Source of the DNA: Sphingomonas sp. LM7 | GTDB lineage: Bacteria; Pseudomonadota; Alphaproteobacteria; Sphingomonadales; Sphingomonadaceae | Reading direction: 5' to 3' | Assembly (NCBI RefSeq): GCF_002002925.1 | Contig: NZ_CP019511.1 | Span: forward strand, 3,882,501-3,946,500 | DNA: 64,000 bases | Made by a program: the position numbers and the translations under genes | Notes under the pieces: model-generated | What the model was told of the DNA's origin: nothing | Database searches by the model: none | What the model saw: the letters and a program-made list of their open reading frames with translations, nothing else | Shown here: positions 1 through 64,000 of the stretch, in pieces | Numbering within the stretch: position 1 is the first letter of the stretch | Layout: the number at the start of each line of letters is the position of its first letter

Positions 1-2045
<2,045 letters not shown>

Positions 2046-2194
2046 CTCACCATCAATGACAGCTCTGGATAACCTCCAGCGTTCGTCGCTTGATCGGATG
2101 ATCATCTACAGCTCGCAATTACACCGGTGCACGGTATCGATTTGAACCCGAATTTGCGCTCAGGATGTCCTTGGACATCCCACACGGGCTCCAT

Positions 2195-2312
2195 TGCCTG
2201 GTGGCTATGGCGTCTGTGAACCACCCGATCCCATCCCGAACTCGGCCGTGAAACCAGACTGCGCCGATGGTACTATCGCTCAAGCGATGGAAGAGTAGGT
2301 CGTCGCCAGGCA
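2195..2312 (+). rRNA. rrf: 5S ribosomal RNA
   Basis: The 5' TGCCTGGTGGCTATGGCG and the 3' GTCGCCAGGCA pair as the terminal helix. Between them lies the conserved ACCCGATCCCATCCCGAACTC core. The length of about 118 bases fits. It follows 23S after a spacer of about 150 bases, as in alphaproteobacterial operons. Confidence 0.95.
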
Positions 2313-2409
2313 TTGAAGCCCGTGTGCGCGCAAATCCAAATTCTCGAAAAACCCATTCACAACGTCAGATCGCACAAGCGCTCCGGCGCTCGACTGGCAA
2401 ATCAATTGC

Positions 2410-2486
<77 letters not shown>

Positions 2487-2491
2487 AACAC

Positions 2492-2525
2492 AAAAGCCCG
2501 CCTGGCTAACCCCTCGCGGGCTTTT
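2492..2525 (+). terminator. Rho-independent terminator of the rRNA operon
   Basis: AAAAGCCCGC (2492-2501) and GCGGGCTTTT (2516-2525) form a 10-bp perfect stem around a 14-base loop. The 3' arm ends in a run of T. It begins five bases after the CCA end of the initiator tRNA, so it closes the rRNA operon. Confidence 0.9.
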
Positions 2526-2834
2526 CTGCGTCTAAAACGCAGCGCCCCAGGAATCGCGGGCGAAGTCGCACCTCCGTCGTCGGAGGCCGCGAAACTGTCC
2601 TGCTTTCGGACGCAAACCGATCCCCGTTCCCCTCCGGCGCAAAGGCAACGCGCAGATTATCCACAGATAATCGCACGAAATGTCCGAACCCGGCACAAGT
2701 CCATTGAGCGGCGCAACGTTGCTGTCATGATCGCCGCTTAGCCAAGCGCCAGTTCCAGAGTCTCCCGTATCGCGCTGCCTTCGTCGCGGGTGCCAGTCCG
2801 GCCCTCGTGATCGCTGACAAACAGAGGATCGATC
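2526..2834. other. Intergenic region between the rRNA operon and the RTX nuclease
   Basis: About 309 bases with no convincing ORF. The last bases before the downstream ATG contain an AGAGGA ribosome-binding site. The promoter of the secreted nuclease is presumably here, but no clear consensus boxes were seen. Confidence 0.5.
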
Positions 2835-5800
2835 ATGGCCGTCAACGTGTTCATCAACGAATTCCACTATGACAATGCCGGCGCCGACACCGGCGAGTTC
2901 GTCGAGATCGCAGGCGCCGCTGGCACCGATCTCACGGGCTGGAAGATCGTTCTGTACAATGGCGCGAACGGGAACAGCTACGACACCGACGCGCTGAGCG
3001 GCACGATCCCGAACCAGCAGAACGGCTTCGGCACCGTCCGCATCACCTATCCGACCGACGGCATCCAGAACGGCGCCCCCGACGGCATCGCGCTGGTCGA
3101 TCCGAACGGCGTCGTCGTCCAGTTCCTCAGCTATGAAGGCACGATGGTCGCCAATAACGGTCCGGCCGCGGGGATGACCAGCACCAGCATCGGCGTCAGC
3201 GAATCTGGCTCGGCCAGCGGCACCTCGGTCGGTCTTGTCGGGAGCGGTACCACGGCGGCGGATTTCAGCTGGGCGCTGATCCCCGACGACACGCCCGGTG
3301 GCGTCAATGCCGGTCAGGCCTTTGGCGGCGTAGCACCGCCCCAGCCGGGCACGCTCGCCATCGCCGACGCGACCATTGTGGAAGGCAATAGCGGCGCGCA
3401 CGATATCGTCTTTACGGTCACGCGTGCCGATGGCAGCGCCGGCGCGGTCTCGGCGGCCTGGACGGTCAATTTCGGCAGCGCCGATGCAGGCGATTTCGCC
3501 GCCTTCACTGCCACCGGGACGGTGAGCTTCGCCGACGGCGCGACCGGTGCGGAAATCCGCCTGCCGGTGCAGGGCGACACCGCCTTCGAAGGCGATGAGA
3601 GCTTCACCGTGACGCTGAGCAACCCGCAGGGCGGCGTAGCGCTGGGCGATGCGAGCGCGACCGGCACGATCACCAATGACGATGCCGCGCCGCCCGCGCC
3701 CGTTGCCAATGTCTTCATCAACGAGATCCACTACGACAATGCCGGCACCGATGCCGGCGAAGCGATCGAGATCGCCGGTGTCGCGGGCACCGATCTCAGC
3801 GGCTACAAGCTGGTCCTCTACAACGGCAGCAACACCCCGGATTCCGCACCCACTTATGGCAGCGCGACCAATCTGTCGGGCGTAATCGACGACGAGGGCA
3901 CTGGCTTCGGCACCGTGTCGTTCAGCTATCCGCGCGACGGTCTGCAGAACGGTGTCTCGGACGGCGTCGCGCTGATTGCGCCCGACGGCAGCGTGGTCCA
4001 ACTGATTTCGTGGGAAGGCGTCTTCACGGCAGCCGCCGGCACCGCTGCCGGCGGACTGACCAGCACCGATATCGGGGTTGCCGAGGATTCGGCCTCGCCA
4101 CTGGGCTTCTCGCTCCAGCTCAAGGGCAGCGGCTCGAGCGCTGCAGATTTCAGCTGGGCGCCTGCTTCGGACGACAGCTTCGGCACGCTCAACGAAGGCC
4201 AGACCTTCCTGCCGACCACCGGCACCAGCTATATCCGCATGGGCGATGCCAAGGTTGTCGAGGGCGACAGCGGCACGTCCAACCTCGTCTTCACCGTCAA
4301 CCGCGCCGGCGGCAGCGCGCTCGCCGCCTCCGTCCAATACAGCATCAATCTCGACGGCACCGCGACGGCGGATGACCTCGCGCCCGGCGCGGTCCTCGCC
4401 GGCACGATCAGCTTCGCCCCCGGCGAATTCTCCAAGCAGATCATCGTGCCAGTGAAGGGCGACACGGTGGGCGAGCCCAACGAAACGCTGTCGGTCACGC
4501 TCGGCGCGACCACCGGCGACGTCGTCATCAACGATGGCGCCGCGACCGGCACGATCACCAATGACGATCCCATTGCGCTGACGATCGGCCAGATCCAGGG
4601 CGCGGGCCATGTCTCGGCCTATGTCAACCAGACGGTGGTCACCACCGGCATCGTCACTGCAGTCGATACCAATGGTTTCTACCTCCAGTCGGCAGTCGGT
4701 GACGGTGACGCGCGCACTTCCGACGCAGTGTTCGTCTTTACCAATACCGCCCCCGGCGTGCTGGTGGGCGACGGCATCTCGGTACGCGGCTCGGTCGCCG
4801 AATTTGCCGGCAGCACCGCCAGCCTCAGCCTCACCGAGATCGTTTCGCCGACAGTTACTGTCGAGAGCCATGGCAACGCGCTCCCCGCTGCGATCCTGAT
4901 CGGCTCGGGCGGTCTGCTGCCCCCGGCCGAGGCGATCGATAATGACGGCCTCACCAGCTATGATCCCGCCACCGACGGCATCGACTTCTGGGAATCGCTG
5001 GAGGGCATGCGCGTCACGATCGACGCCCCGCAAGTGGTGTCGAACACCAGCGAGTTCGGCGAGACCGACGTGGTCGCCTCGCGTGGCGAAGGCGCGACCG
5101 GGGTCAATGATCGCGGTGGCATCACGATCTCGCCGGGCAGCCAGGGCGTGCCCGACTATAATCCCGAGAAGATCCAGATCGACGACGACAGCGGTATCTT
5201 CGCCGGCTTCACTCCGGGCTATACGATCGGCGACCAGCTGAGCAGCGTCACCGGCGTGGTCAATTATGCTTTCGACAATTACGAAGTGATCGTCACTGAG
5301 GCTGTGACCGTCACCAAGGACGAGACGCTGGTGCGCGAGGAGACCGCGCTGCGCGGCGACGCCAACAACCTGTCGATCGCGACCTACAACCTCGAAAATC
5401 TCGACAGCTCGGACAACAAGTTCGACGTACTGGCCAACGACATAGTCTACCATCTCGGCGCGCCCGACATCATCGCCGCGCAGGAAATCCAAGACGCCGA
5501 CGGCGCCGGTTCGGGCTCGAACCTGTCGGGCACCGTTACTGCGCAGGGCTTGATCGACGCGATCTACGCCACGTCGGGCAAGCGCTATGCCTATGTCGAG
5601 ATCGCGCCGACAACTGCGGGATCGACCGGCGGCGAAGGCGGCGGCAACATTCGCAACGGCTATTTCTACAATATTGACCGCGTGTCCTATATCGAAGGCA
5701 GCGCTGCGCTGATCGACGGGGCAGCGTATAACGGCACGCGCAAGCCGCTGGTCGCGCAGTTCGCCTTTGCCGGGCAGACGATCACGGCGATCAACGTCCA

Positions 5801-7463
5801 CTTCACGTCGCGCCTCGGTAGTGATCCGCTTTGGGGCGACAACCAGCCGGCGAACGACGCAGGCGATTCGGCCCGTACTGCGCAGGCGGCGGGGGTGAAG
5901 GCATGGGTGCAGGCGCATCTCGCCGACGATCCCTCGCTCAACATCGCGCTGCTCGGCGACTGGAACGGCTTCTATTTCGAGAATGCTCAGACCCAGCTCA
6001 CCGATCCGAGCCAGGGCGGAGTGTTCACCAACCTCGCCACGCTCCTCCCCGAGGAGGAGCGCTACAGCTACATGTTCAACGGCAATGCCCAACTGATCGA
6101 CAATATCCTGGTGACCGGCGGGCTGGTGACCGGCGCGCAATATGATGCGGTGCATCTCAACGCCGAGTTCAGCGGCAGCCGCGCCACCGATCACGATTCG
6201 CAGGTCGCGCTGCTCCGGCTCGGCGCCGCGCCGAAGGATGTCGTGCTTAGCAACGCCAGCGTCGCCGAGAACCTGTCCGCGGGCAGCGTGGTCGGCACGG
6301 TCTCGGCGACCGACACCGCCAACGACACGCTCAGCTATTCGCTGGTCGATAATGCCGGCGGCCTTTTCGTCATAAACGCGGCAACCGGCGTGATCACCAC
6401 CACCGCGCCGCTCAACTTCGAAGCGATCGCATCGTATAATGTCGTCGCCAAGGTTACCGACAGCGGCGGACTCAGCGTCCAGCAGGGCTTCGTCATCAAG
6501 GTGACCGACGTCAACGAAGCCCCGGTCGCGACTGCGAATTCGGTCGCAGTCAATGAGGACGCGACCACTGCGAACCTGTGGACAACGCTGCTCGCCAACG
6601 ACAGCGATCCCGATGCCGGTCAGACCCAGACGCTGAAGATCACCGCAGTCGACACCAGCGGTACGCTGGGAAGCGTGGTGTTCGATGCCACCACCAAGAC
6701 GCTGAAATACGTCGCCGACAATGACGCGTTCGACGCGCTGGCGCCGGGCGCCAAGCAAGTCGATATCTTCACCTACACCGTCACCGACGCCAACGGCCTG
6801 ACGAGCACCGCGACGGTCAGCGTTACGGTCACCGGCATCGCCGATGGCGTGACGCGTAACGGCACCTACAATAGCGAGACGATCAACGGCACTGCGGGCG
6901 AGGATCGCCTGTGGGGCGGCGGGCTCGGCAACGATACGCTGAACGGCCTGGGCGGCCATGACTGGCTGTCGGGTGGTCTCGGCAACGACAGGATCGACGG
7001 CGGCGACGGCAACGACGTGCTGTTCGGGAATCTCGGCGATGACACGCTGATGGGCGGCAACGGCAAGGACGGGCTGTTCGGCAGCTATGGCTATGACAAG
7101 CTGTGGGGTGGGGCGGGCGCCGACACCTTCCACTTCGGCGCGACCTTCGGCGACGACACGGTCTACGACTTCGACACCGCCGAAGACCGGATCATCCTCG
7201 ACGACGGCATCGCCGTGACGCGCACGCGGGTGCAGGACGTCAACGGCGACGGGCTCAACGATCTGGTCCTCACGTTCAGCGTCGGCAGCGCCACGCTGCT
7301 CGGGGTCGGCAACGCCAGCCAGGTCAAATATGCCGCGCCGGATTATTATTCGGCGCACCAGCCGGGCCTGGACGGAAGCCTCGAAGGGGTCATCGATGCG
7401 TCGAGCTTCGCCGTGAGCGCGGGCCGGGCATTCAACGAGCCGTTGCTGGCCCACGGATTCTGA
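2835..7463 (+). CDS. Large RTX extracellular nuclease (lamin-tail, Calx-beta, endonuclease/exonuclease/phosphatase, cadherin-like, RTX)
   Basis: This 1542-residue protein is predicted to be an extracellular, calcium-dependent nuclease of the ExeM/NucH type. Domains in order are lamin-tail domain 1 (about 1-150), Calx-beta 1 (171-280), lamin-tail 2 (289-420), Calx-beta 2 (464-575), an OB-like segment (580-680), and the endonuclease/exonuclease/phosphatase domain (about 845-1130). Then come a cadherin-like repeat (1133-1240), a second cadherin/VCBS-like domain, and RTX nonapeptides such as GGLGNDTLNG (about 1353-1432). Catalytic-type motifs are ATYNLEN (near 848), LLGDWNGF (near 1040) and TDHDSQ (near 1117). 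There is no N-terminal signal peptide, as expected for a type I secretion substrate, and the transporter genes follow directly. The lamin-tail/Calx-beta pair is duplicated in tandem. DNA is the likely substrate, but this is inference. Confidence 0.9.
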   Translation: MAVNVFINEFHYDNAGADTGEFVEIAGAAGTDLTGWKIVLYNGANGNSYDTDALSGTIPNQQNGFGTVRITYPTDGIQNGAPDGIALVDPNGVVVQFLSYEGTMVANNGPAAGMTSTSIGVSESGSASGTSVGLVGSGTTAADFSWALIPDDTPGGVNAGQAFGGVAPPQPGTLAIADATIVEGNSGAHDIVFTVTRADGSAGAVSAAWTVNFGSADAGDFAAFTATGTVSFADGATGAEIRLPVQGDTAFEGDESFTVTLSNPQGGVALGDASATGTITNDDAAPPAPVANVFINEIHYDNAGTDAGEAIEIAGVAGTDLSGYKLVLYNGSNTPDSAPTYGSATNLSGVIDDEGTGFGTVSFSYPRDGLQNGVSDGVALIAPDGSVVQLISWEGVFTAAAGTAAGGLTSTDIGVAEDSASPLGFSLQLKGSGSSAADFSWAPASDDSFGTLNEGQTFLPTTGTSYIRMGDAKVVEGDSGTSNLVFTVNRAGGSALAASVQYSINLDGTATADDLAPGAVLAGTISFAPGEFSKQIIVPVKGDTVGEPNETLSVTLGATTGDVVINDGAATGTITNDDPIALTIGQIQGAGHVSAYVNQTVVTTGIVTAVDTNGFYLQSAVGDGDARTSDAVFVFTNTAPGVLVGDGISVRGSVAEFAGSTASLSLTEIVSPTVTVESHGNALPAAILIGSGGLLPPAEAIDNDGLTSYDPATDGIDFWESLEGMRVTIDAPQVVSNTSEFGETDVVASRGEGATGVNDRGGITISPGSQGVPDYNPEKIQIDDDSGIFAGFTPGYTIGDQLSSVTGVVNYAFDNYEVIVTEAVTVTKDETLVREETALRGDANNLSIATYNLENLDSSDNKFDVLANDIVYHLGAPDIIAAQEIQDADGAGSGSNLSGTVTAQGLIDAIYATSGKRYAYVEIAPTTAGSTGGEGGGNIRNGYFYNIDRVSYIEGSAALIDGAAYNGTRKPLVAQFAFAGQTITAINVHFTSRLGSDPLWGDNQPANDAGDSARTAQAAGVKAWVQAHLADDPSLNIALLGDWNGFYFENAQTQLTDPSQGGVFTNLATLLPEEERYSYMFNGNAQLIDNILVTGGLVTGAQYDAVHLNAEFSGSRATDHDSQVALLRLGAAPKDVVLSNASVAENLSAGSVVGTVSATDTANDTLSYSLVDNAGGLFVINAATGVITTTAPLNFEAIASYNVVAKVTDSGGLSVQQGFVIKVTDVNEAPVATANSVAVNEDATTANLWTTLLANDSDPDAGQTQTLKITAVDTSGTLGSVVFDATTKTLKYVADNDAFDALAPGAKQVDIFTYTVTDANGLTSTATVSVTVTGIADGVTRNGTYNSETINGTAGEDRLWGGGLGNDTLNGLGGHDWLSGGLGNDRIDGGDGNDVLFGNLGDDTLMGGNGKDGLFGSYGYDKLWGGAGADTFHFGATFGDDTVYDFDTAEDRIILDDGIAVTRTRVQDVNGDGLNDLVLTFSVGSATLLGVGNASQVKYAAPDYYSAHQPGLDGSLEGVIDASSFAVSAGRAFNEPLLAHGF

Positions 7464-7498
7464 CCATTTGCCTAAGCTGAAGATCAGTATCAAAGTCG

Positions 7499-7527
7499 TA
7501 CCCCGTGACCGTACCGGTCGCGGGGTA
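7499..7527 (+). terminator. Hairpin between the nuclease and its transporter genes
   Basis: TACCCCGTGACC (7499-7510) pairs with GGTCGCGGGGTA (7516-7527) over 12 positions with one G-T wobble and a five-base loop. There is no strong T tract after it, so it may attenuate rather than fully stop transcription, or protect the upstream mRNA. It also contains the GTG at 7505, which makes that codon an unlikely start for the transporter. Confidence 0.6.
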
Positions 7528-7549
7528 TTGCTTGTCATGGGCCAATTTG

Positions 7550-9283
7550 ATGCGCGTTGAACGTCCTCTCGGTGCGCTGCGCGCCGCGCTTGCGCTGTGC
7601 CGGCGCCATTTCGTGTCCGCTGCAGCATTCAGCGCCCTGATCAACCTGCTCTACATCGTCCCTACTTTGTACATGCTGCAAGTCTATGACCGGGTCGTGC
7701 CGACGCACGGCGTGCAGACGCTCGCCTTCCTGACGATGGTGCTGCTGTTCGCACTGGCGACGCTGTCGCTGCTCGATCGCGTCCGCTCGCGGCTGCTGGT
7801 GCGCGCCGGCGTCCAGCTCGATGCCACGCTCGCCCCGCTGATCCTCGACGCGACATTGGGACGGCCCGACTTGCCCATCGCGCGCCAGGCGCTGCGCGAG
7901 TTCGACGTGATGCGCGGCACGTTGACCGGGCCCGGCATCCTCGCGCTTTTCGATGCGCCCTGGGTGCCGCTCTACATCCTGGTCTGCTTCATGGTGCATC
8001 CCTGGATCGGCGCGCTAGCGATCGCCGGCTGCGTGATCCTACCGCTGATCGCCTGGGCCAATGAACGCGCAACGCGCAGCCGGCTCGATCGCGCTCAGAT
8101 GATCGCCAGCGCGTCCTATGCCAATCAGGACGCGCTGCTTTCGTCGAGCGACAGTATCCGCGCGCTCGGTATGCGCCGCGCGATGGTCGCGCGTCAGTTG
8201 CGTCAGCGCGAGGCGATGCTCGCCGCGCAGACCGAGGCGAGCTTCGCCGCGGGCAGCTATCTCACCGCCACCAAATTCACCCGGCTTGCGCTTCAGTCGC
8301 TCGCGCTGGGGCTCGGCGCGTTGCTGGCCGTCGATAACCTCATTTCGGGTGGCGCAATCTTCGCGGCGTCCTTCCTGATCGCGCGCGCGCTCGCGCCGAT
8401 CGAGCAGCTGATCGGCACCTGGAAGACGATTGTGCAGGCGCAGCAGAGCTACGCCAGCCTCAACACGCTGCTCGAAGGCAGCGTTGCCCAGCCTGAGCCG
8501 ACTCGCCTGCCGCCGCCGCAGGGCGCAATCGTGCTGGAAGGCGTGACCGTGCTCAACGATGCGCGCGACGGCGCGATCCTCAGTGCGGTATCGCTGCGTA
8601 TCGAACCCGGCGAAGTTGTGGCGATCGTCGGCCCCAGCGGGGCCGGGAAATCGACGCTTGCGCGCACCATCGCCGGGGCGCTGCCGCCCGATCGCGGCAC
8701 GATCCGCCTCGACGGCGCCGACACGCGTGATTGGGATCCCGAGCAGCTTGCCCGCCATATCGGCTATCTGCCGCAGGATTCGGCGCTGTTCGCCGGAACG
8801 GTTGCGGAGAATATCGCGCGCTTCGCCGGCGAACTGGGCGAGGATCGCGCCACCGTCGATACCGCCGTCGTCGCCGCCGCGGGGAAGGTCGGCGCCGATC
8901 CGCTGATCCGGCGCCTGCCGAGCGGCTATGACCATGTGCTCAAGCTTGGCGGACGTGGCGTCTCGGCCGGGCAGGCGCAGCGCATCGCGCTCGCTCGCGC
9001 AGTCTATGGCGATCCGCGCATCTTGATACTTGACGAGCCCAACGCCCATCTCGACAGCGAAGGCGATGCCGCGCTGGCCGCCGCGCTGGCGGTGCTCAAG
9101 GAAGAGGGGCGCACCATCCTGATCGTCTCGCACAAGCTCGGCATACTGCCGGTGGTCGACAAGATGCTGGTGCTGCGCGATGGCCGCGCGGAAATCTACG
9201 GCCCTCGCGACGAAGTACTTCCCAAGATCGCACCGCCCAATTTGCGGCGCGTCCCGTCCCCCACCGCGAAGGCAAGCGGATGA
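7550..9283 (+). CDS. Type I secretion ABC transporter (permease-ATPase, PrtD family)
   Basis: The 577-residue inner-membrane half-transporter fuses a membrane domain to an ABC ATPase. It should energise export of the RTX nuclease encoded just upstream. Several hydrophobic segments fill the first 300 residues or so. The ATPase has Walker A GPSGAGKST near residue 360, signature VSAGQAQRIALARA near 470 and Walker B ILILDEPNAHLD. The SAGQ form of the signature fits the PrtD/LipB group. The ATG at 7550 (MRVERPLG) is chosen because the upstream GTG at 7505 lies inside a hairpin and adds a poorly fitting extension. The stop overlaps the next start as ATGA. No C39 peptidase domain is present, in line with C-terminal RTX signals that are not cleaved. 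Confidence 0.93.
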   Translation: MRVERPLGALRAALALCRRHFVSAAAFSALINLLYIVPTLYMLQVYDRVVPTHGVQTLAFLTMVLLFALATLSLLDRVRSRLLVRAGVQLDATLAPLILDATLGRPDLPIARQALREFDVMRGTLTGPGILALFDAPWVPLYILVCFMVHPWIGALAIAGCVILPLIAWANERATRSRLDRAQMIASASYANQDALLSSSDSIRALGMRRAMVARQLRQREAMLAAQTEASFAAGSYLTATKFTRLALQSLALGLGALLAVDNLISGGAIFAASFLIARALAPIEQLIGTWKTIVQAQQSYASLNTLLEGSVAQPEPTRLPPPQGAIVLEGVTVLNDARDGAILSAVSLRIEPGEVVAIVGPSGAGKSTLARTIAGALPPDRGTIRLDGADTRDWDPEQLARHIGYLPQDSALFAGTVAENIARFAGELGEDRATVDTAVVAAAGKVGADPLIRRLPSGYDHVLKLGGRGVSAGQAQRIALARAVYGDPRILILDEPNAHLDSEGDAALAAALAVLKEEGRTILIVSHKLGILPVVDKMLVLRDGRAEIYGPRDEVLPKIAPPNLRRVPSPTAKASG

Positions 9284-10641
9284 ACGCACCGATCCTCCTT
9301 CAGCCGACGGGTGTGGCGCTCGCAGCAGAGCCCGCAGGCGCCGATCCGCGCCACGACATCCGCACCGGCATGATCATTGCCGCCTTGTTCTTCGTCGTGT
9401 TCCTCGGCTGGGCAATGTTCGCGCGGCTCGATGCCGCCGCCTATGCGCCTGGGACGCTGGTCGTTTCGGGGCAGCGCCAGTCGGTCCAGCACCGCGATGG
9501 TGGCGTGGTGGGCAAGATCTATGTCCGCGAAGGCGAGCGCGTCGAGCGCGGGCAACTGGTGATGCAGCTCGCCGCGGCCGAGGTCCAGGCACAGGAGCGC
9601 GCGCTCGCCTCGCAGGCCATCCGGCTACTCACCCAGCGCGCGCGGCTCGAGGCCGAGCAGCTCGGCCGCAGCCAGATCGCTCAGCCGCGCGAGTTCGTGT
9701 CGCTCTCGCCCGAGGATCGCGCCGAGGCCGACAGCGCGATGCGCGCGCAGCAGGCCGAACTCCAGGCGCGCACTGCAGTGCTCTCCGCGCAGCGCGGTGC
9801 ACTCGGCCAGCGTGTCGCCCAGTCGGGTGAACAAGGCCGCGGCTATGGCGAGCAGACGGCGTCCGCTGCGGAGCAGCTTCGGTTGATTGAGGATCAGATT
9901 ACGGCACTGCGTCCTGTTGCCGAGAAGGGATTCGTCTCGCAGACGCGGATGCGCGAGCTTGAACGTGCCCGCGCAGAGCTCAAGGGCCAGCGCGGCCAGT
10001 ATAGTGCCAGCGTCGCCCAGACCCGCGGCGCCGCGCGCGAAAGCGAGATCCAGGTGCTCGAAGCCGAACGCAGCTTCCGCGAGCGCACCGTCGCCGACCT
10101 GCGCGATGTCGAGACCCGGCTGGGCGACGTCCTGCCGCGATGGACCGCGGCGCGCGACCAGCTGGAACGCACCGCGATCCGCGCATCGGCCACCGGCGCG
10201 GTGGTCGGGCTGTCGGTGTTCACTCCCGGCGGCGTGGTAGCGCCGGGGCAGAAGCTGATGGACATCGTCCCCGAACAGACTCCGCTGCTGATCCAGGCCC
10301 GCATAGCGCCCGAGGATGCCGACGATCTTGCGGTCGGTCAGCGCACCCTGGTCAAATTCTCCGGTCTGCATGAGCGCAGCCTGCCCGATCTGGAGGGCAG
10401 GCTCACCCGCCTGTCCGCGGACAGCTTCACCGACGAGAAGAGCGGGATGAGCTATTTCACCGGCGAGATCACCGTGCCGCGCGATCAGCTGCGGCTGATC
10501 CAGGACGTCCGCGGAAACGACTTCGCACTACGCGCCGGAATGCCGGTTCAGGTCCTGATCCCGCTGCGCAAGCGCACGGCGCTGGAATATGCACTGGAGC
10601 CGCTGCTCGGCAGCTTCTGGTCCTCGTTCCGCGAGCATTGA
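9280..10641 (+). CDS. HlyD-family periplasmic adaptor of the type I secretion system
   Basis: This 453-residue membrane fusion protein has a short cytoplasmic N-terminus and one membrane span (about 31-50, IIAALFFVVFLGWAMFARL). A lipoyl/barrel half-motif follows (VVGKIYVREGERVERGQLV), then a long Ala/Gln/Arg/Glu-rich coiled coil (about 95-300) and the second lipoyl half. It belongs to the PrtE/HlyD group that links the inner-membrane ABC protein to an outer-membrane TolC channel. It overlaps the ABC gene by four bases and so is translationally coupled. No TolC-like gene is in the window, so the outer-membrane partner must be encoded elsewhere. Confidence 0.92.
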   Translation: MNAPILLQPTGVALAAEPAGADPRHDIRTGMIIAALFFVVFLGWAMFARLDAAAYAPGTLVVSGQRQSVQHRDGGVVGKIYVREGERVERGQLVMQLAAAEVQAQERALASQAIRLLTQRARLEAEQLGRSQIAQPREFVSLSPEDRAEADSAMRAQQAELQARTAVLSAQRGALGQRVAQSGEQGRGYGEQTASAAEQLRLIEDQITALRPVAEKGFVSQTRMRELERARAELKGQRGQYSASVAQTRGAARESEIQVLEAERSFRERTVADLRDVETRLGDVLPRWTAARDQLERTAIRASATGAVVGLSVFTPGGVVAPGQKLMDIVPEQTPLLIQARIAPEDADDLAVGQRTLVKFSGLHERSLPDLEGRLTRLSADSFTDEKSGMSYFTGEITVPRDQLRLIQDVRGNDFALRAGMPVQVLIPLRKRTALEYALEPLLGSFWSSFREH

Positions 10642-10655
10642 GCCCAGCGTAGAGC

Positions 10656-11249
10656 TCAGTCGATCGGCCGCAGCCGCCCGATCAGCGCGCGCCCGGTCCG
10701 CACTTCGCGCGCAACGACGCCGGCGGTGAACCGCTCGATCACGCTGCGGGTGCGCCGCAACGGCGCCGAGGCGTCGCTGCGCGAGCCGGCGATCACGCCG
10801 CTGCCCCAGCCGTCCGCCAGCGCACGGACGCGCGACGCCAGCAGCGAGCGCTTGTCCTCACGCCCCAGCACGATCGACGGGAAGGGCAGGCGGGTGCGCG
10901 GCGAGGCGAAGGTGTCGAGCAGGCTCTCGACGCTCTCGCCCTCTTCCTCGATCGGATCGAAGAACAGCGCACCGGCGACTCGCGAGACATAAGGCGCCGG
11001 CGACAGCCGTGCCCACCACGCCGTCGCGAAGCAGCTTGCGCCTTCCGCGACCAGCAACACCGCACCTTCGGCCCGCGTCACCGCTTCGTCCAGCCGGACG
11101 CCGAGCAGGTTGCGCTCGGCAATCGTACCCGCGCGATAGGGGATGTGCGCCTGTGCCGGCCCGGCGAACAGATCGCGCCACGGTGCCGACGCAGCCGCCG
11201 AGATTTCAACGAGCGTGAGATTCGCGGGAAGAGCCAGCGCAGACGCCAT
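10656..11249 (-). CDS. RBBP9/YdeN-like alpha/beta hydrolase with degenerate active site
   Basis: The 197-residue protein follows the RBBP9/YdeN serine-hydrolase layout: a first strand, the nucleophile-elbow region LLVAEGASCFATAWWA (65-80), the segment ALFFDPIEEE, and the later LPFPSIVLGREDKRS stretch. Family members usually have an AHSLGC-type elbow here. This protein has AEGASC, with Gly where the Ser nucleophile would sit, and the usual GH-IN histidine region reads AGSRSDA. It may be catalytically inactive or use shifted residues. The start has a good GAAGGAG ribosome-binding site. It is convergent with the HlyD gene. The family call is moderately sure and the function is unknown. Confidence 0.65.
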   Translation of the reverse strand: MASALALPANLTLVEISAAASAPWRDLFAGPAQAHIPYRAGTIAERNLLGVRLDEAVTRAEGAVLLVAEGASCFATAWWARLSPAPYVSRVAGALFFDPIEEEGESVESLLDTFASPRTRLPFPSIVLGREDKRSLLASRVRALADGWGSGVIAGSRSDASAPLRRTRSVIERFTAGVVAREVRTGRALIGRLRPID

Positions 11250-11362
11250 GGATCCACTCCTTCAGCCAACGCACCAATCTATACCGCTGCGGATTTCCCC
11301 GCCAGCGGATTCTCCATCAACGCAGTGGGGATTCGGCCTGAAACGCGCTCATGCCACCGCCG

Positions 11363-11788
11363 TCACGCAAGCGTGTGAGTCAGGCTGATCTCGGCCTTGA
11401 GCAGCTTGGATACCGGACAGTTTGCCTTGGCGCCCGCGGCCAGCGCCTCGAACTGCTCCGGCGAGATGCCGGGCACTTCCGCCTTGAGCGTCAGGTCCGA
11501 ATGGGTGATCGTGAAACCGTCGCCGTCCTGCTCGAGCTTGACCGCCGCGGTGGTCTCCAGGCTGCCTTCGCTGAACCCGGCCTTGGCGAGCGCAAAGCTC
11601 AGCGCCATGGTGAAGCAGCCGGCATGCGCCGCCGCGATCAGTTCCTCGGGATTGGTGCCCTTCTCGTCGCCGAAGCGGGTGTTGAAGCTGTAGGGCGTCG
11701 CATCGAGCACGCCCGACGGGCTGTCGAGCCGGCCCTTGCCGTCCTTGCCGAAACCTTCGTAGCGCGCAGTCGCAGTGCGAGTCGTCAT
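11363..11788 (-). CDS. osmC: OsmC-family organic hydroperoxide reductase
   Basis: This 141-residue OsmC/Ohr-family thiol peroxidase is expected to reduce organic hydroperoxides in the cytoplasm. The two family cysteines are present: C58 in AAAHAGCFTMAL and C124 in KANCPVSKLLKAEI. The NPEELIAAAHAGC motif and length place it in the OsmC rather than Ohr branch. It stands alone between the hydrolase and the lipoprotein gene. Confidence 0.93.
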   Translation of the reverse strand: MTTRTATARYEGFGKDGKGRLDSPSGVLDATPYSFNTRFGDEKGTNPEELIAAAHAGCFTMALSFALAKAGFSEGSLETTAAVKLEQDGDGFTITHSDLTLKAEVPGISPEQFEALAAGAKANCPVSKLLKAEISLTHTLA

Positions 11789-11842
11789 GATTCCCCCTGG
11801 TGGATAGGACGCGGCGACAGCATGCCGCCGCGTCGTCTCAAG

Positions 11843-12259
11843 TCAACGGCAGCGAACGTCGTCGTTCGATCCGCGATCCACTGCGCGTCCCGCCACTGCG
11901 CCTGCCGCGGCGCCGAGCACCGTGCCCAGCGTCTCCGAACCGCCCGGTGCAATGAGGTTGCCCAGGATGCCGCCGGCGACGCCGCCGACGATCAGACCGG
12001 TCGTCCCGTCCGAACGGCGGCAATAATAGCGCCCGTCCTGGCCGCGATAGACGCGTTCGTCACGCGACACGCGGCGTTCGCGATAGCGGCGGTCGTCGCG
12101 GTAATAGCGGTCGGCGTTATAGCCGCCGTACGACGGGTCGGGCCGGTTCCAGTCATAGTTGCGATAGCCGTCGCTGCTCGCCGAGCGAGGCCCATAGCCG
12201 GTATCGGTACAGCCGGCGACCGCGGTGGCGGCCAGCAATCCCAACAGGATGGCGCGCAT
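11843..12259 (-). CDS. Glycine-zipper 2TM lipoprotein
   Basis: The protein of 138 residues starts with MRAILLGLLAATAVAGC, a signal peptide with a VAGC lipobox, so it is likely an outer-membrane-anchored lipoprotein. The middle is rich in Tyr, Arg and Asp. The C-terminus holds a glycine zipper (LIVGGVAGGILGNLIAPGG and GTVLGAAAGAVAG) of the 17-kDa surface antigen type. The start at 12259 is chosen over upstream codons because GGGAG lies seven bases before it and the signal peptide begins there. Members are envelope-associated, and the exact role is not known. Confidence 0.85.
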   Translation of the reverse strand: MRAILLGLLAATAVAGCTDTGYGPRSASSDGYRNYDWNRPDPSYGGYNADRYYRDDRRYRERRVSRDERVYRGQDGRYYCRRSDGTTGLIVGGVAGGILGNLIAPGGSETLGTVLGAAAGAVAGRAVDRGSNDDVRCR

Positions 12260-12332
12260 GTCTGTTCTCCCGTGAATGTGGTGATGGCAGGGGAATGCGT
12301 GGCGCAGCGGAAAGTTGCGCCCGCAGCCCAAC

Positions 12333-12722
12333 TCAGGACGGCGTGGCGTCGAGCCGCTCGTTCTCGCGCGCCTGGCCCTTGACCAAAGTCGGTGCCGACG
12401 CACCGGCCAGCGCCGGGCGGAAGGCGTCGCGCTCGCCCGCGGGGATCGGCGCGGTGGGATCGGGGCGGAACGCCTCGGGTGCGCGGTCTTCCGGCGCGGG
12501 ACGCGTATCCCCCAGCAGATCGGTCGGCACATGCTCGGCGCTGCCGCGGGCGTTCTTGCCCAGCTTGAGCACGGCGAAGGCGGCCGCAGCGACTGCGCCG
12601 ACGATCGCGCCGATCGACAGCGTGCCCAACGCTACCGACTTGGTCTTGCTGCCCGTGGCGGCCGTCTGGGCAGCCGTGCGCCGGCGGGGACGTGCGGGGG
12701 TCTTGGTCTTGGTATTTGCCAT
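12333..12722 (-). CDS. Small single-span membrane protein of unknown function
   Basis: I do not recognise this 129-residue protein. It has a Lys/Arg/Thr/Pro-rich basic N-terminus (about 1-28), one Ala/Gly-rich hydrophobic segment (about 31-53, ALGTLSIGAIVGAVAAAAFAV) and a Pro/Glu-rich hydrophilic tail. The pattern suggests a basic cytoplasmic head and a single membrane anchor. Codon use resembles neighbouring genes. It lies between the lipoprotein and the DUF3140 gene on the same strand. Confidence 0.6.
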   Translation of the reverse strand: MANTKTKTPARPRRRTAAQTAATGSKTKSVALGTLSIGAIVGAVAAAAFAVLKLGKNARGSAEHVPTDLLGDTRPAPEDRAPEAFRPDPTAPIPAGERDAFRPALAGASAPTLVKGQARENERLDATPS

Positions 12723-12776
12723 CTGGTTTCTCCGGTTTGCCGCTTCAACGGGCGGGTCGGACCGGTGTTCCTCGGC

Positions 12777-13121
12777 TCAATCCTTCAGCGGATCATGCCC
12801 CCAGTTCATCAGCGAATAGCGCCAGCGCGAGCCGGGGATCTTGTGTTCCTGATGCGGCCCCTGCGCGAGATGCCGGCGCACGAAGCCGGCGACCTTGCGC
12901 ATATGGACATAGTCGCCGCCGTCCAGATCGGCCTTGTGCGTGCGCAGGATCTGCACGATCCGCCGGCCCGAGGCATGGCCGACGCTCTCGCCGCCGTCGC
13001 GCTTGAAGCCGACGGCGCGGCTCTCCTCGGTGTCGAGCCAAGCCTCTATCTCGGCCGGCGCCATGTTCACTGCTTCATGGAAGCGCGCATAGACCTGCGC
13101 ATGGTCATCCTGTTTCGCCAT
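12777..13121 (-). CDS. DUF3140 family protein
   Basis: This small, soluble, charged protein of 114 residues contains FHEAVNMAPAEIEAWLDTEES near the N-terminus, followed by GESVGHASGRRIVQIL and a C-terminal SRWRYSLMNWGHDPL. This pattern matches DUF3140 proteins, which are widespread in soil proteobacteria and actinobacteria and are thought to bind DNA or act in stress responses. No function is proven. It lacks signal or membrane segments. Confidence 0.8.
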   Translation of the reverse strand: MAKQDDHAQVYARFHEAVNMAPAEIEAWLDTEESRAVGFKRDGGESVGHASGRRIVQILRTHKADLDGGDYVHMRKVAGFVRRHLAQGPHQEHKIPGSRWRYSLMNWGHDPLKD

Positions 13122-13159
13122 TGCGGTCTCAAGTCCCGCAACGCGCGAAACGTTCCGCT

Positions 13160-13624
13160 TCAGCTTCCGTAGAGCGCGGCCTCGGCGGCGCGGCGCCGAG
13201 TCAATCCGGCCATGACGTTGCCCGCAGCCTTGTTCCAGCGCCCGAACTGGCCCTGCGCGCCGGTAAAGTCCCCGGCCTTGTGCATCTTGAGCAAGGTGCT
13301 GCTCGACAGATTGCCGATCCCGACATTGTAGGCGAAGCTGACCATCGCATCGAACTGGTGCTGACTGGTAGTCGCGCTGCCGATCACACCCGAGACCTTG
13401 GCAGCGAAGCTGGTGATGTCGGTTGTGAGGCGATCATCACATTGCTGCTGCGTCCAGACTACGCCTGGCTTCACGTCCGGGCCGGTCGTCCCCCAGCCGA
13501 TCGTCCAGGGATCGCCGCCCGATCCGGGATCGGGATAGGCGGCAAAGCTGCCGTTTGCCTGCTGCTTCGCGCAGCCTTCGAATTCCTTGACCAGCGATAG
13601 GCATGCAGAACTTGGTGTCATCAT
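13160..13624 (-). CDS. GH24 lysozyme (phage-type endolysin fold)
   Basis: This is a T4-lysozyme-like muramidase of glycoside hydrolase family 24, 154 residues long. The catalytic pattern is visible: Glu in KEFEGC (about 14-16), Asp in AYPDPGSGG and Thr in PWTIGWGTTG. The later SFAYNVG and RRRAAEAALY segments are also typical. The start at 13624 follows GGGGGAGGATAT directly upstream, so an extension to 13675 is not needed. There is no export signal and no holin or other phage gene nearby, so it is a lone lysozyme rather than part of a visible prophage. It is divergent from tlyA. Confidence 0.88.
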   Translation of the reverse strand: MMTPSSACLSLVKEFEGCAKQQANGSFAAYPDPGSGGDPWTIGWGTTGPDVKPGVVWTQQQCDDRLTTDITSFAAKVSGVIGSATTSQHQFDAMVSFAYNVGIGNLSSSTLLKMHKAGDFTGAQGQFGRWNKAAGNVMAGLTRRRAAEAALYGS

Positions 13625-13759
13625 ATCCTCCCCCGAAAACCCATGCGGGATAGCATGAAGTAATTTCTGAAACACTGCGCAAGCATTCGCTATCTTCTTT
13701 GCATCCGCTTTGTATCCGGAGTGGTTGCAGCGTGGCGGGCAGGGCGGTTAAAGGCGCGC

Positions 13760-14497
13760 ATGGCCAAGCAGCGCGCCGATCAGATGCTCGTCGATCGCGG
13801 GCTGGCCGAGAGCCGCACCCGCGCGCAGGCGCTGATCATGGCGGGTCTCGTCTTCGCGGGCGACCGCAAGGTCGACAAGCCGGGCCAGCAATTGGCCGAG
13901 GAGACCGTGCTCGACGTGCGCGGCCGCGATCATCCCTGGGTGTCGCGCGGCGGGATCAAGCTGTCGCACGCGCTCGACCATTTCGGTTGGGACGTTACCG
14001 GTGCCGTCGCGATCGACGTCGGCTCGTCGACCGGCGGCTTCACCGATGTGCTGCTCACCCGCGGCGCGGCGCGCGTCTATGCCGTGGACAGCGGCACCAA
14101 CCAGCTCGCCTGGAAACTCCGCCAGGACCCGCGCGTGGTCGTTCTTGAACAGACCAGCGCGCGTATCCTTACCGACGCACATATCCCCGAGCCTATCGAC
14201 ATCATCGTCTGCGATGCGAGCTTCATCGGCCTGGCCAAGGTGCTCGAAACGCCGTTCCGTTTCGCCAGGCCCGCGGCGCGGCTGGCGGCACTGATCAAGC
14301 CGCAATTCGAGGCGGGGCGCGGCGAAGTCGGCAAAGGCGGCGTGGTCCGCGACCCGGAAGTGCACGACCGCGTCTGCCGCGAAGTCGCCGACTGGGTCGC
14401 CGCGCAGGGCTGGCAGGTGCTCGGCATCACCCGGAGCCCGATCACCGGGCCGGAGGGCAATGTCGAATTCCTGATCGGTGCCGAGCGGGGCTCCTAA
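13760..14497 (+). CDS. tlyA: TlyA-family rRNA (cytidine-2'-O)-methyltransferase / hemolysin A
   Basis: The 245-residue protein has an N-terminal S4 RNA-binding domain (ADQMLVDRGLAESRTRAQ, about 5-60) followed by an FtsJ/RrmJ-like SAM-dependent methyltransferase domain. The SAM motif is IDVGSSTGGFTDVLL, with the later DASFIGL and ALIKPQFEAG motifs. TlyA proteins 2'-O-methylate ribosomal RNA; the label hemolysin is historical. The ATG at 13760 (MAKQRADQ) is the family start, and the upstream ATG adds an unrelated basic extension. Confidence 0.93.
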   Translation: MAKQRADQMLVDRGLAESRTRAQALIMAGLVFAGDRKVDKPGQQLAEETVLDVRGRDHPWVSRGGIKLSHALDHFGWDVTGAVAIDVGSSTGGFTDVLLTRGAARVYAVDSGTNQLAWKLRQDPRVVVLEQTSARILTDAHIPEPIDIIVCDASFIGLAKVLETPFRFARPAARLAALIKPQFEAGRGEVGKGGVVRDPEVHDRVCREVADWVAAQGWQVLGITRSPITGPEGNVEFLIGAERGS

Positions 14498-14794
14498 TCC
14501 GGAATTGCGGCTGGCGATCGGGTTGCGGTCGCCCTCCATTTGTGACCGCCACTCAAGGGCGGAATGACGAAAGCGTATCGATAGCCGTGTTTGGTTCAGC
14601 GAAGTGGACACGGGTCCGGTGCATGGCTTCAGCGACAGCATCCATCCCGCAATCCTCCGCTTCCGGACGATCCGTTTCGCTACAGTCCGCCGTGCCGCAA
14701 CAATGCATCGCATCTTTGCGGCTGCGCAGACTTTGGATTAGGGGATCGTTCCGGGGACGGTGTGTGTTCACACGCCGAAGAGGAGGAAACCGGG

Positions 14795-15352
14795 TTGAGA
14801 GAGATCGCGTCCAGGGGTCAGTTGCGGCTCGCGTATTTTCGTTGGGCCATGGTCACGGTCCCACTCATGCTGCTGCTGGGTTTCGCATCGGGAAGGCTTG
14901 CCCCGAGCGGCGACGAGAATCCGTGGTTCGTCCAGCTCGTGAAGCCCGAAATCATGCCGCCGGGCTGGGCGTTCGGCGTCGCCTGGACAATCCTCTATGC
15001 GATGATGGGCTTCGCGCTGGCATTGGTGATCAATGCGCGCGGATCGCGCGGGCGGGCGATCGCGCTGCTGATCTTCGTGGTCCAGCTGGCGATCAACCTC
15101 GCCTGGACTCCGGTGTTCTTCGGGCTCCATCAGGTCGATACCGCGCTGATGATGATCGGCGCGCTGGTCATCCTGGTGCTGCTGACGGTCTTGTTCTTCT
15201 GGCGCGTGCGGACGGTGGCGGGGATGCTGCTGCTGCCCTATCTCGCCTGGCTCTGCTTCGCCTTCGTGCTGCTGTATCAGATCGATGCGCTCAATCCGAA
15301 CGCCGAGACCCTTGTACCTTCGCGGACGGTTGACCAAATTGAGATCCGCTGA
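14795..15352 (+). CDS. tspO: TspO/MBR family tryptophan-rich sensory protein
   Basis: The integral membrane protein of 185 residues has five hydrophobic segments and the TspO signatures WFVQLVKPEIMPPGWAFGVAWTILYAMMG and NLAWTPVFFGLH. TspO proteins bind porphyrins and affect tetrapyrrole and stress responses. No ATG fits the N-terminus. The TTG at 14795 has a strong AGGAGG eight bases upstream (14781-14786) and gives LREIASRGQ as the start. The protein is slightly longer than typical TspO because of a short basic N-terminus. Confidence 0.9.
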   Translation: MREIASRGQLRLAYFRWAMVTVPLMLLLGFASGRLAPSGDENPWFVQLVKPEIMPPGWAFGVAWTILYAMMGFALALVINARGSRGRAIALLIFVVQLAINLAWTPVFFGLHQVDTALMMIGALVILVLLTVLFFWRVRTVAGMLLLPYLAWLCFAFVLLYQIDALNPNAETLVPSRTVDQIEIR

Positions 15353-15376
15353 AGTTCGTATTTAGGGAAGTTCGAG

Positions 15377-15676
15377 ATGCAGACCGACAACCGCCTGTTC
15401 GACGATTTCGTCAAGTTCGTGAACGGCGCGGCAGGCACCGTCGCCGGCATGGCGCGCGAGACCGAAGCCTCGGCGCGCGAGCGCGCGCGCGAATGGATCG
15501 GCGGGCTCGACTTCGTCGCACGCGACGAGTTCGAAGCGGTGAAGGCGATGGCCGTGGCCTCACGTGACGAGAACGACGCGCTCAAGGCGCGCCTCGCCGC
15601 GCTCGAGGCCCAGCTCGGCGGGCCGGCTGCGGCCAGGCCCGCCAAGGCGCCCAAGCCGCCAAAGGCAGAGATTTGA
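15377..15676 (+). CDS. UbiK-like accessory factor (BMFP domain)
   Basis: This 99-residue protein is mostly helical. Its N-terminus, LFDDFVKFVNGAAGTVAGM, and the following VARDEFEAVKAMAVASRDEN coiled coil match the BMFP/UbiK family (formerly YqiC). UbiK assists the soluble ubiquinone biosynthesis complex and binds membranes. The C-terminus is an Ala/Pro/Lys-rich tail. A GGGAAG ribosome-binding site precedes the ATG. Confidence 0.85.
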   Translation: MQTDNRLFDDFVKFVNGAAGTVAGMARETEASARERAREWIGGLDFVARDEFEAVKAMAVASRDENDALKARLAALEAQLGGPAAARPAKAPKPPKAEI

Positions 15677-15797
15677 CCGCACCGGTTACCGACTGCTTGT
15701 CCACAGCTTTTCGACAGGGTTGCGAACCGCGCGCTTGTGCCCCCGGGACGCGATTGGCAGGATTCCCGCCAGCCAATCCCGGCGTGCGGAGGTAAGG

Positions 15798-16301
15798 ATG
15801 TTGGACGAGGCCGAATTCGACCGCGACGACGCCGCGCCGATCGACATGCTCGAGAATTACTTCGCGGCGCATAGCTGGACCTTCGAGCGCGAGGACGACG
15901 AGATCGTCGCCAAGTTCAAGGGCAGCTGGACCGAATATGAGCTGCGCGCGATCTGGCGCGAGGACGATGGCGTCCTGCAGTTCCTGGCCTTCCCGGACAT
16001 CCGCGTCTCGGAAGAGCGCCGCGCCGCGGTCTATGAGACAATCGGGCTGGTCAACGAACAGCTGTGGATCGGCCATTTCGAATTGTGGTCGGCAAGCGGC
16101 ATCCTGCTCTTCCGCCACGCCGCCATGATCGACGGCGCGGGCGAGCCGACGCTGACGCTCAACCAGGCCGAATTGCTGGTCGAAAGCGCGATCGATGAAT
16201 GCGAGCGCTTCTATCCGGTGTTCCAGTTCGTGCTGTGGGGCGGCAAGAGCCCGGCCGAGGCGATCGCCGCCGCGCTGATCGAGACTCAGGGCGAGGCATG
16301 A
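15798..16301 (+). CDS. YbjN-domain protein
   Basis: A soluble acidic protein of 167 residues that fits the YbjN/type III secretion chaperone-like fold, with DMLENYFAAHSWTFEREDDEIVAKF at the start and alternating strands and helices after it. The ATG at 15798 has GGAGG upstream. Its stop overlaps the proC start (ATGA), and the two are commonly adjacent in sphingomonads. The cellular role of the family is not settled. Confidence 0.85.
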   Translation: MLDEAEFDRDDAAPIDMLENYFAAHSWTFEREDDEIVAKFKGSWTEYELRAIWREDDGVLQFLAFPDIRVSEERRAAVYETIGLVNEQLWIGHFELWSASGILLFRHAAMIDGAGEPTLTLNQAELLVESAIDECERFYPVFQFVLWGGKSPAEAIAAALIETQGEA

Positions 16302-17077
16302 GCGGGGCATTGCGCCTCTGGCTGGTCGGTTGCGGCAACATGGCCGGGGCGATGCTCCGGCAATGGATCGCCAGCGGCGTGGTTGCGGCCGGGAATGTCT
16401 TCGTCGTCAATCGCCACGATCGCGAACTGCCCGAGGGCGTCCGGCAGGGACGGGCCTTTCCCGACGAGCCGGCGCCCGACTTCCTCCAGCTTGGCATGAA
16501 GCCGCAGCAGATCGGCGAGATTCCGCCGCTGCCGGCCGGCGACTATGCGCTGATCTCGATCCTCGCAGGGGCCGATGTCGCGACGCTCGAAGCGCGCTTT
16601 CCCGGCCATCCGGTGGTCCGTGCGATGCCCAACCTTCCCGTCGCGCTGGGCAAGGGTGTCGTCGCGCTCCACGGCACGCAGGTGCCCGGCATCGACGCGC
16701 TGATGGCGCCGCTGGGGCTGGTCGAGTGGATCGAAGACGAGACGCTTTTCGACAACGGCACCGTGCTTTCGGGGTGCGGGCCTGCCTTCGTCTATCGCTT
16801 TATCGACGCGCTTGCCGAAGCGGGCACGACGCTCGGCTTCTCGCCCGAACAGGCGCAGCGGCTCGCGGTCGCGACGGTGGAGGGCTCCGGCCTGCTCGCC
16901 GCACAGGCCGATGCGCCGCCCTCGGTCCTCGCCGATCGCGTGGCCAGCCCGGGCGGCTCGACGCGTCAGGGCATGAACGTGCTCGACAAGGACGATGCGC
17001 TCAAGGCCCTGCTGCGCGAGACGCTCGCCGCCTCGGCGAAACGCACTGCCGAGATGGCCGCCGAAGCGCGCAAGTAA
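16298..17077 (+). CDS. proC: Pyrroline-5-carboxylate reductase
   Basis: ProC reduces 1-pyrroline-5-carboxylate to L-proline with NAD(P)H, the last step of proline synthesis in the cytoplasm. The 259-residue protein starts with a Rossmann fold (WLVGCGNMAGAML) and has the AMPNLPVALGKGV segment. The C-terminal helical domain carries the signature LADRVASPGGSTRQGMNVL. The start at 16298 overlaps the YbjN stop by four bases, so the two genes are translationally coupled. Confidence 0.95.
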   Translation: MSGALRLWLVGCGNMAGAMLRQWIASGVVAAGNVFVVNRHDRELPEGVRQGRAFPDEPAPDFLQLGMKPQQIGEIPPLPAGDYALISILAGADVATLEARFPGHPVVRAMPNLPVALGKGVVALHGTQVPGIDALMAPLGLVEWIEDETLFDNGTVLSGCGPAFVYRFIDALAEAGTTLGFSPEQAQRLAVATVEGSGLLAAQADAPPSVLADRVASPGGSTRQGMNVLDKDDALKALLRETLAASAKRTAEMAAEARK

Positions 17078-17224
17078 CTGCACCTCACGCAACTTTTTTA
17101 TCGCCCCGCGTAACGAAAGATCGCGAAGCGCCAGAGAAAGGCGAAGTCAAGTTGTTCTAATCCAACAAGGAACGCGTGCCTGCGCGGTTTGTTATTTCCT
17201 CGACTCAACATCATGGAGGCGGAA

Positions 17225-17830
17225 ATGGCGACGACCACGGCAACGCGCGGCAAGAACGGACGGTTCACGGGTTCGACTGCGAAGGGCGGCAGCAATTTCG
17301 GCATGGTCGCCGGCGCGGTTGCGGGCGGCGCTGCGCTCGGGATCCTCGCCATGTTCGGCCGCAAGGCTGCCGTGCAGGCGCCGACGGCCCTCGCCGGCAA
17401 TTGGGACGAGGCTCTGGTCCTCGAGCACCAGGCGACGCTCAAGGTGTTCGACGCGATCGAGGCGACCGACGAGAATAATACTATCAAGCGCTCGATGCTG
17501 CTCTCGCATCTGAAGCACGCGCTGCTCAAGCACGCGGTCGAGGAAGAGAATGTGATCTATCCCGCGCTCCGCGAAATCGGCCAGCGCGAGGCCGCCGATG
17601 CCCTCACCAAGGAGCATGGCTATGTGAAGCAGTATCTCTACGAGCTGGAGAACACGCCCAACGCCTCGCCGCAATGGATCGCCAAGGTCCGCGAGTTCCG
17701 CGCGGAGATCGAGGAGCATATGCAGGAAGAGGAGATGCACCTCTTCCCGATGCTGCGCAGCCAGCTCTCCGACGAACGCAACAAGGCGCTGACGCTGACG
17801 ATGAACAAGGAAGGCTTCAAGGTCGCCTGA
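17225..17830 (+). CDS. Hemerythrin HHE domain membrane-anchored protein
   Basis: The 201-residue protein has a Gly/Ala-rich hydrophobic segment near the N-terminus (about 28-47, MVAGAVAGGAALGILAMFG) and then a four-helix HHE domain with the iron-binding His/Glu pattern. The ligand segments are LEHQATL, HLKHALLKHAVEEENVIYPAL, KEHGYVKQ and EEHMQEEEMHLFPML. A di-iron site for oxygen, NO or iron handling is likely. The ATG at 17225 follows GGAGGCGGAA. The N-terminal anchor is an added feature compared with soluble HHE proteins. Confidence 0.85.
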   Translation: MATTTATRGKNGRFTGSTAKGGSNFGMVAGAVAGGAALGILAMFGRKAAVQAPTALAGNWDEALVLEHQATLKVFDAIEATDENNTIKRSMLLSHLKHALLKHAVEEENVIYPALREIGQREAADALTKEHGYVKQYLYELENTPNASPQWIAKVREFRAEIEEHMQEEEMHLFPMLRSQLSDERNKALTLTMNKEGFKVA

Positions 17831-17836
17831 CCGGCA

Positions 17837-17858
17837 GAGGGAGGGGCAACCCTCCCTC
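17837..17858. terminator. Bidirectional hairpin between the hemerythrin and MarR genes
   Basis: GAGGGAGGG and CCCTCCCTC form a perfect 9-bp stem closed by a GCAA tetraloop. It lies six bases after the hemerythrin stop and 17 bases from the convergent MarR stop. No T tract is present, so the terminator role is inferred from position and stability. Confidence 0.6.
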
Positions 17859-17875
17859 GCGAACGCGAGTGCGGA

Positions 17876-18364
17876 CTACCGCCCCGAAACGCTGTTCCGC
17901 TCGCTCTCCGGCATCAGCCCTTCGAGCACTGCCCAGAACCCGCCGACCGCACCCTGGCCTGCGCTCGAATAGGCAGTAGACATCTTTTCGCGCAACGCAT
18001 CGAACAGCTCGGCTTCGAGCGCGGCGCCGGCGGGCGTCAGCCGCAACAGCCGCTGCCGCCGGTCGCGATCGCCGGTCCGCGTCTCGACCATGCCGCGGTC
18101 GGCCAGCTCCCCGAGCACGCGGCCCAGCGACTGTTTGGTGATCCCCAGGATCGCAAGCAATTCGCTCACCGTCAGGTCGGGCTGGCGCGCGATGAAATAG
18201 AGCGCGCGATGATGCGCCCGGCCCAGCCCCTGCTTGGCGAGCCCCGCGTCGATCGAGCGCGTGAGATTGGCGTAACCGAAATAGAGCAGCTCGATACCGC
18301 GGCGGATTTCGGGCTCGCGCAGGAACAGCGGCGAGGCAGGAATTGGGGCAGCCATGTTGACCAT
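17876..18364 (-). CDS. MarR-family transcriptional regulator
   Basis: The winged-helix regulator of 162 residues has the recognition helix region LTVSELLAILGITKQSLGRVLGELADRG and the wing ETRTGDRDRRQRLLRLTPAG, both characteristic of MarR. It binds DNA as a dimer and often senses small phenolic ligands. The gene is divergent from ilvE with about 70 bases between starts. It may control itself and possibly ilvE, but no palindromic operator was identified. An ATG at 18355 is an alternative start. Confidence 0.88.
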   Translation of the reverse strand: MVNMAAPIPASPLFLREPEIRRGIELLYFGYANLTRSIDAGLAKQGLGRAHHRALYFIARQPDLTVSELLAILGITKQSLGRVLGELADRGMVETRTGDRDRRQRLLRLTPAGAALEAELFDALREKMSTAYSSAGQGAVGGFWAVLEGLMPESERNSVSGR

Positions 18365-18433
18365 TCTAGCCTTGCGCCCTAGTCCTCCGCAAGCCGATCC
18401 GGTCGATGGCCGGCGACTCATTGGAAGGGTGCA

Positions 18434-19531
18434 ATGCAAGACGCGACGATCCTGGATTTCGAGTTCGAAGCCCATACGAGCCCGGTCGCCGTGGCCGATC
18501 GTGCCGCGCTCCTCGCCAATCCCGGTTTCGGCAAGATCTTCACCGATCACATGGCGGTGATCCGCTATCACGCCGACAAGGGCTGGCACGATGCGCGCAT
18601 CCAGCCGCGCGGCCCGATCCAGCTCGATCCCGCCTGTGCCGTGCTTCATTATGCGCAGGAGATTTTCGAAGGCCTCAAGGCCTATCGCATGCCCGATGGC
18701 GGCGCGACGCTGTTCCGCGCCGATGCCAATGCCCGCCGTTTCGCCGAGTCGGCACGGCGCATGGCGATGCCCCCGGTGCCCGAGGCGTTGTTCCTGTCCT
18801 CGATCCGCGAACTGGTCCGCGTCGACCGCGACTGGATCCCCGAAGGCGAGGGCGCGTCGCTCTATCTGCGCCCCTTCATGTTCGCCAGCGAGACCTTCCT
18901 GGGCGTTCGCCCCGCACAGGAATATCTCTACATGGTGATCGCGTCGCCGGCCGGCGCCTATTTCAAGGGCGGCGCGCCGTCGGTCACCTTGTGGGTCTCC
19001 GAACATTATACCCGCGCAGCGCCCGGCGGGACCGGTGCGGCCAAGTGTGGCGGCAATTATGCTGCCAGCCTTGTGGCCCAGGCCGAAGCGATCGGCCATG
19101 ACTGCGACCAGGTCGTCTTCCTCGACGCCGCGGAGAATCGCTATGTCGAGGAACTGGGGGGCATGAACGTGTTCTTCGTGTTCGACGACGGATCGATCCA
19201 GACTCCGCCGCTCACCGGCACGATCCTTCCCGGGATCACGCGCGAATCGCTGCTTGCCCTGGCACGCGACGCCGGCATCACGGTTCGCGAAGAGCGCTAC
19301 AGCCTCGACGAATGGAAGGCCGACGCCGCCACTGGCCGGCTACGCGAAGCCTTTGCCTGCGGCACCGCCGCGGTGGTCACCCCGATCGGCCGGGTGCAGG
19401 GCCACGGCTTCGATTTCTCGATCGGCAATGGCGGTCCGGGCCTGCTCACCGAGAAGCTCCGCCAGCAACTTGTATCGATTCAGCGCGGAACCGCATCCGA
19501 TCCGCACGGCTGGGTTGAACGCGTCTTCTAA
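18434..19531 (+). CDS. ilvE: Branched-chain amino acid aminotransferase
   Basis: The fold-type IV PLP enzyme of 365 residues catalyses the last transamination in valine, leucine and isoleucine synthesis. The PLP lysine is in AAKCGGNYAASL. Further markers are YAQEIFEGLKAYR, LYLRPFMFASE and EELGGMNVFFVF. The length matches the long (about 360-residue) IlvE group. It is monocistronic, reading into tRNA-Gln. Confidence 0.95.
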   Translation: MQDATILDFEFEAHTSPVAVADRAALLANPGFGKIFTDHMAVIRYHADKGWHDARIQPRGPIQLDPACAVLHYAQEIFEGLKAYRMPDGGATLFRADANARRFAESARRMAMPPVPEALFLSSIRELVRVDRDWIPEGEGASLYLRPFMFASETFLGVRPAQEYLYMVIASPAGAYFKGGAPSVTLWVSEHYTRAAPGGTGAAKCGGNYAASLVAQAEAIGHDCDQVVFLDAAENRYVEELGGMNVFFVFDDGSIQTPPLTGTILPGITRESLLALARDAGITVREERYSLDEWKADAATGRLREAFACGTAAVVTPIGRVQGHGFDFSIGNGGPGLLTEKLRQQLVSIQRGTASDPHGWVERVF

Positions 19532-19554
19532 GGCCGTATAAGCCCGCTTCCCGT

Positions 19555-19629
19555 TGGGGCGTCGCCAAGTGGTAAGGCAGCGGCTTTTGATGCCGCCATT
19601 CGCAGGTTCGAATCCTGCCGCCCCAGCCA
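19555..19629 (+). tRNA. tRNA-Gln (anticodon TTG)
   Basis: A 75-base cloverleaf with acceptor stem TGGGGCG/CGCCCCA, the anticodon stem GCGGC/GCCGC around loop TTTTGAT (anticodon TTG at 19587-19589), the T-arm GCAGGTTCGAATCCTGC and an encoded CCA end. Confidence 0.96.
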
Positions 19630-19859
19630 GACCTCGTTTCGAATTGCCGGCATTGCATCTTTTCGCGATGCAGCGTCTTCGATCAGCGCGCCGCCCGATC
19701 GGGATGCGAGAGCCCCACGGCATGCGATGCCCTAACCACAACCGGCGTCTTTCGCGCCCGCCGGGTCATGCAGGGCGGCGTTTGCTTCCAAGACGCGGAG
19801 GGCTCGGCCTGCGCCGACGCAGTGACCGGACGCTGCGCAGCGGGTAGCGGTGCGGACGC

Positions 19860-20631
19860 TCAGCTGGCCAAGGTCTTCGCCCAGCCCGGCTGCAGACTGT
19901 CACGAACCCAGTCGTCGAAGCGGAGCGCGGAGATGCGGGCGTCGGGGCCGGGCAGCAGCGATCGCTTGCCGAGCACGGCGCCGAAATAGCGGGCGTCGAT
20001 GTCGGCGACGACGCGGCGTCCGTCTTCGTACGCCGTCGCAATCTTGCCTGCGATTTCGTCGAGACGAAACTGTTCCGGGCCGGCGATTTCGAGCGCGGCA
20101 TTGAACGGATCGCTGAACACCGCGTCGGCCAGCATGTCGGCGACGTCGTCGCCGGCGATCGGCTGGACGAGGGCGGGCGATATCGGAATCTCGTGCGCGG
20201 TGCCGTCCTGGACCGCGGCGCTGATGAATTCGAAGAACTGCGTCGAGCGCAGGATGGTGAAGGGTGTCCCCGATGCCTCGATCAGCGTTTCCTGGATCTT
20301 CTTGGCGCGGAAATACGCGCTCGCAAGCAACCCGTCGACGCCGACGATGGATAGCGCGATATGGTGGCGGACCCCGGCTGCACGTGCCGCGGACAGCAGA
20401 TTGTGGCCCGAAGTCTCGAAGAAGCGCAGCGCCGCCGGACCGTCGAGAGAGGGCGCATTCGAGACGTCCACGACCCTCCGCTTCCGCCAGCGCCTCCGCG
20501 AGCCCGACGCCGGTCACTGTGTCCACGCCGTGGCTGGGCGAGGCTTCGAAGACCCGGCAATCCTCCTGGCGCAGATTCCGGACCAGCTTCTCGCCGATCC
20601 GGCCGCTCCCGCCGATCACCACGATCTTCAC
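19860..20631 (-). pseudogene. NmrA-like NAD(P)-binding reductase, interrupted by a frameshift
   Basis: The N-terminal Rossmann segment VKIVVIGGSGRIGEKLV begins at GTG 20631 and reads open to about 20470. The rest (DVSNAPSLDGPAALRFFE onward) continues in another frame to the stop at 19860. The intact paralogue at 22197-22961 reads straight through the same point. On the minus strand the site is GAG-GGT-CGT; removing one G of the GGG (20474-20476) restores AEVVDVS in line with the paralogue. A one-base insertion or a sequencing error therefore breaks the gene. The GTG start overlaps the GST stop as GTGA, with GAGGAGG upstream. Confidence 0.85.
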
Positions 20632-21212
20632 GACAGGCCCTCCTCGGCGAGCGCCCGTCCTACGGTTTGGCGCTCGGAGACCCGCGCGAAATAGTCGAGC
20701 AGCACCGGCGGAATCCGCACCTCGAATGCCCTGGCCCAGCGCAGCATCGCGAACAGATAGGCGTCGGCCACCGTGAAGGCCGCGCCGAACAGATAGGGGT
20801 GGCGCATGGTGTCTGCGATCAGCGCAAGCCGCGCCGCGACGACGCTGGATGCTGCGGCCTTCTCCACCTCGGTGGCGTTGTGCCAAAGCGGCTTGAAGGC
20901 GATGTGCAGCTCGGTCGAGAGCCAGGACAGTATCTCGATCAGCCGCGTGCGGCCGAGCGGTCCATCGGGTGCGAGCCGCGGCTCGCGACCCGCGATCCAG
21001 TCGAGAACCGCGGTGTTTTCGGTCACGGTATCGCCGTCGTCGAAGACGAGCAGCGGTACATAGCCCTTGGGATTGATCACGGTGTAATCGTCGCCGTGTT
21101 CGGTCCGTTTGGTCCTGATGTCGACGCGTTCGAATTCGGCATCGAGTTCTGCCTCGTGCAGCGAGATGCGGACCGCGAGACTGCAGGCGCCCGGCGCATA
21201 ATATAGCTTCAT
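20628..21212 (-). CDS. Glutathione S-transferase
   Basis: A cytosolic GST of 194 residues. The N-terminal thioredoxin-like domain starts MKLYYAPGACSLAVRISLHEAE, typical of beta-class bacterial enzymes. It includes NPKGYVPLLVFDDGDTVTENTAVLDWIA, the glutathione-binding cis-Pro and EN/ET region. The helical C-terminal domain has FTVADAYLFAMLRWA. The ATG at 21212 (second of a tandem ATGATG) has GAGGAG at seven bases. It is translationally coupled to the downstream reductase through GTGA. Confidence 0.92.
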   Translation of the reverse strand: MKLYYAPGACSLAVRISLHEAELDAEFERVDIRTKRTEHGDDYTVINPKGYVPLLVFDDGDTVTENTAVLDWIAGREPRLAPDGPLGRTRLIEILSWLSTELHIAFKPLWHNATEVEKAAASSVVAARLALIADTMRHPYLFGAAFTVADAYLFAMLRWARAFEVRIPPVLLDYFARVSERQTVGRALAEEGLS

Positions 21213-21280
21213 CATTTCACTCCTCTGCGCGGGGGATGCGGGACGCGCATGTTTGCCGGCGTCCCGCATCCCCACGAAGG

Positions 21281-21745
21281 TCAGGCTACCGCGGCGACCG
21301 ATGCGTCGACCGGATGAACGGCGCGAAGGCCGATCTGCACGCGGTTCCAGAGGTTTATCGCGCCGATCAGCAGCGTGAGATGGGCGATCTCGTTTTCATC
21401 GAACTGGCTCTGAAGCAGCGCATAATCGGCGTCGGGCGCATGGGTCTTGGCGATCCGGGTCAGCGCTTCGGTCCAGTTGAGCGCGGCGCGTTCGCGATCG
21501 GTGAACAGCGGGGAATCGCGCCAGCCGTCGAGCAAATGGATGCGTATGTCGCTCTCGCCGTTCTTGAGCGCATCCTTGACGTGCATGTGGATGCAGAAGG
21601 CGCAGCCGTTGATCTGGGAGGCGCGCAGCCGGACCAGCTCCGCCAGGCTGTGTTCGAGCCCGCTCTGGTTGATGGCGGCCTCGACGGCGAGCATCGCCTT
21701 CGAACCTTCGGGCGCGACCTGGAAGATATTCATGCGGGGGGTCAT
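21281..21745 (-). CDS. Carboxymuconolactone decarboxylase / AhpD-like protein
   Basis: The helical protein of 154 residues has the AhpD-type redox motif GCAFCIHMH (C48, C51, H55) in LRASQINGCAFCIHMHVKDAL. The family includes alkylhydroperoxidase AhpD and many proteins of unknown substrate. The start at 21745 is chosen for its AAGGAG seven bases upstream and for its ATGA overlap with the upstream membrane-protein stop. It lies in an operon with an NmrA-like reductase and probably GST, suggesting redox or xenobiotic detoxification. Confidence 0.9.
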   Translation of the reverse strand: MTPRMNIFQVAPEGSKAMLAVEAAINQSGLEHSLAELVRLRASQINGCAFCIHMHVKDALKNGESDIRIHLLDGWRDSPLFTDRERAALNWTEALTRIAKTHAPDADYALLQSQFDENEIAHLTLLIGAINLWNRVQIGLRAVHPVDASVAAVA

Positions 21746-22164
21746 TTCGTTTCTCCTTGAGTGGAACGGAAACGGGCGTCGGCGACTGCCCAGAAAGTCA
21801 GCGCCGCGCCGAGAAGCGCGGGGAAGGTGACGGCGGGGAAATCGCGCAGCAGTGCCGAGGTGCCACAGATGCCGACCGCGACTTCCCAGAAATGGAAAAG
21901 CGCATGACAGCCGAGCCAGAGCGTCGCGGCACCCCACAACACGATGCGGAACTCCCGCCGTATCGCGCCGGTCAGGAAGGCGGCGCCGAGGAACAGGAAG
22001 ATGATGCCGATGTCGCGTATGAAGTGCTGGTTGAACGGTCCGGTGGTCGTCACGCCCGGCACGGCGAAATACCAGCCGGTAGGCGAGGCGAGCATGAAAA
22101 TGCCGTTGGCCAGCGCGCCCAGGCCGAGAATGGCCGCGAGCGGGATGCAGATATTCCGGAGCAT
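21742..22164 (-). CDS. Four-helix membrane protein of unknown function
   Basis: About 140 residues with four hydrophobic segments: CIPLAAILGLGALANGIFML, IGIIFLFLGAAFLTGAI, IVLWGAATLWLGCHALFHFW and FPAVTFPALLGAALTFWAV. I do not assign a named family. The ATG at 22164 has AAGGA seven bases upstream. An ATG at 22200, which would overlap the upstream stop as ATGA, is an alternative that adds 12 residues. The stop overlaps the next gene's start. Membership in the reductase/AhpD cluster suggests a role with those enzymes. Confidence 0.75.
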   Translation of the reverse strand: MLRNICIPLAAILGLGALANGIFMLASPTGWYFAVPGVTTTGPFNQHFIRDIGIIFLFLGAAFLTGAIRREFRIVLWGAATLWLGCHALFHFWEVAVGICGTSALLRDFPAVTFPALLGAALTFWAVADARFRSTQGETK

Positions 22165-22196
22165 AATCGGGTCCTTCGGATATATGGTGGCGCGGT

Positions 22197-22961
22197 TCAT
22201 TTCCGCGGCGGGGGCGGCGGCACGTTGGCGAGCCACCAGTCGAAGCGCGTGGTGCCGAGCCGCGCGTTCGGCCCGGGCATCAGCGCGGCATCGTCCAGCC
22301 GGATTCCGAAATACGGCGCCTCCGGATCCGCGATCACCTTGCGCGGGTCCTTGTCATAGGCGAGCACCCGCGCGACCAGCGCGTCGATGTGGAAGGCCTC
22401 GGGGCCCGCGACTTCGATCGTGCCGTGGGTAGGCTCGGCGAGCGCCGCATCGACCATCGCCGCCGCGACATCCTGTGCAGCCATCGGCTGGAAACGCGCG
22501 TTCGAAAGCCGGACGCTGTCGCCATCGGCTGCCGAGGCGGCAATGCCGCGAAGGAATTCGAAGAACTGCGTCGCATGAACCACACTGAACGGGATCCCCG
22601 ATTCCCGGATCAACTTCTCCTGCGCGAGCTTGGCGCGGAAATAGCCGCTTTCCTGCAGCCGCTCAGTGCCGACCACCGAAAGCGCCAGGTGATGGCGGAC
22701 GCCGGCGGCCTTCTCGGCCGCGGCGATGGTCCGCCCTGCGGTCTGAAAGAAGTCCAGCGCGGCTGCGCCGTCGAGGGAAGGCGAGTTGGAGACGTCTATC
22801 ACCACCTCGGCGCCGTCGATCGCTTCGCCAAGGCCCTTGCCGGTAAGCGTATCGACGCCGGTGTTCGGCGCCGCCGAGAATACGTCATGGCCGTCACGGG
22901 CCAGCGATGCGACTATCTTCGAGCCGATCAGTCCGGTTCCGCCAATCACTGTGATCCGCAT
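22197..22961 (-). CDS. NmrA-like NAD(P)-binding reductase
   Basis: An atypical SDR (NmrA/YwnB type) of 254 residues. It starts MRITVIGGTGLIGSKIV with the GGTGLIG dinucleotide-binding loop and includes DVSNSPSLDG, GVRHHLALSVVG and GYFRAKLAQEKLIRESG, where YxxxK is conserved. It lacks a clear second domain and probably reduces or senses a small molecule with NADPH. It is a paralogue of the frameshifted gene at 19860-20631. The start at 22961 has AGGGTGAAGAC upstream. It heads the tightly overlapped cluster. Confidence 0.88.
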   Translation of the reverse strand: MRITVIGGTGLIGSKIVASLARDGHDVFSAAPNTGVDTLTGKGLGEAIDGAEVVIDVSNSPSLDGAAALDFFQTAGRTIAAAEKAAGVRHHLALSVVGTERLQESGYFRAKLAQEKLIRESGIPFSVVHATQFFEFLRGIAASAADGDSVRLSNARFQPMAAQDVAAAMVDAALAEPTHGTIEVAGPEAFHIDALVARVLAYDKDPRKVIADPEAPYFGIRLDDAALMPGPNARLGTTRFDWWLANVPPPPPRK

Positions 22962-23440
22962 GTCTTCACCCTGTTTTGCAATGACGCCTTCCGGGGCGGT
23001 TACGGCTCCGGAACGCGAGCAAGATCGCGGATCGGGCCCGGCATCTCCATCGTGCCAAGGCATGTGCCGGCCTCGCCAAAGGTCAGGCGACCCTTACCTT
23101 TTGGGCAGGGTCTGGCATGCTCCGAAGCGCGCCGACCGGATTTGGTGGGGCGCATGCGATTGCCGTTCCCGTGGGTGAGGACGTCGATCTGCGGCCCGGC
23201 AAACCGCTTGAAATGTAGGATTTCGCCCGCGGGATCGACGCTCGGGGACGCTTGCCCTCGCTCTTTGACAGCGTCGATCCCGGCCGGAGCGCACACTCGC
23301 GTTGGCTGAAGCTTCGGGATTTCCGCATGGCCTCGCCGCCGCTGGACATGCGCGACAGTGTGACCCTGGTGTGACCTTTGGTTCGCAAAATGCGCAGCCT
23401 TGCGGCGCCACCAGCGCCGGTCTGGCCGCGTCCTGCGAAT
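22962..23440. other. Non-coding or unassigned stretch between reductase and response regulator genes
   Basis: About 480 bases. A minus-strand ORF of 98 codons (23000-23296) has no recognisable domain and no good ribosome-binding site. Two copies of GTGTGACC stand 11 bases apart at 23358-23365 and 23369-23376, which could be a binding site. Nothing else was seen. Confidence 0.4.
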
Positions 23441-23857
23441 TCACGGCGCACCGCCACGGCCGTCCAGCGCCTGGTACAGCGCGCGCAGCAGCGCGTCGTC
23501 CGCCACGGGTTTGGTGAACCAGGCGGCGGCCCCGCCCAGCATCGCCTGGGTGCGGCTGGGTTCGTCGGTCGTGGAGGTGATGAATAGTATCGGCAGCGTG
23601 GCGCCACGGGCGCGCAGCCGGCGCTGCAGCTCGATCCCGTCGATCTCGGGCATCCTGACATCGGTGACGAGGCAATCGAAGCTATCGAGGGCGGTATCGG
23701 AGAGCAGCGCCGCCGCGCCGTCGAATGCCCGTGCCGACAGGCCTTCGACCTCGAGGAGGTCGCAAAGCGCCTCGCGCACGGCCTCGTCATCATCCACGAT
23801 CGCGATCACGGGTACGGGCAAGCGGAGAGTCCTCGCTGACACGGCCGGCCTGGCCAT
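23441..23857 (-). CDS. Single-domain response regulator (receiver only)
   Basis: A protein of 138 residues holding only a CheY-like receiver domain: acidic cluster IVDDDEAVREAL, phospho-acceptor D66 in CLVTDVRMPEIDG, Thr/Ser in FITST and Lys in AAWFTKPV. The DVRMP pattern is like the FixJ receiver group. There is no output domain, so it probably passes phosphate or acts by protein contact. The FixJ-type regulator gene lies 46 bases upstream on the same strand. No histidine kinase is in the window. Confidence 0.88.
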   Translation of the reverse strand: MARPAVSARTLRLPVPVIAIVDDDEAVREALCDLLEVEGLSARAFDGAAALLSDTALDSFDCLVTDVRMPEIDGIELQRRLRARGATLPILFITSTTDEPSRTQAMLGGAAAWFTKPVADDALLRALYQALDGRGGAP

Positions 23858-23903
23858 ACCCGGATGTCGCTGAATTCATGGAGGTTCGTAACCACACCAT
23901 GGT

Positions 23904-24614
23904 CTAGGTCGCCCGTTCGCGGAGCGCGGCCGGAAGCGTGTTCCAGGCGTGGATGAGTTCGCCGATCGACGCCGCCTGCATCTTCTTCATGACGCTGCTG
24001 CGGTGAAGCTTGACTGTGACTTCGCTGATGCCAAGCGCGAAGGCGATCTGCTTGTTGAGCCGCCCCTGTGCCACCATCTGCAGCACCTGCCGCTCGCGCG
24101 CGGTCAGCGTGGCGTGGCGATCGGCCTGGCACTGCACGATCCGCGCTTCGGCGCGCTGGGCCAGGTCGCGCTCGATTCCGATCGTCACTGCGTCGAGCAG
24201 CGACTGGTCGCGGAACGGTTTGGTCAGGAAATCGACGGCGCCGGCCTTCATCGCCTGGACGGTCATCGGAATGTCGCCATGCCCGGTGATGAAGACGATC
24301 GGCCTGGCGTGTCCGCTCGCGGCGAGATGCTGCTGAAGATCGAGCCCGCTCCAGCCGGGCATGCGCACGTCGAGCACGAGGCAGCAGCACCGGTCGGGAA
24401 GCGCGGTCTCCATCAGCTCGCGGGGAGAGGCGAAGCCGACTGCCTCCAGCCCGACCGATTCCATCAACTCGGTGAGCGCGTCGCGAATGGCCGCATCGTC
24501 GTCGACGACCAGCACGAGGGGGCGTTCATGCGCGATCGACGCGGCGAAATGCGCGGCGATATCGGGCACCGGCCTTGGCGGGGCTTCACGGGTCAATAGC
24601 GATCCCTCGGTCAT
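23904..24614 (-). CDS. FixJ/NarL-type two-component response regulator
   Basis: The 236-residue regulator has an N-terminal extension of about 30 residues, then a receiver (VLVVDDDAAIRDAL, phospho-acceptor D82 in LDVRMPGWSG, FLTKPF) and a C-terminal LuxR-type helix-turn-helix (LTARERQVLQMVAQGRLNKQIAFALGISEVTVKLHRSSVMKKM). It should activate transcription on phosphorylation by an unseen kinase. The cysteine run CCC sits just before the phospho-acceptor strand, which is unusual and could be redox sensitive. It is followed by a receiver-only gene. Confidence 0.93.
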   Translation of the reverse strand: MTEGSLLTREAPPRPVPDIAAHFAASIAHERPLVLVVDDDAAIRDALTELMESVGLEAVGFASPRELMETALPDRCCCLVLDVRMPGWSGLDLQQHLAASGHARPIVFITGHGDIPMTVQAMKAGAVDFLTKPFRDQSLLDAVTIGIERDLAQRAEARIVQCQADRHATLTARERQVLQMVAQGRLNKQIAFALGISEVTVKLHRSSVMKKMQAASIGELIHAWNTLPAALRERAT

Positions 24615-25262
24615 TGGTTCGGCCTCCGCGCGGCTTTAGTTGCGAGAGCACAGGGTCTCATGGTGCAAGCCGGCGCGGACTCCCGAACCGGGTTAGGATG
24701 GATGCCCCTCCTTGATCCGGGGCTCGAGCCGGATGACCCGGCGGCCGAACCGGTGCGCATCGACCGGCCAGCAAGGCGCCACGGGTGGCGCCGTCCGGAT
24801 AGCGGGAGATCAGATTGGGCACAGGTCGGTCTCTAGCCGCACGGGCGGCTCCCGGCAGTCTCCTGACCGGGAATGTTCCGATCCCCCGTTCGGGGGTGGC
24901 GGCTTGGTGCTCGGCGTGCCCCGTGCGGAGGAGGCGATCATCGAACCCGAACGGGAACGGCGCACATGATCGCGTCGCTGGCGCTCCCGGCCGTTAGGCG
25001 CACGGGCCTTCGCCGACGGCATGCGTGACCCCCTACCTTCGTACAGATAGCCGACGCGCCGTCCACAGTGGCACATACACCGTAGCTTGGACGATGTGCC
25101 TCTCCCCAACAGGGCGCGTCGGGGCAGCTTGTGGAGCCGTGTCAATCGGACGTGGCAGGGATGACGAACGCAAGGGTTTTTCCGATTTCACCTTGCGGCT
25201 AACGAAATGGCAGTCGAGCGTCCAACCTGTCCGGCTCTGCGACACCTATGGAGGAAGACACG
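24615..25262. other. Intergenic region with no recognised gene
   Basis: About 650 bases. Short ORFs on both strands have no recognisable domains or ribosome-binding sites. A small perfect palindrome CCCCCGTTCGGGGG lies at 24883-24896. The right end has GGAGG before the ATG at 25263. The divergent promoters for the response regulator and the downstream gene are presumably here. Confidence 0.45.
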
Positions 25263-26230
25263 ATGGACCGGCCAATCCGTATCCTACTGCAGACGACTAT
25301 CCCTCCGATCGCCGACGACTGGAATATCGGGCGCTTTTCGAAGCTGCGCAGCTATCTGGCCGGGCTCGTGGACGCGGATGGAGCGGCGTTGTTCGACGTG
25401 ACCGCGCGGGATCGCACCGCGCCGGGCGCGCCGGACCCGATCCTGTCGACGATCGACCGATCCGACTTCGACGAACTCTGGCTGTTCGCAGTCGATACAG
25501 GCGAAGGGCTGGACCCGGAGGATTGCGCCGCGATCAGCCGCTTCCGCGAAGGGGGTCGCGGCCTGCTGGTGACGCGCGATCATATGGACCTCGGCGCTCG
25601 GTATGTACGCTGGGTGGCGTCGGCAACGCGCACTTCTTCCACAGCAGGAATGCCGAGCCGGACGCGTCGCGCCGAGTCGCCGATGATCGCGAGACGCCGG
25701 ATATCCTGTGGCCCAACTATCATTCGGGCGCGAACGGCGATTTCCAGGAGATCAAGGTCGTCGAACCCGCGCACCCGCTTCTCCAGGACCAGTCCGCGCC
25801 CGAAGGCCTGCTGCGCTATCTGCCCGCGCATCCGCATGAAGGCGCCGTCGGGGCGCCGGCAGGCGATTCCTCGGCCCGGACGATCGCGACGGGGACCAGC
25901 AAGGCGAGCGGCAAGCGCTTCAATCTCATCGTCGCGTTCGAGTCCTCCGCCGATGGCGGGCCGGCGGTGGCCCAATCCACCTTCCACCATTTCGCCGACT
26001 ATAACTGGGATCCGGAGGCCGGCTGCCCGAGCTTTGTCAGCGAGGCGCCGGGCGACGGCCTCGCGCGTTCGCCCGAGGCACAGCGTTCGGTCCGGCGCTA
26101 TATCCGCAATCTTGCTTTGTGGCTGGCGGGCCGGTCACCAGCCGAGGATCGGAACGCATATATCGACCGCGCGCTGGACGAGGCGCTCGACGAAAGCTTC
26201 CCGGCCAGCGATCCGCTTGCAATCGCCTAA
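25263..26230 (+). pseudogene. Conserved hypothetical protein interrupted by a frameshift
   Basis: The reading frame from ATG 25263 (MDRPIRILLQTTIPPIADD, with GGAGG upstream) is open to about 25597 and ends in RDHMDLGA. The rest continues in the next frame as SVCTLGGVGNAHFFHSRN and runs to the stop at 26230. Adding one base near 25597-25598 would join the two parts into a protein of about 322 residues. The N-terminal half looks like a glutamine-amidotransferase/ThuA-like fold (ILLQTT, DELWLFAVD, GGRGLLVTRDH). The C-terminal half has a WPNYHSGANGDFQ block and HHFADYNWDP. Function unknown. The deletion is either real or a sequencing error. Confidence 0.75.
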
Positions 26231-26340
26231 CTCGCTGAGCCAGGTGCAAAGCCGGTTCTTGCGCAAACGAAACGGCGTGGCCTCCGTAGTAATACATAAT
26301 CAGGATTTGACGCCTAGCACTTCTCGCAGAGGGGTAGACT

Positions 26341-27441
26341 ATGAAGACGGCCTGGCACGTCGGGATCAGTCATGTGCTTCGAGGCGACGCGACCCAGCGA
26401 CGCCTCGAGATGCTGGCCGTTGCCGGATTGCTCCTGATCGTGATTGTCGCGGCAGCGGGCCTGGCGGTGGCGACCGGCACGCGCCTGGATGCCGTCGCCG
26501 GTATCGCGACACGGTTCATGGCGGCCTCGCTGTTCCTGGGCGTGCTGCTGTGCCTCACCACTCTCTACATGCAGCGTCGCAGGTCATCTGCCAGACGCTT
26601 CGACCGTACGGGCGTCATGGTCGTGCTGCTGGCCGCGCTTCTCGTCGGACTCACCATCCCGGTCTTCGGCATGTTCAAGCAACTGATCTTGCCCGCGCGC
26701 GGCTTCCCGCTCGATCCGGTGCTGCGTGCGATCGATCAGACGCTGTTCCTCGGCGCGGATCCGTGGCGTGTTTCGCATGCGCTGATGCCCTCGGTTGGAG
26801 TCACCCAGTTTCTCGACAAGCTCTACACGCTGTGGATGCCGATGATGTTCGTCTTTCCGATGCTGGCGATCGTCGCCGGTCGGACCGAGCCCGATCGCGT
26901 GCGGCTCGTCGGCTGCTGGCTGGCGGCCTGGATCCTGATCGGCGGTGTCGGCGCCTGGCTGCTCGGCTCGGCGGGGCCTTGCTATTATAATGCGCTGGTC
27001 GCGCCCGATGCCGGGTTCGCACTGTTCGATGCGCAACTCCAGCACCAAGCGCAGGCCGCCCGGGAAGGCGGCTGGCCGATCGCCGCGATCGAATTCCAGT
27101 CGATGCTGCTCGATGCCTATCGGAATGGCGGATACGCGCCGGCGGGCGGCATTTCCGCTGCCCCTTCGATGCATGTCGCGATGGCAGCGCTGTTCGCGAT
27201 CGGCGGCTTTCGCATCAACCGCTGGCTGGGCGGCGGGCTGACGCTCTTCGCGGCGCTGATCTGGGTGGGGTCGGTCCACCTTGGCTGGCATTATGCGGTC
27301 GACGGACTGATCAGCATCGTGGCGATGCTGGCGATATGGTTCGCCTCCGATGTCGTCGTCGGCGCGCTGCTGGCGCCGCGCGTGGTGCAGTCAGCGGGCG
27401 CCGGAGAACTCGAAGATATAGAGGGTCGGGCCACCGCGTAG
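26341..27441 (+). CDS. PAP2-superfamily integral membrane phosphatase or phosphotransferase
   Basis: The polytopic protein of 366 residues has about seven membrane segments. The PAP2 signature is split as expected: GISAAPSMHVAMAALFA (histidine of the second motif) and HLGWHYAVDGL (third motif). The arrangement resembles the AUR1/inositol-phosphoryl-ceramide synthase-like branch more than small PgpB enzymes. It may act on lipid or polyprenyl phosphates. GAGGGG precedes the ATG. Its 3' end overlaps the convergent glycosyltransferase gene by 51 bases, next to a glycan locus. Confidence 0.85.
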   Translation: MKTAWHVGISHVLRGDATQRRLEMLAVAGLLLIVIVAAAGLAVATGTRLDAVAGIATRFMAASLFLGVLLCLTTLYMQRRRSSARRFDRTGVMVVLLAALLVGLTIPVFGMFKQLILPARGFPLDPVLRAIDQTLFLGADPWRVSHALMPSVGVTQFLDKLYTLWMPMMFVFPMLAIVAGRTEPDRVRLVGCWLAAWILIGGVGAWLLGSAGPCYYNALVAPDAGFALFDAQLQHQAQAAREGGWPIAAIEFQSMLLDAYRNGGYAPAGGISAAPSMHVAMAALFAIGGFRINRWLGGGLTLFAALIWVGSVHLGWHYAVDGLISIVAMLAIWFASDVVVGALLAPRVVQSAGAGELEDIEGRATA

Positions 27442-29043
27442 CCCTTCCGCCGGGGCAATGACCTGGCGCAGCATGCCGTCGCGGGTGAGCGCCGCATAAC
27501 GCTGCCATTCCGGGGCATAGTCGGCGCCGGCATCGCGATATCGGTCGTAATGGCTCAGCACCGCATAGCGGGCGCGGCAGCCGGCGAGCCCGGCCAAATC
27601 GACATTGCCGAGATCGACGACCGGGCGTCCCGAGCGAAAAGTTTCCGCCTCGGCATAGCGGATATTGCGGGCGAGCAGCTTGCGCGCGTCGAGGCATCCG
27701 GCGCTGCCGAGCGGGAACAATAGTTTCCACGGGCCAGCGACGAGATCGATTGCGGCATGCTCGACCAGGATCGCGCTGTCGGGCGGGGCATGCGCACGGA
27801 TCCAGGCGGAGGCAATCTGGCGGGTATCGTTTGCGCGCTCGGTCGCGCGGTGCTGCGCGGCCTGGAGCATCGGCACGATCAGCAGCAGTGCGACTAGCGG
27901 TTCGAGGATCGGCAGCGCGCGACCTGTGCGCCAGCGCAGGGCGTCGCTCAGGGCGTGCACCGCATAGCCCAGGGCGATCGCGGCGAAGGGCAGGAGCGGG
28001 ATCAGCCAGCGCTCCCACCGTAGCGCCTGGAGGCAGATCAGCACCGCGAAGGCGGCCACGCCGGGCAGGACGGCGATGGCGGCGGTACGGTTGCGCCGCG
28101 CGATCAGGACGGTGCCGATCGCGGCCAGAGCGACCCCCGCCACGCCGAACGAAAAGTATAATGGATGGCCGACATACCAGGCAAGGTTGGCGATCAGCCC
28201 GCCTCCCGTGGCGCCGGGATGGATCGGCCGGGCTTCGCCGGCGAGGTCGTGGAGGACGGTGGGATAGTCGAATAATAGAAAGGGCGACGCCAGCACCAGC
28301 GCACCCAGCGCGGCCGCAGCAAATGCCAGCAGCTTGCGCGCGTCGCGGTGGCCCTGGGCGATGCGCCAGATGCCCGCGGCAATGGGGCTCAGCGCGATCG
28401 TCGCCGCCGGCCATTTGGTCGCGCAGCCAAGGCCGACGAACATGCCCGCCAGCAGATAGTCGCGCAGTCGGCCGTGCTCGACGATCGCGATCGCCGACGA
28501 CAGGCACAGCAGCATGAAGACGCTGGCCTGGATGTCGGTGCGGATGACCTGCGAATAGTCGATATGCACGGCATTGACCGCGAGGAAGGCGGCGGCGAGC
28601 AGCCCCACGCGTGGACCGCCGATCCGCTTTCCCAATCGCCAGGTAAGGTCGACGCAGGCGACGCCGCAGGCCGCGATGCATAGCCGGACGGGCACGAACA
28701 GGATCGCCGGATCGGCATAGACTGCGCTGACGAACGCGTCGGCATCGGCATATTGCCCGGTCGCGACGCCGATCCCGCCAACGGCGAGGCTGACCAGCGC
28801 GATGCAATAGAGCGTGATCGTGCCGGGATGGCCGAACCAGCCGGGATTGAGGCTGTGGTTCTGCAGCATCTCGACTGCGGTCATCATGAACAGCGGCTCG
28901 TCGGGGTCGTTGAGCGCGGGCAGGCCAAAGCCGATCCCGCGGATCCGCAGCCCCGCGGCGACCAACAGGATCAGGAGCAACAGGCCATATTCGATCCAGG
29001 AATCGCGGTCCGGCTTACGGGCTGGGGGGGAGGGCTGCGTCAT
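27391..29043 (-). CDS. ArnT/PMT-like GT39-family membrane glycosyltransferase
   Basis: This GT-C-fold protein of 550 residues has a first loop with the acidic motif LPALNDPDEPLFMM (catalytic-type Asp), about ten or more hydrophobic segments and a C-terminal periplasmic soluble domain. Such enzymes transfer a sugar from a polyprenyl-phosphate donor to lipid, protein or glycan at the outer face of the inner membrane. The ATG at 29043 (MTQPSPPARK) is chosen over upstream codons that read into the rfbF promoter. It is divergent from rfbF and so probably belongs to the glycan locus. Confidence 0.85.
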   Translation of the reverse strand: MTQPSPPARKPDRDSWIEYGLLLLILLVAAGLRIRGIGFGLPALNDPDEPLFMMTAVEMLQNHSLNPGWFGHPGTITLYCIALVSLAVGGIGVATGQYADADAFVSAVYADPAILFVPVRLCIAACGVACVDLTWRLGKRIGGPRVGLLAAAFLAVNAVHIDYSQVIRTDIQASVFMLLCLSSAIAIVEHGRLRDYLLAGMFVGLGCATKWPAATIALSPIAAGIWRIAQGHRDARKLLAFAAAALGALVLASPFLLFDYPTVLHDLAGEARPIHPGATGGGLIANLAWYVGHPLYFSFGVAGVALAAIGTVLIARRNRTAAIAVLPGVAAFAVLICLQALRWERWLIPLLPFAAIALGYAVHALSDALRWRTGRALPILEPLVALLLIVPMLQAAQHRATERANDTRQIASAWIRAHAPPDSAILVEHAAIDLVAGPWKLLFPLGSAGCLDARKLLARNIRYAEAETFRSGRPVVDLGNVDLAGLAGCRARYAVLSHYDRYRDAGADYAPEWQRYAALTRDGMLRQVIAPAEGLRGGPTLYIFEFSGAR

Positions 29044-29071
29044 CGTGCTGAAGTGATGACGTGGAGTGACG

Positions 29072-29845
29072 ATGCGAACCGTAATCCTGGCCGGCGGTCT
29101 GGGCACCCGGCTCGGCGAAGAGACGTCGGTGCGGCCGAAGCCGATGGTCGAGATCGGCGGCATGCCGATCCTGTGGCATATCATGAAGATCTATTCGTCG
29201 AGTGGTTTCAACGACTTCGTCGTGTGCCTTGGCTATAAGGGCTATGTGATCAAGGAGTTCTTCGCGAACTATTTCCTCCACGCCTCCGATGTGACGATCG
29301 ACCTGCGCGGCGGCAACGGCATGGAAGTGCACCACGCCCGCAGCGAGCCGTGGCGGATCACGCTGGTGGACACCGGCGCGACGACGATGACCGGCGGGCG
29401 GCTGGCGGCGATCCGGCCCTATCTCGATCCCGACGAGCCCTTCTGCTTCACCTATGGCGACGGCGTCGCGGACATCGACGTCGGCGAGCTGGTGCGCTTC
29501 CACAAGGAGCATGGCCAGCGCGCGACGATCACGTCGGTGTCACCGCCGGGGCGTTTCGGCGCACTCGAATTCGATGACGGCAAGGTCGTCGATTTCAAGG
29601 AGAAACCTGCGGGCGATGGCGGCCAGATCAATGGCGGGTTCTTCGTCGCCGATCCCTCGGTGCTCGACCTAGTCGACGGGCCGGAGACGGTGTGGGAATC
29701 CGGCCCGCTCGAACGGCTCGCGCGCGGCGGCGAGTTGATGGGATACCGGCACCACGGCTTCTGGCAGCCGATGGATACGCTGCGCGACAAGATCTACCTC
29801 GACGAATTGTGGAAGGCCGGCAAGGCGCCGTGGAAGCGCTGGTGA
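29072..29845 (+). CDS. rfbF: Glucose-1-phosphate cytidylyltransferase
   Basis: The 257-residue enzyme forms CDP-glucose from CTP and glucose-1-phosphate, the first step of CDP-linked deoxysugars. The nucleotidyltransferase signature is LAGGLGTRLGEETSVRPKPM, and it also has WHIMKIYSSSGFNDFVVCLGYKGYVIKEFF and FTYGDGVADID, all typical of RfbF. The ATG at 29072 follows GGAG by five bases. The next gene starts inside its stop (GTGA), so the two are coupled. Confidence 0.95.
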   Translation: MRTVILAGGLGTRLGEETSVRPKPMVEIGGMPILWHIMKIYSSSGFNDFVVCLGYKGYVIKEFFANYFLHASDVTIDLRGGNGMEVHHARSEPWRITLVDTGATTMTGGRLAAIRPYLDPDEPFCFTYGDGVADIDVGELVRFHKEHGQRATITSVSPPGRFGALEFDDGKVVDFKEKPAGDGGQINGGFFVADPSVLDLVDGPETVWESGPLERLARGGELMGYRHHGFWQPMDTLRDKIYLDELWKAGKAPWKRW

Positions 29846-30915
29846 ACAGCTGGCGTGGCCGCCGTGTCCTCGTCACCGGCGATACCGGGTTCAAGGGCAG
29901 CTGGCTGAGCTTGTGGCTCCACGCACTCGGCGCCGAAGTCACCGGCTTCGCGCTGGCACCGCCGAGCGAACCGAGCCTGTTCGATGCGGCGCGGATCGGC
30001 GACCTGATAGCGCACCACGAAGGCGATGTCCGCGACCTGACCGCAGTGCGCGCGGTAGTCGAGGCGTCGCGGCCGGAGGTGATCTTCCATCTCGCAGCGC
30101 AACCGCTGGTGCGCCTGTCATACCGCGAGCCGGTCGAGACCTATGCCACGAACGTGATGGGTACGGTGCATCTGCTCGAGGCCGCGCGTCGTGCGCCCGA
30201 CGTCAAGGCGATCGTCTGCGTCACCAGCGACAAATGCTACGAGAACCGCGAATGGGTTTGGCCCTATCGCGAGAACGATCCGATGGGCGGGCGCGACCCG
30301 TACAGCAGCAGCAAGGGCTGCGCCGAGCTGGTTGCGGCTGCGTATCGCAGCTCGTTCTTCGCCGATGGTCCGGCTCTCGCCACGGTGCGCGCCGGCAACG
30401 TCATCGGCGGCGGCGACTGGGCGGAGGACCGGCTGGTTCCAGACCTGATCCGTGCGTTCGAAGCGGGCGTCGCGCCGCTGATCCGGTCTCCCGATTCCGT
30501 GCGGCCTTGGCAGCATGTGCTCGAAGCGCTCGGCGGATATCTCCAGATCGCCGAGCGGTTGGTGGCCGGGGAACACCAGTTCGCCGACGCGTGGAATTTC
30601 GGACCTGCCGACGACGACACCCAGCCGGTCTCGTGGATCGTCGAGCGGATGCGTGCGGCGTGGGGCGATGCGCCGCGCCCGCATGCGGACCATAGCGCTC
30701 GGGTGCACGAGGCGGGACTGCTCCGGCTCGATTGCTCGAAGGCGCGGGCGGCGCTCGGATGGCGCCCCGCGCTGAACCTCGAACAGGCGCTCGACTGGAT
30801 CGTCGCGTGGCACAAGGCGATCGGACGGGGCGAGGATGCGCGTGCCGTCACCCTCGCCCAGATCGCGGCCTATTCGGCGGCTTCGAGCCAGGGTTCGGTG
30901 CCGGTCGCGGCCTGA
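29842..30915 (+). CDS. rfbG: CDP-glucose 4,6-dehydratase
   Basis: The extended SDR of 357 residues converts CDP-glucose to CDP-4-dehydro-6-deoxy-D-glucose. The NAD loop is VTGDTGFKGSWLSLWL, a form specific to this enzyme. Further markers are HLAAQPLVRLSY, VTSDKCYENREW, and the catalytic YSSSKGCAE. The GTG at 29842 overlaps the rfbF stop by four bases. Its 3' end overlaps the convergent methyltransferase gene by 46 bases. No RfbH/DdhC-type 3-dehydrase is seen in the window, so the 3-deoxy branch may not be used here. Confidence 0.95.
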   Translation: MNSWRGRRVLVTGDTGFKGSWLSLWLHALGAEVTGFALAPPSEPSLFDAARIGDLIAHHEGDVRDLTAVRAVVEASRPEVIFHLAAQPLVRLSYREPVETYATNVMGTVHLLEAARRAPDVKAIVCVTSDKCYENREWVWPYRENDPMGGRDPYSSSKGCAELVAAAYRSSFFADGPALATVRAGNVIGGGDWAEDRLVPDLIRAFEAGVAPLIRSPDSVRPWQHVLEALGGYLQIAERLVAGEHQFADAWNFGPADDDTQPVSWIVERMRAAWGDAPRPHADHSARVHEAGLLRLDCSKARAALGWRPALNLEQALDWIVAWHKAIGRGEDARAVTLAQIAAYSAASSQGSVPVAA

Positions 30916-31817
30916 GCCGGGACGGTCGCCAGCGTCAGCATATTGCCCAACCGCAGGCCCAGCGAGACATCGGGTAGCAGCAGGCGGTTGGGCGTGAGGC
31001 CGATCATCCACAGCGCCTGGCGCGCGAGGAACGGCAGCGGGAAATAATTGCGGCTCCGCTCCACCCGCACGCCGGCATAGCCCGCGCGGCCGAGCAGTGC
31101 GGTGATCGTCGCGGGATTGTAGAGTTCCGGGTGCTGAAGGCAGAAGGGCGGCCAGCGCGTGCCCATCAGCGTGCGCAGCAGCGACTTCTCGTTATGGGTG
31201 ACGATCAGCAGCGTGCCGCCAGGATGCAGCTTGGCGCGAATTTGCCTAAGCGTCGCCAGCGGATCGAGCAAGTGATCGAGAACATGCACCATCACTGCCA
31301 GACCGATCGACCGATCGGGGACTGGCGAAAGATCGTCCATGTCGGTGAGCAGGCTCGCCAGGCTGCCCTGGGCGGAGGCGCGCAGGGTATCGTGGATCGC
31401 GCGATTGGGCTCGAACAGCCAGAAATGGTCGAACGCGCCGCGCGTCGCCGCCTCGCGCACGATATGGCCGGTGTCGGGGCCGATCTCGAGATAGCCGCCG
31501 TCAAGTTTGCCTTGGACGGCGTCGAAATAGCCCTTCTGGGTCGCAGCGATCGCGTCGTTGGAGATCATCTCCATGTTCGGCGCCATGCTCGAATAGAGCT
31601 CGCCCAGCCGCGCGCCATCGAAGAAGGCGGGATTGTAGAGCAGGCCGCAGCCGATGCAGCGATGATAGGTGAAGAAGCGCTTCTCGCTGAACAGCCCCGA
31701 CCAATAGGGGCGAAGCGCATCGACGGTCATCGTCTCGGCGCGGACCGGGCTGTGCACCTCCTCGGTGGTGTCGGTCGCGTTGCACGCCGGGCAGGCGCGG
31801 TAGAGAAATTCGGTCAT
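30870..31817 (-). CDS. Class I SAM methyltransferase with N-terminal zinc-ribbon-like cysteines
   Basis: The 315-residue protein begins with RACPACNATD and later has HRCIGCGLLYNP, two CxxC pairs that could bind zinc. A Rossmann methyltransferase domain follows (YLEIGPDTGHIVREAA, LAVMVHVLDHLLDPLATL, LHPGGTLLIVTHNEKS). Such zinc-ribbon methyltransferases include sugar C- or O-methyltransferases of glycan loci. It is the last gene of the polysaccharide operon; its ATG overlaps the GtrA stop (ATGA). Substrate is inferred to be a sugar of this locus. Confidence 0.85.
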   Translation of the reverse strand: MTEFLYRACPACNATDTTEEVHSPVRAETMTVDALRPYWSGLFSEKRFFTYHRCIGCGLLYNPAFFDGARLGELYSSMAPNMEMISNDAIAATQKGYFDAVQGKLDGGYLEIGPDTGHIVREAATRGAFDHFWLFEPNRAIHDTLRASAQGSLASLLTDMDDLSPVPDRSIGLAVMVHVLDHLLDPLATLRQIRAKLHPGGTLLIVTHNEKSLLRTLMGTRWPPFCLQHPELYNPATITALLGRAGYAGVRVERSRNYFPLPFLARQALWMIGLTPNRLLLPDVSLGLRLGNMLTLATVPAQAATGTEPWLEAAE

Positions 31818-32215
31818 GCGAGCCCGCCTGCGGACCGGAAAGTGACGCGGCTGTGCCAGAACCAGCTGCCGAGGATCAGCAATGCGGTGAAGCCGAGCTG
31901 CGCGACGATGGGCGGGACGCCGCCCAATTCGACGAGCAGCGGCAGCGCTGCCCAATTGGCGGCGTAGTTGAACAGATAGAAGCTTGAGAAGGTGCCGAAC
32001 TCGCGCGCGACATTGCCACGGGTGCGGAACACGCCGAGCTTGTAGGTGGCAAAGGCGAAGCACAGGCTGATTGCCTGCGCGAGCCCCAGTGCGATCAGAT
32101 AATGGGTGTGGAACGCTGGCACGCTCCACAGCAGCAGCGGATAGATCGCCAGCCCAAACGCCGTGTTGGCGGCGCCGGCGAGCAGGAATCGGACGGGGCG
32201 ATGCGCGCGGATCAT
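31814..32215 (-). CDS. GtrA-family flippase-like membrane protein
   Basis: A small polytopic protein of 133 residues with four hydrophobic segments and the GtrA pattern RFLLAGAANTAFGLAIYPLLL, FAFATYKLGVFR and FWHSRVTF. GtrA proteins are proposed to move polyprenyl-phosphate-linked sugars across the inner membrane. A GtrB-like GT2 and a GT-C transferase occur in the same operon, which mirrors gtrA-gtrB-gtr modules that modify O-antigen. Four-base overlaps link it to both neighbours. Confidence 0.9.
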   Translation of the reverse strand: MIRAHRPVRFLLAGAANTAFGLAIYPLLLWSVPAFHTHYLIALGLAQAISLCFAFATYKLGVFRTRGNVAREFGTFSSFYLFNYAANWAALPLLVELGGVPPIVAQLGFTALLILGSWFWHSRVTFRSAGGLA

Positions 32216-34032
32216 TCTTCCTCCAGCAGGGCGATACGCATATTTTCGCGCAGCACTTCGCGAGGGAGGAAGGGCGACAGGTCTTCGAGCGGCGGAGAGG
32301 TTATCCGGCCATCGGGGTGCGCCTTGGCGCCGAGCTTGGGGGCGAAGGCGACATGTTCGTCGACGAAGATCTCGCAGACTACGGGGCCATCGGCAGCGAG
32401 CGCTGCCTCGATCGCAACTCCGAGTTCCTCATGCGATTCCGCGCGGAAATAGGCGAAGCCGAACGCAGCGGCGACCTTTCCGAAATCGGGGAAGGTGACA
32501 TTGCTCTTGGGCCCGCCGCCAACCTCCTCGCCGTTGAAGAAGTTGCGCTGGGTCTGGAAGATCGAGACATAGCCGCTGTTGTTAATCAGGAAGACCTTCA
32601 CCGGCAGGCCATTGCCGGCGATGGTCTGCATTTCCTGCAGGTTCATCATGATGCTGCCGTCGCCAGCGATGGCGATGACGCGCTGCTTGCCGCCGGTCGC
32701 GGCGCACACGCCGATCGCCGCGGGCAGGTCGTAGCCCATCGTCGCGCAGCCCGAATTGGTCCAGAGGCGCTGGCCGCGCTTGATCTCGGCGACCTGGAAG
32801 CTGACCACGCAGGCGCTGCCGTTGCCGGTGACGATGACATCGTCCTCGTCGAGCCGATCGAACAGCGCTTCCATCGCGACATAGGGGTGCACGCTGGGGC
32901 CGTGGTTGCGATATTCGGGGAGTACCGCGGGGAAGTTCCAGACGCGCTCGCGCGACCATTCGAGCCATTCGGCGTGCGCGGCGGTGGGGCCTGCATAGGG
33001 CGCTTCGAGCAGCGCCGGGATCAGATCGGCGAGGTCGGCGACCACCGGCATGTCGGGCGTCACGGTCGGCTTGCGCAGCTCGACCGGATCGATGTCGACC
33101 CAGATCTTGTAGGCTTCGCGTGCGAAGGTCTTCCAGTTGTAGCTGACCTGGCGGATGTTGAGCCGGCTGCCGAGGACGAGCAGGAGATCGGCGCTCTGGG
33201 TGACCATGTTGCCGCCGCGATCGCCCACGGTGCCGGGGCGCCCGGCATAGAGCGGATGCGCGTTCCACAGCACGTCGTGCGCGTTCCAGCCGGTGACGAC
33301 GGGGACGCCGAGCTTGTCGATCAGCGCGAGGAAATCGGCATGTGCCCCGCTCAGCCGCACGCCGCTGCCGGCGAAGACCACCGGGCGCTCGGCAGCGGCG
33401 AGCTTTTCGAGGATCGCGCGAGCGGTGGCGTCGAGGTCGGTGGCCTTCCACGGCTCGTCGAGCTCGGCGGGATCGAAGCCGGCGAGCTGGGCGGGGTCGA
33501 TCTTGGCGGCCTGGACGTCGAGCGGGATGTCGAGCCAGACCGGGCCGGGGCGGCCCGAAGTGGCGAGGTACAGCGCCTTTTCGAGATGATAGCGAATGGT
33601 CAGCGGGTCGGTGACCATCGTCGCGTACTTCGTGATCGGGCGGACGATCGGCTCGATATCGAGTTCCTGGTCGCCGAACTGGCGCAGCGGCAGGCCGGTA
33701 GCGCGGACGGTGGTTTCGTTCTTCACCTGGCCCGAGATCACCAGCATGCCGATCGAGTCGACATAGGCGCCATAGACGCCGGTGATCGCATTGGTGCCGC
33801 CCGGGCCCGAGGTGACGTTGACCACCGCGAGCCGGTTGGTCAGCCGGTAATAGGCCTCGGCCGCCATCGAGAGCGCCTGCTCGTGATGGGTGAAGGTGGT
33901 GGCGAGCCTGGGATGCGTGCCGAGCGCGTGGTTGAGGTGCATCGCGCCGCCGCCGGTAAGCATGAAGACATGATCGATGCCGCGCGCGGCAAGGGTATCC
34001 GCCACCCAATGGGCGAGCTTTACTTGGGTCAT
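32212..34032 (-). CDS. ThDP-dependent enzyme of the acetolactate synthase/YerE type
   Basis: The 606-residue protein has the three-domain layout of IlvB-like enzymes. The catalytic-type Glu is E51 in TFTHHEQALSMAAEA, followed by VTSGPGGTNAITGV. The central domain has VFAGSGVRLSGA. The C-terminal thiamine-diphosphate motif is AGDGSIMMNLQ (GDGS about 457-460). Position between an SDR and GtrA, close to rfbF and rfbG, argues against a housekeeping acetolactate synthase; no ilvN regulatory subunit is present. The best model is YerE, which adds a two-carbon acetyl unit from pyruvate to a CDP-4-keto-deoxysugar. The acceptor is unproven. Confidence 0.85.
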   Translation of the reverse strand: MTQVKLAHWVADTLAARGIDHVFMLTGGGAMHLNHALGTHPRLATTFTHHEQALSMAAEAYYRLTNRLAVVNVTSGPGGTNAITGVYGAYVDSIGMLVISGQVKNETTVRATGLPLRQFGDQELDIEPIVRPITKYATMVTDPLTIRYHLEKALYLATSGRPGPVWLDIPLDVQAAKIDPAQLAGFDPAELDEPWKATDLDATARAILEKLAAAERPVVFAGSGVRLSGAHADFLALIDKLGVPVVTGWNAHDVLWNAHPLYAGRPGTVGDRGGNMVTQSADLLLVLGSRLNIRQVSYNWKTFAREAYKIWVDIDPVELRKPTVTPDMPVVADLADLIPALLEAPYAGPTAAHAEWLEWSRERVWNFPAVLPEYRNHGPSVHPYVAMEALFDRLDEDDVIVTGNGSACVVSFQVAEIKRGQRLWTNSGCATMGYDLPAAIGVCAATGGKQRVIAIAGDGSIMMNLQEMQTIAGNGLPVKVFLINNSGYVSIFQTQRNFFNGEEVGGGPKSNVTFPDFGKVAAAFGFAYFRAESHEELGVAIEAALAADGPVVCEIFVDEHVAFAPKLGAKAHPDGRITSPPLEDLSPFLPREVLRENMRIALLEEE

Positions 34033-35039
34033 GGTTTCCATCCGTTGGCGCGCGCGGTGCGCAGGATCGCGTCGTCGAGGCTGATCGTCGGCGCGACGCC
34101 GAGTTCGGCGCGGACGCGCGCAGTAGAGGGGACGTAGCGGCCGGCGTTCCAGCCGGGATCGGGACGCCCGAGGATCTCGACTCCGGGACCGCCGAGCAGC
34201 GATGCCGTGCGGCGGGCGAGGTCGGCGATCGACACCGCTTCCTCCGAGCCCATATTGACCACCGTGCCGGGCTTGCCGGCGATCAGCAGCGTCCACAGCC
34301 AGATCGTGAGATCGGCGGCGTAGAGATAGGAGCGCACCGCTTCGCCCGAACCGATGATGCGGATCGGCTTGCCCGCCATCGCATCGCGGATGAAATTGCC
34401 CGCGGCGAAATGGATGTCGAGCGAGAGCAGGGGCCCAAGCAGCGCGAAGATGCGGGCGTTGACCACATCGAGCCCGAATTGCTGCGCATAGATCGCGCAG
34501 AGCATCTCGGCGGCGCGCTTGCCTTCGCCATAGGCGGAGAGCGGATCGCAGGGATCGGGGCCGCCGCGCCAGTCCTCGGCGACATGCGTCACGTCCCACG
34601 GCTGCACGCCATAGACCGCGCCCGAGCTGAGGAAGACGAAGCGCGCCTTGTCGTCCTTGGCGACATTGAGCGCGCGGCGCGTGCCCTCGACGATCGTGTC
34701 GAACATGCGGCGCGGATCATTGGCGTTGAGCGCGGCGCTGGCATCGGTCGCGGCGTGGATAACGTGGGTGTAGTTGCCTGCGGGAGCGAGGAAGCTGGTG
34801 ACGTCGCCGGCGACCAGCTCGAAGCGTGCGGCGAGGTGCGGCGCGCGGGCGGCGAAGGCATCGGGGTCGCGGCTGAGCAGGGTGACCTGGGCGTCGACGC
34901 CCGAGCGGGCCAGGGCTTCGAGCATCCAGCGTCCGATGAAGCCGGTGCCGCCGGTCATGAAGACGCGCGCGCCGGCTAGGCGCGGCCAGAGCGGGGCGAG
35001 CGCGGCGTTGATCGCCGCCATATCCGCTTCGAAGATCAT
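34029..35039 (-). CDS. NAD-dependent epimerase/dehydratase-type sugar reductase (extended SDR)
   Basis: The extended SDR of 336 residues has the dinucleotide loop MTGGTGFIGRWML (29-40), VIHAATDAS, catalytic-region Ser in VFLSSGAVYG and the active-site YGEGK (Y170, K174). The pattern resembles CDP-tyvelose epimerase/abequose synthase-like enzymes and 4-ketoreductases. In this locus it could reduce a keto group of a CDP-deoxysugar, before or after action of the ThDP enzyme. Four-base overlaps link it to both neighbours. Confidence 0.88.
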   Translation of the reverse strand: MIFEADMAAINAALAPLWPRLAGARVFMTGGTGFIGRWMLEALARSGVDAQVTLLSRDPDAFAARAPHLAARFELVAGDVTSFLAPAGNYTHVIHAATDASAALNANDPRRMFDTIVEGTRRALNVAKDDKARFVFLSSGAVYGVQPWDVTHVAEDWRGGPDPCDPLSAYGEGKRAAEMLCAIYAQQFGLDVVNARIFALLGPLLSLDIHFAAGNFIRDAMAGKPIRIIGSGEAVRSYLYAADLTIWLWTLLIAGKPGTVVNMGSEEAVSIADLARRTASLLGGPGVEILGRPDPGWNAGRYVPSTARVRAELGVAPTISLDDAILRTARANGWKP

Positions 35040-36484
35040 GCGAACCCCAGCGTCGGGCGGTGGAGGCGGTGCGCGCGGACCACGCGGACCAGGCTGTCGA
35101 GCGCGAGTGCCCAGAGGATCAGCGCGACGAGGCCGGGGCGGACGAAATGGCCGATCGCCAGCCCGAAGTTCGGCGTCACCGGGCGGCCGCTCAGCCAGGA
35201 GTTGGTCGCGAGTTCGAGCACGGTCGACAGCGGCCAGTCGGCGACGAGGCAGAGCAGATAGGCGCAGACGATCGCCAGGATCGGGCCCACGCCCTTCCAC
35301 GGCTCGAGCAGGACGAGGAAAAGCAGGAAGGTCTGGGTGTAGCCGCCGGGCGACTGGGTGACGAGATAGGCGGCGAGCAGCAGCATTGCGATCCGCGCGT
35401 GCGACAGCGCCCTGGGCTGGAGCCAGGCGCCGGCGAGCGCGAGCAGCGCGATGCACTGGCTGGCGCGAATGACGAGGGGGACGAGGAATTCGATGGTCTC
35501 GACGGTGCGCGAGGGGACGAACTGGAGCACCGGGATCTGCGAATTGCGGATCAGCAGGAACGGCGCGTAGCTGGTCGAATAATGGATCTCGTTCCACACC
35601 TGGCCGCTCTGGAAGACGACCCAGTTGGCGGTGTTGGCGGCCAGCTCCATCGGGGTCCCGGCGCCGACGATTGCCAGCGTGATCAGGTAGAGGAAGATCG
35701 TCGCGATCCCGGCGAGCTCGAGGCTGCGCCAATCGCGCTTGACGGCGTGGGCGAGCACCGGGAGCAGGAGATAGGGCTTGAAGTTGATCGTCGCCGCGGC
35801 ACCAAGCCAGCGCCACGGGCCGCGCGTGACCAGCGGGCCGTGCGCGAGGATGAAGGCAGGCAGCGCGACGAGGATGAGGTTGCCGCGTTCCAGGGTGAAC
35901 AGCAACGGCAGGCCGAGCCCGAACGCAATCGTGCGCATCGGCGCGGTGCGCGGATCGGCGCGGCGGAAGCTCAGCCAGACGAGGACGACGTCGAGGACGT
36001 AGAAGGCGGTGATCGTCGTGTTGCCGAGCCAGTCGCAATCGCGCGCGTGAAAGGGCGACTGGAGATAGCAGCCGGGCAGGCTGAACAGATCGAGGAAGAC
36101 GAAGGAGAGCGGCGGATAGATGCTGCGCCACACGTCGTAGGCGCCGGGGCGGTTGGCCCAATACGCGGTGTTGAACCAGTCCATGAAGGTGTCGTTGGTG
36201 TCGAACACGAAGGGCTGGGGGAGATAGCCGGTCTTCTGGAAGGCGAGCGCGGTGGCGATCACGCTGGCGACGACGGCCAGTGCGAGGAGGAGTTCGATGA
36301 GCCGCGCGCCTCTCGAACTCCCCTCCCTGGAAGGGAGGGGCTGGGGGTGGGTTTGCGGCGGGCGGGGCTCGATGCCCCGGCCGGCGCCTTCTGCGGCGCG
36401 TTCTGAGTCTTTCGGGCGCGCAGACGCGCGCACCCACCCCCGGCCCCTCCCTTTCAGGGAGGGGAGTTTGATTGGGCGCTTCAC
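35036..36484 (-). CDS. GT87-like GT-C membrane glycosyltransferase with a repeat-derived N-terminus
   Basis: A polytopic protein of 482 residues. After the N-terminus it has about ten hydrophobic segments and motifs such as DTNDTFMDWFNTAYWANRPGAYD, SIYPPLSFVFLDL, FTLERGNLILVALPAF and INFKPYLLLPVL, similar to GT87/PimE-like enzymes that use polyprenyl-phosphate donors. GTG 36484 overlaps the upstream stop (GTGA). Residues about 5-56 come from a 157-bp palindromic repeat that lies in frame in the 5' end (KLPSLKGRGRGWVRA and THPQPLPSREGSS). Without it the protein would start close to the first membrane segment, LIELLLALAVVASVI. Confidence 0.8.
   Translation of the reverse strand: MKRPIKLPSLKGRGRGWVRASARPKDSERAAEGAGRGIEPRPPQTHPQPLPSREGSSRGARLIELLLALAVVASVIATALAFQKTGYLPQPFVFDTNDTFMDWFNTAYWANRPGAYDVWRSIYPPLSFVFLDLFSLPGCYLQSPFHARDCDWLGNTTITAFYVLDVVLVWLSFRRADPRTAPMRTIAFGLGLPLLFTLERGNLILVALPAFILAHGPLVTRGPWRWLGAAATINFKPYLLLPVLAHAVKRDWRSLELAGIATIFLYLITLAIVGAGTPMELAANTANWVVFQSGQVWNEIHYSTSYAPFLLIRNSQIPVLQFVPSRTVETIEFLVPLVIRASQCIALLALAGAWLQPRALSHARIAMLLLAAYLVTQSPGGYTQTFLLFLVLLEPWKGVGPILAIVCAYLLCLVADWPLSTVLELATNSWLSGRPVTPNFGLAIGHFVRPGLVALILWALALDSLVRVVRAHRLHRPTLGFA
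36315..36471. repeat. Palindromic repeat element inside the 5' end of the GT87-like gene
   Basis: Left arm GAACTCCCCTCCCTGGAAGG (from 36315) and right arm ending CCTTTCAGGGAGGGGAGTTTG (to about 36471, interrupted naturally) are inverted copies. Each arm is itself a small hairpin (CCCTCCCT-GGA-AGGGAGGG type), followed by a GGGGGTGGGT box. The centre is GC-rich and contains GCGCCGGCCGGGGC-like palindromic pieces. The element reads open in the gene's frame. Confidence 0.8.
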
Positions 36485-37461
36485 GGCCGCCGGATGAGCG
36501 TGCGCGCGGCGGGGTGGCGGCGGTCGGGGGGGAAGTTGATCCGCTCGGCTTCGATCACCAGCGGCACGTTGCGGGTGCGCTCGGCGAGCATGCGGACCTG
36601 TTCGCCGATCAGGCCGAGGAAGAGCAGCAGCACCGCGAACATCGCGAAGCCGGTGGCGAAACCGAGCAGCGCCAGCGCCGGGCCGCCAAAGAAAGCCGCG
36701 ACCGCCGTTGCCGCACCGAGCAGCAGCGCGATTCCGGCGACGAGGAAGGAGAGCAGGATCGGCATACGCAGCAGCGACTTGGCCGAGCCGGCGAGCCCCG
36801 ACAGCGCGAACGAGAAGAGCGCTGCGGCGTCGTTCTTGCTGGTGCCTGCGGCGCGCTCGGGCCGGTCGAAGGGGAGGATGGCGAGGCGGAAGCCGCTTTC
36901 GACGAGCATGCCGCGGAAGAAGGGCTCGGGCTCGTTCCACGCGGCGAGTGTGTCGACTACTTCGCGGTCGAACAGGCCGAAGCCGGTCGCGCCGGGGATC
37001 ACCGGGTAGTCGCCATAGCGGCGGAGAAAGGCGTAGCCGAGCCCGCGGGCAGCACTCAGCAGCGGCGAGGTGCGCTCTGAACGCCGCTGGCCGAGCACCA
37101 CCTGTGCGCCCGCGCGCCATTGCGCAACGAACGCGCCGATCATCGCCGGCGGGTCCTGAAAGTCGGCGCACATGCCGATCACCGCCGCCCCCTCGGCCTG
37201 GTAGATGCCATAGGTCGGCGAGCGCATCTGGCCGTAGTTGCGGTTGTTGAAGATCGCGCGGATGCGCGGATCCTCGGCGCAGAGCGCGCGCATCAGATCG
37301 CGCGTCGCGTCGGTCGAGTTGTTGTCGATCAGCAGGATCTCGTGCGAGCGGACATGCTGCGCTGCTTCTGCGGTGACCGCGGCGCAGATCGCGCGGACAT
37401 TCTCCTGTTCGTTGAAACAGGGAATGACGATCGAGAGCTCCGGGGACAGCTCTGGTTTCAT
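36481..37461 (-). CDS. GtrB/DPM1-like family 2 glycosyltransferase
   Basis: The 326-residue protein has an N-terminal GT-A domain (SIVIPCFNEQENVRAI, LLIDNNSTDATRDLM, ADFQDPPAMI) and two C-terminal membrane segments (FLVAGIALLLGAATAVAAFF and LLGFATGFAMFAVLLLFLGLIGEQV). This is the layout of GtrB and ArnC, which load a sugar on undecaprenyl phosphate at the cytoplasmic face. In this operon it would charge the carrier with the CDP- or UDP-sugar for GtrA to flip. Four-base overlaps link it to both neighbours. Confidence 0.92.
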   Translation of the reverse strand: MKPELSPELSIVIPCFNEQENVRAICAAVTAEAAQHVRSHEILLIDNNSTDATRDLMRALCAEDPRIRAIFNNRNYGQMRSPTYGIYQAEGAAVIGMCADFQDPPAMIGAFVAQWRAGAQVVLGQRRSERTSPLLSAARGLGYAFLRRYGDYPVIPGATGFGLFDREVVDTLAAWNEPEPFFRGMLVESGFRLAILPFDRPERAAGTSKNDAAALFSFALSGLAGSAKSLLRMPILLSFLVAGIALLLGAATAVAAFFGGPALALLGFATGFAMFAVLLLFLGLIGEQVRMLAERTRNVPLVIEAERINFPPDRRHPAARTLIRRP

Positions 37462-38543
37462 GGCGCGCTCTTGCGCAAGCGCAGGTCGATGCCGGTCGCC
37501 GGCGCGTAGATTTCGGTGAACAGCGCCAGCGCGATCAGCAAGGCGAGCAGCGCCACGGCGGGGACGTTGAACTTCCGGTCGGAATCCAACCGTGGCGCTT
37601 CGATCAGTTGGACGTCGGACGCGGTTTCGGCGGCGAGCGTCTCGACTGCGACTTCCTCAGAAGAGCGCGCGTAGACTTCGTACAGCGCCTGGGCGAAGCG
37701 ATAGTCGCGATAGAGGTTGAGATACTCGCCGGAGACTTCGGACATGCCAGCGACGTTGGGGCCGGCGACGCCGGCGCTCGGGCTCGCGGTCCTAGCGATC
37801 TGGCCGCGCAGCGAACCGACTTCGGACTGGACGGCTTGGAGCTGTGGATTCTCCTCGCCCTGAAAGCGCTGGAGCGTCTGAAGCTCGACCAGCTTGGCCT
37901 GGAGCTGCGCCTCGAGCCCGGCGCGCAGCGACAGCGCCGAACCGAGCTGGGCCTCGGGCTCGGCGAGCCGGTTGCGGCGGCGGAAGTCGTTGAGTGCGGT
38001 CTCGCTGGCCACCACGCGGCCGGCGGCTTCCTTGAAGCGCTGCTGGACGACGTCGCGCTTGCGGCGGACGCGGTCGCGGCCGAGCGCGATGATCCGGTCG
38101 CTGATCGCCAGGACGTAGGCGCGGGTGATCGCCTCGGCCCGGGCGCCGTCGTGCATGCGCGTCTCGACTTCGACGATGCCGCCGGTGAGCGAGTGGATGT
38201 CGACCTTGTTGGTCAGCGTGACGCGCGCCTTGTGCTGGCTGGCATAGGCGTCTGGCCCCGCCAGCTTGAGCTTCGCGATGACTGCGTCGGTGACTTCGGT
38301 GCCGCGCGAAATCGCGAGGTACATGTCGACCGGCTGCTTGGCGCCGCCGAACAAGGCGGCGAAGCCCTGGAGCTGGCCCCCTAGTGCGTTCATCATCGAG
38401 CCGAGGCCGATGCTGTTATTGTCCTGCGGGACGAGCTTGGCGCGGGCGACATAGGGCTGCGGGAAGACGCAGAGCAACGCGAGGACGGCGGCGAGGGCGG
38501 CATAGCCGATGCGCCGGGTGCGCGGATGGGTGACGAGCCTCAT
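37458..38543 (-). CDS. Polysaccharide export inner-membrane protein (Wzz/KpsE type)
   Basis: The protein of 361 residues has an N-terminal membrane span (YAALAAVLALLCVFPQPYVA), a periplasmic coiled-coil domain of about 270 residues and a C-terminal span (VPAVALLALLIALALFTEIYA). It has no cytoplasmic kinase domain, so it is closer to KpsE/Wzz than to Wzc. It should regulate chain length or link the inner membrane to the Wza-like channel encoded just upstream. Four-base overlaps link it to both neighbours. Confidence 0.88.
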   Translation of the reverse strand: MRLVTHPRTRRIGYAALAAVLALLCVFPQPYVARAKLVPQDNNSIGLGSMMNALGGQLQGFAALFGGAKQPVDMYLAISRGTEVTDAVIAKLKLAGPDAYASQHKARVTLTNKVDIHSLTGGIVEVETRMHDGARAEAITRAYVLAISDRIIALGRDRVRRKRDVVQQRFKEAAGRVVASETALNDFRRRNRLAEPEAQLGSALSLRAGLEAQLQAKLVELQTLQRFQGEENPQLQAVQSEVGSLRGQIARTASPSAGVAGPNVAGMSEVSGEYLNLYRDYRFAQALYEVYARSSEEVAVETLAAETASDVQLIEAPRLDSDRKFNVPAVALLALLIALALFTEIYAPATGIDLRLRKSAP

Positions 38544-40402
38544 TGCGTGAGGTTCACGATCGACGCCGCGCCGATCACGCCGCCGAACAGGCTGGAGGTG
38601 ATGTCGCGCAGCCGCGCCCAGAACTCGCCGCGATTGGCGTCGATGGGCACGTAGACGAGATCGCCGGGCAGCGCAGTCGCACGCAGCACGCGCTTGCCGT
38701 CGGCAAGAACGGTGCCGTTGGCGCGGACGACGAAGATTTCCTTCTTGTCGCCGAGCTTCTGCACGCCGCCCGCCGAGCGGACGAAGTCGCCGATCGTCGC
38801 ACCGTCGCGATAGGCGAACGAGGCCGGGGTCGGCACCGCGCCGAATACGCCGACGGTCACCGGACGCGGCGGCACGTAGATCGTGTCGTTGTTCTCGAGG
38901 ATCAGCGCGCCGGGGAGCGCCTGCGCAGTGACCGGCAAGTCGAAGACGAGGCGGCCATTGGGGCGGCGCTCGCGGAGCTGGTCGACGATCGAGCGGACTA
39001 AAGCGAGGTTGGCGGGCTGGACGAGCTCCGCGCGGTTGGCCGAGGTCACCGGCTGCGTGGTGAGCAGCAACTCTGCGTCCTCGACGGCGCGTTCGAAGCT
39101 CTGTTGCTGCTGCGCCTTGACGCTCTCGCGGGTGATCACGCTGGCATAGGGGAATGCCTGGCCGGTCAGACCGCCGGCCTGCGCGACGACATCGGCGAGG
39201 CGCGTGCCGGGCTGGAAATAATAGCGGCCGGGCTTGGCGACTTCGCCGCTGATCGTAACCAGTACCGATTGCTGCGCGAGTGGACGCGCGATGCCGACCT
39301 GCGAGAGTACGCGGACGATGTCGCCGCGGCGCGCTTTGCGGAGCCCCGCTTCGGCGGCGCTGAGTTCCTCCCAGCCCTTGCCCTCGCGGCCGAGCGAATC
39401 GAATACCATCAGCCGGCTGGCGTCGGCCACGGTGTTTACGCCGCCGGCATAGCGGACCGCGTCGCTGACGGTCTCGCCCGGCGCGACTTCGAAGATCGCC
39501 TCGCGGTTGACGCTGCCGATCACGGCGACCTGCTCGCCGGCCGGCGCGATATAGAGGACGTCGCCATTCTGGAGCACGGCGTCGCCGCTGCGGTCGCCCT
39601 TGAGCAGCAAATCGTAGAGATCGAAGTCCGAGACGAGCTTGCCGCCGCGGCGCAGCTGGATCGAGCGGAAGCTGCCGCCCGCCGCGGGGCCGCCCGAGGC
39701 GAGCACCGCGTTGACCAGGGTAGAGAGGCTGCCGACGGTGTACGAGCCGGGCGCTGCCGCGAAGCCGGTGACATAGACCGTGACGCCGTGCAGTCGGCCG
39801 ACAGAGACTTCGAGCTGGAAGCCGCGATATTGCCGCGAGACCCGGCGCGCGATGACGTCGTGGACGTCGCCATAGCGAACGCCACCCACAGAGATCGCGC
39901 CAATGCGGGGAACGAAGATGCGTCCCTCGCTGTCGACCGTCAGCCGGACGCTGGACGCCTGAACCGAACCGGTAAGGCCCAGGAGCAATTCGTCTCCGGG
40001 ATTGAGCCGATAATCGGGTGGCACGGTGGCGCTGGGACCGGCGGCGAAGTCGCGCGCGCCCGGAACGAGCAGGTCGGCCCCGAAGCGGTGCAGGGGGGTG
40101 CCAGCCGCGGCAGAGACGAAGGTCTCGAACTCGCTAGGACGCGTCGGCGGGGCGGGCTTGCCGGGCGCGTCCTGTGGTCGCTCGGCCGAACCGCGCGGGT
40201 CGATGGCCGGCACTTCGATCACCGTCGGCTGGTACGGCGCGGCTTCGGTCGGCGGGACCGCGACCTGCGCCGCGGCGGCGCGGCGGGCGAGCGGGTCGGT
40301 TTGCGGCTGCCCAGAGGAAACCGGCGGGGCGAGCTGCGCCGTCGCGGACATGGGCAGCACGGCGAGAATACAGCCGGCGAGAAGCGTGGATCGGGCAATC
40401 AT
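38540..40402 (-). CDS. Wza-like polysaccharide export outer-membrane protein with several SLBB domains
   Basis: The 620-residue protein has a signal peptide (MIARSTLLAGCILAVLPMSATAQ). A Pro-rich linker follows, then a Poly_export domain (DYRLNPGDELLLGLTGSV) and at least three SLBB-type repeats (YVTGFAAAPGSYTVG, VTISGEVAKPGRYYFQPG and VGVFGAVPTPASFAYRDG). It ends with a hydrophobic segment, LFGGVIGAASIVNL. The start at 40402 overlaps the upstream stop (ATGA); a second ATG at 40414 is possible. It is longer than Escherichia coli Wza and closer to the KpsD-type family. It should form the export channel of the locus. Confidence 0.9.
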   Translation of the reverse strand: MIARSTLLAGCILAVLPMSATAQLAPPVSSGQPQTDPLARRAAAAQVAVPPTEAAPYQPTVIEVPAIDPRGSAERPQDAPGKPAPPTRPSEFETFVSAAAGTPLHRFGADLLVPGARDFAAGPSATVPPDYRLNPGDELLLGLTGSVQASSVRLTVDSEGRIFVPRIGAISVGGVRYGDVHDVIARRVSRQYRGFQLEVSVGRLHGVTVYVTGFAAAPGSYTVGSLSTLVNAVLASGGPAAGGSFRSIQLRRGGKLVSDFDLYDLLLKGDRSGDAVLQNGDVLYIAPAGEQVAVIGSVNREAIFEVAPGETVSDAVRYAGGVNTVADASRLMVFDSLGREGKGWEELSAAEAGLRKARRGDIVRVLSQVGIARPLAQQSVLVTISGEVAKPGRYYFQPGTRLADVVAQAGGLTGQAFPYASVITRESVKAQQQQSFERAVEDAELLLTTQPVTSANRAELVQPANLALVRSIVDQLRERRPNGRLVFDLPVTAQALPGALILENNDTIYVPPRPVTVGVFGAVPTPASFAYRDGATIGDFVRSAGGVQKLGDKKEIFVVRANGTVLADGKRVLRATALPGDLVYVPIDANRGEFWARLRDITSSLFGGVIGAASIVNLTQ

Positions 40403-41229
40403 GAGGTCAGGCATTCCAGTTCGACTAGGCCGGCGGCGGGGCCAAGCAGGACATTGGCCGCCTGTTCCCACAGCGCGTCGCTCGCAGCGGCGAGGACGCC
40501 GGTGCTGCGGCCGCCGACGCGATATGGCGCTCCGTCCCAATGGGTGATGTGGCCTCCCGCTTCGGTGAGGAACAAGGCGCCTGCGGCATGATCCCAGGGC
40601 AGGATGCGCTGGAACAAGGCCACATCGTCCTCCCCGAGCACGAGCCGCGGATAGCTCTCGGCGGCGCAGCGCGGGACGGGGACGACATCGAGATGCAGAT
40701 CGGCGTGGGCGTGGGCACGCACACGCCGATCCGAGACGAGAAAATGGGTGCCAAGCGCTGCGCGAGGCCGCGCCGTGTCGGTCGGCCGGGAGCGGACGCG
40801 CGCGCCGTTGATCGTCGCGCCGAAGCCGCGTGCCGCATGACACAGCCGCCCGCTCAACGGATCGAGCATCCATCCGGCAATCGGATCGCCATCTTCGACG
40901 AGCGCAATCATCATGCCGAACGGTTGACGGCCCGCCGCGAAGTTCGCAGTGCCGTCGAGCGGGTCGATCAGCCAGACCAGTCCTTCGCCGACCCCGTCGA
41001 GCAACGCCGGGTCCATCTCGGCGGCTTCCTCGCCCAGGATCCGCGCGCCGAGCCCGAGTTTCGCCAGCCCGGCATGCAGGCGAAGCTCTGACTCGCGATC
41101 GACGACGGTAACGATCTCGCCCGCCGTCTTGATCGCGACTTCATGCGCCGCGAGCGTGCGGAACCGGGGCACCACCACCGTATCGGCGACGGTGCGCAAC
41201 AGCGCGGAGACCTCTTCGTGTAACGGCAT
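40399..41229 (-). CDS. Inositol monophosphatase-family sugar phosphatase (CysQ/SuhB type)
   Basis: The 276-residue enzyme has the metal-binding motifs GEEAAEMD, WLIDPLDGTANFAAG and PWDHAAGALFLTEAGG. This family dephosphorylates inositol phosphates, 3'-phosphoadenosine phosphates or sugar phosphates. Here, inside a glycan operon, a sugar phosphate is a reasonable substrate. It follows the aldolase gene by six bases and overlaps the Wza-like gene by four. Confidence 0.9.
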   Translation of the reverse strand: MPLHEEVSALLRTVADTVVVPRFRTLAAHEVAIKTAGEIVTVVDRESELRLHAGLAKLGLGARILGEEAAEMDPALLDGVGEGLVWLIDPLDGTANFAAGRQPFGMMIALVEDGDPIAGWMLDPLSGRLCHAARGFGATINGARVRSRPTDTARPRAALGTHFLVSDRRVRAHAHADLHLDVVPVPRCAAESYPRLVLGEDDVALFQRILPWDHAAGALFLTEAGGHITHWDGAPYRVGGRSTGVLAAASDALWEQAANVLLGPAAGLVELECLTS

Positions 41230-41235
41230 GCCGGC

Positions 41236-42048
41236 TCAGGCAGCCACGCTCGCCAGCCGGTTGACCGTGGCGCCGGTGCTGCGCTCCTGGATCATCCGGA
41301 TGCGCGACAAATCCTCGTCGGCGATGGCGCGGTAATAATCACGCTTGTTCTCCAGCCAAGCGAGCTCGAACGCCACGGCGTTGGCGATTCCCGCCTCGAA
41401 CAGTGGCGATTCCGCTGCCGAGCCGTCGAAGATCACTTTTCGCGTCTCGAACCGGTCGAGCCGCACGCTGCGGATCTCGCGGAGCGCCGCGCCCGCCTCG
41501 ACTGCGACCGAGCCGCCGACGACCAGGGTCAGGTCGTTGGCCGCGCAGGCCTGCGCGACGCGGAGCACGGCGTCGGTGATCTGGCGGTCGTTGATCGCCT
41601 TGCGCGGCAGCCCGCGCGAAAGGGTGAAATCGACCCGGCCGAACACGATACCGTCGAGCTTCGCCTTGGCGATCGGCAGCATCGCGTCGAGATTGCGCAG
41701 CGTCGCCTCGGTCTCGAGATTGAACAGGAACTGCGAGCCTTGCGGGTTCTCGCCATAAGTCTTGGTCCGCGCCTCGACGAACTTGGTCAGCGCGTAGGGC
41801 GTCTCGATCATCGGGGCGATGACGTGATCGACGCCGTAGAGCTTCGAGGCGAGCAGGTCCGATACCGCCTCGCAGCCGCCGATCTTGAGCGCGACCTTGA
41901 GATCGGCACGGTGCGCGAGCTCGAGCAGGCGGAGAAATTCGTCGGGGCGAGTGCCCTCGGCTTCGAACTCCGCCTTGACCGCGACGACGCCGTAGCGGTC
42001 GCGACCCTTTTTGAGCATGTCGAGCATGCGGCGTTCCGTGGAATTCAT
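41236..42048 (-). CDS. HpcH/HpaI aldolase/citrate lyase-like protein
   Basis: A TIM-barrel protein of 270 residues. Markers are GVVAVKAEFEAEGTRPDEF, LKIGGCEAVSDL, DHVIAPMIETPYAL, the metal-ligand Glu region FNLETEATL and GIVFGRVDFTLSRG, which resemble the metal-dependent pyruvate aldolases. The family makes or breaks C-C bonds with pyruvate or oxaloacetate-type substrates. As the first gene of the operon it could supply or remove a keto-acid unit. The ATG at 42048 has GGGAGGCGAGG directly upstream. Confidence 0.8.
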   Translation of the reverse strand: MNSTERRMLDMLKKGRDRYGVVAVKAEFEAEGTRPDEFLRLLELAHRADLKVALKIGGCEAVSDLLASKLYGVDHVIAPMIETPYALTKFVEARTKTYGENPQGSQFLFNLETEATLRNLDAMLPIAKAKLDGIVFGRVDFTLSRGLPRKAINDRQITDAVLRVAQACAANDLTLVVGGSVAVEAGAALREIRSVRLDRFETRKVIFDGSAAESPLFEAGIANAVAFELAWLENKRDYYRAIADEDLSRIRMIQERSTGATVNRLASVAA

Positions 42049-42185
42049 CCTCGCCTCCCTGGCTGAAAAAGCATGTACTGGCGGGAAGTGAGACGGAGCT
42101 TGGCGAGGGTTCCCGCACAAATTCGGGAGTCGGAATTTTTTTGCTTTCGAGCTTACGGGTCGCTGCGATCGGCTCCGTCGAAACA

Positions 42186-42854
42186 ATGATGCCCGGCCTG
42201 TTACCCCTCCATTTGGTCCTACTGCTCTCGTCCTCCCCGGACCTTGGGCCAGTGGTGCCGGGCATCACCCCTGAGCTCCCCGGCGGCCGCGACGCAGCGT
42301 TCCGCCCCGCACCCGCCGATCCCGCGCCGATGAAGGAACCGCCGATCGAGCCGGAGGCGCCTGCATCGTCCGGGATCCGCGCGGCGCTGCCCCGGCTCTC
42401 CTCGCATTTCGGACGCCGTGGCGATCCGTTCCGCCGGACGTCGGCGATGCATTACGGCATCGACATTCCGGGCCGGCTCGGCACGCCGGTGCTGGCATCG
42501 GCGCCCGGCGTGGTTCGCTTCGCCGGTAACGCGGGCAGCTATGGCGGGATGGTCGAGATCGCGCATGATGGCGCGGTCGATACGCGCTACGCTCATCTCT
42601 CGCGGATCCTGGTGCGGCCGGGTACGCGCGTCGAGCAGGGCCAGCCGGTCGCGCTGATGGGATCGACCGGGCGCTCGACCGGCAGCCACCTCCATTTCGA
42701 AGTACGCGTCGCCGGAACCGCAGTCGATCCGCTGCCTTATCTGGGCACGGCGACGTCGCCGACTGTCGCAAAGGCTTGGATCGCGTCCGACGCCCCCCAT
42801 ATCTCGGCCTTCGCCAAGGCGCGCGCCGATGGACAGCAGGGACGCGCTTTCTGA
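42186..42854 (+). CDS. M23-family peptidoglycan metallopeptidase
   Basis: The exported protein of 222 residues has a signal-like start (MMPGLLPLHLVLLLSSSP), a Pro-rich linker and a LytM/M23 domain. The zinc-site motifs HYGIDIPG and HLHFEVRVAG are present, with GVVRFAGNAGSYGGMVEIAH between. It may cut peptidoglycan cross-links or act as a cell-division activator. The start is uncertain: TTG 42141 is an alternative without a clear ribosome-binding site. It is divergent from the glycan operon. Confidence 0.85.
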   Translation: MMPGLLPLHLVLLLSSSPDLGPVVPGITPELPGGRDAAFRPAPADPAPMKEPPIEPEAPASSGIRAALPRLSSHFGRRGDPFRRTSAMHYGIDIPGRLGTPVLASAPGVVRFAGNAGSYGGMVEIAHDGAVDTRYAHLSRILVRPGTRVEQGQPVALMGSTGRSTGSHLHFEVRVAGTAVDPLPYLGTATSPTVAKAWIASDAPHISAFAKARADGQQGRAF

Positions 42855-42955
42855 ACCGCCATGGAATCTCGTTTGCAGCAGCAGGTCGGCTTTCGTATCC
42901 CCAACATCGCAGGCCGGGGCGGGCAAGCGCTCCGGTGCGCCCGGTGCCGCGCGCG

Positions 42956-43468
42956 ATGAGTCCGGCCGACGAGATCAGCGGGCTGCAGCAGGTCATTCTC
43001 AACGAGCGCAGCCGGCTGCTTCGCTTCCTCGCGGCGCGCGGCATGGCCGATGATGCCGAGGATGCACTGCACGATTTGTGGCAGCGCGTCGCGGCGGCTC
43101 CGGCGCAGCCGATCGCCGATCCGCTATCCTATCTGTTCCGCGCCGCCGAAAATCTCGTCCGCGACCGCCGCCGCTCGAGCGTGAGCCGCGACCGCCGGCA
43201 TCATGACTGGCACGAAACGCTGCCGGGCGAGGAGTCGGCGCTGGGCGAGCGCTCGCTGATCGCGCGCGAACGGCTGCGCGAGGTTCAGGCCGCGCTCGCG
43301 GCCCTGGGGCCGCGGGTGGAAACCGTGTTCCGCCGCTGCCGGCTCGACGGAGTGGGACAGGTGGCGATCGCGCATGAGTTGGGGGTCAGCCTGAGCTCTG
43401 TCGAGAAGGATTTGCAAAAGGCATATCGCGCGCTTGGGCAGCTCAGGGCGAAATTCGATGCGGAATGA
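42956..43468 (+). CDS. ECF sigma factor (FecI type)
   Basis: A 170-residue ECF sigma factor. Region 2 includes LRFLAARGMADDAEDALHDLWQRV and PLSYLFRAAENLVRDRRR; region 4 is LGPRVETVFRRCRLDGVGQVAIAHELGVSLSSVEKDLQKAYRAL. This is the FecI-like subgroup paired with FecR and TonB-dependent receptors. The FecR gene starts about 30 bases downstream and the receptor follows. It should direct expression of this receptor when a ligand is bound outside. Confidence 0.92.
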   Translation: MSPADEISGLQQVILNERSRLLRFLAARGMADDAEDALHDLWQRVAAAPAQPIADPLSYLFRAAENLVRDRRRSSVSRDRRHHDWHETLPGEESALGERSLIARERLREVQAALAALGPRVETVFRRCRLDGVGQVAIAHELGVSLSSVEKDLQKAYRALGQLRAKFDAE

Positions 43469-43498
43469 TCGCGCGGGCTCCGTCATAGGGACATGGCG

Positions 43499-44443
43499 AT
43501 GAGCGAACAGGATCTGGAACTTCGGGAGGCGGGCCGGCTCTGGGCGATTCGCGTCCAGAATCCGGCGTTCGACGACTGGGACGGCTATACTGCGTGGCTG
43601 GAGCGCGATCCCGCGCATCTCGAAGCCTATGAGGCGGCGCTGGACGATGCGGACTGGGCGGAAGAATTGTACGCTGCAGCCCCTGCCGAAGTGGTCGCCG
43701 TGCCGCAGCCGCGCCGCAACTGGTGGCTTCCTGCCGGTGCGGTCGCGGCGGCAGCCATCGCCGCGGTCGGCGGCTGGTCGGTGCTGGATCGCGATGCGCC
43801 CGCGCAGCAGATCGCGACTGCGCCCGGCGAGCATCGCACGATCGACCTCGCAGACGGATCACGGCTGGCGCTGAACGGCGCAACGCGCGTGACGATCGAT
43901 CCCGACACCCCGCGGCACGTGGTGCTGGAGCAGGGCGAAGCGCGGTTCGACGTGCGGCACGATGCCAGCGACCCCTTCGTCGTGCTGTCCGGCGGAACCC
44001 GGCTGGTCGATGCGGGCACGGTGTTCAACGTCGTGCAGGACCGCGACATGCTGGAAGTCGCGGTGGCCGAGGGCGCGGTGATCTACGAGCCCGGTCCCGG
44101 CGAAGTGCGGCTTGCGCCGGGCGACACGCTCAAGCGCGCGGGCAAGGGCGCCACCCCTGTGGTCGGCAAGGCGAACCCACAGGCGATCGGCAGCTGGGCG
44201 TCGGGCGAATTGCAGTATGACAATGCCTCGCTCGGTCAGGTGGCCCGCGACCTGAGCCGCAGCATTGGCCGGACGGTCCGGCCCGCGGCCGGCGCCGAAC
44301 GCGTGACGGTGGGCGGCGGAACGCTGGTGCTGCGCGGTACGCCCGACGAGGTTCTGGCCCGCGCGGGACCGCTGCTCGGCGTGCGGTTCGTTGCCGACGG
44401 GGAAGGATGGACGATGTCCCCCACGCATGGTCCGCCCCGCTAG
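43499..44443 (+). CDS. FecR-family anti-sigma/sigma regulator
   Basis: The 314-residue protein has a cytoplasmic DUF4880-type N-terminus (LREAGRLWAIRVQNPAFDDWDGYTAWLERDPAHLEAYE), one membrane span (about 74-93, LPAGAVAAAAIAAVGGW) and a FecR periplasmic domain (TIDLADGSRLALNGATRV and FDVRHDASDPFVVLSG). The ATG at 43499 lies eight bases after AGGG, so it is favoured over 43493. It passes the receptor's signal to the FecI-type factor. Its 3' end overlaps the receptor gene by 17 bases. Confidence 0.9.
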   Translation: MSEQDLELREAGRLWAIRVQNPAFDDWDGYTAWLERDPAHLEAYEAALDDADWAEELYAAAPAEVVAVPQPRRNWWLPAGAVAAAAIAAVGGWSVLDRDAPAQQIATAPGEHRTIDLADGSRLALNGATRVTIDPDTPRHVVLEQGEARFDVRHDASDPFVVLSGGTRLVDAGTVFNVVQDRDMLEVAVAEGAVIYEPGPGEVRLAPGDTLKRAGKGATPVVGKANPQAIGSWASGELQYDNASLGQVARDLSRSIGRTVRPAAGAERVTVGGGTLVLRGTPDEVLARAGPLLGVRFVADGEGWTMSPTHGPPR

Positions 44444-46838
44444 CCCGCTCATCCTCGCATCCATATTGGTGACGTCTCCCGCGATTGCGCAGGAGCGAGC
44501 GGCCGAAATCAACCTTGGCGCATCGCGCCTCGATACCGCGATCAAGCAGTTGAGCCGGCAGACCGGCGCCAGCATCGGCTTTCGCGAGTCCAGGCTGGCG
44601 GGGCTGCAGATCCGGCCGGTGCGCGGGCGTTTCACTGCATCGCAGGCGCTCGAGCGGATGCTGCTTGGCACCGACATCCGCGCCCGCCGCGTCGCGCCGG
44701 CGACCTATCTGGTCGAGCGCTTCACCAAGCCCGCCGTCGTCCGTCGCCCGCGTCCATCTCCGCCGGTCGTCCAGCCCGAGCGTGCGCCGCCGCCCGAGGA
44801 AATCGTGGTTACCGCGACCAAGCGCGACATTCCGCTTGGTTCGTATCCGGGCGGCGTTCAGATCGTCGATGGATCGGAACTCAGTGCGGCGGAGAGCCTG
44901 CGCGGCACCGAAGCGATCGAGGCGCGGATCGCCAGCGTCGCCTCAACGCATCTCGGCCCGGGACGGAACAAGCTGTTCATCCGCGGTATCGCCGATTCGA
45001 GCTTCGTCGGCCCGACCCAATCGACCGTCGGGCAATATTGGGGGAACAGCCGCATCACCTATAGCGCGCCGGACCCGAATTTACGGCTCTACGACGTCAA
45101 GAGCGTCGAAGTGCTGGAGGGGCCGCAGGGCACGCTGTACGGCGCCGGATCGCTGGGCGGGGTGGTGCGCGTCGTGCCGCGCTCGCCCGATCTCGCGAAT
45201 TTCGAGGGATCGGCCTGGGGCGGGGTGCTCGCGGTCCAGCACGGCAAGCCGGGTGTGGATGGCGGCGCGATCCTCAACCTGCCGATCAAACAAGACGTGA
45301 TCGGGCTTCGGATGCTCGCCTTCGGATCGGTCGAGGGCGGCTATATCGATGACGTCGCGCGCGGGCTTGAGGATGTGAACCGGGTCCGCACCTTCGGCGG
45401 GCGCGCCGGGCTGCGGATCGATCCGGGGGATGACTGGACAGTCGATCTCAATGCCGTCGGCCAGCGGATCGATGGCGACGACAGCCAATATGCGGAGCGC
45501 AGCATCGGCGAGCTCGACCGAGCAAGCGGGATCGCCCAGCCGTTCCGCAACGACTACTGGCTCGTCGACCTGGTCGCCCGCAAGAATTGGGGATCGCTCG
45601 AACTGACTTCGTCGCTCGGCTATGCCGGGCAATATGTGTTCGAGCGGTTCGAAGGCACCGAACTCACCGACTCGAACGATCCCGCAGTCCGGCCCACGGC
45701 AAGCGCCGCCGCCGCCGCGTATTCGCAGGCCAACCGCATCTCGATGATAACCGGCGAACTGCGCCTTGCCCGCCGCGGCGAGAACGGCACCGGCTGGCTG
45801 CTCGCTGCGAGCCTGTTGCACAATCGCACGCAGACCAACCGGCGCATGGACGTAGCGCCGTTCCGCACACCGCTGACCGGCGTCAATAATGGAGTCGAAG
45901 AGGCGACGATCTATGGCGAGGCAACAGTCGAGCCGGTCGATCGCTTCACGCTCACGCTTGGCGGGCGCCTGACGCACGCCAGCCTTTCGGGCAGCTCGGA
46001 GGACATTGCCGAAGCGGTCGCCTTCCGGATCGATCCAGGTGCGCGGGCATCGCGGTCCGAGACGCGCTTCCTCCCCTCCGTCGCGGCTGCCTATCGCGCC
46101 GCGGACCGGCTGACCTTGTTCGCGCGGTTCCAGCAGGGCTTCCGACCCGGCGGCATCGCCGTGCGCCGCGAGTTCATCCAGCGCTTCGCCGGCGACCGCG
46201 TATCGACTGCCGAGGCTGGTGCCCGCTATCGCAGCCCGGTGCTCGATCTGGCGCTCAGCGTATCGGCGACGCGCTGGACCGACATCCAGGCCGACCTGGT
46301 CGATGGCTTCGGCTTCCCCACCACCGCCAATGCCGGCGATGGGCGCGTCCTGTCGATCGGCATGGTCTCGCGCTGGCGTCCGGTCGCCGGGCTGGAGCTG
46401 GATGCGGCGCTGTACCTCAACAACAGCAAAGTCACCGAACGCGCCTTCGTCACCCTGCCGGTGGAAGACGCGGTGGCGGCGGCGGAAGTCGAGCGCCTCC
46501 CCAACGTCGCCGATGCGACCGGCAGGATCGGCGCCGCCTATACCCACACGCTGCGCGACGGTCTCGAACTCACTGCCAACGGCTATGCGCGCTATGTCGG
46601 CAAATCGACGCTCGGCATCGGGCCGCTGCTCGGGCGATTGCAGGGCGACTATGTCGATACCGGCATCGAAGTCCGCGTCGGCGAGGCCCGGCGCGGGATT
46701 AGCCTGTCGATCACCAATCTGCTCGACTCGCGTGGCAACCGCTTCGCGCTCGGCTCGCCTTTCCTGATCCGCGACCGCGACCAGACCACGCCGTTGCGGC
46801 CGCGCAGCGTTCGGCTGGGCTTCGACCTCAGTTTCTAG
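44427..46838 (+). CDS. TonB-dependent outer-membrane receptor with STN signalling domain
   Basis: The 803-residue protein has a signal peptide (MVRPASPLILASILVTSPAIAQ). Next is an STN (secretin/TonB N-terminal) domain (about 30-100, LGASRLDTAIKQLSRQTGASIGF), a TonB box EEIVVTATKRD, a plug (LFIRGIADSSFVG, VEVLEGPQGTLYGAGSLGG) and a beta barrel ending in FDLSF. The STN domain and the linked sigma/anti-sigma pair mark it as a transducer, like FecA. The ligand is unknown; a siderophore or a glycan or plant compound is possible. The start at 44427 fits the signal peptide. Confidence 0.93.
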   Translation: MVRPASPLILASILVTSPAIAQERAAEINLGASRLDTAIKQLSRQTGASIGFRESRLAGLQIRPVRGRFTASQALERMLLGTDIRARRVAPATYLVERFTKPAVVRRPRPSPPVVQPERAPPPEEIVVTATKRDIPLGSYPGGVQIVDGSELSAAESLRGTEAIEARIASVASTHLGPGRNKLFIRGIADSSFVGPTQSTVGQYWGNSRITYSAPDPNLRLYDVKSVEVLEGPQGTLYGAGSLGGVVRVVPRSPDLANFEGSAWGGVLAVQHGKPGVDGGAILNLPIKQDVIGLRMLAFGSVEGGYIDDVARGLEDVNRVRTFGGRAGLRIDPGDDWTVDLNAVGQRIDGDDSQYAERSIGELDRASGIAQPFRNDYWLVDLVARKNWGSLELTSSLGYAGQYVFERFEGTELTDSNDPAVRPTASAAAAAYSQANRISMITGELRLARRGENGTGWLLAASLLHNRTQTNRRMDVAPFRTPLTGVNNGVEEATIYGEATVEPVDRFTLTLGGRLTHASLSGSSEDIAEAVAFRIDPGARASRSETRFLPSVAAAYRAADRLTLFARFQQGFRPGGIAVRREFIQRFAGDRVSTAEAGARYRSPVLDLALSVSATRWTDIQADLVDGFGFPTTANAGDGRVLSIGMVSRWRPVAGLELDAALYLNNSKVTERAFVTLPVEDAVAAAEVERLPNVADATGRIGAAYTHTLRDGLELTANGYARYVGKSTLGIGPLLGRLQGDYVDTGIEVRVGEARRGISLSITNLLDSRGNRFALGSPFLIRDRDQTTPLRPRSVRLGFDLSF

Positions 46839-46892
46839 CGGTTTCCTGGCGACAAGGCTCGGCGTCGTCGTCACGATGCGCTCCGTTCCGAC

Positions 46893-47711
46893 ATGCGGGG
46901 TGGGCGCTTGAACGACTTGATCGCAGGCGATGAGGGCATCGATCCGCGCACGATGCTCGGCGATTTCGAGACCTCGCTATGGCTGCCCCGCTTTCGCGAG
47001 GGACAATGGGGTGAATGGTCGCTGCGCATGCTCCCCGCGACCGCTGCGCGCGGCTATTGGGGGCGGGGCTACCGGACCACAGGCGCTGTGATGCTGATGG
47101 GGCCGTTCGCCGGAAACGCGGCGGCATGGATGTCGATCGTGCCGATGGAGATCGAGAGCCAGGAAATCGGCATCGCCGCGGCACACGGCCATACCGTTGT
47201 GCTCGGCCTCGGCATGGGCTGGTGCGCCGCCAATGTCGCGTGCAACCCGGCGGTGGAACGCGTGACGGTGGTCGAGCGCGACGCCGACGTCATCGCGCTG
47301 GTCGCGGCGCTCGGCGTGTTCGATCAGCTGCCGGCCGTGGCGCGCGCGAAGATCGAAGTCGTTCGGGACGATGCGCTGCGCTGGCGGCCCGGCGAACGCG
47401 TCGACAGCCTGCAGGCGGACATTTGGGCCAGGTTCGTCACCCCGCGCAAATGGGACGATCTGCGGCGGATGCAGGACAATATCGGCGCGGCGACGATCTA
47501 TTTCTGGGGACAGGAGCTCGAGCTGTGGCGGCTCGCCTGCCGCGCGCAGGGGCGCGTGCCGCCGGCGTTTGACGGCGCCGAACTGTCGGCGCTGGTCGCA
47601 TCGACGGGACTGCCGCTGATCATTGATGGCCGTCCAGACTATGCTTTGCGCATCGCCGAGGCGGCCCGCTGGTGGACGCCGCAGGAGGACGGCTGGTGGA
47701 ACGCCGAGTGA
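46893..47711 (+). CDS. Rossmann-fold methyltransferase-like protein of unknown function
   Basis: The protein of 272 residues has a SAM-methyltransferase-like core: HTVVLGLGMGWCAANVACNP resembles motif I, VTVVERDADVIALV motif II and VRDDALRWRP the next strand. The pattern is similar to spermidine-synthase-like folds. The C-terminal part (YFWGQELELWRLACRAQG) is not familiar to me. The start is uncertain; a TTG at 46908 is possible. It sits alone between the receptor and the autotransporter genes, all on the plus strand. Confidence 0.65.
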   Translation: MRGGRLNDLIAGDEGIDPRTMLGDFETSLWLPRFREGQWGEWSLRMLPATAARGYWGRGYRTTGAVMLMGPFAGNAAAWMSIVPMEIESQEIGIAAAHGHTVVLGLGMGWCAANVACNPAVERVTVVERDADVIALVAALGVFDQLPAVARAKIEVVRDDALRWRPGERVDSLQADIWARFVTPRKWDDLRRMQDNIGAATIYFWGQELELWRLACRAQGRVPPAFDGAELSALVASTGLPLIIDGRPDYALRIAEAARWWTPQEDGWWNAE

Positions 47712-47904
47712 CGTAGCGGCGAACGCGTCACGAAAATAATTCACGCCTTCTGTCCGGTCTGTGCCGCGGTTCCCGTCCTTCCTTTCGACAACGGGGATGG
47801 GCGGCGGCCGCTAGCGGCCTTCGACATGCCGTGCAGGGGCGCCCCGGCGTCCGCCGCCCGGCCATTTCCCGCACCGTCGTAGAGCAACGAAGAGGGGAAA
47901 TATC

Positions 47905-50385
47905 ATGACCGCCAACCGCAACACCCGTGCCGCAATTCGCGGATTTGCCACTGTCTCGATGGGCGCGATCGCGCTGGTGCTCGCCACCGGCGAGGCACAG
48001 GCTCAGAACGTCCAGTGCCGCGATGCCGGCAACAATCCCGTCGGCACGCTCCAGCCCGGATCGGACGACAATGCCATTTGCGGAAACGCCACCGTCAACG
48101 GCGATTCGAACGTCGCGATCGGCAATCAGTCCACTACGCAAGGGCCTGGCAACACCGCGGTGTTCGGTTCGGTGGCGATCGGCTACTCGGCGGATGCGAC
48201 CTCGGGCACATCCGTGGCGATCGGCGCGGTTGCCGAAGCGACGGGTTCGAGCTCGACTGCATTGGGCTTCGGCGCACGTGCCGCTGGCACCGAATCTCTT
48301 TCTCTCGGCCTTGTTGCGCAGGCATTCGGCAATCAATCGATCACCATCGGGGCGTCCACCGTCGCCAATGACACGTCGGCCGTCGCGATCGGACGCGGCG
48401 CCAATGCGACCGGCGCCTTCTCGATCGTGATGGGAGACGGGGCCGCCTCGATCCTGGGCGACAGCATCGTCATGGGGCGTAACGCAGCGGGCACCAACTA
48501 TGGCTCGATCGCCATCGGCTATGCCTCGGAAGCAGGCGACCAGTCGCTGTCGGTGGGTTTCATTTCGTCGGCCACCGGAGACAACGCATCGGCATTCGGC
48601 CTCGCGGCGACTGCGAGTGCGGACTACAGCACTGCGCTAGGCACGCAGGCACAATCGACCGGTGACTCGTCGGTCGCATTGGGCTTCGGCGCGGTCAGCG
48701 CCGGCGCCAATTCGCTCGCGCTGGGCGCCAATTCGAGCGCTGCGGATATCGACTCGGTCGCGCTGGGCAGCGCCGCACAGGCGCTGGGCTTCAATTCGAC
48801 CACGGTCGGCGCGGGATCGCGTGCCGCACAATCGGGCACTGCATTCGGCAATATCTCGAATGCCAATGCATTCGGCAGCCTCGCAGTGGGCCTCGCCGCC
48901 TACAGCGCCAACCAATATGACGTTGCGTTGGGCTTCACTTCGGCGGCGACGGGCGGGCGTTCGGTTGCGCTGGGCCTGAGCGCTACGGCATCGGGCATCC
49001 AGTCGGTCGCGATCGGCAGCCAGGGCAGTGCCCCCGGTGACGTGGTGACCACCGCTTCGGGCGCACGCAGCTTCGCAGCCGGCGCGAACGCGTTGGCAGC
49101 GGGAGCGAACAGCGTTGCACTCGGCACCGGCGCGTCGGTTTCGGTCAACGATGCCGTGGCGTTGGGCAGCGGTTCGGTGGCGGACCGTGCGAATAGCGTG
49201 TCGGTCGGCGCGGTGGGCGCCGAGCGCCAAGTCACCAATGTCGCTGCGGGCACGGTGGCGACCGATGCGGTCAACCTCGCCCAGCTCAATGCCGTTGGGG
49301 CGACTGCCAACACTGCGCTCGCCAATGCCGCGACCGCGCAGTCGACTGCGAACAATGCCCTGGCGGCGGCGACTGCCGGCGGCGCTACTGCCGATCAGGC
49401 GCTACTCGCCGCCACTGGCGCGCAGGGGACCGCAAACACGGCGGTCGCCAATGCAGCAACGGCGCAAGGCTCGGCCAACACCGCGCTCGCAAACGCCGCG
49501 ACTGCGCAGGGCACTGCCGACACTGCGCTCTCGGCCGCCAACACCGCATCCGCCAACGGCGCCTATTTCCGCGCGAACATGACCGGTCCGGGACCGCAGG
49601 CGACGGGCACCCAGTCGATCGCGATGGGCGCCAATTCGGTGGCGTCGGGTCCATCTTCGGTGGCGATCGGCGATGGCGCGCGCGCGGTTGCGGGCCAATC
49701 GGTTTCGATCGGCGCAGGCAACGCCGCCAGCGGCAACGGCGCGGTGGCGATCGGCGATCCCAATACTGCCACCGGCCAGGGCGCAGTCGCGATGGGCCGC
49801 AACAACACCGCTACCGGGCAGGGCGCAGTCGCACTGGGTAACCAGAGCACCGCCAACGGGGCCTCGGCGGTAGCGATGGGCGATGGCGCCAATGCCGGCG
49901 CGGCGGGCAGCGTCGCGATCGGCCAGGGCGCGGTTGCCACGCGCGCGGGACAGGTGTCGCTGGGTTCGACCGGTTCGACCTATACCATGTCGGGGATCAA
50001 CTCAGCGGCGAGCCGCGCGGCGCAGCAAGGCGCGCTCAGCCTGGTCACCAGTGACGCCGCGGGCAACCTAGCGACGACGGTGGTCGACCTGACCGAGCTC
50101 AGCACGCTTGGGAACCGCATGACGCTGGCCGAGGGGCGGATCGACACTGGGATGCGCCGCGCCAATGGCGGCATCGCCGCGGCGATGGCGCTGGGCGGCA
50201 CGACGATCCCCGGCGACATGAACGTCGCAGTGTCGTTCAACTTGTCCACCTATCGCGGCGAGCAGGGCTATTCGGGCGCCGCGGTTGCCAAGGTCAGCGA
50301 CCATGTCTGGGTCAGCGGCGGGTTTGCGGGCTCGACGGTCAAGGGGTCGGCTGGCGGCCGGGTCGGCATGACCTTCGGCTGGTAA
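47905..50385 (+). CDS. YadA-type trimeric autotransporter adhesin
   Basis: The 826-residue protein has a signal peptide (GFATVSMGAIALVLATGEAQAQ) and a long head of degenerate 14-residue YadA repeats of the SVAIGxxAxA type (about 60-420). A neck follows (VSVGAVGAERQVTNVAAGTVATDAVNLAQL), then a stalk of Ala/Thr/Asn-rich heptads (NTALANAATAQGSANTALANAA), a second set of head repeats, and a YadA anchor ending in VGMTFGW. It should be a trimeric outer-membrane adhesin. GAGGGGAAATATC precedes the ATG. Codon use is similar to neighbours. Confidence 0.93.
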   Translation: MTANRNTRAAIRGFATVSMGAIALVLATGEAQAQNVQCRDAGNNPVGTLQPGSDDNAICGNATVNGDSNVAIGNQSTTQGPGNTAVFGSVAIGYSADATSGTSVAIGAVAEATGSSSTALGFGARAAGTESLSLGLVAQAFGNQSITIGASTVANDTSAVAIGRGANATGAFSIVMGDGAASILGDSIVMGRNAAGTNYGSIAIGYASEAGDQSLSVGFISSATGDNASAFGLAATASADYSTALGTQAQSTGDSSVALGFGAVSAGANSLALGANSSAADIDSVALGSAAQALGFNSTTVGAGSRAAQSGTAFGNISNANAFGSLAVGLAAYSANQYDVALGFTSAATGGRSVALGLSATASGIQSVAIGSQGSAPGDVVTTASGARSFAAGANALAAGANSVALGTGASVSVNDAVALGSGSVADRANSVSVGAVGAERQVTNVAAGTVATDAVNLAQLNAVGATANTALANAATAQSTANNALAAATAGGATADQALLAATGAQGTANTAVANAATAQGSANTALANAATAQGTADTALSAANTASANGAYFRANMTGPGPQATGTQSIAMGANSVASGPSSVAIGDGARAVAGQSVSIGAGNAASGNGAVAIGDPNTATGQGAVAMGRNNTATGQGAVALGNQSTANGASAVAMGDGANAGAAGSVAIGQGAVATRAGQVSLGSTGSTYTMSGINSAASRAAQQGALSLVTSDAAGNLATTVVDLTELSTLGNRMTLAEGRIDTGMRRANGGIAAAMALGGTTIPGDMNVAVSFNLSTYRGEQGYSGAAVAKVSDHVWVSGGFAGSTVKGSAGGRVGMTFGW

Positions 50386-50392
50386 GCGGTTG

Positions 50393-50423
50393 GGCGGTCG
50401 TGCGCCTCAGGTGCGCGGCCGCC
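50393..50423 (+). terminator. Possible terminator hairpin after the autotransporter gene
   Basis: GGCGGTCGTGC (50393-50403) can pair with GCGCGGCCGCC (50413-50423) as RNA with two G-U pairs, around a nine-base loop. The same pairing on the opposite strand would have mismatches, so it favours the plus-strand transcript. No clear T tract follows. Confidence 0.4.
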
Positions 50424-51090
50424 GTCCCGTCGCCAGGCGGCGTGCTTCGGCATGGCGTTCGGCGCGGTCGAGCAGGGCTTCGAGATCCTCGCGGCTGACG
50501 TCGAAGGTCTCGCCCGATTCCTCCAATGCCGCGTCGATGTCTACCATCAGCAGGCGCGGGCGATCGGCGATCTTCATCGGCCGGTGCGGGTAGCTGTGGC
50601 CCGAGATGCGATGGAAGGCGATGCCGATCGCCGTCAGCGCGATGGCGTTGAGCCCGATCGGCAGCAGCGCGAAGCCATAGCCCTGCGCGAGCACTGCGGG
50701 GGCCAGCACCGGCAGCAGCACGGTGCCGCCGCCCGGGGGATGGAGGCAGCGCAGCACCGACATCGCCAGGATCGCCGTGCCGACCGCGACACCCGCGGCA
50801 AGCGCACCATGTCCGAGCAAATGCGCGACCACCAAGCCAACCAGCGCCGCGACGACGTTGCCGCCGACGATCGGCCATGGCTGGGCGAGGGGGCTGGAGG
50901 GCACCGCGAACAGCAGCACCGCCGACGCGCCGAGCGGCGCCGCGAGCAGCAGGCCGTGGCTGGGCATCACCAGCGTAGAGATCGCCGCGCACAGACCGAT
51001 GCCGATCACCGCACCGGCACCGGCGATGCTGCGTTCGCGCCAGTTCGCGCCTGCCAGGAGCAGCGCGAAACGCCGGTCCAGAAGGCGCAT
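50407..51090 (-). CDS. HPP-family integral membrane protein
   Basis: The protein of 227 residues has four to five hydrophobic segments. It carries the family's HPP motif in SVLRCLHPPGGGTVLLPVL, with GLLLAAPLGASAVLLFAVPSSPLAQP and PIVGGNVVAALVGLVVAHLLGH before it. Plant and bacterial HPP proteins can move nitrite, but bacterial function is little known. The C-terminal 50 residues are hydrophilic and Glu/Arg-rich. It starts two bases after the amidohydrolase stop, so they are likely co-transcribed. Confidence 0.88.
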   Translation of the reverse strand: MRLLDRRFALLLAGANWRERSIAGAGAVIGIGLCAAISTLVMPSHGLLLAAPLGASAVLLFAVPSSPLAQPWPIVGGNVVAALVGLVVAHLLGHGALAAGVAVGTAILAMSVLRCLHPPGGGTVLLPVLAPAVLAQGYGFALLPIGLNAIALTAIGIAFHRISGHSYPHRPMKIADRPRLLMVDIDAALEESGETFDVSREDLEALLDRAERHAEARRLATGRRPRT

Positions 51091-51092
51091 GC

Positions 51093-52754
51093 CTATTTGC
51101 GCTGCCAGGCCCGGTCGCCGCCGACCCAGGTCTCGATCACCTTGGTGGCGCGCAGGTCGCCGGGCGAGGCGAGCAGCGGATCGCGGTCGAGGATCAGGAA
51201 GTCGGCGCGCATGCCTACCGCGATCCTCCCGATCTTGTCCTCGGCAAAACCGGCATAGGCTGCGCCGGTGGTGAAGCCGGCCCAGCCCTGTTCGCGCGTC
51301 ACTGCCTCTTGCGCGCGCCACCCGCCAAACGGCTGGCCATTCGCATCCTGCCGCGTGAAGCTGACGGCCCAGCCGGCCCAGGGATCGGGGCTCTCGACCG
51401 GGAAGTCCGACCCGAAGGCGATCCGCGAACCGTTCTGCAGCATCGAGCGCCAGGCATAGGCGCCGTCCAGCCGCGCTTCGCCCAGCCGTGCTTCGGCCAT
51501 GTGCATGTCGCTGGTCTGGTGCACGGGCTGCATCGACGCGATCGTGCCGAACTTGCCGAAGCGCGGCAGGTCCTTGGGATCGACGATCTGGGCATGCTCG
51601 ATGCGCCAGCGGCGATCGCCCTTATAGGTGTCGGACAGCACTTCTATCGCGTCGAGCACCTGCTGGTTGCCGCGGTCGCCGATCGCGTGGACGGCAATCT
51701 GGAAGCCGTCCATCGAGCCGCGGATCATGTTGTTGAGCAATTGGTCGTCGGTGAGGAAGGGCAGACCCTTGTTGCCCGGCGCGTCGGCATAGTCGGCCTT
51801 GAGCCATGCGCCGCGCGAACCAAGCGCGCCATCGTCGTACAGCTTGATACCGCCCATTCGCAGCTTGTCGGCATAGAGCCATGGCGTCGGGCCCTGGCCG
51901 GCGACCGCCAGCGCGGTATCGACGCCGCTGGCATAGCTCAGGATACGAACTTTAAGCAGGCCGAGGTCGCCCATCCGGCGATAAGTCAGCCAGTCCTGCT
52001 GCGTCGTGCCCATGTCCGCCGCGGCGGTGATGCCGAGCGAAAGCAGCCGCTCCTGCGCGGCGAGGAAGGCCGCATTCTGTTCGCGCGGGGTAGGGACGGG
52101 GATCGCTTTGGTTACGAAGTCCATCGCAGCGTCCACCAGCACGCCCGCTGGCTTGCCCCCGGCGGCGCGCTCGATGCGGCCGCCATTGGGGTCCTTGGTC
52201 GCGGCGGTAATGTTGCCGGCAGATATCGCGCGGCTATTGGCCCAGCCGGCATGGCCATCGACTCGCTCGAGCCAGACCGGACGGTCGCCGACTGCCGCGT
52301 CGAGCTCTGCGGCAGTGGGAAAGCGGCCGAGCTTCCAGCGCTCCTGATTCCAGCCGCCGCCGAGAATCCATTTGGTCGGGTTGGCCGCGGCATAGCTGCG
52401 GATCTTCGCCAGTGCCTCGTCGAGCGAATTGGTTTCGGAGAGATCGAGGCGGAGGAGCTGTGCGCCCAGGCCGATGACATGGCCATGGCCGTCGATCATG
52501 CCCGGCACCATCGTCTTGCCGCCCATGTCGATCTTCCAATCGACCTTTTTGGGGCGCCGCTCGCCGGTCTTGAGCACATAGGTGATCTTGCCGTCGCGGT
52601 TCATCATCAGGCCGGTGAAGCGGACCACCTGTCCCTTCTCGTCGAGCGTCATTCCGTTGACGTTGTCGATCAGGGCGTCGGCGCGGGCGGCGACGGGCGC
52701 GGCCAGAGCGAGGAACGGGGCCAGCAGGCGCGCGAGCAGGTGCAGCTTTGGCAT
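51093..52754 (-). CDS. Exported amidohydrolase of the YtcJ type
   Basis: The 553-residue enzyme has a signal peptide (MPKLHLLARLLAPFLALAAPVAARA). It shows the YtcJ-like amidohydrolase features: PGMIDGHGHVIGLG (HxH metal site), WILGGGWNQERW, VWLERVDGHAGWANS, GIKLYDDGALGSRGAWL, IEHAQIV and IAFGSDFPVESPDPW. The C-terminus has the composite-domain sequence VGMRADFLILDRDPL. The substrate is unknown. The signal peptide suggests periplasmic action. Confidence 0.92.
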   Translation of the reverse strand: MPKLHLLARLLAPFLALAAPVAARADALIDNVNGMTLDEKGQVVRFTGLMMNRDGKITYVLKTGERRPKKVDWKIDMGGKTMVPGMIDGHGHVIGLGAQLLRLDLSETNSLDEALAKIRSYAAANPTKWILGGGWNQERWKLGRFPTAAELDAAVGDRPVWLERVDGHAGWANSRAISAGNITAATKDPNGGRIERAAGGKPAGVLVDAAMDFVTKAIPVPTPREQNAAFLAAQERLLSLGITAAADMGTTQQDWLTYRRMGDLGLLKVRILSYASGVDTALAVAGQGPTPWLYADKLRMGGIKLYDDGALGSRGAWLKADYADAPGNKGLPFLTDDQLLNNMIRGSMDGFQIAVHAIGDRGNQQVLDAIEVLSDTYKGDRRWRIEHAQIVDPKDLPRFGKFGTIASMQPVHQTSDMHMAEARLGEARLDGAYAWRSMLQNGSRIAFGSDFPVESPDPWAGWAVSFTRQDANGQPFGGWRAQEAVTREQGWAGFTTGAAYAGFAEDKIGRIAVGMRADFLILDRDPLLASPGDLRATKVIETWVGGDRAWQRK

Positions 52755-52814
52755 AGGCGATTGCGCATAGGGCCTGTTCCCCCGCCGCGCCAGATGGTCT
52801 AGGCCGGCCACATC

Positions 52815-54059
52815 ATGGCTACCAAAGCAGCATCGGCGAACGCGCCGCTTCCCGTATCGATCGAAGACGTCCGCACGGCTGCCTCGCGGATTATGGGCTC
52901 GGTCGTGCGGACGCCGACGCTGGTGAGTAAGACGCTGTCGGATCTGACCGGCGCGACGGTCTATCTCAAGTTCGAGAACCTGCAGTTCACGGCGGCGTAC
53001 AAGGAGCGCGGGGCGCTCAACACCCTGCTCCAGCTCGACGATGCCGCGCGCGCCAAGGGCGTGATCGCGGCGTCGGCCGGCAATCATGCGCAGGGGCTCG
53101 CCTATCACGCGACGCGGCTCGGCATCCCCAGCACGATCGTGATGCCGCTCAACACGCCCACGGTGAAGATCACCCAGACCGAAGGCCATGGCGCCAACGT
53201 CATCCTCCATGGCGAGACCTTCGACGCCGCTTACGCGCATTCGCGCGAGCTGGAAGCCGAGCGCGGCTTCACCTTCGTCCACCCGTTCGACGATCCGCGC
53301 GTGATTGCAGGGCAGGGCACCGCGGCGCTCGAGATGCTCGAGGATGTGCCGCAGATCGACACGCTGGTCATTCCGATCGGCGGCGGCGGGTTGATCTCGG
53401 GCAGCGCCGTGGTCGCCAAGTCCGAAGGCCGTATGCTCGACGTGGTCGGCGTCGAGGCCGAGTTGTATCCGTCGATGTACAACCGCATCCATGGCACCGC
53501 GATGCCGTGCGCGGGCGATACGCTGGCCGAGGGTATTGCCGTCAAGGAGCCCGGCGGGATCACGTCGAAGATGGTCGAGGCGCTGGTCGACGACATCGTC
53601 CTGGTCAGCGAGCGCCGGCTGGAAGAGGCCGTCAGCCTGCTGCTCCAGATCGAGAAAACCGTGGTCGAGGGCGCTGGCGCCGCGGGACTTGCGGCGCTGA
53701 TGGCCGAACCTGGGAGGTTCCGCGGCAAGACGGTCGGCACGATCCTGTGCGGTGGCAATATCGATACGCGCCTGCTCGCCAACGTTCTGCTGCGCGACCT
53801 CGCCCGTTCGGGACGGCTGGCGCGGCTGCGCATCCGGCTGCAGGACCGCCCGGGGGCGTTGTTCCACGTCGCGCGCATCTTCCACGAACAGGGCGTCAAC
53901 ATCATCGAAGTGTATCACCAGCGCGTGTTCACGACGCTGCCGGCCAAGGGCCTGATCACTGACATCGAATGCGAGACGCGCGACCGCGACCATCTCGACC
54001 GGCTGATGACGGCGCTGCGCCGCGCGCAATATGAAGTGAGCCAGGTCGAACTGGCCTGA
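52815..54059 (+). CDS. ilvA: Threonine ammonia-lyase (threonine dehydratase) with ACT domain
   Basis: This PLP enzyme of 414 residues deaminates threonine to 2-oxobutanoate. The PLP lysine is K63 in FTAAYKERGALN. Other markers are AASAGNHAQGLAYHATRLGI and the phosphate-binding IPIGGGGLISG. The C-terminal ACT-like domain (about 325-400) begins LRIRLQDRPGALFHVARIFHEQGVNIIEV. With a single ACT domain and this length it matches the 400-residue class often annotated as catabolic/biosynthetic hybrid. No riboswitch or leader was found upstream. Confidence 0.94.
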   Translation: MATKAASANAPLPVSIEDVRTAASRIMGSVVRTPTLVSKTLSDLTGATVYLKFENLQFTAAYKERGALNTLLQLDDAARAKGVIAASAGNHAQGLAYHATRLGIPSTIVMPLNTPTVKITQTEGHGANVILHGETFDAAYAHSRELEAERGFTFVHPFDDPRVIAGQGTAALEMLEDVPQIDTLVIPIGGGGLISGSAVVAKSEGRMLDVVGVEAELYPSMYNRIHGTAMPCAGDTLAEGIAVKEPGGITSKMVEALVDDIVLVSERRLEEAVSLLLQIEKTVVEGAGAAGLAALMAEPGRFRGKTVGTILCGGNIDTRLLANVLLRDLARSGRLARLRIRLQDRPGALFHVARIFHEQGVNIIEVYHQRVFTTLPAKGLITDIECETRDRDHLDRLMTALRRAQYEVSQVELA

Positions 54060-54383
54060 GCGCCCGCTAACCTGTGACGAAGTGAATCTATGACGCGGCA
54101 AGACGAGTCGCGGCGGGATTCACGCGCGATTTCAACACCGATATACTGATTTTCGCGGCACGGTCCGCGCGTGCTGGCGAGCTATGCTGGGCAACGCAGC
54201 ATGGTTAACGTTCGCTGCGGGCGTGCCAGGGCGGAACGGCGCAAGCCCTTGGTTTCCTTCGCTTGCTCCAATCCCTAATCGTTAACTCTCTTTCTTGGTA
54301 AAGCGGCTTTTCATCATCGGTTTCCCGCTTCATAGTCCTTGCAACAGGTCCGGTGGTAGCGGGCCGATGCAAAGGCTTGAACG
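54060..54383. other. Intergenic region upstream of bpt
   Basis: About 324 bases with no convincing gene. It contains two GTTAAC sites (near 54202 and 54280) and AT-richer sequence around 54270-54330, so the bpt promoter is likely here. No riboswitch or repeat was recognised. Confidence 0.45.
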
Positions 54384-55169
54384 GTGACTGCACTCTCCCG
54401 TTTCCCGCGGTTCTTCGTGACCAGCCCGTCGCCTTGCCCCTATCTGCCGGGGCGGCAGGAGCGGAAGATCTTCACCGAGCTGACCGGCCAGCACGCCGGC
54501 GAGCTCAACGACGCACTCGGCCGGATCGGCTTTCGCCGCAGCCAGTCGGTCGCCTATCGCCCGAGCTGCGCGGGCTGCACGGCCTGCGTTTCGGTCCGCG
54601 TGGTCGCCGACGAGTTCAAGCCCAATTCCAGCCAGCGCAAGCTGCTCAAGCGTAATTCCGATCTCGAAGTCACCGCGTGCAAGCCCTGGGCGACCGAGGA
54701 GCAGTTCGAACTGCTCCACCGCTATCTGAAGTCGCGCCATCCGGGCGGCGGCATGGCAGCGATGGACGAGAACGACTATGCCGACATGGTCGAGCAGTCG
54801 CCGGTCAGTTCTTATGTCATCGAATATCGCGAGCCTTCGGTCGATGGCGTGCGCGGCCGGCTGGTCGGCGCGTGCATCACCGATCAGCAGGCCGACGGCC
54901 TGTCGATGATCTACAGTTTCTTCGAGGCGGATAGCGAAGAGCGACCGGGTCTCGGCAACTTCATTATCATGGACCACATCATGCGCGCGCGCGCGGCGAG
55001 CCTGCCATATGTGTATCTGGGCTATTGGGTGAAGGGCAGCGAGCGGATGGCGTACAAGACGCGCTATCGCCCGATCGAAGTGCTCGGCCCCAATGGCTGG
55101 TCGCTGCTCACCGACGAGGACATGGCAGTCTCGATGCCGGTCCCGGCGCGGGTGTCCGAACTGGCCTGA
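54384..55169 (+). CDS. bpt: Aspartate/glutamate leucyltransferase (Bpt)
   Basis: Bpt transfers leucine from leucyl-tRNA to N-terminal Asp or Glu of proteins, creating an N-degron for ClpAP. The 261-residue protein has the conserved N-terminal cysteines in [18 protein letters not shown] and [14 protein letters not shown], then a GNAT-like core with [25 protein letters not shown] and [22 protein letters not shown]. The GTG at 54384 gives the family N-terminus ([10 protein letters not shown]). Confidence 0.95.
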
Positions 55170-55189
55170 GCCGCTCCTCGGAGCGGCTC
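55168..55189. terminator. Hairpin between convergent bpt and transglutaminase genes
   Basis: GAGCCGCTC (55168-55176) and GAGCGGCTC (55181-55189) form a perfect 9-bp stem around a CTCG loop, followed by TCTATTCCTC. It lies between two convergent genes and may end transcription from both sides. Confidence 0.6.
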
Positions 55190-55989
55190 TATTCCTCGCT
55201 TACGTGCAGCGCGACGTCGAGCTTCTCGTCGCCGGGCCCGATCCGAGTGCCGGCGATCGACGCCGCGCCGAGCGCATCCAGGCCCACTGCGACTCGGATA
55301 TAGCCATCGTCCGGCGATAGCCCCGTCGTCGGATCGAAGGCGACCCAGCCCAGCCCTTCGACATGCGCTTCGGCCCAGGCGTGCGGCGCCGATTGCGCGG
55401 TGTCGCCGTCACGGTGATAGCCCGAGACATAGCGTGCCGGCACGTCGAGGGCGCGCGCGGCGGTGATGAACATCTGCGCCACGTCGCGCGACGTGGCCTT
55501 GCCGCGCAGGAACGCCTCGGCCGCAGTGACGCCGGTATCGGCGGCATCGGGCACGCAGGGAAAGCGCGCGTGGAGCGCGGCGTTCAGCCGGTGCATCCGG
55601 TCGAGAATGTCGCTGCTGCCGGCGATGCTGTTGGCGGCGAAGCTCGGGAGCTCGTCGCCGGGCGTCGTGCGGGCGGTGTTCCGCAGGTACAGGATCGGCG
55701 GCAGCGGCTCGCTCGACCCGTATACAAGGCCGTCGGCGTCGCCGGTCAGGACTTCGCCGGTGACGGTGATGTCGATCGCCTCGATCGGTCCCTCGGCATA
55801 GAGCATCGTCACGGCGTTTCCGAAGCCGTCGGTGGTATCACGCATCCGGGCATCGCAATCGACGCCGATCATCCAGCTTACCACCGTCTGGTCGCGCGTG
55901 TCGCACGGCGTCAGGCGCAGCATCTGCACGAGCCGCGCCTGCGGCTTCGAGAAGCGATAGCGGGTGCGATGTTCGACTGCGATTCTCAT
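55189..55989 (-). CDS. Transglutaminase-like protein with Ser in place of the catalytic Cys
   Basis: The 266-residue protein has an N-terminal bacterial transglutaminase-associated domain (MRIAVEHRTRYRFSKPQARLVQMLRLTP) and a transglutaminase core. In the core, GKATSRDVAQMFITAARALDVPARYVSGYH aligns with the usual GVCQD-AH helix, so S167 takes the place of the nucleophilic Cys. His (APHAWAEAHV, H203) and Asp (AFDPTTG, D219) remain. It is the last gene of a three-gene operon with alpha-E and ATP-grasp proteins. Its start overlaps the alpha-E stop (ATGA). Confidence 0.88.
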   Translation of the reverse strand: MRIAVEHRTRYRFSKPQARLVQMLRLTPCDTRDQTVVSWMIGVDCDARMRDTTDGFGNAVTMLYAEGPIEAIDITVTGEVLTGDADGLVYGSSEPLPPILYLRNTARTTPGDELPSFAANSIAGSSDILDRMHRLNAALHARFPCVPDAADTGVTAAEAFLRGKATSRDVAQMFITAARALDVPARYVSGYHRDGDTAQSAPHAWAEAHVEGLGWVAFDPTTGLSPDDGYIRVAVGLDALGAASIAGTRIGPGDEKLDVALHVSEE

Positions 55990-56927
55990 ATGAACCTGAA
56001 CTGCCGGGCGATGGCTGCGTCGAGCATCGCGTTCTCGCGGATAAATGCTTCGAGATATTCGTGGAGGCCGCTGACGATGACTTCGGATGTTCGCGTCTTC
56101 TGCATCCGCGCCATGCGCGCGCGCGCCATACGATCGGCCTCGCCCTGCAGGCCGGTGCGCTTGGCGAGCTGGCTGAGCAGCTGGACGGCTTCCTCGACGC
56201 AGGCTGCGAGGCTACGCGGCAGCTCGAAGCGGCTGATCAACAGGTCGATGACGTTGGCGGGCTGCAGCCCGTCGCTGTACAGCCAGCGATAGGCAGTCAC
56301 CGCCGAGACGGTCTGCAGGATCGTCGTCCATTGGTCGCGATCGACGACGCCGCCCACCGCTTCGTCCTCAGGCAGGAGCAGATGATATTTGACGTCGACC
56401 AGCCGTGCGGTGTTGTCGGCGCGCTCGATCGCGGCGCCAAGCTGGATCAGCCAGGTCGCTTCGTTGCGCATCATCCGGTGGATCGAACCCTCGAAGCCGC
56501 GGGTCTCGCCCTTGACCTGCTCGACCAGGTTGAGCGTCTGGGTGGCGCCCCCGGTCGATGCCCGATTCTGGAACAGCCACCAGGCGCGGTTGATCGCGGT
56601 CCATGCCTCGCGGGTGAGCGCGGTGCGCACCGCGCGGGCGTTGTGGCGCGCCATTTCGAGGCAGCGGATGATCGAGCCGGGATGGCTGGTGTCGAGCGTC
56701 AGGAAACGCGCGACATGGCTCTGGGTAAAGCTCTGCCCGGTCGCGGCGAAGGCCTTGTCGGTATAAGTGACCGCGAGCGCACTCTGCCATGCCGCTTCGC
56801 CCGCGGGCCGCGCGGAGAGCGCATCGAGCCGCACGGTCGCCTCGACGAGCCGCGCGATGAAATCGGCACGCTCGACATAGCGGCCCAGCCAGTAGAGCGC
56901 GGCCGCGGTGCGGGAGAGCATCAACAT
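55986..56927 (-). CDS. Alpha-E domain protein
   Basis: The all-helical protein of 313 residues starts MLMLSRTAAALYWLGRYVERADFIARL, the hallmark of the alpha-E (DUF403) family, and has the repeat helix LIQLGAAIERADNTARLVDVKYHLL. The family is found next to circularly permuted ATP-grasp and transglutaminase-like genes. The trio is predicted to take part in peptide or amide bond synthesis, but it is not characterised. Confidence 0.92.
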   Translation of the reverse strand: MLMLSRTAAALYWLGRYVERADFIARLVEATVRLDALSARPAGEAAWQSALAVTYTDKAFAATGQSFTQSHVARFLTLDTSHPGSIIRCLEMARHNARAVRTALTREAWTAINRAWWLFQNRASTGGATQTLNLVEQVKGETRGFEGSIHRMMRNEATWLIQLGAAIERADNTARLVDVKYHLLLPEDEAVGGVVDRDQWTTILQTVSAVTAYRWLYSDGLQPANVIDLLISRFELPRSLAACVEEAVQLLSQLAKRTGLQGEADRMARARMARMQKTRTSEVIVSGLHEYLEAFIRENAMLDAAIARQFRFI

Positions 56928-56931
56928 GCGG

Positions 56932-58395
56932 CTAGCCCTGCCCTTGCGACTGGGACTGCGAAGGCCCGCGATCGTCCATCAGCACGAAGCTGTCCTTGGT
57001 CCCGCCGCCCTGGCTGGAATTGACCACCAGCGATCCTTCGCGCAGCGCGACGCGGGTCAGCCCGCCGGGCACGACATGAACCCCGTCGCTGCCGGTCAGG
57101 ACGAAGGGGCGGAAATCGACATGGCGCGGGGCCAGCCCGGAATCGGCCATCGTCGGCACGGTTGACAGCGCCAGCGTCGGCTGCGCGATGTAGCGATGCG
57201 GCTCGGCGATCAGCGCGGCGCGGAAGTCGGCAATCTGCGCCTTGGTCGCAGTCGGCCCGACGAGCATGCCATAGCCGCCAGATCCGTCGACCAGCTTGAC
57301 CACCAGCTGCTCCAGATTGTCGAGCACGTACTTCAGCGCCTGCGGCTCGCGGCAGCGGAAGGTCTCGACATTGGGCAGCTTGGCTTCGCCGCCCGAATAG
57401 AATTTCACGATCTCGGGCATATAGCTGTAGATCGCCTTGTCGTCGGCGATGCCATTGCCCGGCGCATTGATCAGCGCAACATTGCCCGCGCGATAGGCAG
57501 CGATCAGCCCGGGCACCCCCAGCATCGAATCGGGGCGGAAGGTGAGCGGGTCGAGATACTCGTCGTCGATGCGGCGATAGATCACGTCGACCTTCACGCG
57601 ACCGGCGATAGTCTGCACCCAGACGATGTCGTCGTCGACCACCAGATCGGCCGCTTCGACCAGCTCGATTCCCATCGAATCGGCGAGGAAGCTGTGCTCA
57701 TAATAGGCCGAGTTGAAATGGCCGGGCGTGAGCACGACGCAGACGGGCTTGGGATTGTTGCCCGGCGCCACAGACCGCATCGTTTCCAGCAGCATGTCGG
57801 GATAGCTGTCCACTGGCGCGACGCGGAAATCGCGGAACAGCTCGGGGCACAGCCGCAGCATCGCCTCGCGGTTTTCGAGCATGTACGACACGCCCGAGGG
57901 GGTTCGGGCATTGTCCTCGAGCACATAGAATTCGTCGGGGCCGACGCGGACGAGATCGATCCCGCAGATATGCGCCCACACCCCGTGCGGCGGGCGGATG
58001 CCGGCGACTTCGGGGCGGTATTGCTCGTTGCGATAAACGAGTTCGGGTGGAATCAACCCTTCCTTGAGGATACGGCGCTCGCCGTAAATATCCTCGAGGA
58101 ACGCATTGAGCGCTTGCGTGCGCTGCACCAGCCCCTCGCACAGCCGCGCCCATTCGTGATGGAGGAAAACGCGCGGCACGATGTCGAACGGGATGATCCG
58201 CTCGGCGGCATCGCTGTCGCCATAGACGGCGAAGGTGATGCCCAATTGCCGGAATGCGGCCTCGGCGGATTGCTGGCGGCGCTGCAGTTCGGACGCCGGC
58301 GTGTCCGCCACCCATTGCGATAGCGCAGCGAATTCGGGCCGCGGCGCCTCAGGCCCGCCATGCCCCCAGATCTCGTCGAATGCCCCTGCTGCCAT
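56932..58395 (-). CDS. Circularly permuted type 2 ATP-grasp protein
   Basis: This 487-residue protein carries the circularly permuted ATP-grasp features seen in DUF404/DUF407 proteins. Markers are ITFAVYGDSDAAERIIPFDIVPRVF, LEDIYGERRILKEG, VLEDNARTPSGVSYMLENRE and the later VDGSGGYGMLVGP. It likely catalyses ATP-dependent carboxylate-amine ligation. The start at 58395 is favoured by GGGAG five bases upstream. The C-terminus ends in a SQSQSQGQG run. It is the first gene of the trio. Confidence 0.92.
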   Translation of the reverse strand: MAAGAFDEIWGHGGPEAPRPEFAALSQWVADTPASELQRRQQSAEAAFRQLGITFAVYGDSDAAERIIPFDIVPRVFLHHEWARLCEGLVQRTQALNAFLEDIYGERRILKEGLIPPELVYRNEQYRPEVAGIRPPHGVWAHICGIDLVRVGPDEFYVLEDNARTPSGVSYMLENREAMLRLCPELFRDFRVAPVDSYPDMLLETMRSVAPGNNPKPVCVVLTPGHFNSAYYEHSFLADSMGIELVEAADLVVDDDIVWVQTIAGRVKVDVIYRRIDDEYLDPLTFRPDSMLGVPGLIAAYRAGNVALINAPGNGIADDKAIYSYMPEIVKFYSGGEAKLPNVETFRCREPQALKYVLDNLEQLVVKLVDGSGGYGMLVGPTATKAQIADFRAALIAEPHRYIAQPTLALSTVPTMADSGLAPRHVDFRPFVLTGSDGVHVVPGGLTRVALREGSLVVNSSQGGGTKDSFVLMDDRGPSQSQSQGQG

Positions 58396-58475
58396 CAACG
58401 CTCCCAAGTGCAGCAGATCGCTGCAAGTTCCATGCTGCAACGCTTTGTTGCGTTGCACAAGAGGGCGTCATTTAG

Positions 58476-58535
58476 ACTCCCCCCCCATCGGGGGAGGGAA
58501 GGGGCCCGCCGCGAAGCGGTGGGAAGGGTGACGGA
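58476..58535. repeat. Intergenic palindromic repeat
   Basis: The run ACTCCCCCCCCATCGGGGGA followed by GGGAAGGGGCCCGCCGCGAAGCGGTGGG forms two hairpins (CCCCC-ATC-GGGGG, and CCGC-GAA-GCGG). Similar C-run/G-run palindromes are found at 36315-36471 and 63080-63281. It lies between the ATP-grasp and redoxin genes. Confidence 0.6.
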
Positions 58536-58541
58536 GATTTC

Positions 58542-59156
58542 TTAGTCTGGGTACTTCACCGAACAGCCATAGGGCCGCGATTCCGGCACCGACACTGGCT
58601 TGCCCGCGCGCATCTCGCCCAGCGCGGCGAGCACATGGTTGCGCGCGCCGGCGATGTCGGCCTTGTTGGCGGTCGGCTTGTCGTCGATCGCGCCGTTATA
58701 GGTCAGCCTGCCCTTGGCATCGATGATGTAGATCTGCGGCGTCGTCTTCGCGCCATAGCCCTTGCCGATCAGTCCCTGCGGATCGAGCAGATAGGCGCTC
58801 GGCCGGGCGCTCTGGCCGGCGACGAACTTCTGCGCCTCTGGCCCGCTCATATGCCCCTGCTTGCCCGCCGCGCCCGAATTGATCGTCAGCCACACCGCGC
58901 CCTGCGCTACGGCGGCCGCCTGGGTTTTCTGCATGTTGCCGCTCTCGTAATGCTTCTTCACGAAGGGGCAGCCGGGGTTGTTCCATTCGAGCACCACGGT
59001 CTTGCCGCGATAGTCGGAGAGATTGACGATCTTGCCCGCCATGTCGAAGGCGCGGAAATGCGGCGCCACCGCGCCGATGCCGGGTTCGGCGGCGAGCGGC
59101 ACGGCGACAGCCGCCACGCATGCCAGCGCGATTCCAGTGCAGACCAATTTGCGCAT
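58542..59156 (-). CDS. Exported redoxin/AhpC-TSA-like protein
   Basis: The thioredoxin-fold protein of 204 residues has a signal peptide (MRKLVCTGIALACVAAVAVPLAA). A peroxiredoxin-like core follows, with VLEWNNPGCPFVKKHY (single active Cys at the usual place), LTINSGAAGKQG and GKGYGAKTTPQIYIIDAKGRL. It probably has a periplasmic thiol role and might be reduced by the neighbouring DsbD. The ATG at 59156 has GAGGAG six bases upstream. Confidence 0.9.
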   Translation of the reverse strand: MRKLVCTGIALACVAAVAVPLAAEPGIGAVAPHFRAFDMAGKIVNLSDYRGKTVVLEWNNPGCPFVKKHYESGNMQKTQAAAVAQGAVWLTINSGAAGKQGHMSGPEAQKFVAGQSARPSAYLLDPQGLIGKGYGAKTTPQIYIIDAKGRLTYNGAIDDKPTANKADIAGARNHVLAALGEMRAGKPVSVPESRPYGCSVKYPD

Positions 59157-59169
59157 GTGCATCTCCTCG

Positions 59170-61221
59170 TCAGCCCCCGCTCGACAGGTTTCGCAGCATC
59201 GCCTGGGTCAGCACCTGGGGCAGGACCTCGGGCTCTGCGCTGCCCGGCTTGTACCACAAATAGAGCGGCACGCCTGCACGATTGTGCCGTTCGATGAAGC
59301 GGCCGAGCACAGGATCGCCATTGGTCCAGTCGCCGACGAGCACCGCCACCTTGTGCTGCGCGAAGGCTTCGGTGACCGCTTCGGTCTCGATCGTGCCCTT
59401 CTCGTTGACCTTGCAGGTCACGCACCAATCGGCAGTGAAATATGCGAAGACCGGGCGGCCGTCGGCGCGGAGCTGCGCGAGCCGGGCCTCGCTGAATGCC
59501 TCGGCGCCGGCAATAGCCGGACGTTCGGCGCCGGCAGGTGCCGGCCGGACCAGCGCCAAGGCGGCGAGCGCGAGCAGCAGCAGCGGCAGTGCAGGCAGCC
59601 AGGCGCGCGCCGCGCCGCGGGCTTGGCGTCGGCCGGTCCACCACAGGCCGAACGAGGCGGTCAGTGCGGCGCCGAGGCCAAGCGCCATGCCGTCCACGCC
59701 TGCCTGCCGCCCGAGCACCCAGGCGAGGGCGAGCGCGGTCAGGAACATCGGCACCGACAGGATGTGGCGCAGCGTCGCCATCCACGCGCCGGGCTTTGGC
59801 AGTCGCCGGCGAAGCGCGGGGATGAAGCCGAGCAACAGGAAGGGCAAGGCGATGCCGAGGCCCAGTCCGCCGAAGATCGCCAGCGCCGCCGGCCAGGGAA
59901 GGATCAGCGCCGCGCCCAGTGCCGCGCCCATGAACGGACCCGTGCACGGCGTCGCGACGAACGCCGCCAGCATCCCGGTCATGAACGATCCGCCATGGCC
60001 GCGCGACGATGCGCGGTTGACGAAGCTCGGGGTGGGAAGCTCGAACAGCCCGGCGAGGTTGAGCGAGATCCCGGTGACGAGCAGCAGCAGGAAAAGGATT
60101 ACCCGCGGGTCCTGAAGCTGGAACGCCCAGCCCACTGCGGCGCCGCCGGCACGCAGCGCGAGCAGCGCGCCGCCCAGCGCGAGGCAAGTCAGCACCACGC
60201 CAGCGGTATAGGCCAGGGCTTCGCCCCGCGGGTTGCCGCTATCGTCGCCCGCCTTGACCAAGCTCAGTGCCTTGAGGCTGAGAATCGGAAAGACGCAGGG
60301 CATGATATTGAGGATCACGCCGCCGACCACCGCACCCAGGAATGCGAGCAGCGCAGTGACGATCCAGCCTTCCGACGGGGCGGCGGCGGCGGTCGCTAGG
60401 GCCGATGCGGAAGGCGGCGGAACGGTTCCGGGCGAAGCGGACAGCGCGAACCCCTGGCTGCCGAAGGCGAGCACACCTTCGATTGCCGGCAGGCTGCGCT
60501 TGGCGGGAGTTTCGACGACGATCCGGTCGCCGTCACGCACTACGCGCTGGGGCGCGGCATAGTCGATCGCACCATCGGTGACCGGGAAGAAATAGCCTTC
60601 GCCCGAGACCGTAGCGGCGGCGGGGAAGGGAACGCCCAGCCGGAAGATATTGCCATCGACCTGATAGGTTGCCTGTGAGCCGAGCGGGCGGGGCAGCGCG
60701 GCGCGCCAGGCATCGAAGCGAGCGCGGCGGTCTGTAGAGACCGCGCCGTCACCGATCGTCAGCGCGGTCGCCAGCTCGGCCTTTTCGGGGACGCAGATTT
60801 CGTTGGTGCAGACCAGGTAGTCGAGCTTGACCTTGACCGGGAACGCCGTGCCGGGCTGGGCCCCGAGCGGCAGCTTGAGCGTGACGAACTGGGCGAACGG
60901 CGCCTCGTAGACATAGTTCATCAGCCCGCCGATGATCAGCCGATGCGGCACCGGATAGCGCAGCGGGCCTGCACTCGCCCCGGCGGGCAGCGTCCATTCG
61001 GCGCGGGCGGGCAGGCCGGCATCGCCGGGGTTCTGCCAATAAGCGTGCCAGCCCTTCTGCGGCGTCGAGGCGAAGGCGAGGGTGACTTCGCTGCCCGGCG
61101 CGGGCCGATCGGTCTCGGCGACCAGCTCGATGCGGACGTGCGGGCCCTTGTCCTGCGCCGACGCAGGGGCCGCTACAAACAGTGTCGCGAGCGACATCAG
61201 CACGAAACGAATCCACACCAT
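59170..61221 (-). CDS. dsbD: Thiol:disulfide interchange protein DsbD
   Basis: DsbD moves electrons from cytoplasmic thioredoxin to the periplasm. The 683-residue protein has a signal peptide and a periplasmic N-terminal domain with a Cys pair (VCTNEICVPEK). The membrane domain has paired cysteines in NIMPCVFPILSLKAL and VATPCTGPFMGAALG, with eight or so spans. The C-terminal thioredoxin domain has the motif DWCVTCKVNEKG. The redoxin gene downstream on the same strand is a plausible partner. The ATG at 61221 (MVWIRFVL) starts the signal peptide. Confidence 0.93.
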   Translation of the reverse strand: MVWIRFVLMSLATLFVAAPASAQDKGPHVRIELVAETDRPAPGSEVTLAFASTPQKGWHAYWQNPGDAGLPARAEWTLPAGASAGPLRYPVPHRLIIGGLMNYVYEAPFAQFVTLKLPLGAQPGTAFPVKVKLDYLVCTNEICVPEKAELATALTIGDGAVSTDRRARFDAWRAALPRPLGSQATYQVDGNIFRLGVPFPAAATVSGEGYFFPVTDGAIDYAAPQRVVRDGDRIVVETPAKRSLPAIEGVLAFGSQGFALSASPGTVPPPSASALATAAAAPSEGWIVTALLAFLGAVVGGVILNIMPCVFPILSLKALSLVKAGDDSGNPRGEALAYTAGVVLTCLALGGALLALRAGGAAVGWAFQLQDPRVILFLLLLVTGISLNLAGLFELPTPSFVNRASSRGHGGSFMTGMLAAFVATPCTGPFMGAALGAALILPWPAALAIFGGLGLGIALPFLLLGFIPALRRRLPKPGAWMATLRHILSVPMFLTALALAWVLGRQAGVDGMALGLGAALTASFGLWWTGRRQARGAARAWLPALPLLLLALAALALVRPAPAGAERPAIAGAEAFSEARLAQLRADGRPVFAYFTADWCVTCKVNEKGTIETEAVTEAFAQHKVAVLVGDWTNGDPVLGRFIERHNRAGVPLYLWYKPGSAEPEVLPQVLTQAMLRNLSSGG

Positions 61222-61295
61222 GTCCTGTCCTTGCTCAGGATCGACCGATCGACAATAGCTGGGCGTATAATCCCTCGACTGGAGTCTGCTCCGCA

Positions 61296-62927
61296 ATGAA
61301 GTTCGTGCCCATCGCAGCGCTCGCGCTGCTCGCCGCCACGCCCGCAGCCGCCCAGCAGGCGCCGGCACCCGCGCCGCAGACTCCGCCCAAGCTGCTGGTG
61401 GTGATCTCGGTCGATCAATTCTCGGCAGACCTATTCGCCGAATATCGCAGCCAGTTCCGCGAGGGTTTCGCGCGGCTGCTGTCGGGCGCGGTATTCCCGT
61501 CGGGCTATCAGAGCCACGCCGCGACCGAGACCTGCCCGGGGCATTCGACGATCCTCACCGGCGCACGGCCGGCGCGCACCGGGATCATCGCCAACGACTG
61601 GACCGACTTCAGCGCGCCGCGCGAGGACAAGACGGTCTATTGCGCCGAGGATGAGAGCGTCCCAGGCAGCAATTCGAAAGAATACACCGTCTCGGACAAG
61701 CATCTGAAGGTGCCGACGCTCGGCGAATGGATGAAGCTTGCCGACCCCGAGAGCCGCGTCGTCTCGGTCGCCGGCAAGGATCGCGCCGCGGTGATGATGG
61801 GCGGGCACAAGGTTGACGAGCTCTGGTGGTGGGGCGGCAAGAGCTTCGTCTCCTATGCCGGGCGCGCCGAGCCGGCGATGGTCACCCGCGTCAACGCCGG
61901 GGTGACCGAGCGGATCGCCGAGGCGCAGGAGCCGATGGCGCTGACGCTCTTCTGCCAGGCACGCAGCCGCGCGATCCCGGTGACGACGACGATGTCGGTG
62001 GGTGACGGACGCTTCGCGCGCGCCGCTGGCGACATCCGCGGCTTCCGCGCATCGCCCGAATTCGACGAGGCGATCCTCGCGCTCGGTGCCGGGCTCGCCA
62101 CCGACATGAAGCTGGGGCAGGGCGCGCATACCGACCTGCTGATCGTCGGCGCTTCGGCGACCGATTATGTCGGCCATGGCCTGGGCACCGAGGGCAGCGA
62201 GATGTGCCTGCAGATGGCCGCGCTCGACCAGGCGCTGGGCAAGCTGTTCGCAGTGCTCGACCGGAGCGGCGTTGACTATGCCGTGGCGCTGACCGCCGAT
62301 CATGGCGGCCATGACCTGCCCGAGCGCAACCGCGATCACGCCGCGCCGATGGCCGTGCGTGTCGATCCGGCGCTGTCGGCGACCGCGATCGGCAAGCAGG
62401 TTGCAACGAAGCTGGGGATCGCCGGGCCGACCCTGGTCGGCAGCACGGCGGGCGACGTCTATTTCGATCCCAAGCTGACCAAGGCGCAGCGCATCGCGGT
62501 GCAGGCCGAGGCGATCCGGCTGTATTCGGCGCACCCCCAGGTCCAGGCAGTGCTTACGCGCAGCCAGATCGCGGCGACGCCGGCGCCCAAGGGACCGCCT
62601 GAGACGTGGAGCCTGCTCGAGCGCGCCCGCCAGTCCTATGAACCGTCGCGTTCGGGCGATCTCGTCGTCGCGCTCAAGCCGCGGGTAACTCCGATCGCCA
62701 GCCCGGGACCCGGCTATGTCGCGACGCATGGCAGCTTCTGGGACTATGACCGCCGCGTGCCGATCCTGTTCTGGCGCAAGGGCATGACCGGGTTCGAACA
62801 GCCGCTGTCGATCGAGACGGTGGACATCGCACCGACCCTGGCCGGACTGATCCATGTGCCGGTGCCAGTGCAGATCGACGGGCGGTGCCTGGATCTCGAC
62901 TCGGGGACGGGCAGCACCTGCAACTAG
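61296..62927 (+). CDS. Sphingomonas-type alkaline phosphatase (PhoK/SPAP-like)
   Basis: The exported enzyme of 543 residues has a signal peptide (MKFVPIAALALLAATPAAAQ) and an alkaline-phosphatase-superfamily fold. The putative Thr nucleophile is T79 in HAATETCPGHSTILTG, preceded by the metal Asp in VVISVDQFSADL. Other features are VAGKDRAAVMMGGHK (Lys and Arg near the phosphate site in SPAP), ASATDYVGHGLG and TADHGGHDLPERN. This Thr-type family is best known from Sphingomonas. It is divergent from dsbD. Confidence 0.92.
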   Translation: MKFVPIAALALLAATPAAAQQAPAPAPQTPPKLLVVISVDQFSADLFAEYRSQFREGFARLLSGAVFPSGYQSHAATETCPGHSTILTGARPARTGIIANDWTDFSAPREDKTVYCAEDESVPGSNSKEYTVSDKHLKVPTLGEWMKLADPESRVVSVAGKDRAAVMMGGHKVDELWWWGGKSFVSYAGRAEPAMVTRVNAGVTERIAEAQEPMALTLFCQARSRAIPVTTTMSVGDGRFARAAGDIRGFRASPEFDEAILALGAGLATDMKLGQGAHTDLLIVGASATDYVGHGLGTEGSEMCLQMAALDQALGKLFAVLDRSGVDYAVALTADHGGHDLPERNRDHAAPMAVRVDPALSATAIGKQVATKLGIAGPTLVGSTAGDVYFDPKLTKAQRIAVQAEAIRLYSAHPQVQAVLTRSQIAATPAPKGPPETWSLLERARQSYEPSRSGDLVVALKPRVTPIASPGPGYVATHGSFWDYDRRVPILFWRKGMTGFEQPLSIETVDIAPTLAGLIHVPVPVQIDGRCLDLDSGTGSTCN

Positions 62928-63079
62928 GATTTGGCGAGCCAAGTTTTACGGTTTTTACGGTGAACCAGCAATCTTGTTGCGTGTAGTTGTAACAATCGTT
63001 CGTTTGCGGGTGAGGATTTTCGACGGTTTCAAAGAGCGAAGGAAAGAGCGTCGCACGGGAAATCCTACATTGCGAGGGG

Positions 63080-63202
63080 TTCTCCCTCTCCCCTAGTGGG
63101 AGCATCGGGTCGGTCATGCCCCCGGTATGACCTAAACAGCGCGGAGCGCTGTTTACCCTGATGCTGGAGGGAGCCGATTAAATCGGCGGTTGGGTGAGGG
63201 GA
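63080..63202. repeat. Nested multi-hairpin intergenic repeat element
   Basis: The outer arms CTCCCTC (63082) and GAGGGAG (63168) and AGCATC/GATGCT are inverted. Inside lie TAAACAGCGC-GGA-GCGCTGTTTA (63133-63155, 10-bp stem) and GGTCAT...ATGACC (about 63111-63132). A further hairpin GCCGATT-A-AATCGGC follows at 63173-63187. The stacked palindromes suggest a structured mobile or extragenic repeat. Confidence 0.7.
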
Positions 63203-63210
63203 ATGTGACT

Positions 63211-63281
63211 CATCAGACGTCCCCCTCATCCTCCCACGCCTTCAGCGCGCGCCTTCCTTCTCCCACAAGGGGAGAAGGAGC
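63211..63281. repeat. Intergenic hairpin repeat in inverted orientation
   Basis: The segment has TCCCCCTCATCC at its left, a GCGCGC core and CCTTCTCC-CACAAG-GGGAGAAGG (63255-63278) at its right. It resembles the flanking element in reverse order and ends next to the stop of the beta-helix gene, where it may also act as a terminator. Confidence 0.55.
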
Positions 63282-64000
63282 TTATCTCCGCTCGAAGGCC
63301 CGCATCCCGCTCAGCCGGTTGTTGCTCAGCTCGATCGTCGAGCCGCTGAGATCCGCCACGAACGCCGGGTTGGCCGGCGCGCCGGGCGCCATGCTGGCGG
63401 TATTGTCCTCCACCCGCAGCCCGGCGGACGGATAGGTCCGGCCCTCGGCCGCCACCACGATCAGCCCCGAATGATTGTCCTTGCTCTTGCCCTGGACGAA
63501 GGTGTTGCGCGCGATCAGCCCGGTGCCGCCTTCGGACAGGTCGATCATGTAGTTGGTCTTCTTGCCGGCGCTGTCGTCGAAGCTCGAATCGGTGATGCTG
63601 ACCCGGCGCGCGCGCAGCTTGACGTAATGCCCGCCGGTGCCGCGCTCGAAGCGCGAGCGGGTGACCGAGACGTCGCCGTCGACCGCGAGATAGATCGCAT
63701 GGCTGCAATTCTCGGTCTCGCACTGGCCGAGGCCGGAGAAAGTGGTGCGATCGATGCTCACGCGGCGGACGGTCTCGTGCCCGCCGCCGAGGATGCCTTC
63801 CTGGCTGTCGAGGAACATCGAGTTGGTGATCGTCAGGTCGCCCATCTCATGGCGGATGCCGGCGCCGTTGCCGTCGGAGACCGCATAGCCGCGGAAGACG
63901 ATGCCATCGATCGTCGAGCCGCGGCCGCGCAGCACGAAGCCGGCTTTTTCCTCGCAGACTTCCTTTTCGAAGATCACCGTGCCGGGCTGGCGCGCCTTGA
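63282..64000 (-). CDS. Right-handed parallel beta-helix protein (5' end beyond the window)
   Basis: The reading frame is open from the window edge to the stop at 63282, so at least 239 C-terminal residues are present. Repeated strands such as GDLTITNSMFLDSQEGI, RRVSIDRTTFSGLG, GDVSVTRSRFERG and RRVSITDSSFDDS are typical of PbH1/pectate-lyase-like solenoids, with Asn/Ser stacks. The Cys pairs CEEKAG and CETENC may form disulfides, which suggests an exported protein. Substrate and true start are not visible here. Confidence 0.8.
   Translation of the reverse strand, partial: KARQPGTVIFEKEVCEEKAGFVLRGRGSTIDGIVFRGYAVSDGNGAGIRHEMGDLTITNSMFLDSQEGILGGGHETVRRVSIDRTTFSGLGQCETENCSHAIYLAVDGDVSVTRSRFERGTGGHYVKLRARRVSITDSSFDDSAGKKTNYMIDLSEGGTGLIARNTFVQGKSKDNHSGLIVVAAEGRTYPSAGLRVEDNTASMAPGAPANPAFVADLSGSTIELSNNRLSGMRAFERR

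Follow-up and report, generated by a model that had tools for sequence, protein, structure and literature searches.

A conserved sphingomonad gene cluster probably builds an unusual surface sugar that bears an additional carbon branch, and carries this sugar across the membrane. We describe it in Sphingomonas sp. LM7, where it lies in a window (the whole stretch of DNA analysed) of 64,000 nucleotides. Our preferred reading, to which we assign slightly better than even odds (roughly 0.52), is that the cluster produces, and then exports, a 6-deoxyhexose branched at C4 whose 3-hydroxyl is retained. For this predicted product the donor would be derived from an HpcH-type protein and the branch would be longer than two carbons.

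Gene layout and conservation of the cluster

The genes rfbF and rfbG run towards a coupled operon on the minus strand, which extends from an HpcH/HpaI-like gene through an IMPase-family phosphatase, Wza-like, Wzz-like, GtrB-like GT2, membrane protein, SDR, ThDP enzyme and GtrA genes to a methyltransferase gene. The gene calls stand, and every gene named by a sequence-only reading of this DNA is where that reading had put it. The features are:

27391..29043, minus strand: GT-C transferase of the PMT_2 family, beside rfbF and outside 29072..42048 (PF13231, 51.7 bits)
29072..29845, plus strand: rfbF, glucose-1-phosphate cytidylyltransferase (TIGR02623, 431 bits, cut-off 300)
29842..30915, plus strand: rfbG, CDP-glucose 4,6-dehydratase (TIGR02622, 486 bits, cut-off 278)
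30870..31817, minus strand: class I methyltransferase (PF13489, no NCBIfam match in the profile search; N-terminal CxxC pairs by eye)
31814..32215, minus strand: GtrA-family membrane protein, flippase-like (PF04138, 58 bits)
32212..34032, minus strand: YerE-like ThDP-dependent carboligase (all three TPP domains; tree)
34029..35018, minus strand: extended SDR (PF01370)
35036..36304, minus strand: polytopic membrane protein, possible GT-C (many hydrophobic segments)
36313..36471, no strand: inverted repeat with 45-nt arms, 89% complementary
36481..37461, minus strand: GT2, GtrB/ArnC/PgfS-like (PF00535; C-terminal hydrophobic segments; NF047588 119 bits, below the cut-off of 500)
37458..38543, minus strand: Wzz/BexC-like chain-length or export inner-membrane protein (TIGR01010 65 bits, far below the cut-off of 437.5; a hydrophobic segment near each end)
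38540..40402, minus strand: Wza-like outer-membrane export protein (PF02563, 54 bits, and PF10531, SLBB; profile search on 38540-40399)
40399..41229, minus strand: inositol-monophosphatase-family phosphatase (PF00459, 133 bits)
41236..42048, minus strand: divergent HpcH/HpaI-family protein (PF03328, 34.8 bits, cut-off 25; model pLDDT 92)

Neighbouring operon genes overlap by 4 bases at six of the nine joints, and gaps of 6, 17 and 176 bases separate them at the other three. The last of these, the sole large gap, holds the inverted repeat, which is probably a small repetitive element. Third-position GC is 0.79-0.92 over the 14 genes measured.

By family, the GT2 (with its C-terminal membrane part) would load the sugar onto undecaprenyl phosphate, GtrA would assist the crossing of the membrane, and one or more GT-C proteins would attach the sugar on the periplasmic side. 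The finished glycan may then be exported by the Wza- and Wzz-like proteins. A Wza-type outer-membrane protein is indeed present (PF02563, SLBB). Of the two GT-C transferases proposed earlier, the PMT_2-family protein stands, whereas the protein at 35036-36304 has no Pfam match and was called a transferase from its many hydrophobic segments alone; the Wzz-like call, likewise with no Pfam match and with 65 bits against a cut-off of 437.5, is also weaker than first stated. The polymerase family PF04932, one of several such families, has three matches in the genome and none in the window.

For comparison we used loci around the best 80 of 127 relatives of the ThDP protein. Forty-seven were taken as sphingomonad (L045, titled only Pseudomonadota, on 83% identity), of which the 33 full-length ones were counted and 14 left out; from the other 33 loci, the 18 over 20 kb were counted. 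The genes for HpcH, SDR, GtrA, GT2, the membrane protein (35036..36304), Wza and Wzz each occur in 33/33 full-length sphingomonad loci, the phosphatase and the PMT_2-family GT-C each in 31/33 and the methyltransferase in 22/33. The pair rfbF and rfbG is seen in 24/33 (in the remaining 9 it is not inside the stretch covered) and in 16/18 of the others. Thus the set, at first thought to be without parallel, recurs whole or nearly so in many sphingomonad loci. The export part is constant within this group but was not seen in the other loci over 20 kb (0/18 for Wza and Wzz). A rearranged core (ThDP enzyme, SDR, GtrA, methyltransferase, GT2, HpcH, rfbF, rfbG) is found in Bradyrhizobium, beta-proteobacteria and others, with Methylotenera and Polaromonas among the genera.

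The ThDP enzyme and its likely acceptor

RfbF and RfbG both exceed their family cut-offs (431 and 486 bits), in agreement with the earlier proposal; by family they make CDP-4-keto-6-deoxyglucose, which is established chemistry. The ThDP gene is encoded alongside them. Its protein has the active-site Glu 51 and the ThDP motif GDG at 457, and its best structure match is JanthE (8rph; about 431-433 bits, 39% identity), followed by 5ahk at 219 bits and, at 218, AHAS I of E. coli (6lpi; IlvB); the genome's own AHAS scores 233 bits and E. coli IlvI 226. In a tree of 34 chosen rows JanthE is the partner of the window protein (100/100), and all the sugar-linked enzymes, JanthE and 5ahk are split from E. 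coli IlvB, IlvI, Gcl and PoxB and from the genome's own AHAS (100/97). Two earlier trees made without the E. coli references agree, one of 33 chosen rows and one quick tree with long branches, in which the outgroup is not one side of a branch. The entry 5ahk, deposited as an acetolactate synthase, groups with the RfbH-linked L115 and L116 (100/99); it is probably the Pseudomonas protegens YerE.

An ordinary acetolactate synthase placed beside sugar genes by chance would also be matched by acetolactate-synthase profiles, and the large-subunit model does match at 319 bits. This score is nonetheless below the cut-off of 538, a separate AHAS-type gene at 281007 groups with E. coli IlvI (97/93) where the window protein does not, and the ThDP gene is linked with an SDR across phyla. 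We reject this explanation as extremely improbable. On sequence grounds the ThDP protein is a YerE-like carboligase and not an AHAS, as the sequence-only reading had suggested; checked against true acetolactate synthases, it falls outside the E. coli IlvB/IlvI group. Passages of PMC12247030 describe YerE-like enzymes as the sole subclass of the superfamily for which transfer of acyl groups onto isolated ketones is known; they count more than 200 predicted members, most without a known product. As in its family, the enzyme would decarboxylate a 2-oxo acid and add the acyl anion to C4 of the sugar. The SDR, 34-41% identical to those of six RfbH loci that also have a ThDP gene (L114, L117, L128, L131, L133 and L147), probably reduces the ketone of the newly added branch. 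The methyltransferase may cap a hydroxyl in strains that have it.

The 3-dehydrase RfbH, previously noted as missing from the window, is not found over cut-off in the whole closed genome either (best match 54 bits, cut-off 423), although the same model exceeds its cut-off in 36/398 genomes of the phylum. Since RfbH is not found in a closed genome, the idea of a non-3-deoxy acceptor stands, and CDP-4-keto-6-deoxyglucose itself is the likely acceptor; yersiniose proper is rejected on the same score. A 3,6-dideoxy pathway of the yersiniose type might still operate if an unrecognised enzyme replaced RfbH for the 3-dehydration, and RfbH does lie inside the same cluster in the close relatives L019, L046 and L061. 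We consider this quite improbable: besides the lack of an RfbH over cut-off, the best DegT-family match of the genome (4114320, 333 bits) is the very place whose score against the RfbH model is no higher than 54 bits.

RfbH is in 0/33 full-length sphingomonad loci. Genome-wide searches covered 50 of the 80 loci, with several MAGs among the genomes, for which absences are weak, and RfbH was over cut-off in 23 (2/17 sphingomonads, 21/33 others), with a match below cut-off for L077. Counting L019, which has it in its locus, 3/18 sphingomonads checked carry RfbH. Its status requires at least 8 changes on the tree (45 rows: 21 scored with, L077 included, and 24 without), so that it flips among close relatives. 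The idea that the acceptor could be read from the enzyme tree is therefore rejected; likewise, the ThDP family is at least 67% identical to the window protein whether RfbH is present or not, and the acceptor choice is not readable from the enzyme.

Candidate donor, phosphatase and cyclase

The HpcH protein is predicted to form a TIM barrel and keeps the metal-binding residues of its family (Glu112 and Asp140, invariant in 19 sequences). Class II aldolases of the HpcH/HpaI family have Arg and His in the active site (PMC7610986, in part). No invariant His occurs in the 19 sequences and no Arg like that of the characterised aldolases was found, with Lys55 near the Arg place by eye; the best PDB profile match has an E value of only 2.5e-4. 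The protein most likely makes the 2-oxo acid used by the ThDP enzyme: it would join a small aldehyde to pyruvate or to a closely similar compound, and hence the branch would be longer than two carbons. In excerpts of PMC12247030, YerE uses pyruvate and ErwE prefers hydroxylated 2-oxo acids to pyruvate; part of PMC7821131 gives caryophyllose a hydroxylated C6 chain at C4.

Alternatively, the ThDP enzyme could take plain pyruvate as its donor and CDP-4-keto-6-deoxyglucose as its acceptor. The product would then be a yersiniose analogue with a 3-hydroxyl and a two-carbon branch, and HpcH and the phosphatase would serve another step (a glycerate-type decoration, for example, or a second sugar). 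The pyruvate use of YerE itself and the atypical catalytic residues of HpcH speak for this, as does the finding that 26/80 loci, most Clostridial ones included, have no HpcH in the stretch covered (several stretches being short). Nonetheless, HpcH is present in all full-length sphingomonad loci and in 10/18 of the others over 20 kb, and it adjoins ThDP genes of other subclades in L126, L132 and L134. Of the 36 genomes that exceed the RfbH cut-off, 34 were covered, and in these HpcH was seen in 3/17 RfbH loci with a ThDP gene and in 0/17 without. We regard the two-carbon branch as somewhat unlikely. Pyruvate, the donor assumed earlier, remains a candidate but is probably not the only one, since a relative of HpcH/HpaI travels with the ThDP enzyme.

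In the rearranged-core loci an SDR and an AroB-like sugar-phosphate cyclase take the place of the phosphatase. Over the 80 loci, a phosphatase is present in 34, a cyclase in 18, both in none and neither in 28, many of which are short; the GEE, DPLDGT and WDHA residues of the phosphatase are conserved in 97% or more of 34 sequences. Among those with neither, the sphingomonad loci L036 and L042 lack both in the stretch covered and have no cyclase in the genome. The exchange maps to a single change on the tree (16 phosphatase and 22 cyclase rows, leaving out rows with neither enzyme such as L036 and L042; L019 and L033 scored as cyclase from their genomes, L126 and L132 from 44% matches), and as a single event its statistical weight is small. 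The cyclases of the sister loci score 291 and 279 bits to TIGR04425 (cut-off 400); such a cyclase is absent from the LM7 genome, where the one match (130 bits) scores as an ordinary AroB would.

The exchange suggests that HpcH supplies a hydroxy-2-oxo acid, perhaps phosphorylated, for a branch longer than the two carbons of YerE, in which case the IMPase-like enzyme would take the phosphate off the donor or the branched product. Extended further, the pathway might be modular: the ThDP enzyme would graft a phosphorylated hydroxy-2-oxo acid from HpcH onto CDP-4-keto-6-deoxyglucose, after which either the phosphatase leaves an open branch (as in the window) or the cyclase forms a carbocycle with loss of the phosphate, before an Und-P route of the GtrA/GtrB type. 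We hold this version to be rather unlikely; if true, each of the two products would be a nucleotide sugar not described before.

Bradyrhizose is known in the photosynthetic Bradyrhizobium group. An 11-gene cluster with a 4,6-dehydratase has been implicated in it (PMC4743980, in part), and two Bradyrhizobium genomes carry the ThDP-HpcH-cyclase version, so it might be argued that the present cluster family is the one for bradyrhizose, with a decayed form in the window. However, only 2/195 Bradyrhizobium genomes contain the ThDP gene (E up to 1e-100) or the HpcH gene (E up to 1e-40), and none of the 20 of these 195 that have photosynthetic reaction-centre genes does at those thresholds. We reject the link as very improbable.

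Comparison with known systems

In gtr O-antigen modification modules the layout is GtrA, GtrB and Gtr. The LM7 set resembles them in its GtrA, its GT2 with C-terminal hydrophobic segments and its GT-C-type membrane proteins, but is embedded in a sugar-synthesis and export operon, with three genes between GT2 and gtrA.

The yersiniose A pathway of Yersinia pseudotuberculosis shares the branch chemistry on a CDP-4-keto-deoxyglucose, with a reductase acting afterwards, whereas the search of the LM7 genome did not find RfbH, which that pathway requires to form its 3-deoxy acceptor. YerE, JanthE and ErwE resemble the LM7 enzyme in TPP domains, active-site Glu and linkage to RfbF/RfbG. JanthE differs in having CDG in place of the canonical GDG, and unlike these carboligases the LM7 enzyme is found in a genome without RfbH and in an operon with HpcH and a phosphatase. 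The sister loci have AroB-related sugar phosphate cyclases (TIGR04425) in place of that phosphatase.

Non-3-deoxy C4-branched sugars are already described: in our reading of PMC9912281, erwiniose and a 3-O-methyl C4-branched sugar of Rhodopseudomonas palustris CGA009 keep O-3, and the 3-O-methyl group of the latter would fit the LM7 methyltransferase. Erwiniose has 10 carbons (PMC8657720, in part). Extracts of PMC12247030 merely assume the R. palustris genes (RhopE) and give a 3,6-dideoxy acceptor for ErwE, at odds with our reading of PMC9912281. Because such sugars are known and RfbH varies among close relatives, the LM7 acceptor chemistry is a variant and not a new kind.

The kind of chemistry is known, but we found no study of this gene combination or its product in the literature. 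In this locus one conserved YerE-like subclade is linked with an acceptor formed without RfbH, with an enzyme that is a candidate maker of the donor and with a choice between phosphatase and cyclase, and the question of donor and acceptor for YerE-like enzymes thereby becomes directly assayable.

Layout of the locus and its transfer and export genes

The host genome is a single contig of 4155514 bases (rated 100% complete), in which the window occupies 3882501-3946500. The gene set named by the sequence-only reading was found in place, with two weak points: support for the Wzz-like assignment is weak, and the second predicted GT-C transferase matches no family. The core of the locus is as follows:

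29072-30915, + strand: rfbF and rfbG, both above curated model cut-offs
42048 to 30870, - strand: ten-gene operon facing rfbF and rfbG

Genes in the operon are ordered as HpcH/HpaI-like protein (HpcH), IMPase-family phosphatase, Wza-like, Wzz-like, GT2, polytopic membrane protein, SDR, ThDP enzyme, GtrA and methyltransferase. At six of the operon's nine joints neighbouring genes overlap by 4 bases; the other three are gaps of 6, 17 and 176 bases. The last of these, the sole large gap, holds an inverted repeat (36313-36471; 45-nt arms, 89% complementary, 69 nt apart) with two copies of a palindromic 21-mer, of which one more copy, with 3 mismatches, lies elsewhere in the window.

Wza and Wzz are sphingomonad additions: both occur in all 33 full-length sphingomonad loci, against none of the 18 other loci longer than 20 kb. 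GtrA and a GT2 relative are likewise present in 33/33, against 8/18 and 14/18 respectively, and the methyltransferase is optional (22/33). Besides the Wza-like protein the genome has three further Poly_export proteins; its three Wzy_C proteins lie outside the window, within which none was found.

Several other regions of the window were judged by eye: FecI-like sigma factor, FecR-like and TonB-receptor-like genes adjoin the operon (42776-46838), an 826-aa protein has head repeats resembling a trimeric autotransporter adhesin (47905-50385), and a 1542-aa protein is followed by apparent type I secretion ABC and membrane-fusion proteins (2835-10641). An apparent gene at 25025-26230 seemingly shifts between two overlapping frames, and is perhaps broken or an assembly error.

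Identity and distribution of the ThDP enzyme

The closest solved structure to the ThDP protein is JanthE (8rph, 433 bits), followed by 5ahk (219 bits) and E. coli AHAS I (6lpi, 218 bits). JanthE is described as a characterised YerE-like enzyme in the accessible parts of PMC12188165 and PMC12247030. A careful tree was built from 34 chosen rows, including E. coli IlvI, IlvB, Gcl and PoxB and the genome's own AHAS-type protein. The other 29 rows (sugar-linked enzymes, JanthE and 5ahk) share one branch (100/97), inside which the window protein pairs with JanthE (100/100); earlier trees concur (76 rows, support 98; 33 rows, 99/98). Placement with true acetolactate synthases, named in the sequence-only reading as a result that would refute its proposed pathway, was not seen. 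The protein carries a GDG motif and an active-site glutamate at position 51.

Two side observations concern related proteins. Structure 5ahk, deposited as an acetolactate synthase, groups with the ThDP genes of two RfbF-RfbG-RfbH loci, L115 and L116 (100/99), and not with E. coli AHAS; its deposited name is probably misleading, and the protein is probably a YerE. A JanthE relative (L114, 777 bits) with a rare CDG motif also sits in an RfbF-RfbG-RfbH locus, which hints at the substrate of JanthE itself.

Of 150 related genomes, 10 (counting that of the window) carry the ThDP gene, which is therefore accessory within the group. Among the matches listed, its closest named relatives are from Sphingomonas, and no paper on a sphingomonad version appeared among those listed by literature text searches.

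The acceptor and the exchange of phosphatase and cyclase

No RfbH above the cut-off was found in the whole genome (best 54 bits against 423). Across the phylum the same model gives a match over its cut-off in 36 of 398 genomes. Among genomes with a ThDP-gene relative it does so in 23/50 (sphingomonads 2/17, others 21/33); RfbH lies within the cluster in a further sphingomonad locus (L019), a burkholderial one (L046) and a methanotroph one (L061). Its presence or absence changes at least eight times on the tree. The simplest reading is a tolerant enzyme family, with the RfbH-less genome using a 3-hydroxy acceptor. C4-branched sugars keeping O-3 are already described, namely erwiniose and a 3-O-methyl relative in R. 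palustris (the available part of PMC9912281, as we understand it), whereas the portion of PMC12247030 consulted gives the ErwE acceptor as 3,6-dideoxy, so that these sources disagree.

Many non-sphingomonad relatives lack the phosphatase; in their cluster or close to it lie a short SDR and a putative sugar phosphate cyclase related to AroB. The same holds for four sphingomonad loci (L025, L028, L029 and L031), and in L028 and L029 the pair occupies the exact position of the phosphatase, between HpcH and Wza. Against TIGR04425 the cyclase scores 291 and 279 bits, below the cut-off of 400. Among 80 loci, those of the best 80 of 127 ThDP relatives, 34 have phosphatase and HpcH without cyclase, 18 cyclase without phosphatase, none both and 28 neither. 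Whole-genome searches of 22 genomes gave a cyclase-level match (>290 bits) in 9; the other 13, the window's own included, gave only matches as expected of an ordinary AroB, at 110-132 bits.

AroB-superfamily enzymes expel phosphate on ring closure, as in dehydroquinate synthase. Since the phosphatase replaces a cyclase that would expel phosphate, the exchange suggests that the intermediate common to both locus types is phosphorylated. It is a single event on the tree and is therefore a lead, not proof; a pathway forking between phosphatase and cyclase seems to us rather unlikely. Separately, RfbH, HpcH and an AroB-like cyclase occur in L126 and L132 alongside a ThDP enzyme from a distant subclade (33-34% identity); HpcH and the cyclase seem to form a module that can move as a pair.

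HpcH as likely source of the donor

HpcH is present in 33/33 full-length sphingomonad loci and in 10/18 others longer than 20 kb. It also adjoins ThDP genes of other subclades (3/17 RfbH loci with a ThDP gene, 0/17 without). Its predicted model (pLDDT 92) has a TIM-barrel fold of the pyruvate/PEP type, and the metal residues Glu112 and Asp140 are invariant in 19 sequences; counting against a donor role, these show no invariant His, nor was the usual Arg identified. Nevertheless HpcH is likely the donor-maker, given its co-occurrence with ThDP genes, the donor preference of ErwE, the products of such aldolases and the longer branches already known. According to the sections available, hydroxylated 2-oxo acids are the preferred donors of ErwE (PMC12247030) and are yielded by HpcH-type aldolases (PMC7610986); erwiniose has 10 carbons (PMC8657720), which amounts to a four-carbon branch if it is a hexose plus branch, and caryophyllose has a six-carbon branch (PMC7821131).
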